DNA of 64,000 nucleotides from Microbulbifer pacificus (GTDB taxonomy: Bacteria > Pseudomonadota > Gammaproteobacteria > Pseudomonadales > Cellvibrionaceae). Each line of letters opens with the position of its first letter. Within the stretch, counting starts at the first letter, position 1. The position numbers and the translations under genes are program-made. This document shows, piece after piece, positions 1 through 64,000 of this stretch. Location: assembly GCF_033723955.1 (NCBI RefSeq), contig NZ_CP137555.1, positions 1,709,501 through 1,773,500 of the forward strand, in the 5' to 3' direction. A model generated the notes under the pieces. That model did no database searches. It worked only from the letters and a program-made list of their open reading frames with translations, and had not been told where the DNA came from.

Positions 1-1
1 G

Positions 2-274
2 ATCGGCCCGCTGCCCGCCGACACCCTGTTCACCCCGCCACAACTGGCCCGCTGCGACGCGGTGCTGGCGATGTACCACGATCAGGGGCTGCCAGTGTTA
101 AAATTCAAGGGTTTCGGGCGCGCCATCAATATCACCCTGGGGCTGCCGTTTATCCGCACTTCTGTGGACCACGGCACCGCTCTCAATATTGCAGGCCAGG
201 GCATCGCCGATACCGGCAGCCTGATCGCCGCCCTAAGCCAGGCTATCGAACTGGCACAACTGCGCCATATTTAA
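2..274 (+). CDS. pdxA: 4-hydroxythreonine-4-phosphate dehydrogenase, C-terminal part
   Basis: Only the last 90 or so codons are present; the reading frame is already open at base 2 and ends with TAA at 272-274. PdxA oxidises 4-phosphohydroxy-L-threonine in the DXP-dependent pathway to pyridoxal phosphate. The segment shows the family's YHDQG motif, the [10 protein letters not shown] stretch and the closing [14 protein letters not shown] block, which is diagnostic. The order pdxA-rsmA-apaH is the usual gammaproteobacterial arrangement (surA-pdxA-rsmA-apaG-apaH in E. coli), so this is the tail of that operon. rsmA starts 40 bases downstream. The N-terminal part lies outside the window. Confidence 0.95.
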
Positions 275-313
275 ACCAGCGCACCGTAATCTCTCAGCCA
301 CACGAATTCATTC

Positions 314-1135
314 ATGGACAATTTTTTCCAACACAAAGCGCGCAAGCGTTTCGGCCAGAACTTTCTCGTCGACGAGAACATCATCGAGCGCATTGTGCGT
401 GCCATCGGCCCCAAGGAAACCGACAAACTGGTGGAAATCGGCCCCGGCCAGGGCGCCATCACTGCGCTGCTGCTGGACAAGTGCCCGTCGCTGACGGCGG
501 TGGAACTCGACCGCGACCTGATCCCGATGCTGCAGTTTAAATTCCGTAACTACCCGGATTTCACCATCATCGAGAAGGATGCACTGAAATTCGATTTCGG
601 CAGCCTCGCGCAGGGCGAAGGCGAGCAGCTGCGCATCGTCGGCAACCTGCCCTACAACATCTCCACGCCACTGCTGTTCCACCTGCTGAGTTTCCGTGGC
701 AAGGTGAAGGACATGCACTTCATGCTGCAGAAGGAAGTGGTTGATCGCCTGAGCGCGCTACCGGGCGCCAAATCCTACGGCCGCCTGAGTGTGATGACCC
801 AGTATTTCTGCCGCGTACAGGGACTGTTCCCGGTTCCTCCGCAGTCTTTCCGGCCAGCCCCCAAGGTGGACTCCGCCATTGTGCGCCTGATCCCGCACCA
901 GACACTGCCGCACCCGGCCAAAGACGAAGCCCTGCTCGAGCGCATCGTCAGCGTCGCCTTCCAGCAGCGACGCAAGACCCTGCGCAATGCACTGAAGCCG
1001 CTGTTCCCGGAACTGGACCCGGATCAGCTGCCGATGGACGCCGGCCGCCGCCCGGAAACCCTGAGTGTGAAGGAATATGTGGAGCTGGCGGAATTCTGTA
1101 GCAAACTCACACCATCAGCGGATCAACCGCGGTAA
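314..1135 (+). CDS. rsmA: 16S rRNA (adenine1518/1519-N6)-dimethyltransferase
   Basis: This 273-aa protein matches RsmA/KsgA in length and motifs. It begins with the basic ARKRFGQNFL segment. A SAM-binding VEIGPGQGAIT motif lies near residue 40, and the catalytic NLPYNIS motif near residue 114 is the N6-adenine methyltransferase NxPY signature. The enzyme dimethylates two adjacent adenines in helix 45 of 16S rRNA late in 30S assembly. The basic C-terminal RRKTLRNALKPLF helix is also typical. It sits between pdxA and apaH, as in most gammaproteobacteria. The ATG at 314 is the natural start by comparison with family N-termini. Confidence 0.96.
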   Translation: MDNFFQHKARKRFGQNFLVDENIIERIVRAIGPKETDKLVEIGPGQGAITALLLDKCPSLTAVELDRDLIPMLQFKFRNYPDFTIIEKDALKFDFGSLAQGEGEQLRIVGNLPYNISTPLLFHLLSFRGKVKDMHFMLQKEVVDRLSALPGAKSYGRLSVMTQYFCRVQGLFPVPPQSFRPAPKVDSAIVRLIPHQTLPHPAKDEALLERIVSVAFQQRRKTLRNALKPLFPELDPDQLPMDAGRRPETLSVKEYVELAEFCSKLTPSADQPR

Positions 1136-1147
1136 ACGGGGCAGGTT

Positions 1148-1972
1148 TTGGCAACTTACGCAATCGGCGATATCCAGGGCTGCCTGGAGCCTCTCGAGAA
1201 ACTGCTGAAAAAAATCCGCTTCAACGCCGACAAGGACAAGCTGTGGCTGGCCGGCGACATGGTACACCGCGGCCCCGACAGCCTCGGCACCCTGCGCTTT
1301 CTGTACCAACACCGTCACCAGATCACCGCGGTACTGGGTAACCACGACCTGCACCTTCTGGGTATTGCCCACGGCGCCAAGCGTCTTACCGACAAGGAAC
1401 ACGACCTGGCAGAAGTATTGCGTGCAAAAGACGCCGACATCTTGCTGGGCTGGCTGCAGGACCAGCCGCTGATGGTGCACAAAAAAGTCGCCGACAAATA
1501 CTTCTCCATGGTGCACGCTGGCATCCCTCCGATATGGAGCATGAGCAAGGCACTGGAACTGGCGGGAGAGGTACACCGCGCCCTGCGCGACCCATCCATG
1601 ACCAAGGCCTACTTCTACGGCATGTATGGCAACGAGCCCCACCTGTGGAGCGACCACCTGATCGGGGTGGAGCGCCTTCGCTCAATTACCAACTACTTTA
1701 CCCGCATGCGCTTCTGCAAGGCGGACGGCACCCTGGATCTCGTCACCAAGCAGGGACCGCTGGCCGCGCACCACGACTACAAGCCCTGGTTCAGTTTCAA
1801 GGAGCGTAAAACCAGAGACGACCGGATTATTTTCGGGCACTGGGCGGCGCTGGAAGGGGAAGCACACACTAAAAATGTGTACGCGCTGGATACCGGCTGC
1901 GTGTGGGGCGGCTATCTCACCGCCATGCGCCTGGAGGACGAAACCTTCTTCTGTACCGATTGCGCGTTTTAG
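1148..1972 (+). CDS. apaH: Symmetrical bis(5'-nucleosyl)-tetraphosphatase (TTG start)
   Basis: The 274-aa product is a metallophosphatase that hydrolyses Ap4A symmetrically to two ADP. Visible metal-binding motifs are GDIQGCLEPL near the N terminus, GDMVHRGPDS near residue 37 and GNHDLH near residue 62, followed by conserved histidines in the MVHAGIPP and FGHWAAL segments. The start must be TTG at 1148, because MATYAIGDIQG is the family N terminus and no ATG precedes it in frame; a purine-rich GGGGCAGG lies just upstream. Only 12 bases separate it from rsmA, so apaG, which normally sits between these two genes, is absent here. Confidence 0.95.
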   Translation: MATYAIGDIQGCLEPLEKLLKKIRFNADKDKLWLAGDMVHRGPDSLGTLRFLYQHRHQITAVLGNHDLHLLGIAHGAKRLTDKEHDLAEVLRAKDADILLGWLQDQPLMVHKKVADKYFSMVHAGIPPIWSMSKALELAGEVHRALRDPSMTKAYFYGMYGNEPHLWSDHLIGVERLRSITNYFTRMRFCKADGTLDLVTKQGPLAAHHDYKPWFSFKERKTRDDRIIFGHWAALEGEAHTKNVYALDTGCVWGGYLTAMRLEDETFFCTDCAF

Positions 1973-2049
1973 CGATAGTGAGACCTTTCGGAACCGGCCA
2001 ACCTGAGCAGATTGCCTGCACAGCCCCACTTCCTAAATCGGACACCAGC

Positions 2050-2079
2050 AAAAAAAACGGGCCCGCAGGCCCGTTTTTG
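2050..2079. terminator. Bidirectional Rho-independent terminator between apaH and galE
   Basis: A short GC stem (ACGGGCC / GGCCCGT) with a CGCA loop is flanked by an A-run on the left and a T-run on the right, so it can end transcription from both convergent genes, apaH (+) and galE (-). Confidence 0.88.
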
Positions 2080-2101
2080 ATAACTCGGCAATACTTCAAA
2101 A

Positions 2102-3127
2102 TCAGCCCGCATATCCCTTGGGGTTCTGCGACTGCCAGCGCCAGGTATCCTCCACCATGCGTTTGAGATCGTACTCCGCCGTCCACTCAAGTTCAGTCGC
2201 CGCCAACGCCGGGTCGGCATAATATTCGGCGACATCGCCAGCGCGACGGGGCACCACCTTGTAGGGAATCTCTTTTGCGGCGGCCTCGGCGAAGGCGTGC
2301 ACAATCTCCAGCACCGAACTACCGCGACCGGTTCCGAGGTTGTAGGTGTAACAGCCCGATTGAGTCTGCGCCTGTTGCAGCTTGTTCAGTGCCGCCAGGT
2401 GGCCGCGGGCGAGATCGACAACATGGATATAGTCGCGCACACCCGTGCCGTCCGGCGTGGGGTAATCGTCGCCAAAAACCTGCAGTTGCGGCAAGCGACC
2501 GACCGCCACCTGGGCCACATAGGGCAGCAGGTTATTCGGGATACCCTCGGGATCTTCACCAATGGTTCCGCTTGCGTGGGCGCCAATGGGGTTGAAGTAA
2601 CGCAATACCGCCGCTTTCCACTTTTTCCCGGGTGCGTTGCACAGATCGCGCAAGATATTCTCAACCATCAATTTACTGGTGCCGTAAGGGCTGGCGGGAG
2701 CGGTGGGGAAATCCTCGCGCACAGGAACAGTTTCCGGGTCCCCGTACACCGTCGCGGAGGAGCTGAAGATCAGTTGGTGTACGCCAAACTCTTCCATCAC
2801 CTCACACAGGGTAAGGGTTCCCGCCACATTGTTCTGGTAATAGCGGAGAGGCTCGGCAACAGATTCCCCCACAGCCTTCAAACCGGCAAAATGTATTACC
2901 GCGGAAACATCATATTGGCGGAAAACTTCCCTCAGGCCATCGGCATCACGAATATCCACCTTGTGGAATTTCACCGATTTACCGGTAATGACCTCGACCC
3001 GCGCCAGAGCCTCCTCACTGCTATTGCACAGATTGTCGACTACGATCGGCTCGAACCCGGCCTCCAGCAGTTCCACACAGGTATGGCTGCCAATATAGCC
3101 GGCGCCTCCGGTTACCACTACTTTCAT
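2102..3127 (-). CDS. galE: UDP-glucose 4-epimerase
   Basis: The 341-aa protein is an extended SDR. It has the NAD-binding [11 protein letters not shown] motif at the N terminus, the SSSATVYG segment carrying the catalytic Ser/Thr, and the YGTSK Tyr-x-x-x-Lys dyad near residue 149. RYFNPIGAH and the substrate-binding [10 protein letters not shown] stretch identify it as GalE rather than another sugar-nucleotide epimerase. It interconverts UDP-glucose and UDP-galactose for envelope polysaccharides and galactose use. It stands alone on the minus strand, convergent with apaH, and a perfect 16-bp palindrome lies about 100 bases upstream of its start. Confidence 0.96.
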
Positions 3128-3544
3128 GAGTTTCCTTAGTTTTACATGTTCACGTCAGGTCTGCGGCCCAATGAGCGCAGGGCCGCACTAGACGTATTTA
3201 TCGTGCATTTGCCGTTTCAGGCAGTGTGTCTCACATATGTGAGATGTATTTTACGCGGGATACGCCGCTCGCAAAACTGACGTCAATTTCCACCCATCTT
3301 TGATCTATCCGCCGCTGAAGGCCACAGCGCTGACTATCCTGAAAGTGCGGGGACCGCTGTCCCCCTGTCGCGACAGCTGCACCGTCGCGCATTCAATAGG
3401 TAATAACGATAGCGTTCTCGCGCGTCAGCGCTCTTTGGCATTCGCTGCGGGATGTTTTCGCGGTCATCACACGCTGCAGCGCAGTCGGCTCTCCACGGCA
3501 TGAGGCCGAATTCTGACGCGGTACGCTACAGGGAGTCGTACATC
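3128..3544. other. Intergenic region between divergent galE and prkA
   Basis: This 417-base stretch carries no convincing gene. It must contain promoters for galE (leftward) and the prkA operon (rightward). The one conspicuous element is the palindrome at 3229-3244. An AGGGAG ribosome site at 3530-3535 precedes prkA. An in-frame upstream extension of prkA to 3452 exists but does not match family N-termini. Confidence 0.6.
3229..3244. promoter_or_regulatory. Perfect 16-bp palindrome, candidate operator
   Basis: The sequence TCTCACATATGTGAGA is exactly self-complementary. It lies in the divergent galE/prkA promoter region, about 100 bases upstream of galE and about 300 upstream of prkA. It looks like a dimeric repressor site; the cognate regulator is not identifiable here. 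Confidence 0.45.
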
Positions 3545-5467
3545 ATGTCGATATTCAATCACTACCTGGAACGCTACGAGTCGATCCAGGAGGAAGAGCT
3601 CTCCATTCAGGAGTACCTGGAGCTGTGCAAGAGCGACCGCAGCGCTTACGCCTCCCCCGCGGAGCGCATGTTGATGGCCATTGGCGAAGCCGAACTGGTC
3701 GATACTTCCCGAGACCCCAGGCTCTCGCGTATTTTTTCCAACAAGGTCATCAAACGCTACAAGGCGTTCAGTGAGTTCTATGGCATGGAGGAGGCCATCG
3801 AGCAGATCGTTTCCTTCTTCCGTCACGCCGCCCAGGGCCTGGAAGAGAAAAAGCAAATTCTGTACCTATTGGGCCCGGTAGGCGGCGGCAAGTCCTCGCT
3901 GGCGGAGCGCCTGAAAGCGCTGATGGAGCAGATTCCGATTTACGCCATCAAGGGCTCACCGGTATTTGAATCTCCGCTGGCCCTGTTTTCACCCAACGAG
4001 GACGGCCAGATCCTGGAAGAGGATTACGGTATCCCGCGCCGCTATGTGAACACCATCATGTCCCCCTGGGCGGTGAAGCGCCTGCACGAATACAAGGGCG
4101 ATATCAGCAAATTCAAGGTCATCAAAATTCGGCCGTCCATTCTCGATCAGGTGGCGATTGCGAAAACCGAGCCCGGGGATGAAAACAACCAGGATATTTC
4201 CTCCCTGGTGGGCAAGGTGGATATTCGCAAGCTGGAAGATTTCCCGCAGAACGACCCGGACGCCTACAGCTTCTCCGGAAGCCTGTGCCGCGCCAACCAG
4301 GGCCTGATGGAATTTGTGGAGATGTTCAAGGCTCCCATCAAGGTTCTGCACCCGTTGCTGACCGCTACCCAGGAAGGCAACTACAACAGCACCGAAGGCC
4401 TCGGCGCCATTCCGTTCAACGGTGTGATACTCGCCCACTCCAATGAGTCCGAGTGGCAGTCCTTCCGCAACAACCGCAATAACGAGGCATTCCTCGACCG
4501 TATCTACATCGTCAAGGTGCCCTACTGCCTGCGGGTGAAGGAAGAGATCAAGATTTACGACAAGCTGTTGGAGCACAGCTCACTGGCAAAAGCACCCTGT
4601 GCACCCGATACCCTGCGTATGCTGGCCCAGTTCTCCGTGCTGTCTCGGGTCAAGAATCCGGAGAACTCCAGCATATTTTCCAAGATGCGGGTTTACGACG
4701 GTGAAAACCTGAAGGACACAGACCCGAAAGCAAAAACAATTCAGGAATACCGCGACAACGCGGGTGTAGATGAAGGCATGACCGGTCTTTCCACCCGTTT
4801 CGCCTTCAAGATCCTGTCCAAGGTGTTCAACTTTGACGCCACCGAAGTGGCGGCCAACCCGGTACACCTGCTGTATGTGCTGGAACAGCAGATCGAACAG
4901 GAGCAATTCCCGCCGGAGCAGCAGGAAAACTACCTGGGCTTTATCAAGGAATACCTGGGGCCGCGCTATGTGGAGTTTATCGGCAAGGAAATCCAGACCG
5001 CGTACCTGGAATCCTATGCGGAGTATGGCCAGAACCTGTTTGACCGCTATGTAACGTATGCCGATTTCTGGATTCAGGACCAGGAATACCGCGACCCGGA
5101 AACCGGTGAAATTCTCGATCGCGCCGCTCTGAACGAAGAGCTGGAAAAAACCGAGAAACCTGCGGGTATTTCCAACCCGAAAGATTTCCGCAACGAGATC
5201 GTCAACTTCGTGCTGCGCGCCCGTGCGGGCAACCAGGGCAAAAATCCCGACTGGCGCTCCTACGAAAAACTGCGCGCGGTAATCGAGAAGAAGATGTTCT
5301 CCAACACCGAGGATCTGTTGCCGGTCATCTCGTTCAATACCAAGGCGTCTGCCGACGACCAGAAGAAGCATGCGGACTTTGTGGCGCGAATGGTCGAGCG
5401 CGGCTATACCGAGAAGCAGGTGCGTTTGCTTTCCGAGTGGTATTTGCGGGTGCGTAAATCCCAATAG
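3545..5467 (+). CDS. prkA: PrkA/YeaG family serine protein kinase
   Basis: The 640-aa protein follows E. coli YeaG closely from its first residues (MSIFNHYLERYE) through a Walker A motif, GPVGGGKSS, near residue 115. The N-terminal AAA+ PrkA domain is followed by a C-terminal kinase-like domain. YeaG acts with YeaH in stationary-phase and nitrogen-starvation responses. I chose ATG 3545 over the longer frame from 3452 because it matches the family start and is preceded by AGGGAG. It heads the conserved trio prkA-yeaH-spoVR. The 405-base gap to yeaH, filled with two inverted structured repeats, is unusually long for this operon. Confidence 0.95.
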   Translation: MSIFNHYLERYESIQEEELSIQEYLELCKSDRSAYASPAERMLMAIGEAELVDTSRDPRLSRIFSNKVIKRYKAFSEFYGMEEAIEQIVSFFRHAAQGLEEKKQILYLLGPVGGGKSSLAERLKALMEQIPIYAIKGSPVFESPLALFSPNEDGQILEEDYGIPRRYVNTIMSPWAVKRLHEYKGDISKFKVIKIRPSILDQVAIAKTEPGDENNQDISSLVGKVDIRKLEDFPQNDPDAYSFSGSLCRANQGLMEFVEMFKAPIKVLHPLLTATQEGNYNSTEGLGAIPFNGVILAHSNESEWQSFRNNRNNEAFLDRIYIVKVPYCLRVKEEIKIYDKLLEHSSLAKAPCAPDTLRMLAQFSVLSRVKNPENSSIFSKMRVYDGENLKDTDPKAKTIQEYRDNAGVDEGMTGLSTRFAFKILSKVFNFDATEVAANPVHLLYVLEQQIEQEQFPPEQQENYLGFIKEYLGPRYVEFIGKEIQTAYLESYAEYGQNLFDRYVTYADFWIQDQEYRDPETGEILDRAALNEELEKTEKPAGISNPKDFRNEIVNFVLRARAGNQGKNPDWRSYEKLRAVIEKKMFSNTEDLLPVISFNTKASADDQKKHADFVARMVERGYTEKQVRLLSEWYLRVRKSQ

Positions 5468-5526
5468 GTTTTATGGGCCCGGGGTGTCGTGCCTTGAAAC
5501 CAGACGGTGGCGGCCCTACCACCGGT

Positions 5527-5608
5527 GGAGCTTTTCGAGACACGCCGTAAACCCATCCCTAGGGGCTTGTCGGCGAGGTCCCTCTCGCCGACAGTCTCGA
5601 AAAGCTCC
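5527..5608. repeat. Structured intergenic repeat, copy A
   Basis: Outer arms GGAGCTTTTCGAGA (5527-5540) and its exact complement (5595-5608) enclose a core near 5543-5568 that contains AACCCATCCCTAGGGGCTT, and an inner hairpin TGTCGGCGAG/CTCGCCGACA. The core recurs inverted in copies B and C, which makes this a dispersed, palindromic REP-like element rather than a simple terminator. Confidence 0.8.
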
Positions 5609-5702
5609 ATCGGCAACAGGACCTTCAACCCAACGCTTTGACTTCGCAACCAAATTCGCACAGTCAATGCCGGGAAAGATTGCTGGACGTGATGCGAAAG
5701 CG

Positions 5703-5806
5703 CTGCTGCTGGGGGCAGTTTGTGAGACTGTCCGTCGGAGGGACCCGACGGACAAGCCCCCAGGGATGGGTTCACGGCGTGTCTCACAACTGCCCTCAGC
5801 AGCAGC
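5703..5806. repeat. Structured intergenic repeat, copy B (inverted relative to A)
   Basis: Arms of about 26 bases run GCTGCTGCTGGGGGCAGTTT and on to GTGAGAC, and return as GTCTCACAACTGCCCTCAGC and on. They enclose an inner hairpin TGTCCGTCG/CGACGGACA and the core AAGCCCCCAGGGATGGGTT, the reverse complement of the copy A core. Copies A and B together fill most of the prkA-yeaH gap. Confidence 0.8.
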
Positions 5807-5872
5807 GCTGCCACAGAGCTCTCTTACGAGCTCCCAGCGGCACTGCAGCGCAACGCAACATAAGGCAGTACT

Positions 5873-7153
5873 ATGAGCTACATCATTGACCGTCGCCTGA
5901 ATGGCAAGAAAAAAAGCACTGTAAACCGCCAGCGTTTTTTAAGGCGTTACAAGGCCCATATCAAGAAAGCCGTCGGCGAAGCCATGAATAGCCGATCCAT
6001 TACCGACATGGATAAAGGCGAGAAGATCAGTATCCCCACCCGCGATCTTAACGAACCCATATTCTCCCATGGCCGCGGCGGCCACATGGAACAGGTGCTG
6101 CCCGGCAACAAGGAATTCATCACCGGGGATCGAATCCCTCGCCCCGGGCAAGGCCAGGGTCAGGGCGGTTCTGGCAGCGGTGCCAGTGACAGCGGTGAAG
6201 GCATTGATGAATTCGTGTTCCAGATTTCCCAGGAAGAATTTCTCGACTTCATGTTCGAAGGCCTGGAACTGCCGAACATGGTCAAGCGCAAACTCGCCGG
6301 CAATGAATCCTTTCAGGTGGTGCGCGCCGGCTTCTGCAACGAGGGTTCACCTGGCCGTTTAAATGTGGTGCGCTCCATGCGTGCCGCCAACGCGCGCCGC
6401 ATAGCATTGAGCGGCGGCAAGCGTCGCAACCTGAAATTACTGGAGCAAGAACTCGAACTCGAGGAAGCCAAGGATCCGGCACTGAAGGACCAGCGCAAAG
6501 TGGACGAACTTCGCTTGAAAATCGAAGACTTGCGCAACCGCGTCAACCGCATTCCTTTCCTCGATGACTTTGACCTGAAGTACAACCTGCTGATCAAGCA
6601 ACCGCGGCCGCGCTCGAAAGCAGTCATGTTCTGCCTGATGGATGTATCCGGGTCCATGAACCAGGCGACCAAGGACATGGCGAAGCGGTTCTTTCTGCTG
6701 TTGTACCTGTTTTTACAGCGTAGTTACGAATATACCGAGGTCGTGTTCATCCGCCATCACACCAGCGCCAAGGAGGTGGACGAGCAGGAATTTTTCTACT
6801 CACGCGAAACCGGCGGCACCATAGTTTCCAGCGCACTGAAAATGATGCGCGACATCATGCGCGACCGCTATCCCGCCAGTGAGTGGAACATCTACGGTGC
6901 CCAGGCGTCCGACGGCGACAACTGGAACGACGACTCCAGCACCTGCCACAAGATTCTGATCGACGACATCATGCCCCATGTGCAGTACTACTCCTACGTG
7001 GAAATCACCCCGCGCGACCACCAGGCCCTGTGGGATGAATACCAGAGCGTGGCACGGGCCTTCCCCGATCATTTCGCCATGGAGCAGATCATCGACGTCA
7101 AGGACATCTACCCGGTATTCCGCCAATTGTTTACCCAGAAGGTGGCCGCCTGA
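5873..7153 (+). CDS. yeaH: YeaH/UPF0229 family protein, PrkA partner
   Basis: The 426-aa protein starts [15 protein letters not shown], the family N terminus. It has a glycine/serine-rich low-complexity linker near residues 97-112 ([14 protein letters not shown]). The C-terminal half carries a von Willebrand A-like fold, recognisable by CLMDVSGSM near residue 255, a MIDAS-type motif. YeaH works with the YeaG kinase in E. coli; its biochemical activity is not settled. Its TGA stop overlaps the ATG of spoVR (TGATG), indicating translational coupling. The GGCAG just upstream is a modest ribosome site. Confidence 0.93.
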
Positions 7154-8715
7154 TGCTAGACACCACCATCAACAACAAGCGTCCCATTTCCACCACGTCC
7201 GAGTGGACCTTCGAGCTCGTCCAGGAGTACGACCGGGAAATTGCGCTGCTGGCCAAAGAGTTTGGCCTCGACACCTACCCCAACCAGATAGAGATCATCT
7301 GCTCCGAGCAGATGATGGATGCCTATTCGTCGGTGGGTATGCCGGTGGGTTACAACCACTGGTCCTTCGGCAAGCAGTTCATCAGCGTGGAAAACAATTA
7401 CCAGCGCGGGCGTATGGGGTTGGCGTACGAAATCGTCATCAACTCCAATCCCTGCATTGCCTACCTCATGGAAGAAAACACCATGACGATGCAGGCACTG
7501 GTCATCGCCCACGCCTGTTACGGGCACAATTCTTTTTTCAAGGGCAACTATCTTTTCCGAACCTGGACCGATGCCAGCAGCATCATCGACTATCTACTGT
7601 TTGCGAAAAACTATATTGCACGCTGTGAAGAACGCTATGGTGTCAACGAAGTGGAGTCGTTGCTGGACAGCTGTCACGCACTGATGAATTATGGGGTAGA
7701 CCGCTACAAACGCCCCTACCCGATTTCCGCTCACGAAGAGGAGCGCCGCCAGAAAGAGCGCGAGGAATATCGCCAGCGACAACTGAACGACCTGTGGCGC
7801 ACCATTCCCAAATTGGGAGGTGCTGAAGAACAGGCACCTGTACGCCGTTTCCCGGAAGAGCCACAGGAAAACCTGCTGTATTTCATTGAAAAAAATGCGC
7901 CACTGTTGGAGAACTGGCAGCGGGAACTGGTGCGCATTGTGCGCAAGATGGCACAGTATTTTTATCCACAGCGCCAGACCCAGGTGATGAACGAAGGCTG
8001 GGCGACTTTCTGGCACTACACCTTGCTGAATGAACTGTATCAGCGCGGCAAGGTGACGGACGGCTTTATGCTGGAATTCCTGCAGAGCCACACCAGCGTC
8101 GTTTACCAGCCACCCTACGACAGCCCCTACTACAACGGCATCAACCCTTACGCACTCGGCTTCAATATTTTCACCGACCTGCGCCGGATTTGTGAAAACC
8201 CGACCGAGGAAGACAGAGCCTGGTTCCCTGATATCGCTGGCAGCAACTGGAAAGAGACCCTGCAATTTGCCATGCGGGATTTCAAGGATGAGAGTTTTAT
8301 CCTGCAGTTCCTGTCGCCCAAGGTGATGCGGGACATGAAACTTTTCTGTATTTCCGATGACGACCGGGAAAAGGAGATCCTGGTAAATGCCATCCACAAT
8401 GAAGATGGTTATCGGGAACTGCGGGCGAAACTGGCAGGGCAGTACAATCTGGGTAACCGCGAGCCGAATATTCAGGTGTATTCGGTAAATACCCGCGGCG
8501 ACCGCTCAATGACGCTGCACCACACCCAGTACCAACGCCGCCCACTGGGCAGGGAAACCGGTGAAGTACTGAAGCACCTGCACCGCCTGTGGGGATTCAA
8601 TGTGCACCTGCACAGCCTGAATGGCGATGAAGTTACCGCGAGTTATCACTGCCCGGAAATAGGCAGGGACAGGTCGGAAGAGGAAGAGTCCATGCTGGTG
8701 CCCAAGCCGATCTAA
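7153..8715 (+). CDS. spoVR: SpoVR family protein
   Basis: The 520-aa product matches the SpoVR/YcgB family in length and in conserved stretches such as MNEGWATFWHYTLLN near residue 279 and PYNGINPYALGF-like sequence near residue 325. In Bacillus the homologue affects the spore cortex; in Gram-negative bacteria it travels with prkA and yeaH and its function is unknown. The HEEERR and NEGWATFWH segments are rich in potential metal ligands. Its start overlaps the yeaH stop by one base, so the three genes form one operon. Confidence 0.94.
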   Translation: MLDTTINNKRPISTTSEWTFELVQEYDREIALLAKEFGLDTYPNQIEIICSEQMMDAYSSVGMPVGYNHWSFGKQFISVENNYQRGRMGLAYEIVINSNPCIAYLMEENTMTMQALVIAHACYGHNSFFKGNYLFRTWTDASSIIDYLLFAKNYIARCEERYGVNEVESLLDSCHALMNYGVDRYKRPYPISAHEEERRQKEREEYRQRQLNDLWRTIPKLGGAEEQAPVRRFPEEPQENLLYFIEKNAPLLENWQRELVRIVRKMAQYFYPQRQTQVMNEGWATFWHYTLLNELYQRGKVTDGFMLEFLQSHTSVVYQPPYDSPYYNGINPYALGFNIFTDLRRICENPTEEDRAWFPDIAGSNWKETLQFAMRDFKDESFILQFLSPKVMRDMKLFCISDDDREKEILVNAIHNEDGYRELRAKLAGQYNLGNREPNIQVYSVNTRGDRSMTLHHTQYQRRPLGRETGEVLKHLHRLWGFNVHLHSLNGDEVTASYHCPEIGRDRSEEEESMLVPKPI

Positions 8716-8778
8716 AGAACGCCCAGGGCACCAGAGAATTGGCCGGCTACTAAATCGGATCTATCCCGATAAAGACTG

Positions 8779-9342
8779 TCAGGCATCCAACAGCAGATTG
8801 ACGCGACCCACCAATTCACTGCGATCACAACTGGCGGCAACCACCGCATCGGCACCGGCATCCAGCCAGCGCTGCTGGTTGGTTTCGCCCTGCGGCGCAA
8901 TCAGCAGCACACTCAGCGATGAAAACTCCGCGCGGGAGCGAATGGTATCCAGCACCTGGAAACCATTGACCCCATCCAGGTTGGTATCCAACACCACCAT
9001 GGTGGGTTTGCTGGTGGCAAGCAGAGCCCCGGCGCTGAAACTGTCACCGGCAATGTCCACTTCACACCCGGCCTGTTGCAGCAACTGACGACCAGCGGCA
9101 AGTTCCGGTGAATTGGCTACCAACAAGATCTTGCGCGTGGCACTGCCGAGTTCCGCGGGCACCGGCATGGCGTTGTCGCGCAGGAAGCCAACAAAGTCTT
9201 CCACACAGATGCGGTGGTCACCGCGCCCGGGAAGTTTGTACGCCTTCAACTGACCACGCTCAATCCAGCGGATCACGGTACGGAAATTCACCCCACAGTA
9301 CCGGGCAGCCTCTCCGGTAGTGAGAACATGCACTTCGCTCAT
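8779..9342 (-). CDS. Excisionase-type HTH plus degenerate receiver domain protein
   Basis: The 187-aa protein begins with a MerR/excisionase-like winged helix (TTGEAARYCGVNFRTVIRWI) at about residues 7-55. A response-regulator-like domain follows at about residues 70-187. That domain keeps a plausible phospho-acceptor Asp in VVLDTNLDG but lacks the usual acidic pair after the first strand (LLVANSP). It also has Ala where the switch Thr/Ser is expected and no clear conserved Lys, so phosphorylation is doubtful. The ATG at 9342 is preferred over 9372 because GGGGGA lies nine bases upstream. It is monocistronic and convergent with spoVR. Confidence 0.8.
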   Translation of the reverse strand: MSEVHVLTTGEAARYCGVNFRTVIRWIERGQLKAYKLPGRGDHRICVEDFVGFLRDNAMPVPAELGSATRKILLVANSPELAAGRQLLQQAGCEVDIAGDSFSAGALLATSKPTMVVLDTNLDGVNGFQVLDTIRSRAEFSSLSVLLIAPQGETNQQRWLDAGADAVVAASCDRSELVGRVNLLLDA

Positions 9343-9483
9343 TTTATTACTATCCCCCAACGAATCGCGCATTTAGTTATTAATTATGCTGAATTAAACC
9401 AAATAATCAGGTGTTAATTCTATGCCTATATATATTTAACGAACCAACCGACACTTCCCTCAATAAAAGTTTGATAGCCATGG

Positions 9484-9511
9484 TTGACAGCTAAGACAGG
9501 TTAAATAGAAT
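9484..9511 (+). promoter_or_regulatory. Sigma70-type promoter, TTGACA-N16-TAGAAT
   Basis: A perfect -35 box TTGACA at 9484-9489 and a -10 box TAGAAT at 9506-9511 are separated by 16 bases, one of the best consensus promoters in the window. No protein frame begins downstream of it before the terminator at 9695. Confidence 0.7.
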
Positions 9512-9517
9512 GGACAG

Positions 9518-9696
9518 TATGTTGTCGTAGGTCATTTAATCGCCGACAACACGCGCTATCCGCCTCGAATTCGTAGAACTCTGTAACCATCTACGGAAAT
9601 CATCGGCGAACTGGCGCACACGAGCTTGTTGGGTTTCTCTCTTCACGAATACCCTAAGACCCTGGGCCCCCTTGTATTTTCGGGGCCTTTTTTTTA
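9518..9696 (+). ncRNA. Candidate small RNA of about 175-180 nt
   Basis: The interval from the predicted start of the 9484-9511 promoter to the terminator T-run would be transcribed as an untranslated RNA. Its 5' end folds into a stem GTTGTCG/CGACAAC, and its 3' end is a classical intrinsic terminator. I do not recognise it as 6S, tmRNA, RNase P RNA, Spot 42 or a CsrB/RsmY-type RNA; it has few GGA motifs. It could instead be a long 5' leader of cca interrupted by an attenuator, since cca starts 130 bases further on the same strand. Confidence 0.5.
9665..9695 (+). terminator. Rho-independent terminator
   Basis: Stem GGCCCC (9665-9670) pairs with GGGGCC (9682-9687) and is followed by eight T residues. 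Confidence 0.85.
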
Positions 9697-9828
9697 TCTT
9701 CCCGACCCCTGAATTTCCTAGTATTTACCTGACAAGCGCGACGTTTTGTCGGGAATGACGGCATCTATGGCAACCCCTGCCCACTTTCATCCGCTTTTTG
9801 CGACCGACTTCGCCTCAGGAGCGCTGCC

Positions 9829-11061
9829 GTGAAGACCTATCTGGTTGGTGGTGCCGTGCGCGACAGACTATTGCAGCGCCCGATTCACGAACGGGACTGG
9901 GTGGTCGTCGGCGCCACCGAAGCCGAGATGCTGGCTCGCGGATTCCGCCCGGTGGGCAAGGATTTTCCCGTCTTCCTGCACCCGGACAGCAGCGAGGAGT
10001 ACGCCCTCGCCCGCACCGAGCGCAAAAGCGGCCACGGTTACTGCGGTTTTACCGTTTACGCCAGCCCCGAGGTCACCCTCGAACAGGACCTTCAGCGCCG
10101 CGATCTCACCGTCAACGCGATGGCGGAAACCGAAGACGGCCAGATCATCGATCCCTATAACGGCCAGGCGGACATCCGCGCGCGCAAACTGCGTCACGTC
10201 TCCCCTGCATTCAGTGAAGACCCTCTGCGCATACTGCGGGTGGCGCGCTTTGCCGCGCGCTACGCACCGCTGGGCTTTTCCGTGGCCGATGAAACCATGA
10301 CGCTGATGCAGGGCATGGTGGATGCAGGGGAAGTGGAACATTTGGTGGCGGAGCGGGTATGGAAGGAAGTCAGCCGCGCCCTTACCGAGCCGCGGCCGGA
10401 TGTTTTCATCCAGGTTTTGCGGGACTGTGGCGCCCTCAAGGTATTGCTGCCGGAGGTCGACTGCCTGTTCGGTGTACCCCAGCCAGCGCTGCACCACCCG
10501 GAAATCGACACCGGCGACCACATACTGCGCGCCCTGCGCCAGGCGCCCGCTGACCTGCCGGTACGCTTCGCGGTGCTGGTGCACGACCTCGGCAAGGGCA
10601 TCACGCCCGACCACGTACTGCCCAGCCACCGCGGACACGAGGCCGCCGGCCTGCCGCTGGTAAAGGACGTTTGCCAAAGGCTGCGGGTGCCCAACCCGAT
10701 TACCGCGCTGTCACTTGGGGTGTGCGAGTACCATTTGCACTGCCACAAGGCGTTTGACCTGCGCCCGCACACCATTCTCAAAATACTGCGCGCCCTCGAC
10801 GCCCTGCGCCGGCCGGAGCGCTTCGAGCAGTTCCTGGAAAGCTGTGAGGCCGACGCCCGCGGCCGCCTGGGCCTTGAGGATAGGGAGTATCCGCAAGTGG
10901 ATTACCTGCGCGCCGCTCGTGAGGCTGCCGCTGGCGTAAACCCACAGGCGCTGATCGCGCAGGGATTCGAGGGTGCGGAACTGGGCAAGGCCCTGGATCG
11001 CGCGCGCCTCGACGCCCTGGCCACACTAAAGAAAACCTACGGCGCGCCGGGCCGGGCCTGA
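9829..11061 (+). CDS. cca: Multifunctional CCA tRNA nucleotidyltransferase (GTG start)
   Basis: The 410-aa enzyme adds or repairs the 3'-CCA end of tRNAs. The N-terminal class II nucleotidyltransferase head shows GGAVRD near residue 7, the DWVVVGA strand, and [11 protein letters not shown] near residue 92. The C-terminal half contains an HD phosphohydrolase domain (VHDLGKG near residue 253), which makes it the long, gammaproteobacterial-type multifunctional form. The start is GTG at 9829, giving [12 protein letters not shown], with TCAGGA ten bases upstream. It is followed in the same direction by a folM-like gene, possibly co-transcribed. Confidence 0.95.
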
Positions 11062-11102
11062 GCGCTCAGCTCTCTCGCATACCGCTAATAACCCTGCCAT
11101 TA

Positions 11103-11840
11103 ATGGATAAAACCATGGCCACAGCCCTGATCACCGGCGCCGCCGCACGCCTCGGACGTGCCATCGCGGAAGAACTGCATCTGGATCACCGGGTCATCAT
11201 CCACTACCGCAACTCCGAACAGGCGGCGCTGGCACTGGTGGCAGAGCTGAACCGCCGGCGACCGGATTCTGCTGCAGCGGTCCACAGCGACCTCGCCACC
11301 GCGGCGGATTGTCGGCAGCTGGCGGAAACCGCCCTCGCCTGCTTTGGCGAGATTTCGCTGCTGGTTAACAACGCCTCCGCCTTCTTCCCCACCCCCATCG
11401 GCAACGCGGACGAGCAGCAGTGGGAAGCCCTGATGGGCAGCAACCTGAAAGCACCGTTCTTTTTAAGTCAGGCACTGGCCCCGGCTCTGGCAGGATCCCG
11501 CGGCAGCATCATCAACCTGGCAGATATCCACGCGGACAAGCCCATGCCGGCACACACTATCTACTGCGCCGCCAAGGCAGGCCTGGTCATGCTGACCAAA
11601 AGCATGGCGCGGGAGCTGGCACCGGGCGTAAGGGTCAACGCCGTCGCCCCCGGTGCAATTCTGTGGCCGGAACAGGAGAGCGAAGGCTATAACAAGGAGC
11701 AGATACTGGCGCGCATCCCCATGCAACGCAGCGGTGACCCATCGGACATCGCCCGTACAGTACGATTCCTGGCAGCGGATGCCCCCTACATTACCGGCCA
11801 GGTGATCGCCGTCGATGGCGGGCGCAGCCTGAATATCTGA
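11103..11840 (+). CDS. folM: FolM-like pteridine reductase (short-chain dehydrogenase)
   Basis: The 245-aa SDR has an N-terminal TGAAARLGRAIA nucleotide-binding motif, an HYRNSEQAA segment whose Arg suggests NADPH, NNASAF near residue 92, and the catalytic YCAAK near residue 157. It ends with the ITGQVIAVDGGRS signature. The pattern fits PTR1/FolM proteins, which reduce dihydromonapterin or dihydrofolate. The nearby folK and folB genes support a pterin role, although they lie on the other strand about 2 kb away. An internal ATG at 11115 is an alternative start; neither has a strong ribosome site. Confidence 0.8.
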   Translation: MDKTMATALITGAAARLGRAIAEELHLDHRVIIHYRNSEQAALALVAELNRRRPDSAAAVHSDLATAADCRQLAETALACFGEISLLVNNASAFFPTPIGNADEQQWEALMGSNLKAPFFLSQALAPALAGSRGSIINLADIHADKPMPAHTIYCAAKAGLVMLTKSMARELAPGVRVNAVAPGAILWPEQESEGYNKEQILARIPMQRSGDPSDIARTVRFLAADAPYITGQVIAVDGGRSLNI

Positions 11841-11864
11841 TTTTTTAATGCTTGAGGTAACGCA

Positions 11865-12440
11865 GTGAGCGAAAAGCAATTTATTTCCGCCCAGTCCCTG
11901 CTGGACGACTCTTACACCCTGGCCCTTAAGGTCGTGGAAAGCGGCTTTCGCCCCGACTATATCGTCGGCGTGTGGCGCGGGGGTGCCCCCATCGGTATCG
12001 CCGTGCAGGAGATGTTCGACTTCCTCGGGTTCCACGCCGACCACATCGCCATTCGCACCTCCTCCTACGCCGGCGTGGACCAGCGCCAGAAAGAAGTGAA
12101 AGTGCACGGCCTCACCTACCTGATCAAGCAGGTGGAGTCCCATGAAAAGATGTTGATCGTGGATGATGTGTACGACACCGGCCTCAGCATCCAGCAGGCC
12201 ATCAGTGACATGCGCAAGGCGTGTAAGAAAAATACCCCGGAAATCCGCATAGCCTGCCCTTACTTCAAACCTAGCCGCAACCAGACCGAGTTCGTGCCGG
12301 ATTACTATCTGCACGAAACCGACAAATGGCTGGTATTCCCCCATGAATTGAAAGGATTGAGCATGGATGAAATCCTGGAAAACAAGGAAGAATTGCGCAA
12401 GCACAAGGAAAGACTGCTGTCCCTGAGAAACGGTGATTAA
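11865..12440 (+). CDS. Purine-type phosphoribosyltransferase (GTG start)
   Basis: The 191-aa protein carries the PRPP-binding loop MLIVDDVYDTGLS near residues 90-102 and an early VGVWRGGAP loop near residue 36, the type I phosphoribosyltransferase fold. It resembles bacterial hypoxanthine phosphoribosyltransferase-like proteins that salvage purine bases, but the exact base cannot be decided by eye. The GTG at 11865 follows GAGGTAAC at a good distance. It starts 24 bases after folM on the same strand and is probably co-transcribed with it. The C-terminal tail is charged and helical (ENKEELRKHKERL). Confidence 0.8.
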   Translation: MSEKQFISAQSLLDDSYTLALKVVESGFRPDYIVGVWRGGAPIGIAVQEMFDFLGFHADHIAIRTSSYAGVDQRQKEVKVHGLTYLIKQVESHEKMLIVDDVYDTGLSIQQAISDMRKACKKNTPEIRIACPYFKPSRNQTEFVPDYYLHETDKWLVFPHELKGLSMDEILENKEELRKHKERLLSLRNGD

Positions 12441-12651
12441 TTAATGCGGTGACTTGCGACACCCTGGCGCATGTCTGCGGGCGAATGATCGGATAACCCG
12501 GTCTTTCGCTCGCAAGCGGGCTCCAACAATGTCAAATCGCACCCCAGACCAACCGTTCGCCCGCAGCCCCTCCCGTACATCGCAGATAATTACGCGAAAG
12601 CCCCGATCGCGGTAGCGTGCTCAATTCGCCCAAAGACTATTGGAGTCCTCA

Positions 12652-13761
12652 ATGAGTCATTCCCTGGACAGCCTGTTGCGTCCTTTCGAACACAAATCCC
12701 TGCAACTCCGCAACCGCGTGGCCATGGCCCCAATGACCCGCACTGCCTCCCCGGGCTATATCCCAAATGACCAGGTGGCCGGTTACTACCGCCGCCGTGC
12801 CGAAGGCGAAGTAGGCCTGATCATTACCGAAGGCACCTTCGTCAGCCCCGCTGCCAACGGCTATGAAAACGTCCCGGCGATCTATGGCGCCGAAGCGCTG
12901 GCGGGCTGGAAAAAGGTGGTCGACGAAGTACATGCGGCCGGCGGCCAGATTATTCCCCAGCTGTGGCATGTTGGCTCCGTGCGCAAGGAAGGCATCGGCC
13001 CGGATAAATCCATCCCCGGCCAATCCCCGTCCGGCCTGTTCAAACCCGGCAAGCCCAACGGCCACGCCATGACCAAGGCGGACATTCAGGAAACGATCAA
13101 GGCATTTGCGGACGCGGCGAAAGCGGCCAAGGACGTGGGCTTTGACGGCGTGGAACTGCACGGTGCCCACGGCTACCTGATCGACCAGTTTTTCTGGGAA
13201 GGTACCAATGTGCGCGACGACGAATACGGTGGCTCACTGGAAAACCGCACCCGCTTTGCGGTGGAAATCGTCGAAGCCGTACGCAACGCCGTGGGTGAGG
13301 ATTTCGCGATTGTGCTGCGCTACTCCCAGTGGAAACAGCAGGACTACGAAGCGCGCCTCGCGCACACTCCGGACGAACTGCAACGCTTCCTGACACCGCT
13401 GGTCGAGGCCGGGGTGGATATTTTCCATGCGTCCACAAGACGCTTCTGGGTACCGGAATTCGAAGGTTCCGACATGAACCTGGCGGGCTGGACCAAGGAA
13501 CTGACCGGCAAACCGGTGATTTCCGTGGGCAGCGTCGGCCTCGACGACGATTTTATCGGCGGCAATAACCAGGGCATGGGTGGCACCGCCAATCCCACCG
13601 GCATCGACGAGCTGGCCCGTCGTATGGATAACAACGAGTTTGACTTGATCGCCGTGGGTCGCGCGCTGCTGCAGGACCCGAACTGGCTGGTGAAGATGAA
13701 GGAAGGTCGCGAAGAAGAGATCGTTTCTTTTACCAAGGAAGCACTGGCAGGCCTGAGCTAA
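12652..13761 (+). CDS. Old yellow enzyme family NADH:flavin oxidoreductase
   Basis: The 369-aa FMN enzyme shows the OYE hallmarks: NRVAMAPMTR near residue 23, a PQLWHVG segment near residue 107, HGAHGYLIDQFFW near residue 168 carrying the substrate-binding His and the Tyr, and the late GRALLQDPNW phosphate-binding loop. Such enzymes reduce activated C=C bonds of enones or nitro-compounds; the natural substrate is unknown. The ATG at 12652 has GGAG seven bases upstream. The gene stands alone, followed by structured repeat C. Confidence 0.88.
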   Translation: MSHSLDSLLRPFEHKSLQLRNRVAMAPMTRTASPGYIPNDQVAGYYRRRAEGEVGLIITEGTFVSPAANGYENVPAIYGAEALAGWKKVVDEVHAAGGQIIPQLWHVGSVRKEGIGPDKSIPGQSPSGLFKPGKPNGHAMTKADIQETIKAFADAAKAAKDVGFDGVELHGAHGYLIDQFFWEGTNVRDDEYGGSLENRTRFAVEIVEAVRNAVGEDFAIVLRYSQWKQQDYEARLAHTPDELQRFLTPLVEAGVDIFHASTRRFWVPEFEGSDMNLAGWTKELTGKPVISVGSVGLDDDFIGGNNQGMGGTANPTGIDELARRMDNNEFDLIAVGRALLQDPNWLVKMKEGREEEIVSFTKEALAGLS

Positions 13762-13804
13762 GCCCGCTACCGCGTAAAGAGCGTTATGCGAAGGTGCTGA
13801 TATC

Positions 13805-13943
13805 GGGTGTAGCTTTGTGAAACCTTCCGCGAGAGGGGCCGAAGGCGCCGCGAAAACATGGAGCGGCCGGGCCACCTCGCGGAAGAGCCCCCATGGATGG
13901 GTTAAGGGGGGGGCGCCCAGCCCGTGTTTCACAAACTTGCACC
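13805..13943. repeat. Structured intergenic repeat, copy C
   Basis: Outer arms GGGTGTAGCTTTGTGAAAC and GTTTCACAAACTTGCACCC enclose an inner imperfect stem (CTTCCGCGAG/CTCGCGGAAG) and the core GAGCCCCCATGGATGGGTT. This matches copies A and B near prkA and sits in the same orientation as B. Confidence 0.75.
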
Positions 13944-13977
13944 CGGTAGCAGCGCCGCCACTGCGCGATCTACAAAG

Positions 13978-14478
13978 TCACGCATCACCAGGCCAATTAA
14001 ACTCAACCGCCCACAATTTCTGCGAAGCCTGGTCGTACTCTTCCCACAACTGCTGATAACTCTTCCCCTGAACCGGATGCACAAGATCTGGAGCAAGTTC
14101 CGACAGCGGCAGCAAAACAAAAGCATTTTTGAGAATTTCCCCACGCGGCAGTTTTACCCCGTCCACCTCACCGGTGAGATCGTCGTAAGTGAGAATATCG
14201 ATATCCAGCGTACGCGCACTGAATTTCGGGCCGCTGCGCACTCGACCGTTTGCATCTTCGATATTACGCAAACGCAGAGCGAGCTCCCCAACCGGCAAAT
14301 CGGATTCGATGGCGGCAACGAGGTTGTAAAAATTGTCCCCATCGAACCCCACCGCTTCACTCTCGTAAACCTGTGACATCCGCAGGTCGCCGAACGTCTC
14401 AACCAGCGCATCCAGCCCGGCACTCAGGTTTTTCTCGCGATCAATATTGCTGCCAAGACTCAGATAGACCGTTACCAT
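13978..14478 (-). CDS. folK: 6-hydroxymethyl-7,8-dihydropterin pyrophosphokinase
   Basis: The 166-aa protein is HPPK of folate synthesis, transferring pyrophosphate from ATP to 6-hydroxymethyl-dihydropterin. It begins VYLSLGSNIDREKN, the family N terminus. It has the FYNLVAAIES segment near residue 50 and the signature RTLDIDILTYDD near residue 88, whose aspartates bind Mg-ATP. It is immediately downstream of folB (2-base gap), so two consecutive folate steps are encoded together. Its C-terminal end borders repeat C. Confidence 0.95.
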   Translation of the reverse strand: MVTVYLSLGSNIDREKNLSAGLDALVETFGDLRMSQVYESEAVGFDGDNFYNLVAAIESDLPVGELALRLRNIEDANGRVRSGPKFSARTLDIDILTYDDLTGEVDGVKLPRGEILKNAFVLLPLSELAPDLVHPVQGKSYQQLWEEYDQASQKLWAVEFNWPGDA

Positions 14479-14480
14479 CC

Positions 14481-14849
14481 TCAGGCCTCCAACGTCTGCT
14501 TTTGGCCGCGCTCAATGATCACGCCCACGTCGCGCGCGCCGCGTACCGCTCCGGGCTTGGACAGGCGCAGGCGCAGCCAGCTCACATTGAATTCGCTGCG
14601 CACAATCTCCGCCGCCTGCTCCGCCATGGTCTCCACCAGCAGGAACTCGCTGCCCTCGATAAATGCGATCAGGCGCTTGGCCACCGCTTTGTAATTGAGG
14701 GTGTGCTCGATGTTGTCGGTACGCGCGGCTTCGCGGATATCGAAGGCCATTTCGATATCCAGGCTCACGGTCTGGCGCACCTCGCGCTCCCAGTCGTAGA
14801 TACCGATGATGGTGTCCACCTTGAGGTCGCGGATATAGACGATGTCCAA
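14481..14849 (-). CDS. folB: Dihydroneopterin aldolase
   Basis: The 122-aa enzyme makes 6-hydroxymethyl-dihydropterin, the substrate of FolK. It starts MDIVYIRDLKVDTIIGIYDWER, the typical FolB N terminus with the pterin-binding region. It keeps the catalytic Lys/Tyr context in TLNYKAVAKRLI near residue 52, VETMAEQAAE near residue 72 (pterin-anchoring Glu) and LRLSKPGAV near residue 95. Transcription runs tsaD-folB-folK on the minus strand with short gaps, so the three may share a promoter upstream of tsaD. Confidence 0.95.
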   Translation of the reverse strand: MDIVYIRDLKVDTIIGIYDWEREVRQTVSLDIEMAFDIREAARTDNIEHTLNYKAVAKRLIAFIEGSEFLLVETMAEQAAEIVRSEFNVSWLRLRLSKPGAVRGARDVGVIIERGQKQTLEA

Positions 14850-14873
14850 AAGTATTCTCCTAGCTTCCCGTTG

Positions 14874-15917
14874 CTACTTATGGGTGCCCAGTGCACCGGT
14901 CAATTCGGTCAGCGGCCAGCGCGGACGCACATCGATGTCGAGGCCAGTCCGCTGTCCCGCCTGCAGGCGCAGACAGCCGGCATAGGCAATCATGGCGCCG
15001 TTGTCGGTACAGAACTCCTGGCGCGGGTAATACACGCTACAACCGTCTTCCGCGAGCCGCGCTTCCAGTCGCTGCCGCAGCAGTTTGTTGGCAGAAACGC
15101 CACCGGCAATCACCAGGGTCTTGCGCCCGGCCTGCTTGAGTGCGCGGCGGCACTTGATCACCAGGGTGTCCACCACCGCCTCCTGGAAGGCCGCGGCGAT
15201 ATCCGCACAGGTCTGCTCGTCCGGCAAACCATCTTCCAGCGCGTGCTGCTGCACCGTGGTCAGCGTGAAGGTCTTCAGACCGGAAAAACTGAAATCCAGC
15301 CCTGGTCTGTCGGTCATCGGGCGCGGAAAGGTAAAGCGCTGCGGGTCGCCTTTCTCCGCCAGGGCGGCGAGGCGCGGACCGCCCGGATAGTCGAGGTCGA
15401 GCATCTTGGCGGCCTTGTCGAAGGCCTCGCCGGCGGCGTCGTCCAGGGATTCCCCCAGCAGTTTGTACTGGCCCAGCCCCTGCACATCCACCAGTTGGGT
15501 GTGGCCACCGGAAACCAGCAGGGCCACGAACGGAAATGCCGGCGGGTTTTCCTCCAGCATAGGCGCCAGCAGGTGACCTTCCATATGGTGAACGCCCACC
15601 GCCGGCACATTCCAGCCGAACGCCAGCGCGCGACCGGCACAGGCACCCACCATCAGGGCACCGATGAGGCCGGGGCCCGCGGTGTAGGCAACACCGTCGA
15701 TGTCTTCAGGACTGGTATTGCTCGCGGCCATCACCTCGCGGATCAATGGCAACAGTTTGCGCACGTGATCGCGACTCGCCAGTTCCGGTACTACCCCGCC
15801 GTAGTCCGCGTGCAGTTTGACCTGACTGTAAAGGGTGTGACCCAGCAACCCCTGTTCGCTGTCGTACAGGGCGACGCCGGTTTCGTCACAAGAGGTTTCT
15901 ATTCCGAGTACTCGCAC
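14874..15917 (-). CDS. tsaD: tRNA N6-adenosine threonylcarbamoyltransferase (GTG start)
   Basis: With the GTG start at 15917 the protein is 347 aa and begins [14 protein letters not shown], exactly the family N terminus. The longer in-frame ATG at 15968 adds 17 residues not expected in TsaD. The metal-binding [11 protein letters not shown] motif (HMEGH) lies near residue 111, and the ASKH70-fold SGGHTQL follows near residue 136. TsaD transfers threonylcarbamoyl to A37 of ANN-decoding tRNAs, which would include the CAU tRNA of this window. It is divergent from rpsU, the usual arrangement in this class. Confidence 0.95.
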
Positions 15918-16130
15918 AGTTATCTCACATTCATCAAACGGTCCCCGAACGGCGTCTGGAGCGGACAAATGACCACTGCGATCCGGGCGGAGGGGGCGCT
16001 ATCATACTCTTTAGCGCGCATACCTGCGCAGCGCTGAGCCGATAGCACCTGACCCGCGCGTCACACAAAACGCGCAGGCAGCCCTCAGGCGCGATAGTTG
16101 CTCTCCCGGGCGGGGATGCCGCCACAAGGC

Positions 16131-16159
16131 TTGCGAAGGCCAAATCATCTGTATAGAAT
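16131..16159 (+). promoter_or_regulatory. Promoter of rpsU, TTGCGA-N17-TAGAAT
   Basis: A -35 box TTGCGA (16131-16136) and -10 box TAGAAT (16154-16159) with ideal 17-base spacing lie 126 bases before rpsU, leaving a leader of about 118 nt. This is the expected start of the macromolecular synthesis operon. Confidence 0.6.
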
Positions 16160-16284
16160 TTGCGCCCTCGCTGTGAACCGGCCTCCGGATTGCATCTGCG
16201 AGAAGAGCAATTTGCCGGACAGGCCACGCCAGAAGTCCTTAGTTTGGACGCTGGCAGAGAGAAACGAATTTTACAGGTAATCTA

Positions 16285-16500
16285 ATGCCCTCAGTACGCA
16301 TCAAAGACAACGAGCCCTTTGACATCGCTCTGCGCCGCTTCAAGCGCTCTTGTGAAAAAGCTGGTGTACTTTCTGAAGTACGTCGTCGCGAGTTCTACGA
16401 AAAGCCCACTTCCGTTCGCAAGCGCAAGGCTGCCGCTGCTGTTAAGCGTCACGCCAAGAAAATGCAGCGCGAAAACCGCAAGTTCCAGCGTCTCTACTGA
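16285..16500 (+). CDS. rpsU: 30S ribosomal protein bS21
   Basis: The 71-aa, highly basic protein [20 protein letters not shown] and on is a textbook S21, with the [17 protein letters not shown] block and the [15 protein letters not shown] tail. It takes part in translation initiation on the 30S subunit. It heads the rpsU-yqeY-dnaG-rpoD series. A Rho-independent terminator directly follows it, so downstream genes need read-through or their own promoters. Confidence 0.98.
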
Positions 16501-16557
16501 GTTCGAGCTTAATCTCTCGCTCACAGCAAGATGACGTGAACCCGGTTCGCGATCTGA

Positions 16558-16592
16558 AACGGCGCCCGAGGCAACTCGCGCGCCGTTTTTTG
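16558..16592 (+). terminator. Rho-independent terminator after rpsU
   Basis: Stem ACGGCGC (16559-16565) and GCGCCGT (16580-16586) is followed by a T-run. In E. coli a terminator between rpsU and dnaG likewise tunes the ratio of S21 to primase. Confidence 0.85.
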
Positions 16593-16690
16593 TTTACGGA
16601 TCAATGCACTTTGCTTCACCGCGCCGATCCGCCACTATTGATCACCAATTTCGCCCGTAAACACTGGATGAGACAACTCTGGATAACATC

Positions 16691-17134
16691 ATGAGCACAC
16701 TCAAGGAAACCCTCTCCACCGCCACCAAAGACGCCATGAAAGCCCGCGAAAAAGCGCGTCTGGCGACCCTGCGCCTAATCAACGCCGAGATCAAGCGGGT
16801 GGAAGTGGACGAGCGTATTGAGCTGGACGACGCCCGCATCCTGGCCGTGCTGGACAAGATGACCAAGCAGCGCCGCGACTCCATCACCCAATACGAAAAG
16901 GCTGGCCGCCCGGAGCTGGCCGCGGTGGAACAGGCGGAAATCGACGTGATTCAGGAGTTCCTGCCGGAGCAGCTGTCTGAAGCCGAGATTCAGGAAATCG
17001 TCGCCGCCGCGGTCAAAGAGACCGGCGCCAGCAGCATGGCGGACATGGGCAAGGTGATGGCACTGGTGAAGCCGCAGGTACAGGGCCGCGCCGATATGGG
17101 TGTCGTCAGCAAACTCGTCAAAGCCGCGTTTTAA
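16691..17134 (+). CDS. GatB/YqeY domain-containing protein
   Basis: The 147-aa protein matches YqeY in length and sequence (TATKDAMKAREK near the N terminus; the QRRDSITQYEKAGR, EFLPEQLSEAEI and AMMDMGKVM-like GKVMALVKP segments). It shares the tail fold of GatB, the subunit that binds tRNA in the glutamine amidotransferase, but stands alone here; its cellular role is not established. It lies between rpsU and dnaG, the usual position in many gammaproteobacteria, and dnaG begins 18 bases after its stop. Confidence 0.93.
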   Translation: MSTLKETLSTATKDAMKAREKARLATLRLINAEIKRVEVDERIELDDARILAVLDKMTKQRRDSITQYEKAGRPELAAVEQAEIDVIQEFLPEQLSEAEIQEIVAAAVKETGASSMADMGKVMALVKPQVQGRADMGVVSKLVKAAF

Positions 17135-17152
17135 TAAGCGATCGAGCAGCAA

Positions 17153-19162
17153 ATGGCAGGCAAGATCCCGCAATACTTTATCGACGACCTGTTGGCCCGC
17201 GCCGACATCGTTCCGGTCGTCGATAGCCGGGTCAAATTGCGTAAAACCGGGAAAAACTATTCCGCCTGCTGCCCATTTCACGACGAAAAAACTCCCTCTT
17301 TCACCGTAAGTCCGGACAAGCAGTTCTACTACTGCTTCGGCTGCGGTGCCAGCGGCAATGCGGTCGGCTTCCTGATGGAGTACGACCGCCTGCCGTTTCC
17401 GGAGGCGGTGGAAAAGCTCGCCGCGAGCCTGGGGATCGAAGTGCCGCGGGAGCAGCTCGCCCCGGGCCAGATCAAGCGCCAGCAGGAGAGCCAGAACCTC
17501 TACCAGCTGACGGAAAAGGCCGCGGAGTTTTTCCGCGCGCAACTGAAAGACCACAAGATTGCCGCCCGCGCCATCACCTACCTGAAAAACCGCGGCCTGT
17601 CCGGCGCCGTGGCCAAGGAATTTGGTATCGGCCTCGCGCCGCCGGGGTGGGACAACCTGCTCAACCAGCTGGGCACAACTTCAGAGAAGGCCGAGCAACT
17701 GGAGCTCGCCGGTCTCGCCATCCGCCGCACCGACAGCGACGGCAATCCGGGCAAGAACGAACCGGGCAAGCGCCACCACTACGACCGCTTCCGCAATCGC
17801 ATCATGTTCCCGATCCGCGACCAGCGCGGGCGCACCATCGCTTTCGGCGGCCGTGTACTCGGGGACGAAAAGCCGAAGTACCTCAACTCCCCGGAAACCC
17901 CGATCTTCCATAAGGGCAAGGAGCTCTATGGACTGTGGGAGGCGCGCCAGGCCAACCGCGAACTGAAGCGGCTGATTGTGGTGGAAGGCTATATGGACGT
18001 GGTGGCATTGGCCCAGTTCGGCATTCGCTGCGCCGTGGCCACCCTCGGCACCGCCTGCGGCGAGGACCATATCCAGCTCGCATTCCGCCACACCCAGGAG
18101 CTGGTGTTCTGCTTCGACGGTGACCAGGCCGGGCGCACCGCCGCCCGCCGCGCCCTGGAGGCCGCGCTGCCGCACATGCAGGACGGGCGCAGCCTGCGCT
18201 TCCTGCTGCTGCCGGAAGGCGAAGACCCGGACACCCTGGTGCGGCAGATCGGCGGCGAGCGCTTCGACCAGCTGATCGACGAGCAGGGCCGCCCACTGGA
18301 GGACTTCCTGTTCGACCTGCTGGGCGAAGGTATCAACATCCAGACCATGGACGGCCGCGCGCGCCTGTCCAAGGCCGCCGCTCCCCTGCTCGACCTGCTG
18401 CCCGCCGGTGTCTACCGCCAGCTGATGTTCCAGCAACTCGCCCGCCGCACCGGTCTCGAACAGGACATGCTGGAAGAGATTATCGCCGCGGAGAAGGCGC
18501 GCACCGCCAAGCTCGCCCTGGATGCGCGGCCTCCGGCGCCGCAACCGGTTCCCACCCAGCCCCAGGTCGCGGCGGCACCGGAACCCGCACCGGCAATCGA
18601 CTATCCGGGCGCTGACGACTACCCGGCCGCACCTCCTCCGGACTACGACTACAGCGATGAGCCGCAGCCCTACCCGGACGAAGATGCTCCGCAGCAGTCA
18701 ACCGCGCGACGCCGCGGCGGCCAGTACCGCCTGCCCGCCGAGCGCATGCTGATCGCCCTGCTGCTGCACCACCCGCAGCTGGCGCAGCTGATCGACGACA
18801 GCGCGCGCTTTGCCGGCAGCAACGACGCCGACCTGCAACTGTTCGGCGACATACTCAAGGTCATGCACCAGAACCCGGCGCTCAACAGCAACCAGCTGTT
18901 CGGCCGCCTGATGAACCTGGAGTGCAAGGAGGCCCGCGAACTCATCCCGCGCCTCGCCATGAGCCACCCGATCGTGGGCGGCGCCGGCCAGAAGCTGGAA
19001 TACGACCCCGAGACCGAATTCCGCGATTGCCTGCAGAGCCTTGACCTGGCCGCCGAGCGGCAGCGCAAGCGCAGCCTGGTGGACCAGCTGAAAAATGCCG
19101 GCAACACCCTCGGCGCCGAGCAACTGGCACTTCTGGCGCAATTTCGACGCAAATCCGACTAG
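17153..19162 (+). CDS. dnaG: DNA primase
   Basis: The 669-aa primase has the N-terminal CHC2 zinc finger (CCPFHDEKTPSF and YYCFGCGASG, about residues 40-66), the RNA polymerase core with FRNRIMFPIRD near residue 213, and the TOPRIM motif VVEGYMDVVALA near residue 281 with its DGD counterpart CFDGDQAGR near residue 322. A proline-rich, acidic linker (about residues 460-520) precedes the DnaB-binding C-terminal domain. It is somewhat longer than E. coli DnaG (581 aa) because of that linker. It is followed by rpoD after a gap with its own -10-like element. Confidence 0.97.
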   Translation: MAGKIPQYFIDDLLARADIVPVVDSRVKLRKTGKNYSACCPFHDEKTPSFTVSPDKQFYYCFGCGASGNAVGFLMEYDRLPFPEAVEKLAASLGIEVPREQLAPGQIKRQQESQNLYQLTEKAAEFFRAQLKDHKIAARAITYLKNRGLSGAVAKEFGIGLAPPGWDNLLNQLGTTSEKAEQLELAGLAIRRTDSDGNPGKNEPGKRHHYDRFRNRIMFPIRDQRGRTIAFGGRVLGDEKPKYLNSPETPIFHKGKELYGLWEARQANRELKRLIVVEGYMDVVALAQFGIRCAVATLGTACGEDHIQLAFRHTQELVFCFDGDQAGRTAARRALEAALPHMQDGRSLRFLLLPEGEDPDTLVRQIGGERFDQLIDEQGRPLEDFLFDLLGEGINIQTMDGRARLSKAAAPLLDLLPAGVYRQLMFQQLARRTGLEQDMLEEIIAAEKARTAKLALDARPPAPQPVPTQPQVAAAPEPAPAIDYPGADDYPAAPPPDYDYSDEPQPYPDEDAPQQSTARRRGGQYRLPAERMLIALLLHHPQLAQLIDDSARFAGSNDADLQLFGDILKVMHQNPALNSNQLFGRLMNLECKEARELIPRLAMSHPIVGGAGQKLEYDPETEFRDCLQSLDLAAERQRKRSLVDQLKNAGNTLGAEQLALLAQFRRKSD

Positions 19163-19308
19163 CGACCCCTTGAATTCCGGGGTGCCAGCACCATATTCAC
19201 ATCCCCTCCGCCAAAAGCGGCGGAAACCTGGTCAGACAAACGCCCGGAGCCCCCGAAACCACTCACCTGCCTTGACGGTCACTGTGGTTATTGCTTACGC
19301 AAATACGC

Positions 19309-19314
19309 TATAAT
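19309..19314 (+). promoter_or_regulatory. -10 element (TATAAT) upstream of rpoD
   Basis: A perfect TATAAT lies 60 bases before the rpoD ATG. No good -35 is found at 16-18 bases, so its strength is uncertain, but the position suits a separate rpoD promoter in the dnaG-rpoD gap. Confidence 0.4.
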
Positions 19315-19374
19315 CCCGCGTCTTTGTCCAGACAAAAGTCCCGACTTTCCAATCCCCAGAATTCAGGGTTGTGC

Positions 19375-21252
<1,878 letters not shown>

Positions 21253-21265
21253 TTCGTCCATAATA

Positions 21266-21295
21266 AAAAGCCCGGTATTCCCGGGCTTTTTTTTT
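21266..21295 (+). terminator. Rho-independent terminator after rpoD
   Basis: Stem AAAGCCCGG/CCGGGCTTT with a TATTC-type loop is followed by a run of T residues. Confidence 0.92.
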
Positions 21296-21367
21296 GACAT
21301 TTTATTGACAGTGACGCGGCCAGAATCCGTGTTCTTACTGCCCGATCGCAGGGCGAAATACAGCCAC

Positions 21368-21778
21368 ATGGGACGCAAGAAACCAGCCATGCAAGATCAA
21401 TTTGTCAACAAACCCGGCAAAACCGGCATTTCCCGCCTGATCGATGCCACCGAATATTCCCGCCAGGGGCTGCTCGCCACCTGGCGCAACGAGGCCGCCT
21501 TCCGCCAGGAAGTCACCCTCGCTATCTTCCTGATCCCCGCCGCCCTGTGGCTCGGTGAAAGTGGCATGGAGCGCGCGCTGCTGATCGGCGCCACCCTGCT
21601 GGTGATGATCGTCGAACTGCTGAACAGTGCGGTGGAAGCGGTGGTAGACCGTGTCGGCCCGGAGAAGCATCCTCTGTCTAAGATCGCCAAGGACACCGCT
21701 TCCGCTGCGGTCTCCCTGTCCCTGCTGATGTGGCTCACCACCTGGGGCTGTATCCTGCTGCCGCGCTGGCTTGGCTGA
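21368..21778 (+). CDS. dgkA: Diacylglycerol kinase
   Basis: This small (136-aa) integral membrane kinase recycles diacylglycerol to phosphatidic acid during envelope biogenesis. It shows the NEAAFRQE motif near residue 41 and the nucleotide-binding ILNSAIEA-type stretch ELLNSAVEAVVDRVG near residue 82. Three hydrophobic helices are visible (about residues 48-61, 70-88 and 113-132). ATG 21368 and ATG 21389 are both possible; the second gives 129 aa, closer to E. coli DgkA (122 aa). It follows rpoD after a strong terminator and so is separately expressed. Confidence 0.92.
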   Translation: MGRKKPAMQDQFVNKPGKTGISRLIDATEYSRQGLLATWRNEAAFRQEVTLAIFLIPAALWLGESGMERALLIGATLLVMIVELLNSAVEAVVDRVGPEKHPLSKIAKDTASAAVSLSLLMWLTTWGCILLPRWLG

Positions 21779-21947
21779 GAAACGGCCAAAAGATTACGGC
21801 GCGGCATAGACCGACAAAATTCGCCACCGCCGGGCCCTCCACCCGGCAAGCCCCGTCCCCTTGGCTAAAATTCTGGAACCATCGTACCAGTTGGTGTGTG
21901 CAACGGATCTGCACACTCAGTACCAATAACGAACCAGGGACGGATTC

Positions 21948-23873
21948 ATGTTGTCGTACCTCCGCGCTGCCGGTGCGTCCTGCGCCAGCGCGCCGACGCC
22001 GCACCGCGTCTTGCTGTCACTCCTGCTCACCCCGCTGGCCGCCACCAGCGCCCTCGCCCAGACCGCGGCGACCCCGCTGAGCTTTGGCAGCGGCGACGAT
22101 CTCTACACACTGACCGCCAGCAGCGCTGCAGGCAGCGACCAAGACCTCCAGTTCGACGGTGGCAACGGCCGCGATAGCCTGACGATCCAAGGCCTCAGCC
22201 TCGCCAATCCCGCGCGTTTGCGGCGCTGGGAAACCGTGGCACTGGAAAACGGCTCCCGCCTCACCCTCGACACTCACCTGGTCTTGGGGGACGAAGACCA
22301 GTGGCCGGGCCAGTTGAGGATCGACAGCGACAGCGCCCTGCTGCTGCCACTCTACAGCGCTGGCGTGTTTCCAAGCGGCAGCCAATCGCTCACCGTGACC
22401 AATCACGGGCTGATCGATATGAGCGGCAAAAGCGCCAATCTGCTGATGATCCAGGGGAATTACACCGGTAGCGGCACCATTCGCATGGACATGGTGGCAG
22501 GAGGGGACGACAGTCTCGCGGACCGCCTGGTGATCAGCGGCGGCAGTGCCGGCGGCAATACCCTGCTGCAGTTCAACCGCCTGACCGGCAGCGGCGCCGA
22601 CACCCAGGACGGTATCCTGGTGGTGGAAACCCGCGGCGGCGCCACCACCGCCGACAACGCCTTCTACATGACCGAGTCCATCTCCGCCGGCCCTTATGAA
22701 TACTTCCTGTTCCGCGGTGGCCGCGATGCAGCAAATGCAGACAACTGGTACCTGCGCTCGAACCTGTTGCCCGGCGACGCACCGGCTACCAGCCCGTCCA
22801 CCCCTGCAGCCGCGTTTGCTTTCACCAGCGGCGCAGGCATTGCCGCGGCAACGGCCGACATTGGCGAAGCGGCGATCCCACTCACGGCGCCAGCGCCTTC
22901 TGCGGGCAGTGCACCAATACGCCTGTACCGCCCGGAAATTCCCCTCTATGCCCAGGCCAAATCCCTTGCGCGCCTGACCTCGCTGCAGGAGATCGGCAGC
23001 TATCACAAACGCCGGGGAGAACAGCGCAGCTGGTTTGACGGGGTCAACGACGACTGGATGCGCGTGCATCACACCAGTGCCGATTACAACTGGCGCGGGG
23101 ATACCAGCAACCGCTTCGACGGTAATATCACCGGCGTGCAGCTCGGCACCAACCTCTGGTCCGGCCCCACCTGCACCGGCGGCGCCCGTGAAATGGGCCT
23201 GTTTGTCGGCAGCACCCGCGCCAGTGGCGATGTCACCGGCTTCGCGCGCGGCTTCGCCGATTACGACGCCGGGCAGAACCAGCTCACCAGCCACCACATC
23301 GGCTACTACTTCAACAACTACCGCCCGGATATGGGCTACCTCGATGTCACCGCCAAGGTCGCCTACCTGAAGCTGGAAAGCCGATCCTCGCGCGGTATCG
23401 GTGACACCGTCACCGGCCCGCAACTCACCCTGTCCATGGAAAAAGGCTTTACCTGGCAGATGACGGAGCACCTCAATCTGGAACCGCAGCTACAGGTCGT
23501 GCTCAACTACAGCAACCTCAGCGCGTTCGACGACGGCATTTCCTGGGTGGAACCGGACATGACCCCGGAGGCCAACTTCCGCGCCGGCCTGCGGGGCTAT
23601 AACACCGACACACCGTGGTTCGACGGCCGGCTGCGTTTTTACCTGTTTGGCAATATGTGGCACACCCTCGGTGGCAACGACCAGCTGCTGTTCGATACCA
23701 AACTGCAGACCAACCTCGAACGCCAGGCAACCTGGGGCGAGTTCGGCGGCGGCGTGGTACTGCTGGAACACCAGCTCGGCAGCGCCTTTTTCAATGTGGG
23801 CTATCAGCGTTCGCTGGACGACCTGAACTGGTCCGGCGGCAGCGCCAACCTCGGCTTCAACTGGGCCTGGTGA
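21948..23873 (+). CDS. Autotransporter-type outer membrane protein
   Basis: The 641-aa protein has a long signal peptide ending near ATSALAQ (about residue 38), a repetitive Gly/Asp/Ser/Asn-rich passenger of about 290 residues (SGDDLYTL, GGNGRDSLTIQG) suggestive of a short beta-helix, and a C-terminal autotransporter barrel from about residue 345 that ends in the aromatic ...GFNWAW. The barrel motifs WFDGVNDDWMRV and the TWGEFGGGVVLLEHQ turn fit type V secretion. No protease triad is obvious, so it may be an adhesin or surface protein. It is monocistronic. Confidence 0.85.
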   Translation: MLSYLRAAGASCASAPTPHRVLLSLLLTPLAATSALAQTAATPLSFGSGDDLYTLTASSAAGSDQDLQFDGGNGRDSLTIQGLSLANPARLRRWETVALENGSRLTLDTHLVLGDEDQWPGQLRIDSDSALLLPLYSAGVFPSGSQSLTVTNHGLIDMSGKSANLLMIQGNYTGSGTIRMDMVAGGDDSLADRLVISGGSAGGNTLLQFNRLTGSGADTQDGILVVETRGGATTADNAFYMTESISAGPYEYFLFRGGRDAANADNWYLRSNLLPGDAPATSPSTPAAAFAFTSGAGIAAATADIGEAAIPLTAPAPSAGSAPIRLYRPEIPLYAQAKSLARLTSLQEIGSYHKRRGEQRSWFDGVNDDWMRVHHTSADYNWRGDTSNRFDGNITGVQLGTNLWSGPTCTGGAREMGLFVGSTRASGDVTGFARGFADYDAGQNQLTSHHIGYYFNNYRPDMGYLDVTAKVAYLKLESRSSRGIGDTVTGPQLTLSMEKGFTWQMTEHLNLEPQLQVVLNYSNLSAFDDGISWVEPDMTPEANFRAGLRGYNTDTPWFDGRLRFYLFGNMWHTLGGNDQLLFDTKLQTNLERQATWGEFGGGVVLLEHQLGSAFFNVGYQRSLDDLNWSGGSANLGFNWAW

Positions 23874-23990
23874 TATTTCACCCGCGCCCCCGGCCAACCC
23901 CGCAGCAAAGTCTCCACGGCAAAGCCGTTGATCTGCCGGGAAAAATCAAGTAATTTCCCTTCCCCTCGCGCAAGGCGCGAGCTTCCCTTT

Positions 23991-24047
23991 GGGCCTATAG
24001 CTCAGTTGGTCAGAGCAGTCGACTCATAATCGATTGGTCGCAGGTTC
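23991..24047 (+). pseudogene. Truncated tRNA(CAU), Ile2-like, 3' third missing
   Basis: The acceptor 5' strand GGGCCTA, D-arm (GCTC...GAGC), anticodon arm GTCGA-CTCATAA-TCGAT with anticodon CAU, variable loop and 5' T-stem GCAGG-TTC are all present, after which homology stops abruptly. No TAGGCCC-ACCA 3' half occurs downstream. The anticodon loop is uninterrupted here, unlike in the intact copy 230 bases downstream. It cannot form an acceptor stem and is most likely a relic of recombination or element insertion at the tRNA locus. Confidence 0.85.
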
Positions 24048-24066
24048 TTATGTAAGGTAGTTTCTG

Positions 24067-24150
24067 TTTGCACCTTTATTTGAGCCGAAAGCGAGAGGTG
24101 TCGCGGGGAAGAGCCCTGTTTTGGCTTTTGCACATTTATAATGGCCGAAA
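24067..24150 (+). repeat. Imperfect direct repeat before the intron-bearing tRNA
   Basis: Two 24-base units, 24067-24090 and 24127-24150, share the pattern TTTGCAC-TTTAT-----GCCGAAA (19 of 24 identical), offset by exactly 60 bases. The second unit includes a TATAAT (24137-24142) that could serve as the -10 of the tRNA downstream. Confidence 0.45.
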
Positions 24151-24224
24151 CGGATAAAAAGTGTACAGATTTAGCACTTAAAATTTAGGTCGCAAGTGAG
24201 GTAAACTCACCATCCCTTGGAAAT

Positions 24225-24546
24225 GGGCCCTTAGCTCAGTTGGTTAGAGCACCCGACTCATAGTTTTAATTGTGACCCGCTGTAGTAATACAGCGTGGAA
24301 AAATCGGATGAATTGCTGGAAAGCTAAGTTTCGTAAGAAATATGCCGATCAGCAGCCAAGCTCAGGAAGCGTCCTGAGAAGGTTCAGAGACTAGGTGGTG
24401 TGACGCGATCTCGTCACGTAAGACACCAACAGCGTCCGACACCCAAACAGATAAAGCTGAGGGTGATGATATAGTCCAGGCCATAACGAAAGTTATGGAT
24501 TACCAGAATCGGTAGGTCCCCAGTTCAAGCCTGGGAGGGCCCACCA
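24225..24546 (+). tRNA. tRNA(CAU), probably tRNA-Ile2, split by a group I intron
   Basis: Exons 24225-24261 and 24507-24546 form a 77-nt tRNA with encoded CCA. The acceptor stem is GGGCCCT/AGGGCCC, the D-stem GCTC/GAGC, the anticodon loop CTCATAA and the T-arm CCCAG-TTCAAGC-CTGGG. The anticodon is CAU. The C4-G69 and C5-G68 acceptor pairs are those read by TilS, which makes lysidine-34 in tRNA-Ile2, so Ile (AUA codons) is favoured over elongator Met; this is inference. Pair 27-43 is a C-U mismatch. The intron interrupts the loop directly after anticodon base 36. Confidence 0.92.
24262..24506 (+). ncRNA. Group I intron (245 nt, IC3-like) in the tRNA anticodon loop
   Basis: The core elements are visible in order. 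P2 is CGCTGTA-GTAA-TACAGCG (24278-24295). The P and Q strands are TTGCTGGAAAGC and CAGCAGCCAAGC. P6 is CTCAGGA/TCCTGAG (24361-24378). R is CAGAGACTA (24385-24393) and S is GATATAGTCC (24468-24477), giving P7 GACTA/TAGTC. P9 is CCATAAC-GAAA-GTTATGG (24481-24498). Splice sites fit the rules: the 5' exon ends in U36 pairing with G24272 (P1: TCAT with GTGA at 24272-24275), the intron ends in G24506, and ATT 24269-24271 can pair with exon AAT 24507-24509 (P10). No endonuclease gene is carried. It closely resembles the Azoarcus tRNA-Ile(CAU) intron. Confidence 0.93.
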
Positions 24547-24792
24547 TTTCCAAACCCCACCCTCCCGCTCAGTACGAAGCGAAATTCTCGGTGAAGGCCT
24601 TGCAGCAAAAGCCTGCAATCTCATTTTCTATATTTTTCCCTCAGATAGACGCCACCTCAGGGCTAGCTCTTCCAGAACACCCACGGGCCAGCTCATAAAA
24701 TATCAGCTGAACTTGCAAAATAGTGCGCCAGTTCACGCTGCATGTGAATCTTTTTGTGCGTCAAACCCATACATCTAAATAAGATTAGACAC

Positions 24793-25017
24793 ATGATTCG
24801 CTGCCATCTCGTCCGCATGATGGGCGAGCACAAAACGCGTATTGCCGACGTTGCAAGAGAAACGGGGTTAAGCCGCGCCACAGTGACCTTGCTGTATAAA
24901 CAGACAGCACAGAAAGTGGATCTGGAAGCCATTGAACAGATCTGCGTACTATTCCATTGCACTGTGGGCGACCTGCTGGAGTTGGTGCCAAACCCAAATG
25001 ACCACGGAGTATCCTGA
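24793..25017 (+). CDS. Small XRE-type helix-turn-helix regulator
   Basis: The 74-aa protein consists of one Cro/CI-like HTH (ADVARETGLSRATVTLLY, about residues 19-36) with a C-terminal FHCTVGDLLELV tail typical of the antitoxin-like regulators placed just upstream of type I restriction genes. I chose ATG 24793 (MIRCHLVRMM), the usual N terminus of this family; the frame extends to 24754. Its TGA overlaps the ATG of hsdR by one base, so the two are translationally coupled. It probably controls restriction gene expression. Confidence 0.8.
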   Translation: MIRCHLVRMMGEHKTRIADVARETGLSRATVTLLYKQTAQKVDLEAIEQICVLFHCTVGDLLELVPNPNDHGVS

Positions 25018-26120
25018 TGGCATCTGAAGCAGATACCCGAGCAAATTTTATCGATCCAGCCTTACGGGCAGAAGACTGGCAACCCAGCAATACCATTCGG
25101 GAGCATTACTTCACCGACGGCAGAAAGATGGCTGAAGGCATACGTGGGCGACGATGCTTCGTGGATTACTTGCTTCACAAAGACAACCGCCACTTGGCTG
25201 TAGTAGAGACCAAGAAAGAATCCGAGCACCCAACTAAAGGCCTGCAACAGGCCATTGACTATGCGAACAAGCTCCACGTTCGTTTCGTCTATTCTAGTAA
25301 CGGCAAACAAACCTACGAATTCGATCTGGAAACAGGTAAAGGCGATTACATTGAGTTCTACCCAACGCCTACTGAGCTGGAAAAGCGTTATGCCGGTGAA
25401 ACCACAGATTTAAGTCAGGAACTGAGAAACATCCCCTTCCATTTAGAAGGGGCCATGCAGCCACCTTATTACCAAGAGCTGGCAGTTCATGCGGCTACCG
25501 ATGCCATCGGCAAAGGCAAATCCCGCATTTTGCTCACACTGGCCACCGGTACCGGTAAAACCTTCATCGCCTTTCAAATTGTTCATAAGGTATTTCAGGC
25601 GCGCTGGAACCGAAATAACCCCGGTTCACGCAGGCCACGCGTTCTGTTTCTGGCCGACCGTAATATCCTGGCCGACTAGGCTATTAACACCTTCAACCCT
25701 TATGAAAAAGACCTGATCAAAATCAATGGCGAGGAGGTGCGCAAACGCAATGGTGTGGTGCCAACCAACGCCCACATTTTTTTTGCTATTTATCAGGCGA
25801 TTGCAGAAAGGGAAAACATCGATGGCTATTACAAAGCCTATCCCAAGGATTTCTTTGATCTGGTTTTGATAGATGAATGTCACCTTGGTGCTGCCAATGA
25901 AGCGGGCTCCTGGCGAGCCATTCTTGATCATTTCAGTAGCGCCGTGCATATGGGCTTAACAGCCACTCCGAAACGCACGGACAACGTGGACACCTATGAA
26001 TACTTTGGCCAGCCCGCTTATATTTATTCACTAAAAGACGGCATCAATGACGGCTTCTTAACGCCCTACCGGGTTAAGGGGTTCAGTGGTAGCCAGTGGT
26101 CGGAGCTCCAATCAACCTAG
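25017..26120 (+). pseudogene. hsdR: Type I restriction enzyme R subunit, interrupted and truncated
   Basis: The reading frame shows the HsdR nuclease motif (FVDY ... VVETKK), Walker A LATGTGKTF near residue 178, then an in-frame TAG at 25677-25679 where the family has Gln (LAD-Q-AINTF), consistent with a single C-to-T change. Beyond it the same frame continues with DECH (VLIDECHLG) and motif III GLTATPKR. Homology ends near YRVKG (about 26075), where the next cassette begins. About half of the protein, including helicase motifs V-VI and the C-terminal HsdM contact region, is lost. No hsdM or hsdS is present, so restriction is inactive. Confidence 0.9.
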
Positions 26121-26344
26121 TCCAAAGGGGTGTTTTTAGGGGGCAATAAATCCGCTGGTTCGCAATCTATTGCGATGGCGATGCGATAGACCTTCTCAAG
26201 GGTAACCCCCACTATCCCACGCTCGATCCGACTCATATGGCTACGATCGATCCCTGCCCGCAAGGCCAGAGCTTCTTGTGAGATTCCCCTCTTCTTCCTC
26301 TCGATCTTGACCCTTTGGCCGAAAAGAGACCCTAGTCTGGTCAC
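26117..26344 (-). CDS. XRE family repressor of the helicase cassette (GTG start)
   Basis: The 75-aa protein is a single Cro/CI HTH domain (SQEALALRAGIDRSHMSRIERG, split over about residues 22-43) with the AIAIDCEPADLLPP tail. It starts with GTG at 26344. It is divergent from a 182-aa gene and a helicase gene across a 96-base region holding a sigma70-type promoter, an arrangement typical of autoregulated defence cassettes. Its end overlaps the last bases of the truncated hsdR frame, which marks the cassette boundary. Confidence 0.85.
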   Translation of the reverse strand: MTRLGSLFGQRVKIERKKRGISQEALALRAGIDRSHMSRIERGIVGVTLEKVYRIAIAIDCEPADLLPPKNTPLD

Positions 26345-26384
26345 GTCTGCTACCCATCATATGCCAGCAGGCATTCTTCCCCTG

Positions 26385-26413
26385 TTGAGGACTATTCGGC
26401 CACGGCATATAAT
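26385..26413 (+). promoter_or_regulatory. Sigma70-type promoter, TTGAGG-N17-TATAAT
   Basis: A -35 TTGAGG (26385-26390) and perfect -10 TATAAT (26408-26413) with 17-base spacing precede the 182-aa gene. The predicted start near 26420 leaves only about 20 bases of leader without a clear ribosome site. Confidence 0.65.
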
Positions 26414-26440
26414 CCTCTTTTCCTTATGATGTGACCCTTT

Positions 26441-26989
26441 ATGTCTGCTGCAGTAAGAAATGAGATCCTTTTGGAGATACTCCAAGAACTCAGGGATGAG
26501 CAAATTGTTGTAACCCGCGTTAGAGATGAACTTGCAAAAAGAGCCCCAGCTACCGGTTTAGATCGGGCAGCGCTGCGCCGCTGGGTGAATAGCAAATTTG
26601 CCAGTTTTGCCCGAAAAGGCTGGCTTGATCGCTTTCACTTTGACGGTTCGAACAGAGTCTATTTTTTAGCCGGACCGAACCTACCGAACTACAGCACCAC
26701 CCCGCGAAACCCAAAGAGTAAAAGTGACTTTGCCCAAACTGAAGAATCGCTCCCCTCTCAATCCAGCTCGATATCAAAGCAATTGATGCATGAACTTAGC
26801 CAGCACAGTTTGTCTGTGGTCAGCCAATTAAGTGAAATAGAAGAGTACAAAAGGATCAGAGATTCATATCCCGAACTTAGGGAAATGGCTTCAGCACGCT
26901 TTAATGCAGCGGTTGATGAAAACTGCCGAACACTGGGAAAGGTGAAAGCTCTTGAGAGCCTCATAGAGAAGCTCGGAAATTCAGTATGA
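26441..26989 (+). CDS. Unrecognised 182-aa protein coupled to an SF2 helicase
   Basis: I do not recognise this family. The first 75 residues look like a winged-helix DNA-binding fold (EILLEILQELRDEQIVVTRV, LRRWVNSKFASFARKGWLDR, then a VYFLAG wing strand). A polar Ser/Pro-rich linker (about residues 85-110) follows, and then a C-terminal, probably coiled-coil helix (SQLSEIEEYKRIRD, RFNAAVDENCR). Its TGA overlaps the ATG of the helicase gene (ATGA), so the two are made together. A DNA-sensing or adaptor role for the helicase is plausible but unproven. Confidence 0.75.
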   Translation: MSAAVRNEILLEILQELRDEQIVVTRVRDELAKRAPATGLDRAALRRWVNSKFASFARKGWLDRFHFDGSNRVYFLAGPNLPNYSTTPRNPKSKSDFAQTEESLPSQSSSISKQLMHELSQHSLSVVSQLSEIEEYKRIRDSYPELREMASARFNAAVDENCRTLGKVKALESLIEKLGNSV

Positions 26990-28422
26990 AACTGAGGAAC
27001 TGGCAATCCAATTGTATTGGCCTCGCCCTTCATAAATACCAATCTGGCGAGGATAATTTCTTTGCTGTTGCCACACCAGGTGCAGGGAAGACAACAATGG
27101 CTTCAGTATTAGCCGCAGAGCTTCTAAAAAGTAATTTAGTAGATTTAATTCTATGCCTTACGCCTACACAGGCAACTAAAAACAGCTTCGCAGAAGATCT
27201 GGCTCATCATACTGGAAGAAGTATGAACGGCAGCATTGGATCGCACGGGATTGTACTGACCTATCAGTCGCTCGGATTCTTAGAGGAAGATTTTTGGTCG
27301 CTTTTTAGTAAATACAGAATCTTTGTCATATTTGATGAGATTCATCACTGCGGTGGTGACACCTCAATACTTGGAAACGCTTGGGGAGAAATAATACTCG
27401 ACAAAATAAGTGACCGTGCACAATTTACCCTTTCGATTTCTGGTACACCTTGGCGTTCTGACAAATTACCCGTAGCACTTGCACGGTATTCAAATAATAC
27501 TGGAATACTTGAGTCGGATTATATCTATGGCTTGCAGGAGGCCATCCGAGACAAGGTATGTCGTATTCCGCGCATAATAGCAATTGACAACAGCGGGATA
27601 TCCGTAACTCGAAATTCTGAAAATAGTGAATCTCGATATAAAAGCATTAGGGATTTTCTCAATGCAGAAAAATTACCATTACAATTGTTGTTAAACAATC
27701 CCGATATACAGGAAGATATACTAGGTAGAGCTATCAGCAAGCTTAGTAGAATTAGAGAATTCGATTGTAATGCCGCAGGATTAATAGTTGCATCCTCTGT
27801 CGCGCATGCAGTATCGATCCGTAAAATATTGGAAGAAACCTATGCTGTGCCATCAGTATTAATTACACACAAAACACCCAATGCAAACAACGTATTAGAA
27901 AATTTTAAGAATTCATCGGATCAATGGGTAATATCTGTTGGCATGATTAGTGAGGGTACAAATGTTCCTAGATTGCAAGTATGCTGTCATTTATCAAGAA
28001 TAAAAACTGAGTTACATTTCAGGCAGGTATTGGGAAGAATACTGCGCGTGACGCCAAACAATTATCCCTATGCTTATATGTTTATTGTAGCTGAACCGAA
28101 ACTATTGGAATTTGCCAATAGGGTTCAAGACGATTTACCTTGTGAAGCTGCAGTGGTAAATGTATTAAACCCAAGAGAAGTGCGGTTGTCGTCCGGGCAA
28201 ACTAAAGAGTGCATTGACTCTTCGGATTTAATTGATTCCCGAGTACACTCGTCCAGAGTTGACAGTCATCCAGGCATTTCCCTGGATGAAATTACGCCGA
28301 CATCAATCCCATCACTCATTAAAATAGATGATTTTCAGAGACAGTGCGAAACAGGGATATCAGTATTTGGAAGCTTTATGGAAGAATTGATTTCCATGAA
28401 GTCTATATTTGATGAAGGGTAA
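26986..28422 (+). CDS. DEAD/DEAH-box SF2 helicase-like protein
   Basis: The 478-aa protein has the SF2 motif series: Q/I region WQSNCIGLALHKYQ, Walker A TPGAGKTT near residue 31, Ia LCLTPTQ, II FDEIHHCGG near residue 117, III SGTPWR near residue 152, a V-like SVGMISEGTNVPRLQV near residue 318, and VI FRQVLGRILR near residue 346. Its closest style is ResIII/type I-III restriction helicases, but no nuclease motif is apparent. Codon use is AT-rich against the core genome. With the XRE gene and the 182-aa partner it forms a compact three-gene cassette that looks like an anti-phage or plasmid-control module. Confidence 0.85.
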   Translation: MKLRNWQSNCIGLALHKYQSGEDNFFAVATPGAGKTTMASVLAAELLKSNLVDLILCLTPTQATKNSFAEDLAHHTGRSMNGSIGSHGIVLTYQSLGFLEEDFWSLFSKYRIFVIFDEIHHCGGDTSILGNAWGEIILDKISDRAQFTLSISGTPWRSDKLPVALARYSNNTGILESDYIYGLQEAIRDKVCRIPRIIAIDNSGISVTRNSENSESRYKSIRDFLNAEKLPLQLLLNNPDIQEDILGRAISKLSRIREFDCNAAGLIVASSVAHAVSIRKILEETYAVPSVLITHKTPNANNVLENFKNSSDQWVISVGMISEGTNVPRLQVCCHLSRIKTELHFRQVLGRILRVTPNNYPYAYMFIVAEPKLLEFANRVQDDLPCEAAVVNVLNPREVRLSSGQTKECIDSSDLIDSRVHSSRVDSHPGISLDEITPTSIPSLIKIDDFQRQCETGISVFGSFMEELISMKSIFDEG

Positions 28423-29071
<649 letters not shown>

Positions 29072-29098
29072 GCCCCATCCTTAAAAATATATACATAA

Positions 29099-30250
29099 CT
29101 AAAGTGTATAGTTTTCATACCTTATAACATATTTTGCAAGCAGTAGAATTATTGAAATCATAGTCATTATTATCAAAATTAATGGTAATGACTGAGATAA
29201 ACTCGAATTTAAAAAAATTTCAATTATTAATGGCGCCGTCAAAACACCTAAGTATCCGAATGTACCAATGGCTAATACGGCTGTGGTGGGCGGCATATCG
29301 GATTGGGAGTCTGCTCGACGAAATAGGATAGGAATAACATTTGACATTCCTAGGGCGATTAAGAATAACCCTGCGGAATAAAGAGTGACCCCTTTTTCAA
29401 AAAGTAGGAGCATACATCCAACAATAGAAATTATGCCTCCCCAAAATAGTACTGATCTATTTCCAAATCGCATGATGGTGCTATCACCAAGAAAACGACC
29501 AGTAAGAACCCCCAATACCGTTGCCAAACCGGTCAAACATACATTTGCCGTGAATGATTGAACTTTGGCAAAGTTCACAAAAACGCACCAGTATAAAATT
29601 GCACTTTCGACAAAGAATAAGACTGCAGCCAAAAGAGCGGATACTAGTATTTCCCCCCTGGGGAAAATGAGGAAGAAAGTAAGTTTTCCCTCAGTTTTAG
29701 GCAAAAAAACTAAGGCAAAGACAAATATGACCATGAGAATTAGAGAGATGGATAGAATTCCATCAAAAAATAAGTAGGTACTTATCGAACCCAAGAACAA
29801 CAATAAACCACCTGAAATAATGCTTCCTAGGCTGAATAATCCATAAAATTTGGAGAGCAGCCATCGATCTGATCTCCGCTCCATTTCTGCTGAGTAGTAG
29901 TTCATCGTAAAAATTAGTACGCCGAGGGAGCTTCCATAAATAGTCAATACCCCTGTTAGTAAAATGGAAGAGCTAGCGTATGGAAGAGTCAACAGGCAAA
30001 GCACGAGAGCTAACCCGGCTGACATTAAGACCCATCTGCTATCTATGCGACTTGAGCTCAATATGGCCAAGACTGCTGTAGCTGAACTGGCACTTAAGAT
30101 AGATAGCCACTGCTTGAGCGTGTAAGGATCCGCACCTAAGCGCTGATTTGTAAGTTGAATAATGAATATCCAACAGGAAAAACCCACTCCTGCCGCCATA
30201 AATAGTGCTTTTGTTGATAAATAGTTGGGTAAGAAGCTGGAAGGCTGCAT
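29099..30250 (-). CDS. MFS transporter
   Basis: The 383-aa protein is almost entirely hydrophobic with about twelve predicted membrane helices and a central hydrophilic loop around KTEGKLTF (about residue 187), consistent with the major facilitator superfamily. The substrate cannot be read from sequence; the upstream DeoR regulator and sugar-type acetyltransferase suggest a carbohydrate or derivative. It is AT-rich. It lies last in a minus-strand series after the DeoR gene with a 196-base gap, so it may have its own promoter. Confidence 0.8.
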   Translation of the reverse strand: MQPSSFLPNYLSTKALFMAAGVGFSCWIFIIQLTNQRLGADPYTLKQWLSILSASSATAVLAILSSSRIDSRWVLMSAGLALVLCLLTLPYASSSILLTGVLTIYGSSLGVLIFTMNYYSAEMERRSDRWLLSKFYGLFSLGSIISGGLLLFLGSISTYLFFDGILSISLILMVIFVFALVFLPKTEGKLTFFLIFPRGEILVSALLAAVLFFVESAILYWCVFVNFAKVQSFTANVCLTGLATVLGVLTGRFLGDSTIMRFGNRSVLFWGGIISIVGCMLLLFEKGVTLYSAGLFLIALGMSNVIPILFRRADSQSDMPPTTAVLAIGTFGYLGVLTAPLIIEIFLNSSLSQSLPLILIIMTMISIILLLAKYVIRYENYTL

Positions 30251-30446
30251 ACAAAACTTTCCGGTGACAGAGGCTATAAAAACCTGTAATGATTATGTTT
30301 TTTAGTTTTCTAAGAATACGTATTTATTGTGTAGTTACGCTTTGTATCCGCGAAGCCACTTACAGGAATAATGCTTGGTGAATAAATGTTTTCATTCACT
30401 TGTACATTAACTTTCCGAGTTCAAAAAATTGGGCCTATCAATAGAC

Positions 30447-31214
30447 TCAATCTGAAAGAATGGTTTTCCCTATGCCAACTAACGCGTCAACTTCTTCTTT
30501 TGGGCAGTCCTTGTCAAGGATGAACTGATCTATATCCTCAATTTCCGAAAATTTATGTCGGGCTCTCGTCCCCATTTTCTCTGCTGTAACGATTACAGTC
30601 CTTTGGCGACTCGAGGATACTAGCGTTCGCTTGAAACTGGCATCTGCATGATCAAATGCACTGACTCCAGATTGAAAGGAAACGGCACAAGCACCGATAA
30701 ACGCGCGATCAATATTCATTTGACTGAGACTGTAAATAGCTGAAGCATCAACGGATCCTCCTATTTGATTGTTAACCGTTCCTCCAATTAGGATCAGAGA
30801 CAAGTCTTTTCTTGTCAGAAGCGCTGATCCAATTAGGATTGAGTTGGTGGCGACTGTTAAGTTGTAATCTTTTGGGAGTAGGCCTGCCAACACAAGGTGA
30901 GTGCTGCTGTTATCAAGAAATATAAATTCATCGGGCTGAATTGTGGAAGCTGCTATTTCCGCAAGTGCGGTTTTCTTCTCTTGCCCTTCCTTTATTCGAT
31001 CCGTTATTGGTGTATTGGCGGGAGATATTGGGAGAGCTCCACCATAAACCCGGCGACATAGCCCATCGGTTGCGAGCGCTCGCAAGTCTCGACGTATCGC
31101 ATCTTCCGATACGCCAAACTCGACTGCCAATGTTGCTGCGACTACAGCTTCGCCCCCGAGTAAACGTTCTGCGATTCGATCGCGTCTTGCCAGCGGAATA
31201 TCACTTTTGTTCAT
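30447..31214 (-). CDS. DeoR family transcriptional regulator
   Basis: The 255-aa protein has the N-terminal DeoR HTH (LAVEFGVSEDAIRRDLRALA, about residues 28-47, followed by RRVYGGALP). Its C-terminal DeoRC sensor domain has the phosphosugar-binding DNSSTHLVLAG near residue 102 and GGTVNNQIGGSVD near residue 145. Such proteins repress sugar catabolic genes and are released by a phosphorylated sugar. It begins 7 bases after the acetyltransferase stop, so the two are one transcription unit, and it probably controls this unit and the MFS gene. Confidence 0.9.
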   Translation of the reverse strand: MNKSDIPLARRDRIAERLLGGEAVVAATLAVEFGVSEDAIRRDLRALATDGLCRRVYGGALPISPANTPITDRIKEGQEKKTALAEIAASTIQPDEFIFLDNSSTHLVLAGLLPKDYNLTVATNSILIGSALLTRKDLSLILIGGTVNNQIGGSVDASAIYSLSQMNIDRAFIGACAVSFQSGVSAFDHADASFKRTLVSSSRQRTVIVTAEKMGTRARHKFSEIEDIDQFILDKDCPKEEVDALVGIGKTILSD

Positions 31215-31220
31215 TTCGGA

Positions 31221-31814
31221 CTACTTTTTGTCTGATGATATTGTGCGTATCACGCGACATGGATTACCTGCCGCAAAGACATCGGAAGGTATATCTCGAG
31301 TCACAACGCTTCCTGCACCTATCACGGACCGGGAACCGATATTAACCCCAGGGCATATGATTGCTCCCCCCCCTACCCAAACGTCAGAACCGATGGAGAT
31401 TGGTTTGCCAAACTCCTCTGAACGGCGCAATTCTGCATCCAGAGGGTGCATTGCTGTGTATACCTGCACAGCTGGGCCGAACAAGACATTGTTGCCGATG
31501 CTCACTTGGCATACATCGAGGACAACGCAGTTGAAGTTGAAAAAACAGTCTTTGCCAAGACTAATATTGGTGCCGTAATCGCAGAAGAATGGTGGTTGCA
31601 CCCAGACACTCTCACCACCGGCTCCGAATAACTCACGCAAGATACGGCGGCGCTCCTCCTGATCCCTCTCCCTACTTGCGTTTAGATCCCGACATAGATC
31701 CCTAGCGCGTTCTCGGGCGGTGACAAGTACCGAATCTCGAGGATCGTAGAGCTCTCCTGCCAGCATTTTTTCTTGCTCATCTCTTGCCACAACTGCCCCA
31801 CCTCTTGTTTGCAT
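31221..31814 (-). CDS. Maltose/galactoside O-acetyltransferase-like protein
   Basis: From ATG 31814 the protein is 197 aa, with an N-terminal Maa domain (EQEKMLAGELYDPRD) and a left-handed beta-helix of hexapeptide repeats (ISLGKDCFFNFNCVVLD, VSIGNNVLFGPAVQVYT, ISIGSDVWVGGGAIICPG). The catalytic His lies in YTAMHPLDAE near residue 120. Enzymes of this type transfer acetyl from acetyl-CoA to sugars. An ATG at 31847 is in frame but gives an atypical extension. It leads the acetyltransferase-deoR(-MFS) group at the right end of the AT-rich island. Confidence 0.88.
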   Translation of the reverse strand: MQTRGGAVVARDEQEKMLAGELYDPRDSVLVTARERARDLCRDLNASRERDQEERRRILRELFGAGGESVWVQPPFFCDYGTNISLGKDCFFNFNCVVLDVCQVSIGNNVLFGPAVQVYTAMHPLDAELRRSEEFGKPISIGSDVWVGGGAIICPGVNIGSRSVIGAGSVVTRDIPSDVFAAGNPCRVIRTISSDKK

Positions 31815-32084
31815 ACATTTCTGCCTATCCCGTGCATGATTGTGCACACTTATACATGTTTGTAAACGGTTATTGTCCGAGATATGGCCTTTCCTGAAGG
31901 AAGAGCCCGTTAAGAAGCAGGCCTGGAAGATTGGGGCAAGTCACTGGACTCTAGAAAAATGTTGGCTTCATTGCGCATTCAGCGAAACTTTTTTCATACC
32001 GCTCGCAGTAAATCCCATTGCCGCTGCCTACTTGCGAAAATTTATACTGGCACCAGTTTTCAAGCCTTGTAATCCCGGTGCCCC

Positions 32085-33161
32085 ATGAACCAACGAGCCA
32101 TTCCCTATATGCATTTGCGCGGCGGCAGTTCGAAAGGATTGTATTTTCTGGCCGCGGACTTGCCCGCTGAAGCGTCGCTGCGGGACCAGTGGCTGCTGGA
32201 TATTGTGGGGCGTGACAGCCGTCAGATCGACGGCCTCGGCGGCGGTGATCCGCTGTCCAGTAAGGTGGCCATTGTGGGCCCAGCCACCCGGGAAGATGCG
32301 GATGTCGATTATCTGTTTGTCCAGGTGGTGGTGGGTGAGAACCGTGTGGATACCACACCAAACTGCGGCAATATCCTCGCCGGCGTGGGGCCCTTTGCGA
32401 TCGAATCCGGCCTGTTCCCGGCACAGGATTCCGAAACCCGCCTGCGCGTGCACATGGTCAACAGCGGCAAAGTCTGCGAACTGGTGTTGCAGACTCCCGG
32501 TGGAGCAATGAATTACGCCGGCAATGCCCGTATCGATGGGGTGCCGGGCACCTCCGCCCCGGTGATTTGCAATTACATGGACGTAGCCGGTTCCGCCTGT
32601 GGTTCGCTGTTGCCAACGGGAAATGTAATCGACGTGGTCGATGGTATCGAAGTGACCTGTGTCGACAACGGTATGCCCGTGGTGGTGCTGCGCGCTACGG
32701 ACCTGGGGATTCGAGGCGATGAACCGCCGGCAGAACTCAACGCCAATAATGCGCTTAAACAGAAGCTGCAATCCATTCGCCTGCAGCTGGGGCCAAAGAT
32801 GAATCTGGGCAACGTGGACGGCGCGGCGGTGCCGAAAATGTGCCTGATTTCGGCGCCGCAGCAGGGCGGTGTGATCAACACCCGCACGTTTATTCCCTAC
32901 CAGTGCCATACCTCCATCGGCGTACTCGGTGCCGTATCGGCGGCAACCGCCTGCATTCTGCCCGGGTCTGTGGCCGAGGGTATCGCCCGACTGGTGGAAG
33001 GCAATCCACTGCAACTGTCGGTGGAGCACCCTTCCGGAGAGTTCTCTGTCAGCCTGGACATCGATCGCGACGGTGACCTGCCGGTGGTCCGCCAGGCCGG
33101 ATTATTGCGTACTGCCCGCCTGCTGAGTCGCGGCGACTTATATCTTCCCGAATCCTGTTGA
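32085..33161 (+). CDS. galD: 4-oxalomesaconate tautomerase (GalD/LigU, PrpF fold)
   Basis: The 358-aa protein belongs to the PrpF/DapF-like isomerases: it begins [16 protein letters not shown], has [15 protein letters not shown] near residue 49, [10 protein letters not shown] near residue 92 and [10 protein letters not shown] near residue 147. In the protocatechuate 4,5-cleavage or gallate pathway this enzyme tautomerises or isomerises 4-oxalomesaconate between LigI and LigJ. The adjoining galC (10-base gap) and the lig genes 5 kb downstream support this role over methylaconitate isomerisation. It starts where GC-rich sequence resumes after the accessory island. Confidence 0.88.
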
Positions 33162-33171
33162 GGAAATTTGC

Positions 33172-33873
33172 ATGAAAACCGTAGCCATCAAGCATATCGA
33201 GCGCGCCCGCATTGAAGCCGCAACCTCCCTGGGAAAGCTGGGTGTGGCCACGGTGCATGAAGCGCAGGGGCGTGTGGGGCTGTTGAAACCCTATATGCGT
33301 CCCATTTACCCCGGCGCGCGTATTGGCGGTACCGCGGTGACCATAATGGCGCAGCCCGGTGACAATTGGATGCTGCATGTGGCCATCGAGCTGTGCCAGC
33401 CGGGCGATGTGCTGGTGGTTGCCTGTACCACAGACAATACCGACGGCATGTTCGGCGACCTGCTCGCGACCTCGGCAAAAGCGCGCGGTGTGCGCGGACT
33501 GATTATCGACGCCGGTTGCCGCGATGTGTGCGAGCTGCAGGAAATGGATTTTCCGGTTTGGTCCCGCGCGATTTCCGCTAAAGGTACGGTGAAGAACACT
33601 TTGGGGGCGGTGAATGTACCGGTGGTGTGTGCCGGCCAGCTGATTTACCCAGGCGATGTGGTGGTGGCGGATGACGATGGCGTAGTTGTGGTTGAGCGAG
33701 CGCAGGCCGAGTCCGTGATGGAAGCCGGGATTGCGAGGGAAGAACTGGAAGCGCAAAAGCGGGACAAACTCGCCGCCGGTGTACTGGGTATCGATCTGTA
33801 CAATATGCGCCCGCGCCTTGAAGAGCACGGCTTCAAGTATCTGGATACCCTGGACGATTATTTCAAATCGTAA
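33172..33873 (+). CDS. galC: 4-carboxy-4-hydroxy-2-oxoadipate aldolase / oxaloacetate decarboxylase
   Basis: The 233-aa RraA-fold class II aldolase (LigK/GalC/ProA) cleaves CHA to pyruvate and oxaloacetate, the last step of 4,5-cleavage. It shows [12 protein letters not shown] near residue 23, the [13 protein letters not shown] metal/substrate loop near residue 87, [10 protein letters not shown] near residue 110 (substrate-binding Arg and metal-binding Asp) and [13 protein letters not shown] near residue 161. It is directly downstream of galD with an appropriate ribosome site (TTGAGGAAA). The end converges with the AraC gene. Confidence 0.92.
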
Positions 33874-33897
33874 ATCCTGAAGGCGGCGCTGGCGCTT

Positions 33898-37349
<3,452 letters not shown>

Positions 37350-37410
37350 AAGGTTTTCTCATTATTGGGCGATTCTCTTCGTTGCAAGAATACCGCCGGA
37401 TTTCGTCTGT

Positions 37411-37421
37411 ATACAGTGTAT
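37411..37421. promoter_or_regulatory. Candidate LysR-type operator, ATAC-N3-GTAT
   Basis: The interrupted palindrome ATACAGTGTAT (37411-37421) lies in the 210-base divergent region between the double-HTH LysR gene and the lig operon, and contains the T-N11-A pattern of LysR sites. No other dyad is as clear in this gap. Confidence 0.4.
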
Positions 37422-37559
37422 TTTTAGAGTTTTCACCTGGTGTCGTCGACAGTAGAGAAGCTGCATGGACTGGGCAAACGTAAAACACAATAACTTTTTT
37501 CATGGCTGTGTAACGCTATTCCATTGGCTCGGATACAGCCCTCTGTTTAGTCTGTCGGC

Positions 37560-38468
37560 ATGAAAAACATATCCATTACCAAAATCTGCTTACTGGGATT
37601 CGGCGAGGTGGGTCAGGTGCTCGCGCGCGGCCTGCATGCACACGCGCCGCACCTGAAGCTGCGGGTCACGGACAAATTACTGTTGAAGCCCGGCAGCCGC
37701 GCCCGTCGCGCAATGGCCGATTACCCCGGCATCGAATTCGAGGAGCTGCCAGCGCTTGCGGTGCAGGGTTGCGAACTGGTGATTTCGGCAGTCACTGCCG
37801 GGCAGGCGCTGGCTGCGGCGGAGAGCCTGCTGTCTGGGCTGGAGCCGGGGGCTTTCTTTCTGGATCTGAATTCTGTCTCCCCGGGCACCAAGCAGCGACT
37901 GGCGCAGTGCATCGACGCCGAGGGCGGGCGCTTCGTAGAGGCATCGATCATGTCGCCCATCGAGCCCGCGCGCCTGCAGTCACCGATATTGCTCGGCGGC
38001 CCCCACGCGCAGGAATTTTTGCCGCTGGGGCAGGCGCTGGGGTTCAGTGGCATGCGCTTCTGCAGTGAACAGGTGGGCCGCGCCGCCGCCACCAAAATGT
38101 GCCGCAGCGTCATGATCAAGGGAATGGAAGCGCTGATTGCCGAATCTCTGCTCTCTGCCCGTCACTACGGTGTGGAGAGCGCGGTACTGGAATCCCTCAG
38201 CAACCTGTTTCCCATGCCGGACTGGCCGGCCCATGCCCGCTACATGATTTCCCGCAGCGTGGAGCACGGTGCGCGTCGTGCCGAAGAAATGCGAGAAGTT
38301 GCCCGCACGGTACAGGAGGCCGGGATATCACCGCATATGAGCAGCGGCTGTGTGGAGCGGCAGGAATGGGCGGCGGGGTTCAAACCGGTGCTGCAGCACC
38401 AGGAGCTGGTCCCGATGCTGAATGCGATTCTCGATCAGATAAACGAGCTGGAAAAAATCCATGAATAA
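37560..38468 (+). CDS. NAD(P)-dependent oxidoreductase, 6PGDH-like with DUF1932 domain
   Basis: The 302-aa protein has an N-terminal Rossmann motif (CLLGFGEVGQVLARGL), FLDLNSVSPGTK near residue 101, and a helical C-terminal domain of the DUF1932 type (AATKMCRSVMIKGMEALIAE near residue 180). It belongs to the beta-hydroxyacid dehydrogenase/6-phosphogluconate dehydrogenase fold. It is the first gene of the lig operon and overlaps ligJ by 8 bases. Its substrate is unknown; a side reaction on a 2-hydroxy or 2-oxo acid intermediate is plausible. Confidence 0.85.
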   Translation: MKNISITKICLLGFGEVGQVLARGLHAHAPHLKLRVTDKLLLKPGSRARRAMADYPGIEFEELPALAVQGCELVISAVTAGQALAAAESLLSGLEPGAFFLDLNSVSPGTKQRLAQCIDAEGGRFVEASIMSPIEPARLQSPILLGGPHAQEFLPLGQALGFSGMRFCSEQVGRAAATKMCRSVMIKGMEALIAESLLSARHYGVESAVLESLSNLFPMPDWPAHARYMISRSVEHGARRAEEMREVARTVQEAGISPHMSSGCVERQEWAAGFKPVLQHQELVPMLNAILDQINELEKIHE

Positions 38469-39492
38469 GCCATTGATTATCGATTGTCACGGTCACTACA
38501 CCACGGCGCCGGCGCCGCACCAGACCTTCCGCGAGGCACAACTCGCGGCTTTTGCGGGCGGTCAGCCGCTGCCAAACCCGCCGTCCATCAGTGACGACGA
38601 AATCCGCGAGAGCGTGGAGGAAAACCAGCTGCGCCTGTTGCGCGAGCGCGGTGCGGACATGACCATCTTTTCCCCGCGCGCATCGGCCATGGCACACCAC
38701 GTAGGCAATGAAGCGGTGTCCCAGCAGTGGACACGCGCCTGCAATGATCTGATCAAGCGCGTGGTGGATCTCTACCCGGAACACTTTATCGGCGTGTGCC
38801 AGCTGCCCCAGTCGCCGGGGGTTTCCATTGCGAACTCCATCGACGAGCTGGAACGCTGCGTCAACGAGCTGGGCTTTATCGGCTGCAACCTCAACCCGGA
38901 CCCCTCCGGCGGTCACTGGACTTCCGCGCCGCTGACTGACAAGAGCTGGTATCCCTTCTTTGAAAAAATGGTCGAACTGGATGTGCCGGCCATGATCCAC
39001 GTATCCGGCTCGTGTAATCACAATTTCCACGCCACCGGTGCCCACTACATCAATGCCGATACCACCGCGTTTATGCAGTTTATCGAGGGCGACTTGTTCC
39101 GCGATTTTCCTGAACTGCGATTTATCATCCCCCACGGCGGCGGCGCCGTGCCCTATCACTGGGGGCGTTATCGCGGTCTCGCCGACATGTTAAAGCGCCC
39201 GCCGCTGGCTGAGCATGTAATGAAAAATGTCTACTTCGACACCTGCGTCTATCACCAGCCGGGTATCGACCTGCTGTTCAAGGTGATCGATATCGACAAC
39301 ATTCTGTTCGGCTCGGAAATGGTGGGTGCGGTGCGCGGTATCGATCCACAAACCGGTCAATATTTCGATGACACCAAACGTTACCTTGAAGCGCTCGATC
39401 TCTCAGAAGAAGACCGTTACAAAGTATTCGAAGGCAACGCTCGCCGGGTTTACCCGCGTTTGGATGCATCTCTGAAAGCGCGGGGTCGCTGA
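38461..39492 (+). CDS. ligJ: 4-oxalomesaconate hydratase
   Basis: The 343-aa amidohydrolase-fold protein matches LigJ, which hydrates 4-oxalomesaconate to 4-carboxy-4-hydroxy-2-oxoadipate. Metal ligands are visible in DCHGHYTT at residues 8-15, MIHVSGS near residue 178 and PHGGGAVPYHWGR near residue 222, with a late LFGSEMVGAV segment. It overlaps the preceding DUF1932 gene by 8 bases and is followed one base later by ligI, so translation is coupled. It is the LigJ type, not the unrelated PIG-L-type GalB hydratase of Pseudomonas putida. Confidence 0.93.
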   Translation: MNKPLIIDCHGHYTTAPAPHQTFREAQLAAFAGGQPLPNPPSISDDEIRESVEENQLRLLRERGADMTIFSPRASAMAHHVGNEAVSQQWTRACNDLIKRVVDLYPEHFIGVCQLPQSPGVSIANSIDELERCVNELGFIGCNLNPDPSGGHWTSAPLTDKSWYPFFEKMVELDVPAMIHVSGSCNHNFHATGAHYINADTTAFMQFIEGDLFRDFPELRFIIPHGGGAVPYHWGRYRGLADMLKRPPLAEHVMKNVYFDTCVYHQPGIDLLFKVIDIDNILFGSEMVGAVRGIDPQTGQYFDDTKRYLEALDLSEEDRYKVFEGNARRVYPRLDASLKARGR

Positions 39493-39493
39493 G

Positions 39494-40394
39494 ATGAGTG
39501 AAAAATTTACCATGGATGCCGACTGGCTGCAGTACCACCCGGCACCAGTTAAACCGAGTTACTGCCCACCAGCGGGGGCGGTGGATGCCCACTGCCACGT
39601 ATTCGGCCCTGGCGATCAGTTTCCCTATGCCCCGCAGCGCAAATACACCCCCTGCGATGCGTCGAAGGATCAGCTGTGGGCGCTACGCGAACACCTTGGT
39701 TTCAGTCGCAATGTGATTGTGCAGGCTACCTGCCACGGTGCTGATAACCGCGCTCTGGTGGACGCCCTGGAGCACTCCGATGGGCGCGCCCGCGGTGTGG
39801 CCACGGTGACGGAGGATATTACCGAGGAAGAACTGCAGGCGCTTCACGCCGCCGGCGTGCGCGGTGTGCGCTTCAATTTCGTCAAGCGTCTGGTGGATGC
39901 GCTGCCATTCGATACCCTCGGCGCCATCGCCGACAAGATCAAACCGCTGGGCTGGCACATTGTGATTTACTTCGAATCTCAGGAGCTGCCCGAGCTGTAC
40001 GATTTCTTCACCTCACTGCCCACCACCGTGGTGGTGGATCATATGGGCCGCCCGGATGTCAGCAAGCCGGTCGATGGCGAAGAGTTCAATCTGTTCGTCA
40101 AGTTACTGACGGAGAATGAAAATTTCTGGTCCAAGGTGAGCTGTCCGGAGCGCCTGTCGCAAGTTGGCCCTCACGGCTACGACGACGTGGTGCCTTTTGC
40201 CCGCCGTATCGTGGAAACTTTTCCCGACCGCGTATTGTGGGGAACCGACTGGCCGCACCCGAATATGAAAAGTCATATGCCGGACGATGGTGAACTGGTG
40301 AATATGATTCCGCGCATCGCGGTTACGGAAGAACTACAGCGCAAACTGCTAGTGGATAACCCGATGCGTCTTTACTGGCCGGAGGAAGTCGACT

Positions 40395-40408
<14 letters not shown>
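39494..40408 (+). CDS. ligI: 2-pyrone-4,6-dicarboxylate hydrolase
   Basis: The 304-aa amidohydrolase opens the lactone ring of PDC, the product of LigC. DAHCHVFGPG near residue 31 gives the metal-site histidines, GVRGVRFNFVKRL near residue 120 and VVDHMGRPD near residue 178 are typical of LigI, and WGTDWPHPN near residue 248 contains the catalytic Asp. It overlaps ligA by 14 bases. LigI can act without bound metal in Sphingobium; nothing here suggests otherwise. Confidence 0.95.
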
Positions 40409-41647
<1,239 letters not shown>

Positions 41648-41718
41648 CCGCTGGTGCGTGCGTCCTTACGCCGAAGCAAGCGGGAAAACTCTGATTCAAA
41701 GATTAAGGTAAATCATCC

Positions 41719-42663
41719 ATGAAAATTGCATTGGCCGGCCCCGGCGCGTTCGGTATTAAACATCTGGAGGCCATCCGAAATATCGATGGCGTAGAAGTTA
41801 TATCCCTGATCGGACGCGATTTGGACAAGACACAGGCGGTTGCAGATAAATATGGCATCGGCCACATTGGCACCAAACTGGAACAAGCGCTGGCACTGCC
41901 CGAAGTGGATGCGGTGATTCTGTGTACGCCAACACAAATGCACGCGGCCCAGGCCATCCAGTGTATGAAGGCGGGCAAGCATGTCGAAGTTGAAATTCCA
42001 CTCGCGGATAGCTGGGCCGAGGCGGAGGAAGTACTCAAAGTGCAGCGGGAAACCGGTAAGGTGTGTATGGTCGGCCACACTCGCCGTTTCAATCCATCGC
42101 ATCAGTATGTGAATAAAAAACTGCGCGCGGGCGAACTGAGTATCCAGCAGATGGATGTGCAGACCTATTTTTTCCGGCGCACCAATACCAATGCGCTCGG
42201 CGCACCCCGCAGCTGGACCGATCACCTGCTGTGGCATCACGCTGCGCACACGGTGGACCTGTTTGCCTATCAGACCGGTGAAAGAATCGTTGCCGCCAAC
42301 GCCATGCAGGGCCCACGACACCCTGAGCTGGACATCGCCATGGATATGTCTATCCAGATGAAATCTGAATCCGGTGCCCTGTGTACCCTGTCGTTGTCTT
42401 TCAACAACGACGGACCGCTGGGCACCTTCTTCCGCTATATCTGCGATAACGGCACCTACATCGCCCGTTACGACGATCTGGTCAATGGCAAGGAAGAGCC
42501 GATCGACGTGTCCAACGTGGATGTGTCCATGAACGGCATCGAGCTGCAGGACCGCGAGTTTTTTGCGGCCATCCGCGAAGGGCGCGAACCCAATTCAAGT
42601 GTGGCTCAGGTGTTGCCCTGCTATAAGGTGCTCTACCACCTCGAACAGCAGTTGACCGATTGA
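41719..42663 (+). CDS. ligC: 4-carboxy-2-hydroxymuconate-6-semialdehyde dehydrogenase
   Basis: The 314-aa Gfo/Idh/MocA-family enzyme oxidises the cyclic hemiacetal of CHMS to PDC with NADP. The N-terminal Rossmann motif is ALAGPGAFGIKHL, followed by AVILCTPTQMHA near residue 70 and HVEVEIPLADSW near residue 92, where the family's EKP motif is replaced by EIP, as in LigC. HTRRFNPSH and WHHAAHTVDL complete the pattern. It is 71 bases after ligB and precedes an aldo/keto reductase. Confidence 0.94.
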   Translation: MKIALAGPGAFGIKHLEAIRNIDGVEVISLIGRDLDKTQAVADKYGIGHIGTKLEQALALPEVDAVILCTPTQMHAAQAIQCMKAGKHVEVEIPLADSWAEAEEVLKVQRETGKVCMVGHTRRFNPSHQYVNKKLRAGELSIQQMDVQTYFFRRTNTNALGAPRSWTDHLLWHHAAHTVDLFAYQTGERIVAANAMQGPRHPELDIAMDMSIQMKSESGALCTLSLSFNNDGPLGTFFRYICDNGTYIARYDDLVNGKEEPIDVSNVDVSMNGIELQDREFFAAIREGREPNSSVAQVLPCYKVLYHLEQQLTD

Positions 42664-42701
42664 TTCGCAGAAAATCGTATGAACATATAAAGGTAAGCCC
42701 A

Positions 42702-43688
42702 ATGCAGCGTCGCCGCATCTGCAATATTGAAGTGCCAGCCATCGGCCTGGGCTGTATGAATCTGAGCCACGCCTATGGCACGCCACCGGATGCACAGGCG
42801 GCAACGGCGCTGTTGCAGCGCGCGTTCGATATTGGCGTACGCCACTTCGACACCGCGGCACTCTACGGATTCGGCGCCAACGAACGTCTTGTGGGTAAGG
42901 CGCTTAGGTCCCTGCGCAACGATATCCATCTGGCGAGCAAATGCGGTATGACCGGCGTGGATGGCAAGCGGGTGATTGACGGCCGTCCTGAAACACTGTT
43001 GAAAACCCTGGATGAGGCATTGCAGCGGCTGCAGACAGACCATATCGATCTGTATTACCTGCATCGCTGGGATAATAACGTACCCATTGAAGACAGTGTG
43101 GGCGCACTCTCGCGGATGGTGGAGTCGGGCAAGATTGGGGCGATTGGCCTGTCGGAAGTTAGTGCCACGACGCTGCGTAAGGCCCACGCGGTGCACCCCA
43201 TCGCCGCAGTGCAAACGGAATATTCCCTCTGGACACGCAATGCAGAAATCGCGGTGCTGGATGCCTGCCGGGAGCTGGGCGCGGCGTTTGTAGCCTTCTC
43301 TCCGGTAGCGCGGGGCTTTCTCGCAGGCTCCGTGAAGAATCCGGGAAATTTTGCCGACAAGGATATTCGCCGGCAGATGCCGCGATTTCAGTCGCCGCAC
43401 TTCGACAGAAACACGCAGTGGCTGGGGGATATTGCCGCACTGGCGCAGGAGGCCGGGTGCAGTATGGCCCAGCTGGCGCTGGCCTGGCTACTGGCTCAGG
43501 GCGAGTATATTCTACCTATTCCCGGAACCACGTCCCTCGCACACCTGGAGGAAAACCTGGGCGCAGCTTCACTGCGGATTGACAGCGACATTCTGCGGCG
43601 GGCCGGAGAATTGGTAAACCACAACACCGTCAGCGGTGCGCGTTACCCGGCTGCAACTCAGGTGGAAATCGACACCGAGGAATTTTAA
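42702..43688 (+). CDS. Aldo/keto reductase
   Basis: The 328-aa NADPH-dependent enzyme has the AKR signatures: GLGCMNLSHAYG near residue 14, the active-site Asp and Tyr in DTAALYGFGANE near residue 50, the Lys in LASKCGM near residue 78, and DLYYLHRWD near residue 116 (His). The C-terminal PIPGTTSLAHLEENLGA segment binds the cofactor. ATG 42702 follows AAAGGTAAG. It lies 38 bases after ligC in the same orientation, so it may reduce an aldehyde by-product of the lig pathway; the substrate is unknown. Confidence 0.9.
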   Translation: MQRRRICNIEVPAIGLGCMNLSHAYGTPPDAQAATALLQRAFDIGVRHFDTAALYGFGANERLVGKALRSLRNDIHLASKCGMTGVDGKRVIDGRPETLLKTLDEALQRLQTDHIDLYYLHRWDNNVPIEDSVGALSRMVESGKIGAIGLSEVSATTLRKAHAVHPIAAVQTEYSLWTRNAEIAVLDACRELGAAFVAFSPVARGFLAGSVKNPGNFADKDIRRQMPRFQSPHFDRNTQWLGDIAALAQEAGCSMAQLALAWLLAQGEYILPIPGTTSLAHLEENLGAASLRIDSDILRRAGELVNHNTVSGARYPAATQVEIDTEEF

Positions 43689-44158
43689 GTCGTGGTTGTA
43701 CAAATACGCCGCTTGACTTTTGGGTGCCTGCCAGGTCGGGAAAAGTTGTTTGAAAATCAGGCTTTTTCCCCGGTGCTACCGCTGGGAACTTGAGTGCAGG
43801 TCGGCAAAAGACGTCTTTATTCCACCTATTTCTCTGCTGTTCAGCAGCGTTCAGAGTGTTGCCAGGTCCCCTTCTGAATTACTTTCTGTCTTGAGAGAGG
43901 AAATTGAAATTGATACTCAATTCAATGGGAACCTACCAGCCGATCACGCCTCTGTCGCCCCACCAAAGATCAATCGCTTGAATCTTTGGGAGCGAGATAG
44001 AGGAATACGTAAATATTTAACGATGCGGAGCAGCTGGACAGGTATCTGGAGGGTATGAAGAAACATCAGCCAGCTTCATAAACTGGATTTTTTTGTTTCT
44101 TCATCGAATTCCCGTCGACCTCTGAAAGACTAATTGGAACGAATAGATACCAATAAAT
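43689..44158. other. Gap with a possible decayed coding remnant
   Basis: These 470 bases separate the lig operon from the next catabolic cluster. A 112-codon frame (43720-44058) has no recognisable domain. Its last part (EEIEIDTQF, INRLNLWERDRGIRKYL) seems to continue in another frame as NDAEQLDRYLEGMKKHQPAS before a stop near 44080, which would fit a frameshifted relic. A functional gene is not supported. Confidence 0.35.
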
Positions 44159-45016
44159 CTACACAAGCAGACCTTCAGGAAGTGGTAGCTCCTCTTTCAC
44201 AAATAGATCCAACTCAAGCTCTCCCTCACCGGGCACAGTTCTATATCCTCGAAGATCACTGATTCCAGCATTCGCCAGTACTGCTTCATCGATCAGGTGA
44301 TGACCGGTGAACTCACGACTGGGCTTGGTTAATATAATATAAGCGGCATCAGCCATGATTTCCGGAGTTCTGCTACGTGCGATACCTTCTTCTCCAGCGA
44401 CTATATTTTTTACCGCTGCAGTTGCGATCAAGGTCTTCGGCCAAAGAGTATTAAATGCGATACCTTCGTCAATAAACTCTTTGGCCATCGCCATAGAATA
44501 TATGCTCATAGCATACTTGGACATTGCGTATGCCGGATAAGGAGCAAACCACTCTGGCACAAGATCAAGCGGAGGGGCAAGGGTCAGCACGTGCGCATTT
44601 TCAGCCTTCTTGAGATGGGGAATACACGCACGAGAGACCAAATAGGTGCCGCGCGAATTAATCTGATGCATCAGGTCGTATCGTTTGGAATCGGTATCCA
44701 GTGTCGATGTGAGGCTGATTGCGCTTGCGTTATTAATGCAGATATCAATTCCACCAAAATGGGCAGCAGTCTTTTCTACCGCCGCTTCAATCTGGTCTGC
44801 GTCTCGGATATCGCAAATCAGCGGCAATGCTTTTCCGCCTGCGCGTTCTATTTCCTCGGCTGCGGTATAGATTGTTCCAGGGAGCTTTGGGTTCGGCTCT
44901 GCGGTTTTAGCAGCAATTGCGATCGATGCACCATCTCTTGCGGCTCGCTTTGCAATCGCAAGCCCGATACCGCGCGATGCCCCAGAAATAAACAAGGTTT
45001 TACCGGTCAAGGACAT
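44159..45016 (-). CDS. Short-chain dehydrogenase, citronellol-dehydrogenase/HSDL2-like
   Basis: From ATG 45016, preceded by AGGAGG, the protein is 285 aa. It has the classical SDR motif TLFISGASRGIGLAIA at the N terminus, DICINNASAI near residue 89, and a YAMSKYAMS active-site Tyr-x-x-x-Lys near residue 161. The AAKTAEPNPKLPGTIYTAAE stretch near residue 36 is characteristic of AtuB/HSDL2-type SDRs that act on long branched or terpenoid alcohols and acyl substrates. It is downstream of the LLM flavoenzyme gene (81-base gap) on the same strand and probably co-transcribed with it. Confidence 0.88.
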   Translation of the reverse strand: MSLTGKTLFISGASRGIGLAIAKRAARDGASIAIAAKTAEPNPKLPGTIYTAAEEIERAGGKALPLICDIRDADQIEAAVEKTAAHFGGIDICINNASAISLTSTLDTDSKRYDLMHQINSRGTYLVSRACIPHLKKAENAHVLTLAPPLDLVPEWFAPYPAYAMSKYAMSIYSMAMAKEFIDEGIAFNTLWPKTLIATAAVKNIVAGEEGIARSRTPEIMADAAYIILTKPSREFTGHHLIDEAVLANAGISDLRGYRTVPGEGELELDLFVKEELPLPEGLLV

Positions 45017-45097
45017 AGTACGCCTCCTGATAATGTACGACTGTATTAAAAGGCGATGCTTGAACGAGTTCAAACATTCGCCAAGTCAATTTATGAG

Positions 45098-46267
45098 TTA
45101 CGCGGGTTCAGGAACCCCAAGCTTGGCTTTTTGAAGGATCGGAATCACCTGGCTCCAGAGCTCGTAGTTTTTCGCCAATTGCGCCTCATCCATCGTCGGC
45201 GGGTGGTACGCCATGATATTGCCTGCCCCGAGTCGCTCACATTGATCGATAATCTGTTCTGCCACGTTCGCTGGCGTACCAAAAATGAACTCATCTTCGG
45301 AAACATCCAATCCACCTTTGGCATTCAGTGTTGGCTTGTCAACGGAAACAGAATTCGATTGGCTTTCTACTTCATGTGGTACAGCGGCAGCATCCATGAC
45401 GCCACTTTGCTTAACCGAATCAGCCGGTTCAGCTTCGATTTCCTGCCCTCGGCTCAGTCTGTCATAAACTGTCTGGAAGGTCTGCGCCATACGCTCCTGG
45501 TTAGCGACTTGAAATTCAGCGTGAAGCGCTTCCGCCTCGGATTGACTTGGCCACAGCATAATCTGACGTCTAATGCCAATATCATCCACACCGACATCCC
45601 GGCCAAGATTCGCAGCTTCATCCCGATAGGCGTCAAACGCCTCACCGGCCGCCCGAACAGATTGGAACCCGGTACAAACTTTGAAATTGCGATGCGCAGC
45701 GTCGCGGCAGGAGGTGTCGGAATAAATTGTCACCCAATGACGGCGACGCGATTCCTTGCGGGGAGGCGGCATGATTGTTACTTCATCAAAATTGTAATAC
45801 TTCCCATTCATCGAAATCTTCGTTTCAGTTGATGCCATCTGGAGGAAATCAAGAATCTCCTTATACCGCGGGCGAATTTGATCAATTGGCATATCAATGA
45901 AGAAAAACTCTGGAGGCACGCCGCTAGATACCCCAATCTCGAGGCGACCACTCGTGATGTAATCCAGCATCGAAATTTCTTCGGCCAGGCGCCACGGCTG
46001 ATGGAACGGTAGTACGTTACCCATGACGCCGATCTTCATGTGTTTCGTTCTGGCGGCAAGCGCTGCAACCAAAAGATTCGGGCATGGACTCATCGAGTTG
46101 ATAAAATGATGCTCGCTGAAAAACACGCCTTCAAAGCCTACCGACTCGAGGCTGGCAAGCAAGTTGAGATTGTTATCGAAGGTTTTTTGAACCAGATTTT
46201 GGTTGTAGTAATCCGGAAGCGCCTTGCCCGGAACCTGATTGAACTCAAAACTCCATACTTTAATCAT
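45098..46267 (-). CDS. LLM class flavin-dependent monooxygenase
   Basis: The 389-aa protein belongs to the luciferase-like family: GFEGVFFSEHHF near residue 46, GVMGNVLPFHQPWRLAEE near residue 85, and LEIGVSSGVPPEF near residue 114. An extra hydrophilic segment of about 45 residues (EIEAEPADSVKQSG through LNAKGGLDV, about residues 285-330) precedes FGTPANVAEQI and is not typical. Such enzymes use FMNH2 from a separate reductase, and a flavin reductase with the same putative operator lies at 57326. ATG 46267 follows GAGGGCG; the frame is open 49 codons further upstream, without homology. Confidence 0.87.
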   Translation of the reverse strand: MIKVWSFEFNQVPGKALPDYYNQNLVQKTFDNNLNLLASLESVGFEGVFFSEHHFINSMSPCPNLLVAALAARTKHMKIGVMGNVLPFHQPWRLAEEISMLDYITSGRLEIGVSSGVPPEFFFIDMPIDQIRPRYKEILDFLQMASTETKISMNGKYYNFDEVTIMPPPRKESRRRHWVTIYSDTSCRDAAHRNFKVCTGFQSVRAAGEAFDAYRDEAANLGRDVGVDDIGIRRQIMLWPSQSEAEALHAEFQVANQERMAQTFQTVYDRLSRGQEIEAEPADSVKQSGVMDAAAVPHEVESQSNSVSVDKPTLNAKGGLDVSEDEFIFGTPANVAEQIIDQCERLGAGNIMAYHPPTMDEAQLAKNYELWSQVIPILQKAKLGVPEPA

Positions 46268-46295
46268 GCTGTCGCCCTCGTGAAATTTTGAACGA

Positions 46296-46305
46296 TGATA
46301 TATCA
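46296..46305. promoter_or_regulatory. Operator-like site 1, TGATATATCA (LLM gene)
   Basis: The perfect palindrome TGATATATCA, in the context GATGATATATCAGATGG, lies 28 bases before the LLM start. It is one of five related sites, all in promoter regions of the 44-60 kb gene set. Confidence 0.65.
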
Positions 46306-46390
46306 GATGGTTTTTTCTGTCACCATTTGATCGCTTCCATGGGCTATTTTCGGTCAATTTACCCATCGTTGACGCAGAGCCCCTGTTTGC

Positions 46391-46400
46391 TAATATATCA
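46391..46400. promoter_or_regulatory. Operator-like site 2, TAATATATCA
   Basis: One mismatch from the TGATATATCA consensus, 95 bases from site 1, in the region shared by the LLM gene (leftward) and the sulfatase-like gene (rightward). Confidence 0.55.
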
Positions 46401-46571
46401 GGCGTGATATTCACGATTGTATAGATCCATGGCAGCTGGATAATTAATAGCCAGTTTCATTTTGACTTGTACCAGTCAGCACAGAATGCAACTGCGCGCA
46501 TGGTATGCTGCCAATAGCGATTCTCCGCCAAGAGCGAGACTTCACAACTTACCAACCAATAATGAAAACAT

Positions 46572-48296
46572 ATGGTCCGTTGCACTTTCCCTAAGTTCCT
46601 ATCAATAGCTGCGGGTGCAGCCTTGCTTGCCTGTGGCGCAGGATGTGATGCCCCGAATGAAATACAACCTGAGATTTTCCAACCCCAAAAATCAGCAGAA
46701 GAGGTAAAAAACAAACCAAATATACTGGTGATCGTGGCGGACGATTTGGGCTTTACCGACTTGGGTAGTTTTGGGGGAGAGATATCTACCCCGACGCTGG
46801 ATGAACTTGCTAACTCCGGCACGAGATTTTCACAATTTCACGCCGGACCGATGTGTTCGGTTACACGAGCCATGCTACTTACCGGAGTAGATAACCATAT
46901 TGTTGGCCTCGGTGCATTTAACCAGGCAACGGTCGCTCGGAACCAAAAAGGGCTGGCCGGTTATGAAGGTTATTTGAACAAGAGTGCCGCCAGCATGAGC
47001 GAAATATTTAGTTCTGCTGGCTACAATACTTATATTGCCGGTAAATGGCATCTTGGCACTTCTGTAGAAAATAGCCCGCCTGCACATAAGTTCACGCGTT
47101 CTTTCGTTTTAACCGATGGTGGTGCTGGACAGTTTAACGCATTACCTGCTGAGCCCTTTTCTAGACGAGCAGGTTTTAGAGAAGATGGCATTGCTGTAGA
47201 TCTTCCCGACGATTTTTATTCGAGTGATTTTTATGCGGAAAAAATGATCGAGTATATAAAGCTGGATCTAGAAGAAAATCGCCCATTCTTAGGTTACCTA
47301 GCATACACCGCGCCCCATTGGCCGCTACAAGCAAAGCAGGAAACGATTAAAAAATATGAACATCAATATCTAGAAGGTTACGATAGGATCGCAGCTTCGC
47401 GTAGGGACCGCGCTTTAAGGCTTGGGATAATCGAGAAAGATGCGCAGCCCGCGCCATATCATGGTGATGAAATTGTTCCTTGGTCTGCACTGTCGGATCA
47501 GGAAAAACGTTACGAAGCAAAACGTATGGCTGTTTATGCGGCCATGATAGATGACCTTGATTTCGCCACATCTAAAGTGATCAACTTTCTTAAGGATATT
47601 GGGCAACTAGATAATACTATTGTCGTATTTTTATCTGATAACGGCGCAGAAGGGCATACGGTTGACACCATAGTCCCTTTGGTTAGGTTGTTTACGCTAT
47701 TTGGTGAAGAATGTTGCGATAATAGCTATGAAAACATTGGCAATGCTGATTCTTTTATAGGATTAGGGCCAATGTGGGCACAGGCAAGTATCGGCGCACA
47801 TAGATTGTATAAAGGGTTTCCAACACAAGGGGGAGTCATAGCCCCCGCATTTATCTATTACCCTAGGTTGAAAGGACCTACAATTTACCACGCACCTCTT
47901 TCAGTAAAAGATATTTTGCCAACATTAATGGAATTGGCTGGCATTCAGGACCATGGGGCCGAATTTGATGGGCGGCCGGTACATCCAATAGAGGGCAGGT
48001 CATTCGTATCCAATTTATCTTCTCATTCAGAAACTAACGACAATGAATTCACGATGGGATGGGAAGTTTTTGGTAAACAAGCAATCAGAGTCGGTGACTG
48101 GAAGCTAGTCAAACTTCCTGATCCATATGGTGATGACGAGTGGCAATTGTTCGACCTTCAGTCAGATCCTGCGGAAATGGAGGATCTTTCAGAGCGCTAC
48201 CCAGAAAAACTATCGAGCATGAAGGTTTCCTGGGAAAAATATCAACAAAGCTCTAATATTATCCTTCCGGAGGGGCCATGGTGGCTTGAATACTAG
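46572..48296 (+). CDS. Sulfatase-family lipoprotein with altered active-site motif
   Basis: The 574-aa protein has a lipoprotein-like signal (hydrophobic stretch SIAAGAALLAC with Cys21 as likely lipidation site, Cys25 as alternative). It then shows the sulfatase domain: NILVIVADDLGFTDLG near residue 50 with the metal-binding Asp pair, YNTYIAGKWHLG near residue 153, and FLSDNGAEG near residue 354. The maturation motif, normally C-x-P-x-R, reads Cys95-Ser-Val-Thr-Arg (46854-46868), so the Pro is lost. Homology otherwise follows arylsulfatases (TRAMLLTGVDNH). The gene is much more AT-rich than its neighbours and interrupts the surrounding regulon, suggesting acquisition. Confidence 0.85.
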   Translation: MVRCTFPKFLSIAAGAALLACGAGCDAPNEIQPEIFQPQKSAEEVKNKPNILVIVADDLGFTDLGSFGGEISTPTLDELANSGTRFSQFHAGPMCSVTRAMLLTGVDNHIVGLGAFNQATVARNQKGLAGYEGYLNKSAASMSEIFSSAGYNTYIAGKWHLGTSVENSPPAHKFTRSFVLTDGGAGQFNALPAEPFSRRAGFREDGIAVDLPDDFYSSDFYAEKMIEYIKLDLEENRPFLGYLAYTAPHWPLQAKQETIKKYEHQYLEGYDRIAASRRDRALRLGIIEKDAQPAPYHGDEIVPWSALSDQEKRYEAKRMAVYAAMIDDLDFATSKVINFLKDIGQLDNTIVVFLSDNGAEGHTVDTIVPLVRLFTLFGEECCDNSYENIGNADSFIGLGPMWAQASIGAHRLYKGFPTQGGVIAPAFIYYPRLKGPTIYHAPLSVKDILPTLMELAGIQDHGAEFDGRPVHPIEGRSFVSNLSSHSETNDNEFTMGWEVFGKQAIRVGDWKLVKLPDPYGDDEWQLFDLQSDPAEMEDLSERYPEKLSSMKVSWEKYQQSSNIILPEGPWWLEY

Positions 48297-48598
48297 CAGC
48301 TAGTTTATAGCGGCCGGCTATGCATAATCTGTATAACAACAAGACTTCAATTGTCTTTTTGCGCGCAGAGCCGCCAATACTATTTATTCTGATGGCCTTG
48401 GGGTACCCCATGAAGATCTCGATTACATCGAGTGCTCCGACCACTTTCGAGCCGGAGGTGGGATTTGATGATGGATATTACTGAATTATATATCGATTAG
48501 ACGCGGATCTATCAGTTCTAATAAGTGCTGTGAAACTTATATCGCAATAAGATTAGAAGCTACATTCCCTGTAGCTTCAATGTTGAACGACGTTGTAA
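48297..48598. other. Convergent gap after sulfatase-like gene
   Basis: About 300 AT-rich bases between convergent genes with no supported gene. A TTATATATCGATTA stretch near 48485 faintly recalls the operator motif but matches poorly. A weak GCTACATTCCCTGTAGCTTC hairpin (about 48558-48577) may help terminate the leftward operon. Confidence 0.4.
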
Positions 48599-51500
48599 TT
48601 AAACCGATCTCGCTATAGCAATAATTTCTGGCGTCGGCCTTCCTTCGTAATTCTCAATCGCATCCCGAACCTGACTCTCATACGCGGCCGTTGCCCGATC
48701 TTTAACATGGCCATATCCACGTACTTCTTGTGCCATTTCTGCTATTCGGGTGGCAGCATCAAGCTTTCCTTTTGATAGTTTAGCGATCAGACGTTCTATC
48801 AGGCTTTCGTAATCCCGTATTAGGCGCCGCTCGGTCTTGCGCTCAAGGGTGTATCCGAAAGGATCCATAACTGTTCCCCGAAGACGACGTCCTTTTGCCA
48901 GCAATCGAAACGCCGACATCATCCAGCTACCGTAGCTGCGCTTGCGCAAATGACCGGTCGCCTTATCACGATTGGCTAACATTGGTGGAGCCAAATGGAA
49001 GCTAATTTCGATTGGCCCGTCGAAGGTATTCTTGATGTCCTCCATAAATCTGCCGTCGGTATAGAGCCTGGCGACTTCGTATTCATCCTTGTATGCCATC
49101 AACCGAAACAAACTCTTGGCCACGGCAATCGAGAAGCTGCCGTCTCCGCCAACTTGGGCTTCCGCATCCGCCGCACGCTGTACTGTTGCCCGGAAACGTT
49201 TGGCATACTTTTCATCTTGGTAGTCCGTCAGGAATTCAGCGCGACGCTCTATAATTTCATCGACACTGATCTCCTCCGTATCCTCTCTCACACCGGCTTC
49301 CTGCAGCACCGCCTGTGGGTCGACGGCAAGCTGTCGTCCCAAAGTAAATGCAGCCAGGTTCATTTCCACAGCCGTATTATTTAGCGCAACTGCCTCTTTG
49401 AATGCGCTCAGTTCAAGCTGAAGCCAGCCCTTCTGCCATGCGAAACCCAGCATCATCAGGTTCGACGCAATTGCGTTGCCAAGCATGCGCTCGGCGATGC
49501 GAGTGAATGGGTAAATTGCAAAGTTTTCCTCGCCGGCGCGCAGTTTCATACGCTCTGTCAAAACATCTGCGTCCGGCATGGCGTTTCGGTTTTGCGTAAA
49601 ATCACCGGTAATTGAAACGTCACCATTGGCTACGACACGGGTCTGATCCCTCTGAATGGCTGCCATTACGTCACGGCTATTACCCACAACCTCATCGCAG
49701 GCAATGACAAGGGTGGCTTCACCAGCCGGGATGCGAAGCGCGTTTATTGGCTCACTGGAGACGTGGACATGACTTACCACCGCGCCTCCTTTCTGCGCCA
49801 GGCCTACCTGATCGAGAATTCCGACTTGCTTTCCGGTGATGTGCGCGGCCATTGAAATCAAGGCACCGATCGTGACAACCCCTGTGCCACCAACCCCGGC
49901 GACAACAATTCGCTCATGCGCACTATTCTGGCTATCAGGCAGGGCAATGGCCACTTCACTAAAGAGTCTACTGCGATCAGTTTGGCTACGTTTAAGCGTT
50001 CCACCTTTGACGCTCACAAAGCTGGGACAGAATCCTGTCGTGCAGCTGTAGTCCATGTTACAGGTCGACTGATTAACCCGGCGCTTGGTTCCCAGCTCCG
50101 TCTCTATCGGCTCGATAGACAAGCAATTAGACTTCGCGGAACAATCCCCGCAGCCCTCACAGACCAGCTCATTGATAAACACGCGGGTATCAGGCGTGGC
50201 GATCTTGCCTCGCTTGCGCAGCCTGCGCTTCTCTGTCGCACAAACTTGTTCGTAGATGATTACGCTAACCCCGGAGCGTTCTCTCAACTCGCGCTGTAAA
50301 GCCTCGAAATCATCTCGATGCTCCACTCTTTCGACCCTGGACCGAACTGGATCTGCCGCTCCGTAGCGCTCAGGCTCATCTGTAGAAAGAATGACACTAT
50401 CTACTCCTTCGGCGCGAACCTGATCAACAAGTTGCGAGACCGAAAGCTCGCCATCCACAGCCTGCCCCCCGGTCATGGCGACGGCGGAGTTGTAGAGTAG
50501 TTTGAACGTTATATTTACGTTTGCGGCCACGGCCTGGCGGATTGCGAGAAGGCCCGAGTGAAAATAAGTACCATCACCCATATTCGCGAAAATATGCTTT
50601 TCGTCCGTGAATGGTGCGAGCCCAACCCAATGGATGCCTTCACCTCCCATCTGGGCAAAACTGCCGTGGAACGGCCGGTTGTACGCAGCCAGACCATGAC
50701 AACCGATACCAGCCAAGGCGCGACTGCCCTCAGGTACAACCGTCGATCTATTGTGGGGGCAACCAGAGCAGAAAAAGGGCTTGCGTACCACCGGTGCAAT
50801 CGCCAACTCTGCCATCGTGTGTAACGCCGATTCGGCCGACTCGGCGCGTTGTGCCAGACTCTCATTAGCAAGCTGGGTTGCAATCACACCGCCTACGATA
50901 GCAGCGATGGCTTCCGGCGTAATATCTGCAGTTTCTGGCAGAAGACTCTCGCCATCCTCTCCATATTTACCCCATACCACCGGCCTGGTCTGCTCAGTAT
51001 AAAGAATGCTCTTGATCTGGTTCTCAATGAACGCTCCTTTTTCCTCGACCACAAGGACAGTATCCAGGTCACGGGCAAAATTCTTGAGCCCCTCTGGCTC
51101 AAGCGGCCAGACCAATGCCGGCTTATACAGTGCAATCCCAAGCTCAGCCAACCGTCCTTCGTCCAGCCCCAATAATCGGAAGGCTTCAAGCAGGTCCAGC
51201 CAGCTTTTGCCAGCCGCCACCAGGCCGATTCGCGAGTCCTGATTTTTGAGGACGACCCGGTCCAGCTTGTTGGCGCGAACATAGGCGGCAACGGCAGGGA
51301 GTCTGAACTTGATCTGCCGAGTCTCCTGTTCCAGAGGAGTTTCGGGCCAGCGATTATGGAGCCCAATGTCCGGAACGACGATGTCAGGTAATACTGGCTG
51401 ATCATCCAGCTCGTCAGTATCGATAGCACGGGTAGAGTCGGCCACCTCAGTGATGATTTTGAGTGCGGCATAGGAGCCCGTGTGGCGGGACATCGCAAAA

Positions 51501-52066
51501 CCATGCAGCCCAAATGAAATCACCTCGGCCGCATCAGATGGATAAAACAGAGGGATATTTAGTGCCGCTACCACGTCATCAGAAGAGCAGACAACTGTAG
51601 ACGATTTCGCGATGTGGTCGTCCCCAACGGCGAGAAGGACCCCTCCAAGCTCAGAGGAGCCTTGCGTATTCGCGTGTCGAAGTGCATCTGAAGCCCGATC
51701 AAGGCCGGGTCCTTTCCCATACCAGAGTGAAAATACACCCTCTACTCGCGCCGCTGAAGTCTGGTTGATCTGCTGGGTTCCAGCAACTGCAGTCGCTGCC
51801 AGCTCTTCGTTTACCGCTGGGCGCACTACGATGCCACGCTCTTCGGTCAGCCTACCCGCGGTTGCGAAAGCCGAATCGAGTGTGCCAAGAGGGGAGCCTC
51901 GGTATCCGGACACAAATCCGCCGGTCTTACGCCCCGCCGCTGCGTCGCGTTCTGCCTGAAGCAACATCAGTCGCACCAGAGCCTGGACACCGCTAATCAA
52001 GATTTTTCCTGATCGTTTTTCGAGCCGATCTGACAAGCTCACTTTTTGAGATATAGACATTGTCAT
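48599..52066 (-). CDS. Fused indolepyruvate:ferredoxin oxidoreductase-type enzyme
   Basis: At 1155 aa this is the single-chain IOR form. An N-terminal pyruvate:ferredoxin oxidoreductase-like domain (GGFVSGYRGSPLGT) leads to a TPP-binding domain (GCHGLAAYNR, MGDGTYFHSG near residue 497), then an Fe-S segment with CEGCGDCSAKSNC near residue 640 and CNMDYSCTTGFCPSF near residue 672. A gamma-type domain (VAGVGGTGVVTIG near residue 725) and an extended C-terminal region follow. These enzymes oxidatively decarboxylate aryl-pyruvates or branched 2-oxo acids to acyl-CoA. The start overlaps the stop of the hydrolase gene, and it ends a five-gene operon led by the bicupin gene. Confidence 0.93.
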   Translation of the reverse strand: MTMSISQKVSLSDRLEKRSGKILISGVQALVRLMLLQAERDAAAGRKTGGFVSGYRGSPLGTLDSAFATAGRLTEERGIVVRPAVNEELAATAVAGTQQINQTSAARVEGVFSLWYGKGPGLDRASDALRHANTQGSSELGGVLLAVGDDHIAKSSTVVCSSDDVVAALNIPLFYPSDAAEVISFGLHGFAMSRHTGSYAALKIITEVADSTRAIDTDELDDQPVLPDIVVPDIGLHNRWPETPLEQETRQIKFRLPAVAAYVRANKLDRVVLKNQDSRIGLVAAGKSWLDLLEAFRLLGLDEGRLAELGIALYKPALVWPLEPEGLKNFARDLDTVLVVEEKGAFIENQIKSILYTEQTRPVVWGKYGEDGESLLPETADITPEAIAAIVGGVIATQLANESLAQRAESAESALHTMAELAIAPVVRKPFFCSGCPHNRSTVVPEGSRALAGIGCHGLAAYNRPFHGSFAQMGGEGIHWVGLAPFTDEKHIFANMGDGTYFHSGLLAIRQAVAANVNITFKLLYNSAVAMTGGQAVDGELSVSQLVDQVRAEGVDSVILSTDEPERYGAADPVRSRVERVEHRDDFEALQRELRERSGVSVIIYEQVCATEKRRLRKRGKIATPDTRVFINELVCEGCGDCSAKSNCLSIEPIETELGTKRRVNQSTCNMDYSCTTGFCPSFVSVKGGTLKRSQTDRSRLFSEVAIALPDSQNSAHERIVVAGVGGTGVVTIGALISMAAHITGKQVGILDQVGLAQKGGAVVSHVHVSSEPINALRIPAGEATLVIACDEVVGNSRDVMAAIQRDQTRVVANGDVSITGDFTQNRNAMPDADVLTERMKLRAGEENFAIYPFTRIAERMLGNAIASNLMMLGFAWQKGWLQLELSAFKEAVALNNTAVEMNLAAFTLGRQLAVDPQAVLQEAGVREDTEEISVDEIIERRAEFLTDYQDEKYAKRFRATVQRAADAEAQVGGDGSFSIAVAKSLFRLMAYKDEYEVARLYTDGRFMEDIKNTFDGPIEISFHLAPPMLANRDKATGHLRKRSYGSWMMSAFRLLAKGRRLRGTVMDPFGYTLERKTERRLIRDYESLIERLIAKLSKGKLDAATRIAEMAQEVRGYGHVKDRATAAYESQVRDAIENYEGRPTPEIIAIARSV

Positions 52067-52965
52067 GGCCTACAGGGGCGAACATGCCGTGCCAGAAAGT
52101 CAAACATGAACGCGTGGCCAGCCTTCCGGCCGTCCAATGCGGGAAATTTCATAAAGTCATGAGGCATTCCCGGAATGACATGCATCTCATAGGGGATTTG
52201 GTTTTGCGACAAGCGGGTTGCAAACGCGAGAGTGTGTGGAGTCGCGAAATCGTCACTCCCAGCCATCAGCAGAATCGGAGGTAGTTCCATTCCCGATCTG
52301 AGTCCATAGATTGGGCTGATCAGGCGATTCTTGCGTTCTTCATCAGTAATGCCCTCTGGCAGAAATGCATCGATAATGAAACTGCGCTCCTCATGCAGAT
52401 CGTAAAAGCCCTCCATTCCAACTACAGCGGCTATTTGCGGTGCATCTTCGTTATCGAGCAGCCGGAACATCGTGCTTATAGCGAATGAAGCGGCTAACGA
52501 GTCCCCCACAATCACAAGTTTGTTCCCATCGCCCCCATAGGTAGCAGCGTTATCTTTTATCCATAAGGCCGTTTCGTACAAATCGTTTGATCCCGCCGGA
52601 TATCGATGCTCTGGTGCAAGTCGATAATCTGGCGTGACGGTAACATAGCCACTATTCGCGAAATCACGGGTAAAGCGCCGGTAGGACTGCGCACTACCTG
52701 CGCAGCCGCCATTACCATGACACAGCAGCACTACTGGCTTGTTCTCACCGCTCCCTTGGGGGGTAGCAATATCCGCAGTGAAATCCGGTGTAATCTGTAC
52801 TCCTTCATGGTATGCACTGACAGCTGGCAAGGGCTCACTGTTCTTTCGATCTTCAAGGACTGCCGTCAGAAACGTTCGGTATGCTTCGATATCTGTAGGC
52901 ATTCCCCGTTTCATGACATCCATGAACATGTTTTGAACGAATTCTTGATCGTTTTCGGAAATCAC
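52063..52965 (-). CDS. Alpha/beta hydrolase, hormone-sensitive-lipase type
   Basis: The 300-aa protein has an oxyanion-hole motif HGNGGCAGSA (position of HGGG) near residue 88, the nucleophile Ser in VGDSLAAS near residue 162, an Asp in AGSDDFATPH near residue 252 and a His in GMPHDFMKFP near residue 281, so the catalytic triad is complete. It resembles family IV esterases, which cleave short esters or lactones. It overlaps the IOR gene by 4 bases and follows the binding-protein gene after about 100 bases. Its substrate is unknown but should be an intermediate of this operon's pathway. Confidence 0.9.
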   Translation of the reverse strand: MISENDQEFVQNMFMDVMKRGMPTDIEAYRTFLTAVLEDRKNSEPLPAVSAYHEGVQITPDFTADIATPQGSGENKPVVLLCHGNGGCAGSAQSYRRFTRDFANSGYVTVTPDYRLAPEHRYPAGSNDLYETALWIKDNAATYGGDGNKLVIVGDSLAASFAISTMFRLLDNEDAPQIAAVVGMEGFYDLHEERSFIIDAFLPEGITDEERKNRLISPIYGLRSGMELPPILLMAGSDDFATPHTLAFATRLSQNQIPYEMHVIPGMPHDFMKFPALDGRKAGHAFMFDFLARHVRPCRP

Positions 52966-53067
52966 GCGTTTCTCCCAGAAATTTGTAATAGTTATTTGTG
53001 ATAGTGAAAAGTTGGGTAAATTTCTGTTTGGGACCTGAACCGATTACTTTCCACTATGCGCTCTTTT

Positions 53068-54195
53068 TTACTCAGTGGTTTCGTATCTCAGTAACTCGAG
53101 CGGCAGCGTCTCTGTATCACCGGTCGGCATCCAGATACCTCCTTTCAGCTGCATTGGCTGAACGGCAGAGACACCCATGTGCCTTTTTGGAGTGAATGTG
53201 ACTGGTGGCAATATTCCGGTTTCCTGAGCATCGAGCCGTTCGAATGCCGCCACGATCTGACTCGTATCGGCCTTCCCTTCGATAAGATCCAGTGCATGGG
53301 TAAATAATCTGGTATGGGCAAAAGCAGTCAAGGACATGAAATCTGGCGGCTGATCTGGAAAAAATCGCGCCATGGCTGACCGGTAGGTATCAACGGCGGG
53401 GGTAGAAGATTCTGGCCCCACAATTATCGACGCATAACCTTTCATGCCATCGAGTAAATCACCGCCGCGCGCAGCGGTGGATTGCGTCACGTTCGCCGAC
53501 CAGGAATACAGCGGGATATTGTGGCCGCGACGTTGCAGCTCTTGGGTGACAGCGATCAGTTCGGGCCAATTAACCAGTACTATGATCGCGTCGGGCTTCC
53601 GGGAAAGGATCGCATCCGCCATCGCCGTACCATCGGTACAACCCAGCTGAACTTCGACACATTCGATACTAGCGTCATTTGCACACACTTCAGAAAAGAC
53701 GCTACACGATTGCTGAGCCATGAGAGGCATGACTTCCGGGTAGTGCGGATGCAATACGGTAACCCGTTTATGCCCATCGCGTGCCACCCATTGACCGAGC
53801 AGATGGCCGAAATCGTTGAACGGCGCCTGCACACCATAAACCCCCCATTGCGGGGGCTGAAACCACTCATCCGCCCCTCCGAATGGGAGTAAAAGTGGGA
53901 CACCCTGTGATCGAAGATAAGGCATGGCGGCCGTGATCTGAGGGGTACCGTTCGTATTCAGTAATGCGACCACTTCATCTTCTTCTACCAGCTTCCGGAA
54001 CGCTGATGCAGTAACCTCAATATCGTAAGCGCTGTCCTCAACAATTAACTCAACAGGGCGGCCGTGATGACCACCTTGCTCGTTGTACAACGATATACAT
54101 GCTGCGGTGCCCGCATGCATCATTGGCCCATTGACGCGTAATGCTGGAGGCCCGGTAAAGGGCACCACCATTCCAATCTTGATTGGTTTGGTCAT
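53068..54195 (-). CDS. Type I periplasmic-binding-fold protein without signal peptide
   Basis: The 375-aa protein matches branched-chain amino acid/amide ABC receptor proteins (IGMVVPFTGPPALRVNG at the N terminus, NEQGGHHGRPVELIVEDSAY near residue 39, LLNTNGTPQITAAMPYL near residue 79). It begins directly with the first strand of the domain: MTKPIKIG has no signal sequence or lipobox, and stop codons lie in frame just upstream. No permease or ATPase gene is nearby. It may therefore be a cytosolic ligand sensor, as AmiC is for the amidase operon, or rely on unlinked transporter genes. It is the third gene of the bicupin operon. Confidence 0.88.
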   Translation of the reverse strand: MTKPIKIGMVVPFTGPPALRVNGPMMHAGTAACISLYNEQGGHHGRPVELIVEDSAYDIEVTASAFRKLVEEDEVVALLNTNGTPQITAAMPYLRSQGVPLLLPFGGADEWFQPPQWGVYGVQAPFNDFGHLLGQWVARDGHKRVTVLHPHYPEVMPLMAQQSCSVFSEVCANDASIECVEVQLGCTDGTAMADAILSRKPDAIIVLVNWPELIAVTQELQRRGHNIPLYSWSANVTQSTAARGGDLLDGMKGYASIIVGPESSTPAVDTYRSAMARFFPDQPPDFMSLTAFAHTRLFTHALDLIEGKADTSQIVAAFERLDAQETGILPPVTFTPKRHMGVSAVQPMQLKGGIWMPTGDTETLPLELLRYETTE

Positions 54196-54216
54196 CTGTT
54201 ACTAAATCCTTGAGGT

Positions 54217-55203
54217 TCAGGGTAACAGCACAAGCGAGCCTGATGTCCTGCGGGACTCCAAGTCCTCATGTGCTTTTGCGGCGTCTGCGAGCTCATAACG
54301 GTGATTGACGGCAATGCGAATCCGACCGGACTCGACGTGATCCAACAGCTCCCGTGAGAGCTCCTCTCTCTCGGCGGGATCGGCGACGTAGTGCGCGACC
54401 CCGGGCCGTGTCACGTAGAGCGATCCATTGAGTACCAGTTCCATCAGGTTCAGGTCTGGCGGAGCGCCCGATGCCGTACCAAAACTAACCAGCAAACCTC
54501 TGGTCTTCACGGATTTGAGTGAGCCTGCAAACGTCAGCTTTCCGACGCTGTCGTAAGCAACGCTGACCCCTTGCCCATCTGTGATATCCCTGACTCGGGC
54601 CGCCAAATCCTCAGTGCTGTGGTCGATCACATGGTCACAACCTGCCGCTAGAGCGATCGCGATCTTATCTTTGCTGCCAACGGTGCCAATCACGGTAAGC
54701 CCCAGGGCTTTCGCCCATTGCACCGCAATCTGGCCCACCCCGCCTGCCGCCGCCGTAAATAAAATGGTGTCACCCGCTTGCAGTGGCCACATTTTGCGTA
54801 AAAGATAACCGGCGGTCAGACCCGCCGACATCATGCCCGCCGCCGCTTCGAAATCGATCGCGTCGGGCAATTTAGTCAGAACGGAGGCTGGCAAATTCCG
54901 CTCGGAAACGTAGGAACCAGGTTCGCTCGCACCATAGGCGACGCGATCGCCTGGAACAAAGGCCGTTACCCCTGGCCCGACGGCTTCGACCACGCCAGCT
55001 GCCTCAGATCCCGGGCAAGCAGGTAACGTCGCGGGAAAAATGCCCCTACGATAATAGGTGTCCGCAAAATTCACGCCGATAGCGTACTGGCGGACCCGCA
55101 CCTCACCAGCGGCCAATTCAGGAAGCTCCAGCTCTTCAAGGCGAAGCACATCTGGCCCGCCTGCGGTAAAGAAACGTATGGCCTGTGTCACAACTTTCTC
55201 CAA
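54217..55203 (-). CDS. NADPH:quinone oxidoreductase, zinc-independent MDR family
   Basis: The 328-aa protein shows QOR features: GVNFADTYYRRGIFP near residue 43, PGSEAAGVVEAVGPGV near residue 64, and the nucleotide-binding LFTAAAGGVGQIAVQWAKALG near residue 148 (split as TAAAGGVGQIAVQWAK). The structural-zinc cysteines are absent. Such enzymes reduce quinones or enones with NADPH. It is the second gene of the bicupin-led operon, 30 bases after the bicupin gene and 21 before the binding-protein gene. Confidence 0.92.
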   Translation of the reverse strand: MEKVVTQAIRFFTAGGPDVLRLEELELPELAAGEVRVRQYAIGVNFADTYYRRGIFPATLPACPGSEAAGVVEAVGPGVTAFVPGDRVAYGASEPGSYVSERNLPASVLTKLPDAIDFEAAAGMMSAGLTAGYLLRKMWPLQAGDTILFTAAAGGVGQIAVQWAKALGLTVIGTVGSKDKIAIALAAGCDHVIDHSTEDLAARVRDITDGQGVSVAYDSVGKLTFAGSLKSVKTRGLLVSFGTASGAPPDLNLMELVLNGSLYVTRPGVAHYVADPAEREELSRELLDHVESGRIRIAVNHRYELADAAKAHEDLESRRTSGSLVLLP

Positions 55204-55233
55204 AATCTAAACGCATTAAGCCGCTAAATTTTC

Positions 55234-56364
55234 TTATGCCTTTGGCGGGTGGAACTGGAAACCATGCGCCGCGATCTTCTGCATAAAATCTGGATCCGCC
55301 ATCGATTTTTCGCCATATTCGAAGCCGCGTTCGTGCCCGCCCGGTGTATTTATAGAGAAAAATTTCACTGGGTTATTGCCTTTGTTGGCAAAAGAATGCG
55401 ATGTAAAGCGCGGTGCAAACCCAAACGCGCCGGTTTGAGCAATTTCTGTCGTACCGTCGCCTACGGACAGAACCATCGGACCCTCGGCCACAATGAAGAG
55501 TTCGTCTTCTGTCGGCTGATGATGCGATGGAATCATTCCGCCCCCACTGAGGCTGGTGAAGAATACCGAGGCGCTGGCCCGCGCCTGTTCGGGCTCAAGG
55601 AGCACATGGGTCGCATTACCGCCAACGGCAATTGAACGATAACGCTCGGGTGTTTTTACAAGCTGAGGGGTTGGCAGAAGCTTGGACCAGCGCTTCCGAA
55701 GCGCCTGATACTCATCGAGACTGGTAATTGGTCCGTCAACACGCTCTGCTGGCTCGTTCGTGCGAACATCATTTGGCATAGGCTTACCGCCTGTGAACTG
55801 AAAACCATATCTTTCAAGAATGGCATGATATTCAGCGTCGGAGGCATCAGGGCGTTCACGCCACAAGGCATGAGCCTCGGTAAATGCGCGATCAGCCCCA
55901 GAGGGCGTATAACCGATATAGACCTCGGCAGGCTGAGTGCTTTTATTGGCAATCGCCTGAGTCGTTTGCGCTGGAATGAACGCGCTGGACAGTCGCTCCA
56001 TAACATCACTGACCGAGCCCACGGTTGCAATAACTTCACCGGCTAGCACGTACCAGAAAGTGTCACTTTTCTCCAAATAGTGAGCCGGAAGCTCTGCGCC
56101 AGGAGCAAGGATCACACTATGAAAACTAAATCGCCCGCTACTCTCCTCGCCACACAGAAGCGTTCGGATGTCAAAACCTGACCAGCTGCAATCGGTGCCT
56201 TCATCGCGGGCCGTAACAAGCTTGGGAACAGATGGCATTTCAGCCCAGCGCGCACGAAGAGTCTCAACTCCATCTGGGCCCTGAACATCGCCCACCAAAA
56301 GATCAACCGGGGTGTTTACCCTTGAATCGGTTTCCTTGTTTAACTCCATGTCCGGATAATTCAT
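55234..56364 (-). CDS. Bicupin protein, putative dioxygenase
   Basis: The 376-aa protein contains two cupin domains. The first has ELPAHYLEKSDTFWYVLAGE near residue 95, with one His and the Glu/Asp positions. The second has the fuller metal motif PSHHQPTEDELFIVAEGP near residue 290 and a late FTSHSFANKG His near residue 335. The arrangement recalls quercetinase- or gentisate-dioxygenase-like bicupins, but the typical gentisate signature is not seen. It leads an operon with QOR, binding protein, hydrolase and IOR genes, and an operator-like TGATATATCA lies 85 bases upstream. Confidence 0.85.
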   Translation of the reverse strand: MNYPDMELNKETDSRVNTPVDLLVGDVQGPDGVETLRARWAEMPSVPKLVTARDEGTDCSWSGFDIRTLLCGEESSGRFSFHSVILAPGAELPAHYLEKSDTFWYVLAGEVIATVGSVSDVMERLSSAFIPAQTTQAIANKSTQPAEVYIGYTPSGADRAFTEAHALWRERPDASDAEYHAILERYGFQFTGGKPMPNDVRTNEPAERVDGPITSLDEYQALRKRWSKLLPTPQLVKTPERYRSIAVGGNATHVLLEPEQARASASVFFTSLSGGGMIPSHHQPTEDELFIVAEGPMVLSVGDGTTEIAQTGAFGFAPRFTSHSFANKGNNPVKFFSINTPGGHERGFEYGEKSMADPDFMQKIAAHGFQFHPPKA

Positions 56365-56448
56365 CGAATGCCTCCACTATTAGTTGGGTAGGTACACAAC
56401 ATTTCGCGTAATCAGAAGCCAATACTGCGCACCCGCTTAAAGTTAACC

Positions 56449-56458
56449 TGATATATCA
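56449..56458. promoter_or_regulatory. Operator-like site 3, TGATATATCA (bicupin operon)
   Basis: Exact palindrome in the context AACCTGATATATCACG, 85 bases before the bicupin start, in the region divergent to the Nudix gene. Confidence 0.65.
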
Positions 56459-56535
56459 CGTACCCTGAACACTGTAAAGCATCTATAGTAAATACTGGGA
56501 CTATTCTCGGGTAGACGAGCAGACAACTTCCAATC

Positions 56536-56545
56536 TAATATATCA
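56536..56545. promoter_or_regulatory. Operator-like site 4, TAATATATCA (Nudix gene)
   Basis: Context AATCTAATATATCATCTG, 65 bases before the Nudix gene start and 87 bases from site 3, mirroring the 95-base spacing of sites 1 and 2. Confidence 0.6.
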
Positions 56546-56609
56546 TCTGTTGCTTTGAGGAGTCGTTGCGCCTCGCCCGATACCACAGAGTTAGAGGAGA
56601 ATTGTGGCT

Positions 56610-57230
56610 ATGAAATTCTGCGGAGACTGCGGAGGAGCGGTGATCCTGCGCGACATCGACGGGGATTCCCACTCAAGATTAGTTTGTACAAAGTGCGAGA
56701 AAATTCACTATCAGAATCCACGAGTAATTGTCGGCTGCCTGATCCATAACAACGACCGTGTACTCTTATGCCGGCGACGATTCAACCCTGCTGCAGGCAA
56801 GTGGGCACTGCCTGGAGGTTTCGTAGAGTGTGGTGAGACTCTTGAAGAGGCGATTGCACGCGAAGTCGAAGAAGAGACAGGAATAGTTCTCGATGAGTGC
56901 GACCTAGATTTGCATGTTGTGGCAAGCCTGCATTGGATTAGCGAAATAAATATTTTTTATCGTGCGCACGTGGACCATGCGCAGGCACTCGCTGGCCCTG
57001 AGTGTGAAGCAGTGCAATTCTTCAGTGAAGACGAAATTCCTTGGACTGCACTCTCTTATCCAGAGCTGGGGACTTACCTTAATCTTTTCTTTCAGGAAGT
57101 CCGTTCCGGAAAGTTTGCAATTTCCTCCACGCGCATTCGAGGTCAGTCTGCAATTTTACGCCGACACACAATAGAAAAAACGCAAGAATTGCTCGAGGTA
57201 AATCCGAATTCTACCGCATTCACACAATAA
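56610..57230 (+). CDS. Nudix hydrolase with N-terminal zinc ribbon
   Basis: From ATG 56610 the protein is 206 aa. Two CxxC pairs (CGDCG near residue 4, CTKC near residue 26) form a zinc ribbon. The complete Nudix box GGFVECGETLEEAIAREVEE-ETGI is near residue 69, with all catalytic Glu residues. This architecture resembles NUDT/NudC-like hydrolases acting on nucleoside diphosphate derivatives such as NADH, FAD or CoA. GTG 56604 is an alternative start, but the AGAGGAGA site is better spaced for 56610. It sits between the bicupin operon and the flavin reductase gene and shares their operator motif. Confidence 0.9.
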   Translation: MKFCGDCGGAVILRDIDGDSHSRLVCTKCEKIHYQNPRVIVGCLIHNNDRVLLCRRRFNPAAGKWALPGGFVECGETLEEAIAREVEEETGIVLDECDLDLHVVASLHWISEINIFYRAHVDHAQALAGPECEAVQFFSEDEIPWTALSYPELGTYLNLFFQEVRSGKFAISSTRIRGQSAILRRHTIEKTQELLEVNPNSTAFTQ

Positions 57231-57263
57231 AATAACTGAATTGACGCGCGTAGGCATCACATC

Positions 57264-57273
57264 TAATATATCA
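57264..57273. promoter_or_regulatory. Operator-like site 5, TAATATATCA (flavin reductase gene)
   Basis: The context CATCTAATATATCAGATG is an 18-base near-perfect palindrome and the best view of the extended consensus ATCTGATATATCAGAT. It lies 53 bases before the flavin reductase start. Confidence 0.65.
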
Positions 57274-57325
57274 GATGAGACCTTGAAACATAGATCAATA
57301 AGTAAGCCAAGAGCCAGAGGTTTTG

Positions 57326-57841
57326 ATGGAAATAGAAATTAACAAGAGCGTTGGCTCGCTGTTTCGTACAGCTCTTCGCGGATTGGCCAGTGGTGTTGTA
57401 ATCATTTCATCCAGAAATGCGGAGGGTCGGTTCGCAATGTCAGCAACCTCTATAACCTCCTTGTCAATGGATCCGCCGTCGCTTCTGGTTTGCGTTAATA
57501 AACAGGCATCGATATATCAGTCACTGCAACCAGGAAATGATTTCGCCATCAGTATTCTGAGCAAGCAAGATCAGATGCTTGCGGAGATGTGTGGCGGCAA
57601 GGCCCAGGGCGAGGCGAGATTTGCATCCAGTCGCTGGCTCGATGACAGTGGCTTGCCTATTCTAAGCGGAGCACAGGCTACGATTCGTTGTAAAATCGAG
57701 GAGCGCCTAAGTTATGGTACTCACGGTGTATTTATCGGATCAGTTAAATCTTGTGAGGTTTCCGACACGATTGATCCTCTGGTTTATCTCGACGGACGGT
57801 ACGTAGGAATTGACTCAATGAGTACTTGTTCAGAAGTGTAG
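57326..57841 (+). CDS. Flavin reductase (HpaC-like FMN-binding split barrel)
   Basis: The 171-aa protein matches flavin reductases of two-component monooxygenases: LFRTALRGLASGVVIISSRN at the N terminus, AMSATSITSLSMDPPSLLVC near residue 33, and FAISILSKQDQMLAEMCGG near residue 72. It would reduce FMN or FAD with NAD(P)H for a separate oxygenase; the LLM monooxygenase at 45098, which bears the same operator, is the obvious candidate. ATG 57326 follows CAGAGG. A strong terminator follows the gene. Confidence 0.92.
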   Translation: MEIEINKSVGSLFRTALRGLASGVVIISSRNAEGRFAMSATSITSLSMDPPSLLVCVNKQASIYQSLQPGNDFAISILSKQDQMLAEMCGGKAQGEARFASSRWLDDSGLPILSGAQATIRCKIEERLSYGTHGVFIGSVKSCEVSDTIDPLVYLDGRYVGIDSMSTCSEV

Positions 57842-57890
57842 AGTTCGAGCCGCACTCTTTTAAGGGACTATCTCTCAGGTGGCTACCATC

Positions 57891-57928
57891 GCTCCATACA
57901 GACTGGTTTTCTGTATGGAGCTTTTTTT
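57891..57928 (+). terminator. Rho-independent terminator after flavin reductase gene
   Basis: Stem GCTCCATACAG/CTGTATGGAGC (11 bp) is followed by seven T residues. Confidence 0.92.
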
Positions 57929-57987
57929 CGCCCGGGATCAATTTGAAGAACATCCGCCCGATACCCCGGACGATAAGCACAAAAGGC

Positions 57988-58029
57988 CTGTCGTATATCT
58001 ACATAACCAAGCTCGTAGATATACGACAG
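57988..58029 (-). terminator. Long hairpin, probable terminator for the leftward ligase gene
   Basis: A perfect 15-bp inverted repeat (CTGTCGTATATCTAC and its complement) with a 12-base loop ends 8 bases before the stop of the acyl-CoA ligase. Read leftward it is followed by GGCCTTTTGTGC, a weak T-tract. Confidence 0.65.
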
Positions 58030-58036
58030 TTAGTCA

Positions 58037-59677
58037 TTACTCGCAGTCGGAAAACTGATACTCTGCAAACTGAACTCGCAGATCTTTTTTGCTGATCTTT
58101 CCTGTTGCTGTGTGTGAAATTTCGTCGACAAATTCAACACCATCCGGCATCCACCACTTAGCAATCTTGCCCTCAAGCCAACCGAGCATATCGAGTTTCT
58201 CAATTGCAGTTTTGCCTGACCGAACAATCAACAGTAACGGACGCTCGCCCCACTTGGCGTGACGAACACCAATCACCGCAGCTTCAGCGACGCCGGGATG
58301 GCCTACGGCAACATTTTCTATATCAATGGAACTGATCCACTCCCCGCCGGATTTTATGACGTCCTTGGTACGGTCGGTGATTCGCATGTATCCATTGGCG
58401 TCCATGGTTCCTACGTCCCCTGTGGCGAACCAACCATCTTCGTCGTGCGAACCATAAACACCACCAGAATCCTTGAAATAGCCACTACTGATCCATGGAC
58501 CTCGGACTCGAAACTCACCTACGGACTTACCATCCCATGGAAGCTCTTCGCCATTATCATTCACGATTTTAATACTGACGCCATAAATTGGCCGTCCCTG
58601 CAACTGGCGAATAGAGTCAAGTTCCGCCTTTTCGAGCTGTTCCATACCGGGTTTCAGCGAATTAAGAGCACCCAGAGGACCGGTTTCAGTCATGCCCCAC
58701 GCATGATGCACCTCCACCGCATACTTGTCTCGGAACTCATCCATGATCGAAAGAGGGCAAGCTGAGCCGCCGACAACGACACGTTGAAGCGACGGTACAT
58801 TGCTGCCGCTTTCACTGAGAAACTTGAGCAGCCCAAGCCAAACCGTAGGCACCCCGGCCGAGAATGTAACTTCTTCTTTCTCTATCAAGGAATGGAGTGT
58901 CGCACCATCACCCATCTTCGCGCCGGGGAACACCATCTTAGCCCCGACCATTGCAGCCGTGTACGGAAGGTTCCAGGCATTGACGTGGAACATAGGCACA
59001 ATCGGCATAACCACATCACGGATCGAAATATTCATCCCATCGGGAAGTGCAGCTCCATAGGAATGAAGAACTATTGAACGGTGTGAGTACAATACGCCTT
59101 TCGGGTTGCCGGTTGTTCCCGACGTATAACAGAGGGAGCAAGCATCAGTTTCATTGAGCTCAGGCCACGAGATCGTGCTGCGAGTATTCGCTATGAATGA
59201 CTCATAACTTTCCGCACCTCGCAGGGTCGTTGTTGGCATGTGCTCATCGTCCGTCAATACAACAAATTTTTCGATGCATGCAACGCGATTTTGAATTGAT
59301 TCCGCTAAAGATATGAAATCCGGATCAAGAAAGAGTATGCGGTCCTCAGCATGGTTTACGATGTACTCAATCTGTTCTTCAAACAGACGGGGATTAATTG
59401 TGTGACAGATGAAGCCGCTACAGCCTACGGCGTAGTATATCTCTAGGTGGCGATAATCATTCCAGGCTAGAGTAGCTATCCTATCCGACCGTTTGATGCC
59501 GTAGTCGATCAAGGCATTGGCAAGCTTGCGAACACGGAGGAATGCATCTTTGTAGGTAAACCGGTGTAGCGAGTTGTCCTTAGTTACTGAGACGATTTCA
59601 CTATCTGGAAACTGCCTTTCGGCGAACTCCATGATGCTAGTCACGGTCAACTGTGAGTCCATCATCAGACCCTTCAT
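58037..59677 (-). CDS. Acyl-CoA synthetase (AMP-forming), DmdB/fatty-acyl type
   Basis: The 546-aa ANL enzyme starts [20 protein letters not shown], typical of the medium/long-chain and 3-methylmercaptopropionyl-CoA ligase group. Motif A3 is [17 protein letters not shown] near residue 182; the [12 protein letters not shown]5 motif is near residue 330; [18 protein letters not shown]7/8 is near residue 418; and the catalytic Lys is in [10 protein letters not shown] near the end. The carboxylic acid substrate is not deducible. It is downstream of the FAH gene on the minus strand (101-base gap). Confidence 0.92.
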
Positions 59678-59778
59678 ACTTTGATTCCTTATTTATGTTT
59701 ATTGTTTTTCATGATTCAGTCTCTTAAGAAGATGAATCTATTTTAAGACTTGTTACATTTTCAGAAGTAACGAGAAGA

Positions 59779-60633
59779 TTAATGTTCCTGATCACGAACG
59801 CCGTTAACAAGTGTTCCTACACCCTGAACCTCGACTTCGACCTTGTCTCCCGCCTTCAGTAAATTCTTCGTGGTAAATCCAATGCCTGCGGGCGATCCTG
59901 TCACGATGACATCGCCAGGTTCAAGCCAGGTAAACTCTGAGATATACGAAACCAACTCTGCGAACCCAAAAATTAGATCCTCGATAAACATTTCTTGTAC
60001 CAGATCACCATTGAGCCTTGTTGTGAGACTAAGTGCTGAGGCATCAACTTCGTCGCTGGTAACCAAATATGGACCGAACCCACCGCTTCGGTAAGCATTT
60101 TTTCCAGCTGTGACCTGATTGGATGACATCTGATACTCGCGCGCACTGCCATCGTTAAACGGTGCGAAACCTGCAACACAGTCCATGGCCTTCGATATGG
60201 ATACGTTACGGGCGCGTTTTCCGATGATTAGGGCGATTTCACCTTCATAGTCAAAAGCATTTTCTAGTGCTGGCTTTTCCAGGTCCTGCCCGGACGGTAC
60301 CAATGTTGCTGAACTTCGCAAAAATAGAATTGGTTTTGATGGCTTTTCCTCAAGCCGAAGTGCCGCCTTGACCTCCTCAAAATGAGAATGTGTGTTCAAG
60401 CCTACACACCAGATCGTTCCGGGATTTGGAATCGGCGGCAATAGCTCAACCTCATCGATAGAGATAACCGAATTACTAGCTGCTACGGCAGCGTGAGCGG
60501 ACTCCATAGCTGGCCGTCCTGCGGCAAGAAAGCTCTTTAAGTCAGGGGCAATGTCAGTGAGATCAACGATATAGTCACCCCGAATAGCACCGAACCCGGT
60601 CTTGCCCTTATTTCTGTAACTGCCAAATTTCAT
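59779..60633 (-). CDS. Fumarylacetoacetate hydrolase family protein
   Basis: The start at ATG 60633 (GAGG upstream) gives 284 aa beginning MKFGSYRNKGKTGFGA, the family N terminus. The FAH fold is clear: GTIWCVGLNTHSHFEE near residue 70, the metal-binding Glu pair in FDYEGEIALIIGKRA near residue 115, and PGDVIVTGSPAGIGFTT near residue 237. These proteins hydrolyse or decarboxylate acylpyruvates or oxo-dioic acids after ring cleavage. Together with the bicupin this suggests a ring- or chain-cleaving route in the 44-60 kb cluster. Confidence 0.92.
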   Translation of the reverse strand: MKFGSYRNKGKTGFGAIRGDYIVDLTDIAPDLKSFLAAGRPAMESAHAAVAASNSVISIDEVELLPPIPNPGTIWCVGLNTHSHFEEVKAALRLEEKPSKPILFLRSSATLVPSGQDLEKPALENAFDYEGEIALIIGKRARNVSISKAMDCVAGFAPFNDGSAREYQMSSNQVTAGKNAYRSGGFGPYLVTSDEVDASALSLTTRLNGDLVQEMFIEDLIFGFAELVSYISEFTWLEPGDVIVTGSPAGIGFTTKNLLKAGDKVEVEVQGVGTLVNGVRDQEH

Positions 60634-60987
60634 TCTTCGAACCTCTGTCAATACTGAAATACCGACGCGTAATATTAATCCATGGCACATTTGCTTTATT
60701 ACGGCTATGCAAGTAGCGAAATCGGCGCTCCCGAATCACGAGGAATCCAATTAGCTGGATCCCTACCGGGACAGTTCAATCGCTCTGCCCCATTGTCAAT
60801 ACACTCGGTGCATTAACTACTTTGCACAGTGGGGTAAGCAAGCTTGCCACCGCGGGCCAAGTTCTACATCGGCGGGTAGCCCTTCAATCGCCTGATACCG
60901 TAATTATCAAACAGAGCACGAGCCTCTCGCGCTCCCAGCTTGCCTTTGTGTGGATCTGTTGAAGTAAAAGGAATCACTAATCTACTA
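60634..60987. other. Gap between FAH and fcs genes
   Basis: About 350 bases without a supported gene. It should hold the promoter of the leftward FAH-ligase unit. None of the T(G/A)ATATATCA sites seen elsewhere in the cluster occurs here, and no clear terminator for fcs is visible. Confidence 0.5.
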
Positions 60988-62487
60988 TTAGGCAACACTC
61001 ACTTCCTTGTTGTCCCGGTATTGCAGCCGAAGGCTAGACTTCAATAGTTTACCGGCACTGTTACGTGGCAATTCCGCTATTCGTTGAGTTACCTTTGGTA
61101 TTTTGTAGCGGGCTAGTTTTCCGGACAAAAATTCCGAAAGTTCTACCGCAGTTACCTCACTGGTATCGCTGACGTAAAACACACAGCCTACTTCCCCCCA
61201 CTTTTCGTCAGGAATACCTATCACGGCGACTTCCTTGATGCCGGGATACCGCACCAACAGTGCTTCGATTTCCGCGGGATACACGTTTTCCCCACCAGAA
61301 ATAAACATATCTTTTTTGCGATCGACGATATAAAAGTAACCGTCTTTGTCGATGCGGGCGATATCCCCACTTCGGAACCAACCGTCTTCGGTAACAGCCT
61401 CTCGATAATCCTCATCCCGGCCCCAATATCCTACGGTCATGTTAGGGCCGCGAATCTGTAGTTCACCTGATTCACCTGTGGCCAGGGGGATGCCCGTAGG
61501 ACCGACGATCCTGGCCTGAACACGTGGCGTCGGAACGCCAACCGATCCGGCTTTAGCGGCGATGATGTCCAGGTCGAGCGGCATACCGAACACCGTGCCA
61601 CACTCGGTGCTGCCGTAGCCGTCAACGATAGGGATACCATCGTGCACCCACTCCATGATCCGAGCCGCGGAATGCGGTGCACCACCAGTAAACAGGGCCT
61701 TGAGGTATTTCAACTGAGAAGGGTCATAGGCATGCTGTGTGCGCAGGGAAAGTGCCATTTGCGGCACGCAGAAGTAGTGACTGACTCCCAGCGTCGGGTC
61801 TCCCAGTCGTTCCAAGGTGCGCTCGGGAACGAAAGCATCCGAAATTAATAGGGTTCCGCCCAACATAATCGGCGCGCGTACAGAGGTGACCAGGCCAATC
61901 ACATGGAACATTGGTGACTCGCAGAGAAACACACTGCCAATACTTACTTGCCCCAGTAGAGCAAAGTTCAGTGCCGTCTCGCCGATATTGCGCTCGGTCA
62001 GCATCGCGCCCTTGGGGCGGCCGGTGGTACCCGAGGTGTATAACATCAGCGAGGGCGTATCAATGCTCACAGGCTCAGACTGATAGGGAGACAGTGCCGA
62101 TGCTTGTTCAAGTAGCTCGTCGATATTGAAATACTCAATCCCCAGGGCTTTGGCCAACTGGTCAGCCACGAGTAGACGTGGCTGACAGTCATCGAGAAGA
62201 CCATATATTTCTGCCTCTGAGAGGCGCCAATTTAAAGGGACAAAGATCATGCCGGTACGTGCGCAGGCTAAATGAAGAATAATCATTTCCGCACGATTGC
62301 GAGACAGGCACGCCACACGCTCGCCCGCGACAACGCCGCGGTCGAGTAGAAATGTGGCGCAACGGGCGACTAGATCTTCGAACTCTGAGTAGCTCAGAAC
62401 CAGATTATGAGCCAGATCGCGGATAGCAAGCTTGGTTGGTCTTACTGTTGCGTTGTATTTAACATAATCCATGGTATCGGATCTCAT
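60988..62487 (-). CDS. fcs: Feruloyl-CoA synthetase-like AMP-forming acyl-CoA ligase
   Basis: The 499-aa ANL enzyme has A3 LYTSGTTGRPKGAML near residue 150, A5 GYGSTECGTVFG near residue 294, GWFRSGDIARIDKDGYFYIV near residue 374 and the terminal NSAGKLLKSSLR catalytic Lys. General sequence alone would not fix the acid, but the gene lies 23 bases after ech and vdh, so activation of ferulate, coumarate or caffeate to the CoA ester is strongly suggested. An internal ATG at 62472 is an alternative start. Confidence 0.88.
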   Translation of the reverse strand: MRSDTMDYVKYNATVRPTKLAIRDLAHNLVLSYSEFEDLVARCATFLLDRGVVAGERVACLSRNRAEMIILHLACARTGMIFVPLNWRLSEAEIYGLLDDCQPRLLVADQLAKALGIEYFNIDELLEQASALSPYQSEPVSIDTPSLMLYTSGTTGRPKGAMLTERNIGETALNFALLGQVSIGSVFLCESPMFHVIGLVTSVRAPIMLGGTLLISDAFVPERTLERLGDPTLGVSHYFCVPQMALSLRTQHAYDPSQLKYLKALFTGGAPHSAARIMEWVHDGIPIVDGYGSTECGTVFGMPLDLDIIAAKAGSVGVPTPRVQARIVGPTGIPLATGESGELQIRGPNMTVGYWGRDEDYREAVTEDGWFRSGDIARIDKDGYFYIVDRKKDMFISGGENVYPAEIEALLVRYPGIKEVAVIGIPDEKWGEVGCVFYVSDTSEVTAVELSEFLSGKLARYKIPKVTQRIAELPRNSAGKLLKSSLRLQYRDNKEVSVA

Positions 62488-62510
62488 CCCCGGTCATTAA
62501 AACAGCCAAA

Positions 62511-63347
62511 TCAGGATTCCGTGGATCGATCATAGGCACCCAGTCCTGGTTTGTATGTTTTGTCATCGATAAACTGTTTAATACCTTCCTTACGCCCTTC
62601 ACCATCGAAGAAGTTGGCAGCTTCCTGGGCGCGTATCAGGTAATCCTCTGCGTTGTCGTATGTCATTTCCATAACCCTTCGGACAGCGTCCTTGGTTGCT
62701 TTCAGAGCGACCGGATTCTTTCCGAGAAGCACCGTGGCTACTTCGGTTACTCTGTCTTTAAGTGATTCTGCGGGCACAGCCTCATTGATTAATCCCCACT
62801 TGGCTGCCGTTTTACCGTCAATATTTTCACCCATTAACGCGTGGTACATAGCGTTGCGCATGGACAGAAGATTGGTCGCTACCTTTGTTGCGCCGCCGCC
62901 GGGAAGAATGCCCCAGTTGATTTCACTCAATCCAAATTGGGCGTCCTCTGCCGCAAACGCGAGATCACAAGAATGCAATGGACCATAGCCGCCACCGAAG
63001 CACCAGCCATTTACCATGGCAATCGTTGGCTTGTGGTACCAGCGCAGGCGACGCCACCAACCGTAGGCTTCACTCTGTGCCTGGCGGATTGCGCCGAGGC
63101 CCCGCGCTTCGGTTTCACGGAAATATTCCTTAAGATCCATGCCGGCACTCCAGGACGTGCCCTCGCCAGTTAGCACCAGGACACCGACATCATCGCGATA
63201 CTCGAGGTGATCAAGTACGCGCATCATCTGGCGATTTAGCTTGGGGCTCATACAGTTGCGCTTTTCCGGTCGATTAAACTTCACCCACGCAATACCACCT
63301 TCAATGGTGTAAGCCACGGTATTTTCTTCTGTTCTATCCACTGCCAT
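62511..63347 (-). CDS. ech: p-Hydroxycinnamoyl-CoA hydratase/lyase
   Basis: The 278-aa crotonase-family enzyme hydrates feruloyl-, caffeoyl- or coumaroyl-CoA and splits off acetyl-CoA to give vanillin or the corresponding benzaldehyde. It matches the HCHL type in SWSAGMDLKEYFRETEARG near residue 71, GWCFGGGYGPLHSCDLAFA near residue 119 and GLSEINWGILPGGGATK near residue 142, with the catalytic Glu. ATG 63347 has AGGAA at a good distance; an ATG at 63362 is less likely. It is flanked by vdh and fcs in one operon. Confidence 0.95.
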   Translation of the reverse strand: MAVDRTEENTVAYTIEGGIAWVKFNRPEKRNCMSPKLNRQMMRVLDHLEYRDDVGVLVLTGEGTSWSAGMDLKEYFRETEARGLGAIRQAQSEAYGWWRRLRWYHKPTIAMVNGWCFGGGYGPLHSCDLAFAAEDAQFGLSEINWGILPGGGATKVATNLLSMRNAMYHALMGENIDGKTAAKWGLINEAVPAESLKDRVTEVATVLLGKNPVALKATKDAVRRVMEMTYDNAEDYLIRAQEAANFFDGEGRKEGIKQFIDDKTYKPGLGAYDRSTES

Positions 63348-63391
63348 TCTTTTCTTCCTCATTCGATATTCAAAAAATCAGTGATAACTTA

Positions 63392-64000
63392 CTAGATAGG
63401 AAAGTGTCCGGGCTGGGTTTCCACTGTAATCCAGCGCATCTCCGTAAACTGGTCGATACCGGCCTTGCCGCCAAAGCGGCCATAACCGGAAGCCCCCACA
63501 CCACCAAATGGCATTTGGGCTTCATCGTGTACGGTAGGGCCGTTCACATGGCAAATGCCGGAGTGGATTTGGCGCGCCACACGCAGCCCCCGAGCCGCAT
63601 CGCCACTAAACACCGCGGCACTTAAGCCGTATTCGCTGTCGTTGGCTATACGGATTGCATCTTCCTCGTCCGCGGCGCGGATCAAGGCGCATACCGGCCC
63701 AAAACTTTCATCGGAATACAGTGCCATTTCTGCGGTGATGCCATCGATCAGAGTGGCGGGCATCAAAACGGAATCTCCTTTACCACCAGAGAGAATCTTT
63801 GCGCCCTTGTTGATAGCGTCGTCGATCAGTGCGTTCACTTTTGTCACCGTGGATTGATCAACAACGGCGCCGAGTGGTGTCGTGCCCTCGCGGGGATCCC
63901 CGGTCCGCATATTTATCACCTTCTCAGCCAATTTTTTCGCGAATTCATTTGCGACCGCGTCGACCACAATCAGTCGCTCGGTGGACATGCAGATCTGGCC
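63392..64000 (-). CDS. vdh: Vanillin/aromatic aldehyde dehydrogenase, C-terminal part
   Basis: The frame runs off the window at 64000, so only the last 202 residues are seen. It begins with GQICMSTERLIV, which contains the catalytic Cys of the ALDH family. It continues with the cofactor/active-site Glu segment YSDESFGPVCALI and the late MPFGGVGASGYGRFGG motif. The neighbourhood (ech and fcs immediately downstream) identifies it as the aldehyde dehydrogenase that turns vanillin or 4-hydroxybenzaldehyde into vanillate or 4-hydroxybenzoate, the latter being the PobA substrate. Confidence 0.92.
   Translation of the reverse strand, partial: GQICMSTERLIVVDAVANEFAKKLAEKVINMRTGDPREGTTPLGAVVDQSTVTKVNALIDDAINKGAKILSGGKGDSVLMPATLIDGITAEMALYSDESFGPVCALIRAADEEDAIRIANDSEYGLSAAVFSGDAARGLRVARQIHSGICHVNGPTVHDEAQMPFGGVGASGYGRFGGKAGIDQFTEMRWITVETQPGHFPI

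Follow-up and report, generated by a model that had tools for sequence, protein, structure and literature searches.

A group I intron in a tRNA gene of Microbulbifer pacificus very probably belongs to a replacement tRNA-Ile2 on a mobile island of 59 kb that has split the native gene, a reading drawn from sequence comparison. The window analysed here is a stretch of 64,000 nucleotides, and a position in the genome (G000) equals the window position plus 1709500. The intron by itself is ordinary, and introns of this kind are already known; what stands out here is its surroundings, namely a split native gene together with a whole intron-bearing replacement. Vibrio and Alteromonas show this arrangement as well, and betaproteobacteria have another form of it.

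The Rfam model RF00028 (Intron_gpI) matches positions 24250-24498 over its full length (model positions 1-253) at 98.1 bits, against a gathering score of 50 (cmscan, E 3.8e-24), and this is the only RF00028 match with E <= 0.001 in the 4.19-Mb genome. ARAGORN, run with introns allowed, predicts a tRNA(cat) whose intron measures precisely 245 nt and, read as ctcat-intron-aatcg, follows anticodon U36. The sequence-only reading had placed a group I intron at 24262-24506 in the anticodon loop of a tRNA(CAU), splitting it exactly after base 36, and had proposed the Rfam covariance search as a check; both programs agree with it, ARAGORN returning identical boundaries. The R and S strands, the GAAA loop and the terminal G24506 that it described are all present in the sequence or in the Rfam alignment. 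Likewise, the U.G pair that it had noted at the 5' splice site (U24261 with G24272) closes a UCAU/GUGA pairing of exon and guide that is constant in all six aligned introns. Of the two marks of a group I intron found here, the U.G pair is read from the alignment and the terminal G from the ARAGORN boundaries; the terminal G of all 128 extracted introns (128/128) is built into the choice of boundaries and carries no evidence.

The 322-nt precursor folds 5.8 standard deviations below dinucleotide shuffles, with none of 100 shuffles as low. Among six aligned introns with their flanks, compensated changes occur in 31 of 85 predicted pairs, tRNA pairs included, a count that rests on the program's own consensus structure and leans towards that structure. 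In line with the earlier claim that no homing endonuclease is encoded, no open reading frame (ORF) of at least 60 aa overlaps the intron, which is putatively of subgroup IC3. The reading of an intron in the anticodon loop of tRNA-Ile(CAU) thus stands, while the broken tRNA-Ile2 starting 234 nt upstream and the 59-kb island were absent from it. The features are listed in Table 1.

Table 1. Features of the split native gene, the island and the intron-bearing tRNA, in window positions.
Feature	Position	Strand	Evidence and remarks
5' part of native tRNA-Ile2(CAU), cut after T-loop C56; left joint of the island	23991..24047	+	RF00005, 38.8 bits; match runs across the joint
Left end of the island, inverted relative to the right end	24048..24224	+	starts TTATGTAAGGTAG; 177 nt up to the replacement tRNA
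Window part of the 59.3-kb island (G000:C1:1733548-1792833)	24048..64000	.	recombinase trio and right end beyond the window
5' exon of the tRNA-Ile2(CAU) on the island, with anticodon U36 as its last base	24225..24261	+	ARAGORN
Group I intron	24262..24506	+	245 nt, terminal G; RF00028 match and ARAGORN
Internal guide GUGA, partner of UCAU in the exon, with U.G at the 5' splice site	24272..24275	+	alignment columns 14-17 with 28-31, unchanged in 6/6
P7, 5' strand region (R), CAGAGACTA	24385..24393	+	Rfam alignment; label R from the sequence-only reading
P7, 3' strand region (S), GATATAGTCC	24468..24477	+	Rfam alignment; label S from the sequence-only reading
3' exon of the island's tRNA-Ile2, ends CCA	24507..24546	+	ARAGORN

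The 5' part of the native gene ends GCAGGTTC at T-loop C56 and continues into TTATGTAAGG. The 3' part was predicted by complementarity and has a single match in the genome, with one mismatch, at G000:C1:1792834-1792857. The uninterrupted tRNA-Ile2 of the congener G014 aligns with the left and right parts, which overlap by GGTTC, and all 24 bases of the native 3' part are identical to it. Since the two parts flank the island and the gene is uninterrupted in G014, we conclude that the 59.3-kb island splits the native tRNA-Ile2. The island ends are inverted copies, with TTATGTAAGG on the left and its reverse complement TTATGTCAGG on the right (after CGG), and the intron-bearing tRNA sits 177 nt inside the left end. 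As in other tRNA islands, the target gene is split, its parts lie at both ends and an integrase is encoded inside. A gene-restoring fragment of the attP type is lacking at both joints, as C56 is followed by TTATG on the left and the 3' part on the right is not preceded by a tRNA 5' part. Both native parts stay broken, and the island carries a complete tRNA-Ile2 that appears to replace the gene. Among ten island proteins scanned, nine have a family, including PrpF, FAD-binding, LysR, aldo/keto reductase, sulfatase and AMP-binding families, and this sampled cargo looks catabolic. Just inside the island, a 220-aa ORF at 25017-25679 is apparently a truncated gene, since its match to an EcoAI-type restriction R subunit (240 bits) is confined to the beginning of that protein.

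Three adjoining genes near the right end of the island encode proteins of 444, 1070 and 220 aa. The 444-aa protein is a tyrosine recombinase (PF00589, 49 bits), and the 1070-aa protein has no family match at E 0.001; in an alignment of this protein with three relatives, motifs typical of tyrosine recombinases (R, HxxR, GH and Y) were recognized by eye in all four large proteins. Gamma-mobile-trio (GMT) islands are known to carry a three-gene recombinase operon. The window trio has such an operon in common with them, but its matches to GmtY and GmtZ are weak and far below the cut-offs: the 444-aa protein reaches 42.4 bits against an NCBIfam cut-off of 340 for GmtY, and the second proteins of two relatives reach 21 and 24.9 bits (the best being that of Alteromonas) against a cut-off of 600 for GmtZ. 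The 1070-aa protein of the window genome has no GmtZ match, and the third trio protein has no NCBIfam match. By sequence, the trio resembles the gamma-mobile-trio and falls outside its membership cut-offs; as a further difference, the joints found in the present islands all lie in tRNA-Ile2.

The five best BLAST matches to the window intron (74-81% identity) are the loci L138, L097, L190, L194 and L168. In four of the five, read by eye, a native tRNA-Ile2 is cut after C56 and followed by TTAT and then by a complete intron-bearing tRNA-Ile2; in L138, the native gene is cut in the variable loop and not after C56. A search for the joint only, which is independent of the intron and had the reversed pattern as its control, found 1 of 369 genomes across the class, that of the window (control, 3), and 4 of 227 genomes in the genus Vibrio (control, 1), two of them new (G631 and G642). 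All four Vibrio joints carry an intron-bearing tRNA 125-126 nt inside. Taken together, the seven exact-joint insertions all have the intron (7/7, five of them originally found through it), with the tRNA 124-177 nt inside, and the introns of the seven relatives, among them L138, match the Rfam group I model at 83-99 bits. Both ends were mapped for the window's island and for those of V. sinaloensis (12.6 kb) and Vibrio sp. 10N.286.49.B1 (about 16 kb); for Alteromonas, a search of 20 kb of the 21.9-kb contig did not find the right joint. In V. sinaloensis, the island exons show no difference from the native gene, either at the 56 positions of its 5' part or over its 3' part at the right joint. 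G059 and G642 have identical island tRNAs, which differ from both native genes. The V. sinaloensis element also encodes a SET-domain gene and a reverse transcriptase (L248, 12377-14859). G063 has an intact tRNA-Ile2 and, after it, the 3' portion of a group I intron together with a tRNA-Ile2 3' end (L165, about 313-640), and to judge from this order an intron-bearing copy seems to have been displaced.

The trios of four islands measure 444/1070/220, 465/1041/213, 480/1032/222 and 461/1358/220 aa. Their first recombinases are 31-38% identical (six pairs) and their second recombinases 24-29% identical (three pairs, a comparison that leaves out Vibrio 10N); the second recombinase of Vibrio 10N is 35% identical to that of V. 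sinaloensis, and G631 is closer to V. sinaloensis, at 64%. The four islands have kept the same cassette despite the 31-38% identity of their first recombinases, and because recombinases are only 24-38% identical between islands, the association of trio and cassette looks old. The 1041-aa recombinase (E <= 1e-30) occurs in three of the 227 Vibrio genomes, and all three have the joint. The large recombinase was found in three of six genomes tested, the misses being G058 (L138), G061 (L194) and G063 (L165, with its different layout). No recombinase was found in three of the eight gammaproteobacterial cases (G058, G061 and G642), which we put down to decay or draft gaps. The 1070-aa protein has two other relatives (49-51% identity) in the protein database, by a search that needs shared exact words and misses the Vibrio homologues.

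A scan of species genomes for the tRNA(CAU) intron pattern yielded at least 120 stretches, mainly from Beta- and Gammaproteobacteria by title, at least 115 of which are tRNA-like. A broken tRNA-Ile2 lies within 3 kb upstream at 16 of 134 intron-bearing tRNA-like loci (two of the 134 having less than 300 nt upstream), and in fifteen of the 16 at a distance of 144-472 nt; at L146 it is 2.7 kb away, which we did not count as the same layout. Ten of the 16 are betaproteobacterial (Polynucleobacter, Gulbenkiania, Leptothrix, Limnohabitans and others), with the native gene cut in or just after the anticodon loop, so that break and intron site nearly coincide. In three of 11 betaproteobacterial stretches (G659, G660 and G657), the native 3' half lies some 9 to 31 kb further downstream and the joint has CTCATAATC; in the other eight, no such half was found within the 6 to 42 kb searched. 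Against ORFs of at least 150 aa in these stretches, the trio profiles gave one weak match to the first protein (G656, 14 bits) and none to the other two, and a strict search for integrase motifs gave nothing. A 559-aa protein beside the right joint of G659 matches Phage_integrase at 22.3 bits, below the cut-off of 27.1. Polynucleobacter MWH-HuK1 (G665) has at least three intron-bearing tRNA-Ile2 copies (L294, L295 and L296), one about 27 kb after another, an arrangement that suggests stacked islands.

Phylogenetic analysis places the gammaproteobacterial island introns near those of viruses. The tree holds 128 of 151 extracted introns, 13 that are not tRNA-like and 10 with unclear boundaries having been dropped, and the eight gammaproteobacterial introns (the seven exact joints and L138) form one clade within it (100/99). 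Closest to this clade stands a tRNA intron of Klebsiella phage Muenster, followed by three introns from viral contigs, and these 12 rows, eight island-linked and four viral, group at 99/91. A separate clade is formed by 79 other genome-borne introns, mainly from Gammaproteobacteria, and the betaproteobacterial island introns fall in a third, to which the Azoarcus intron, itself not in the tree, would presumably belong. The phage link is provisional, because the program warned of long branches nearby and flagged the Muenster intron, like several of the island introns, for an unusual base composition. The tree and the pattern scan both bear out the earlier claim of kinship with other bacterial tRNA introns. 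In the phage record (MT708547.1), the Muenster intron lies unannotated in a tRNA(CAU) within a tRNA cluster (L236, 3001-3311; 104.1 bits). Altogether 44 phage records matched the query, five of them over at least 80% of it, and six were examined among the matches listed (15 of 44). A junction pattern sought in viral contigs returned 37 stretches, of which 31 failed a loose upstream filter and the six that passed were judged by eye to be chance matches without a tRNA 5' half.

The proximity of the Muenster and viral-contig introns, which are the nearest relatives outside the islands (99/91), would fit an island that acquired an intron-bearing tRNA-Ile2 from phages or from intron-bearing hosts, the intron having no role in the island and its loss needing a precise deletion. 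We regard this as a serious candidate, if one that is slightly less likely than not. It draws further support from replacements that have no intron: in the congeners G033 (L086, 1341-1576) and G001 (L074, 1427-1576), a tRNA-Ile2 is cut in the anticodon stem and a complete intronless copy follows 159 and 72 nt on, respectively. A mere passenger is, however, less readily squared with the presence of the intron in 7/7 exact-joint insertions (five found through it), with recombinases only 24-38% identical among the four islands compared, or with a betaproteobacterial class that also has the intron and, one weak match aside, no trio match in the stretches searched. The intronless copies of G033 and G001 make the intron optional for replacement, and on account of these two cases we set aside the rule that replacement depends on it. 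Only these two among 28 relative loci screened have such a neighbour, and the GTTCTTAT joint occurs in none of the 28. To judge from these sequences, whole-tRNA replacement is a wider habit at the tRNA-Ile2 locus.

A function for the intron, which we hold to be possible and on the whole unlikely, is that of shielding the attachment site: by splitting the island's tRNA gene as DNA, the intron would make the recombinase ignore it, preventing self-insertion and false excision, and splicing would restore the RNA. Because the V. sinaloensis island exons equal the native gene over both parts, the intron is there the visible difference between target and non-target, and betaproteobacterial native genes are broken within the anticodon loop or directly behind it, at the place that the intron occupies. 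In the gammaproteobacterial class, by contrast, the crossover is 20 bp from the intron; the G033 and G001 copies do without one; and self-insertions would be lost, and hence never seen.

The exons at 24225-24261 and 24507-24546 join into a clean 77-nt tRNA with CCA (ARAGORN), equal to the native tRNA-Ile2 of the congener G006 at 74 of 77 positions, and the genome encodes TilS (168 bits). Apart from a C.U mismatch at 27-43, the spliced tRNA is canonical as read from the ARAGORN output. Besides the two Ile2 genes, the genome has tRNA(CAU) genes that we read, from ARAGORN output, as two initiator-like, one elongator-like and one array tRNA, the last of ambiguous identity and located at 465 kb in a dense tRNA array (L032, G000:C1:462216-465341). 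The intron-bearing gene is, by its sequence, probably but not certainly the only AUA decoder of the genome: the other Ile2 gene is broken, but an extra tRNA(CAU) exists at 465 kb. We find it very improbable that the intron-bearing tRNA is a dead gene and that AUA is read by this array tRNA: the array tRNA and the C.U mismatch would be in keeping with such a state, but conservation, with compensated pairs, extends over the intron core, the splice-site pair and the exons, the spliced tRNA is canonical in all other respects, and the remaining CAU genes are initiator-like or elongator-like by reading. No sigma-70 consensus was found in 23880-24760, around the replacement tRNA, and its promoter is expected in 24048..24224 or further upstream. 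Finally, two adjacent tRNA-Ile2-like genes, one of them equal in its exons to the G006 gene at 74/77 positions, might recall a tandem duplication in which an ordinary second host copy stands beside a decayed one and the island is incidental, but we give this almost no credence, as it is already contradicted by the 3' part of the broken gene 59 kb away, by seven genomes that share this joint and a spacing of 124-177 nt, three of them with both island ends mapped, and by the island tRNAs of G059 and G642 that match each other and neither native gene.

On the reading we prefer, that of a replacement tRNA carried by a mobile island, the recombinases would act on the T-loop of the host tRNA-Ile2, joining it to a short attachment site centred on GTTC. 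Insertion would deprive the cell of its AUA decoder, and the island would therefore transcribe its own copy instead. In the transcript, the intron would fold, guanosine would attack after U36 and the exons would join into the 77-nt tRNA, whose C34 TilS would convert to lysidine, allowing AUA to be read. More generally, and as a speculation that we think rather more apt to fail than to hold, these islands may represent a class of mobile element that survives inserting into a gene the host probably cannot lose by bringing a whole replacement tRNA, shielded from its own recombinase by a self-splicing intron that leaves the gene hidden as DNA and whole as RNA; after decay of the island, the intron-bearing tRNA would stay as the host tRNA-Ile2, one way for such introns to spread without homing endonucleases.

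The intron of Azoarcus BH72 is a class IC3 intron of similar size that lies after U36 of tRNA-Ile, pairs a GUG guide with CAU and has no endonuclease gene. The window intron shares the tRNA, the insertion site, the guide pairing, the lack of an endonuclease gene and the approximate size, but unlike the Azoarcus intron it is borne by an island beside a split native gene, and it lies outside the betaproteobacterial clade of a tree built without the Azoarcus sequence. A 2014 review (PMC3984707) names the Azoarcus BH72 pre-tRNA-Ile intron and, in the passages used here, states that the phage introns observed to date are all in protein-coding genes. In the account accompanying Islander (PMC4383910), as far as its portions used here extend, the attP of tRNA-gene islands carries a fragment that restores the gene. 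The window island shares with such islands a tyrosine recombinase, a crossover in a tRNA gene (T loop or anticodon loop) and a split gene that marks both ends, but differs in leaving the native parts broken and bringing a whole tRNA gene with it; to that extent it departs from the published rule by which an island restores the tRNA gene that it interrupts. Excerpts of a review of archaeal recombinases likewise describe an intact tRNA gene being reconstituted and cite a suggestion that attP might carry archaeal tRNA introns along. Another related system is that of tmRNA genes whose T-loop holds a group I intron (PMC11915505); there, too, a self-splicing intron sits in a tRNA-like gene that is a frequent island target, and island-borne replacement copies are not described in the parts of that paper drawn on here. 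No title or abstract on island-borne, intron-bearing replacement tRNAs was found among the matches listed from the open-licence PMC literature. If the replacement is needed, the island would be hard to lose without any toxin or antitoxin, and would serve as a vehicle for tRNA introns that lack homing endonucleases. The arrangement also makes it testable whether anticodon-loop group I introns protect tRNA genes from integrases.

Among 58 relatives, group I introns occur in four genomes, namely that of the window, G026, G049 and G057, and by reading none of those in the latter three lies in tRNA-Ile2. Plasmids gave no match to the tRNA plus intron, and although 5387 of 5426 E. coli genomes match the query, none covers 80% of it. 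In E. coli plasmid records of 47.6-49.9 kb (H17-H25), nine of nine among the matches listed have an annotated tRNA-Ile that matches the query exons. In G049 (L056) and G057 (L057, just below the cut-off), which belong to the same order as the window's genome, the group I introns lie in tRNA-Leu-like genes.
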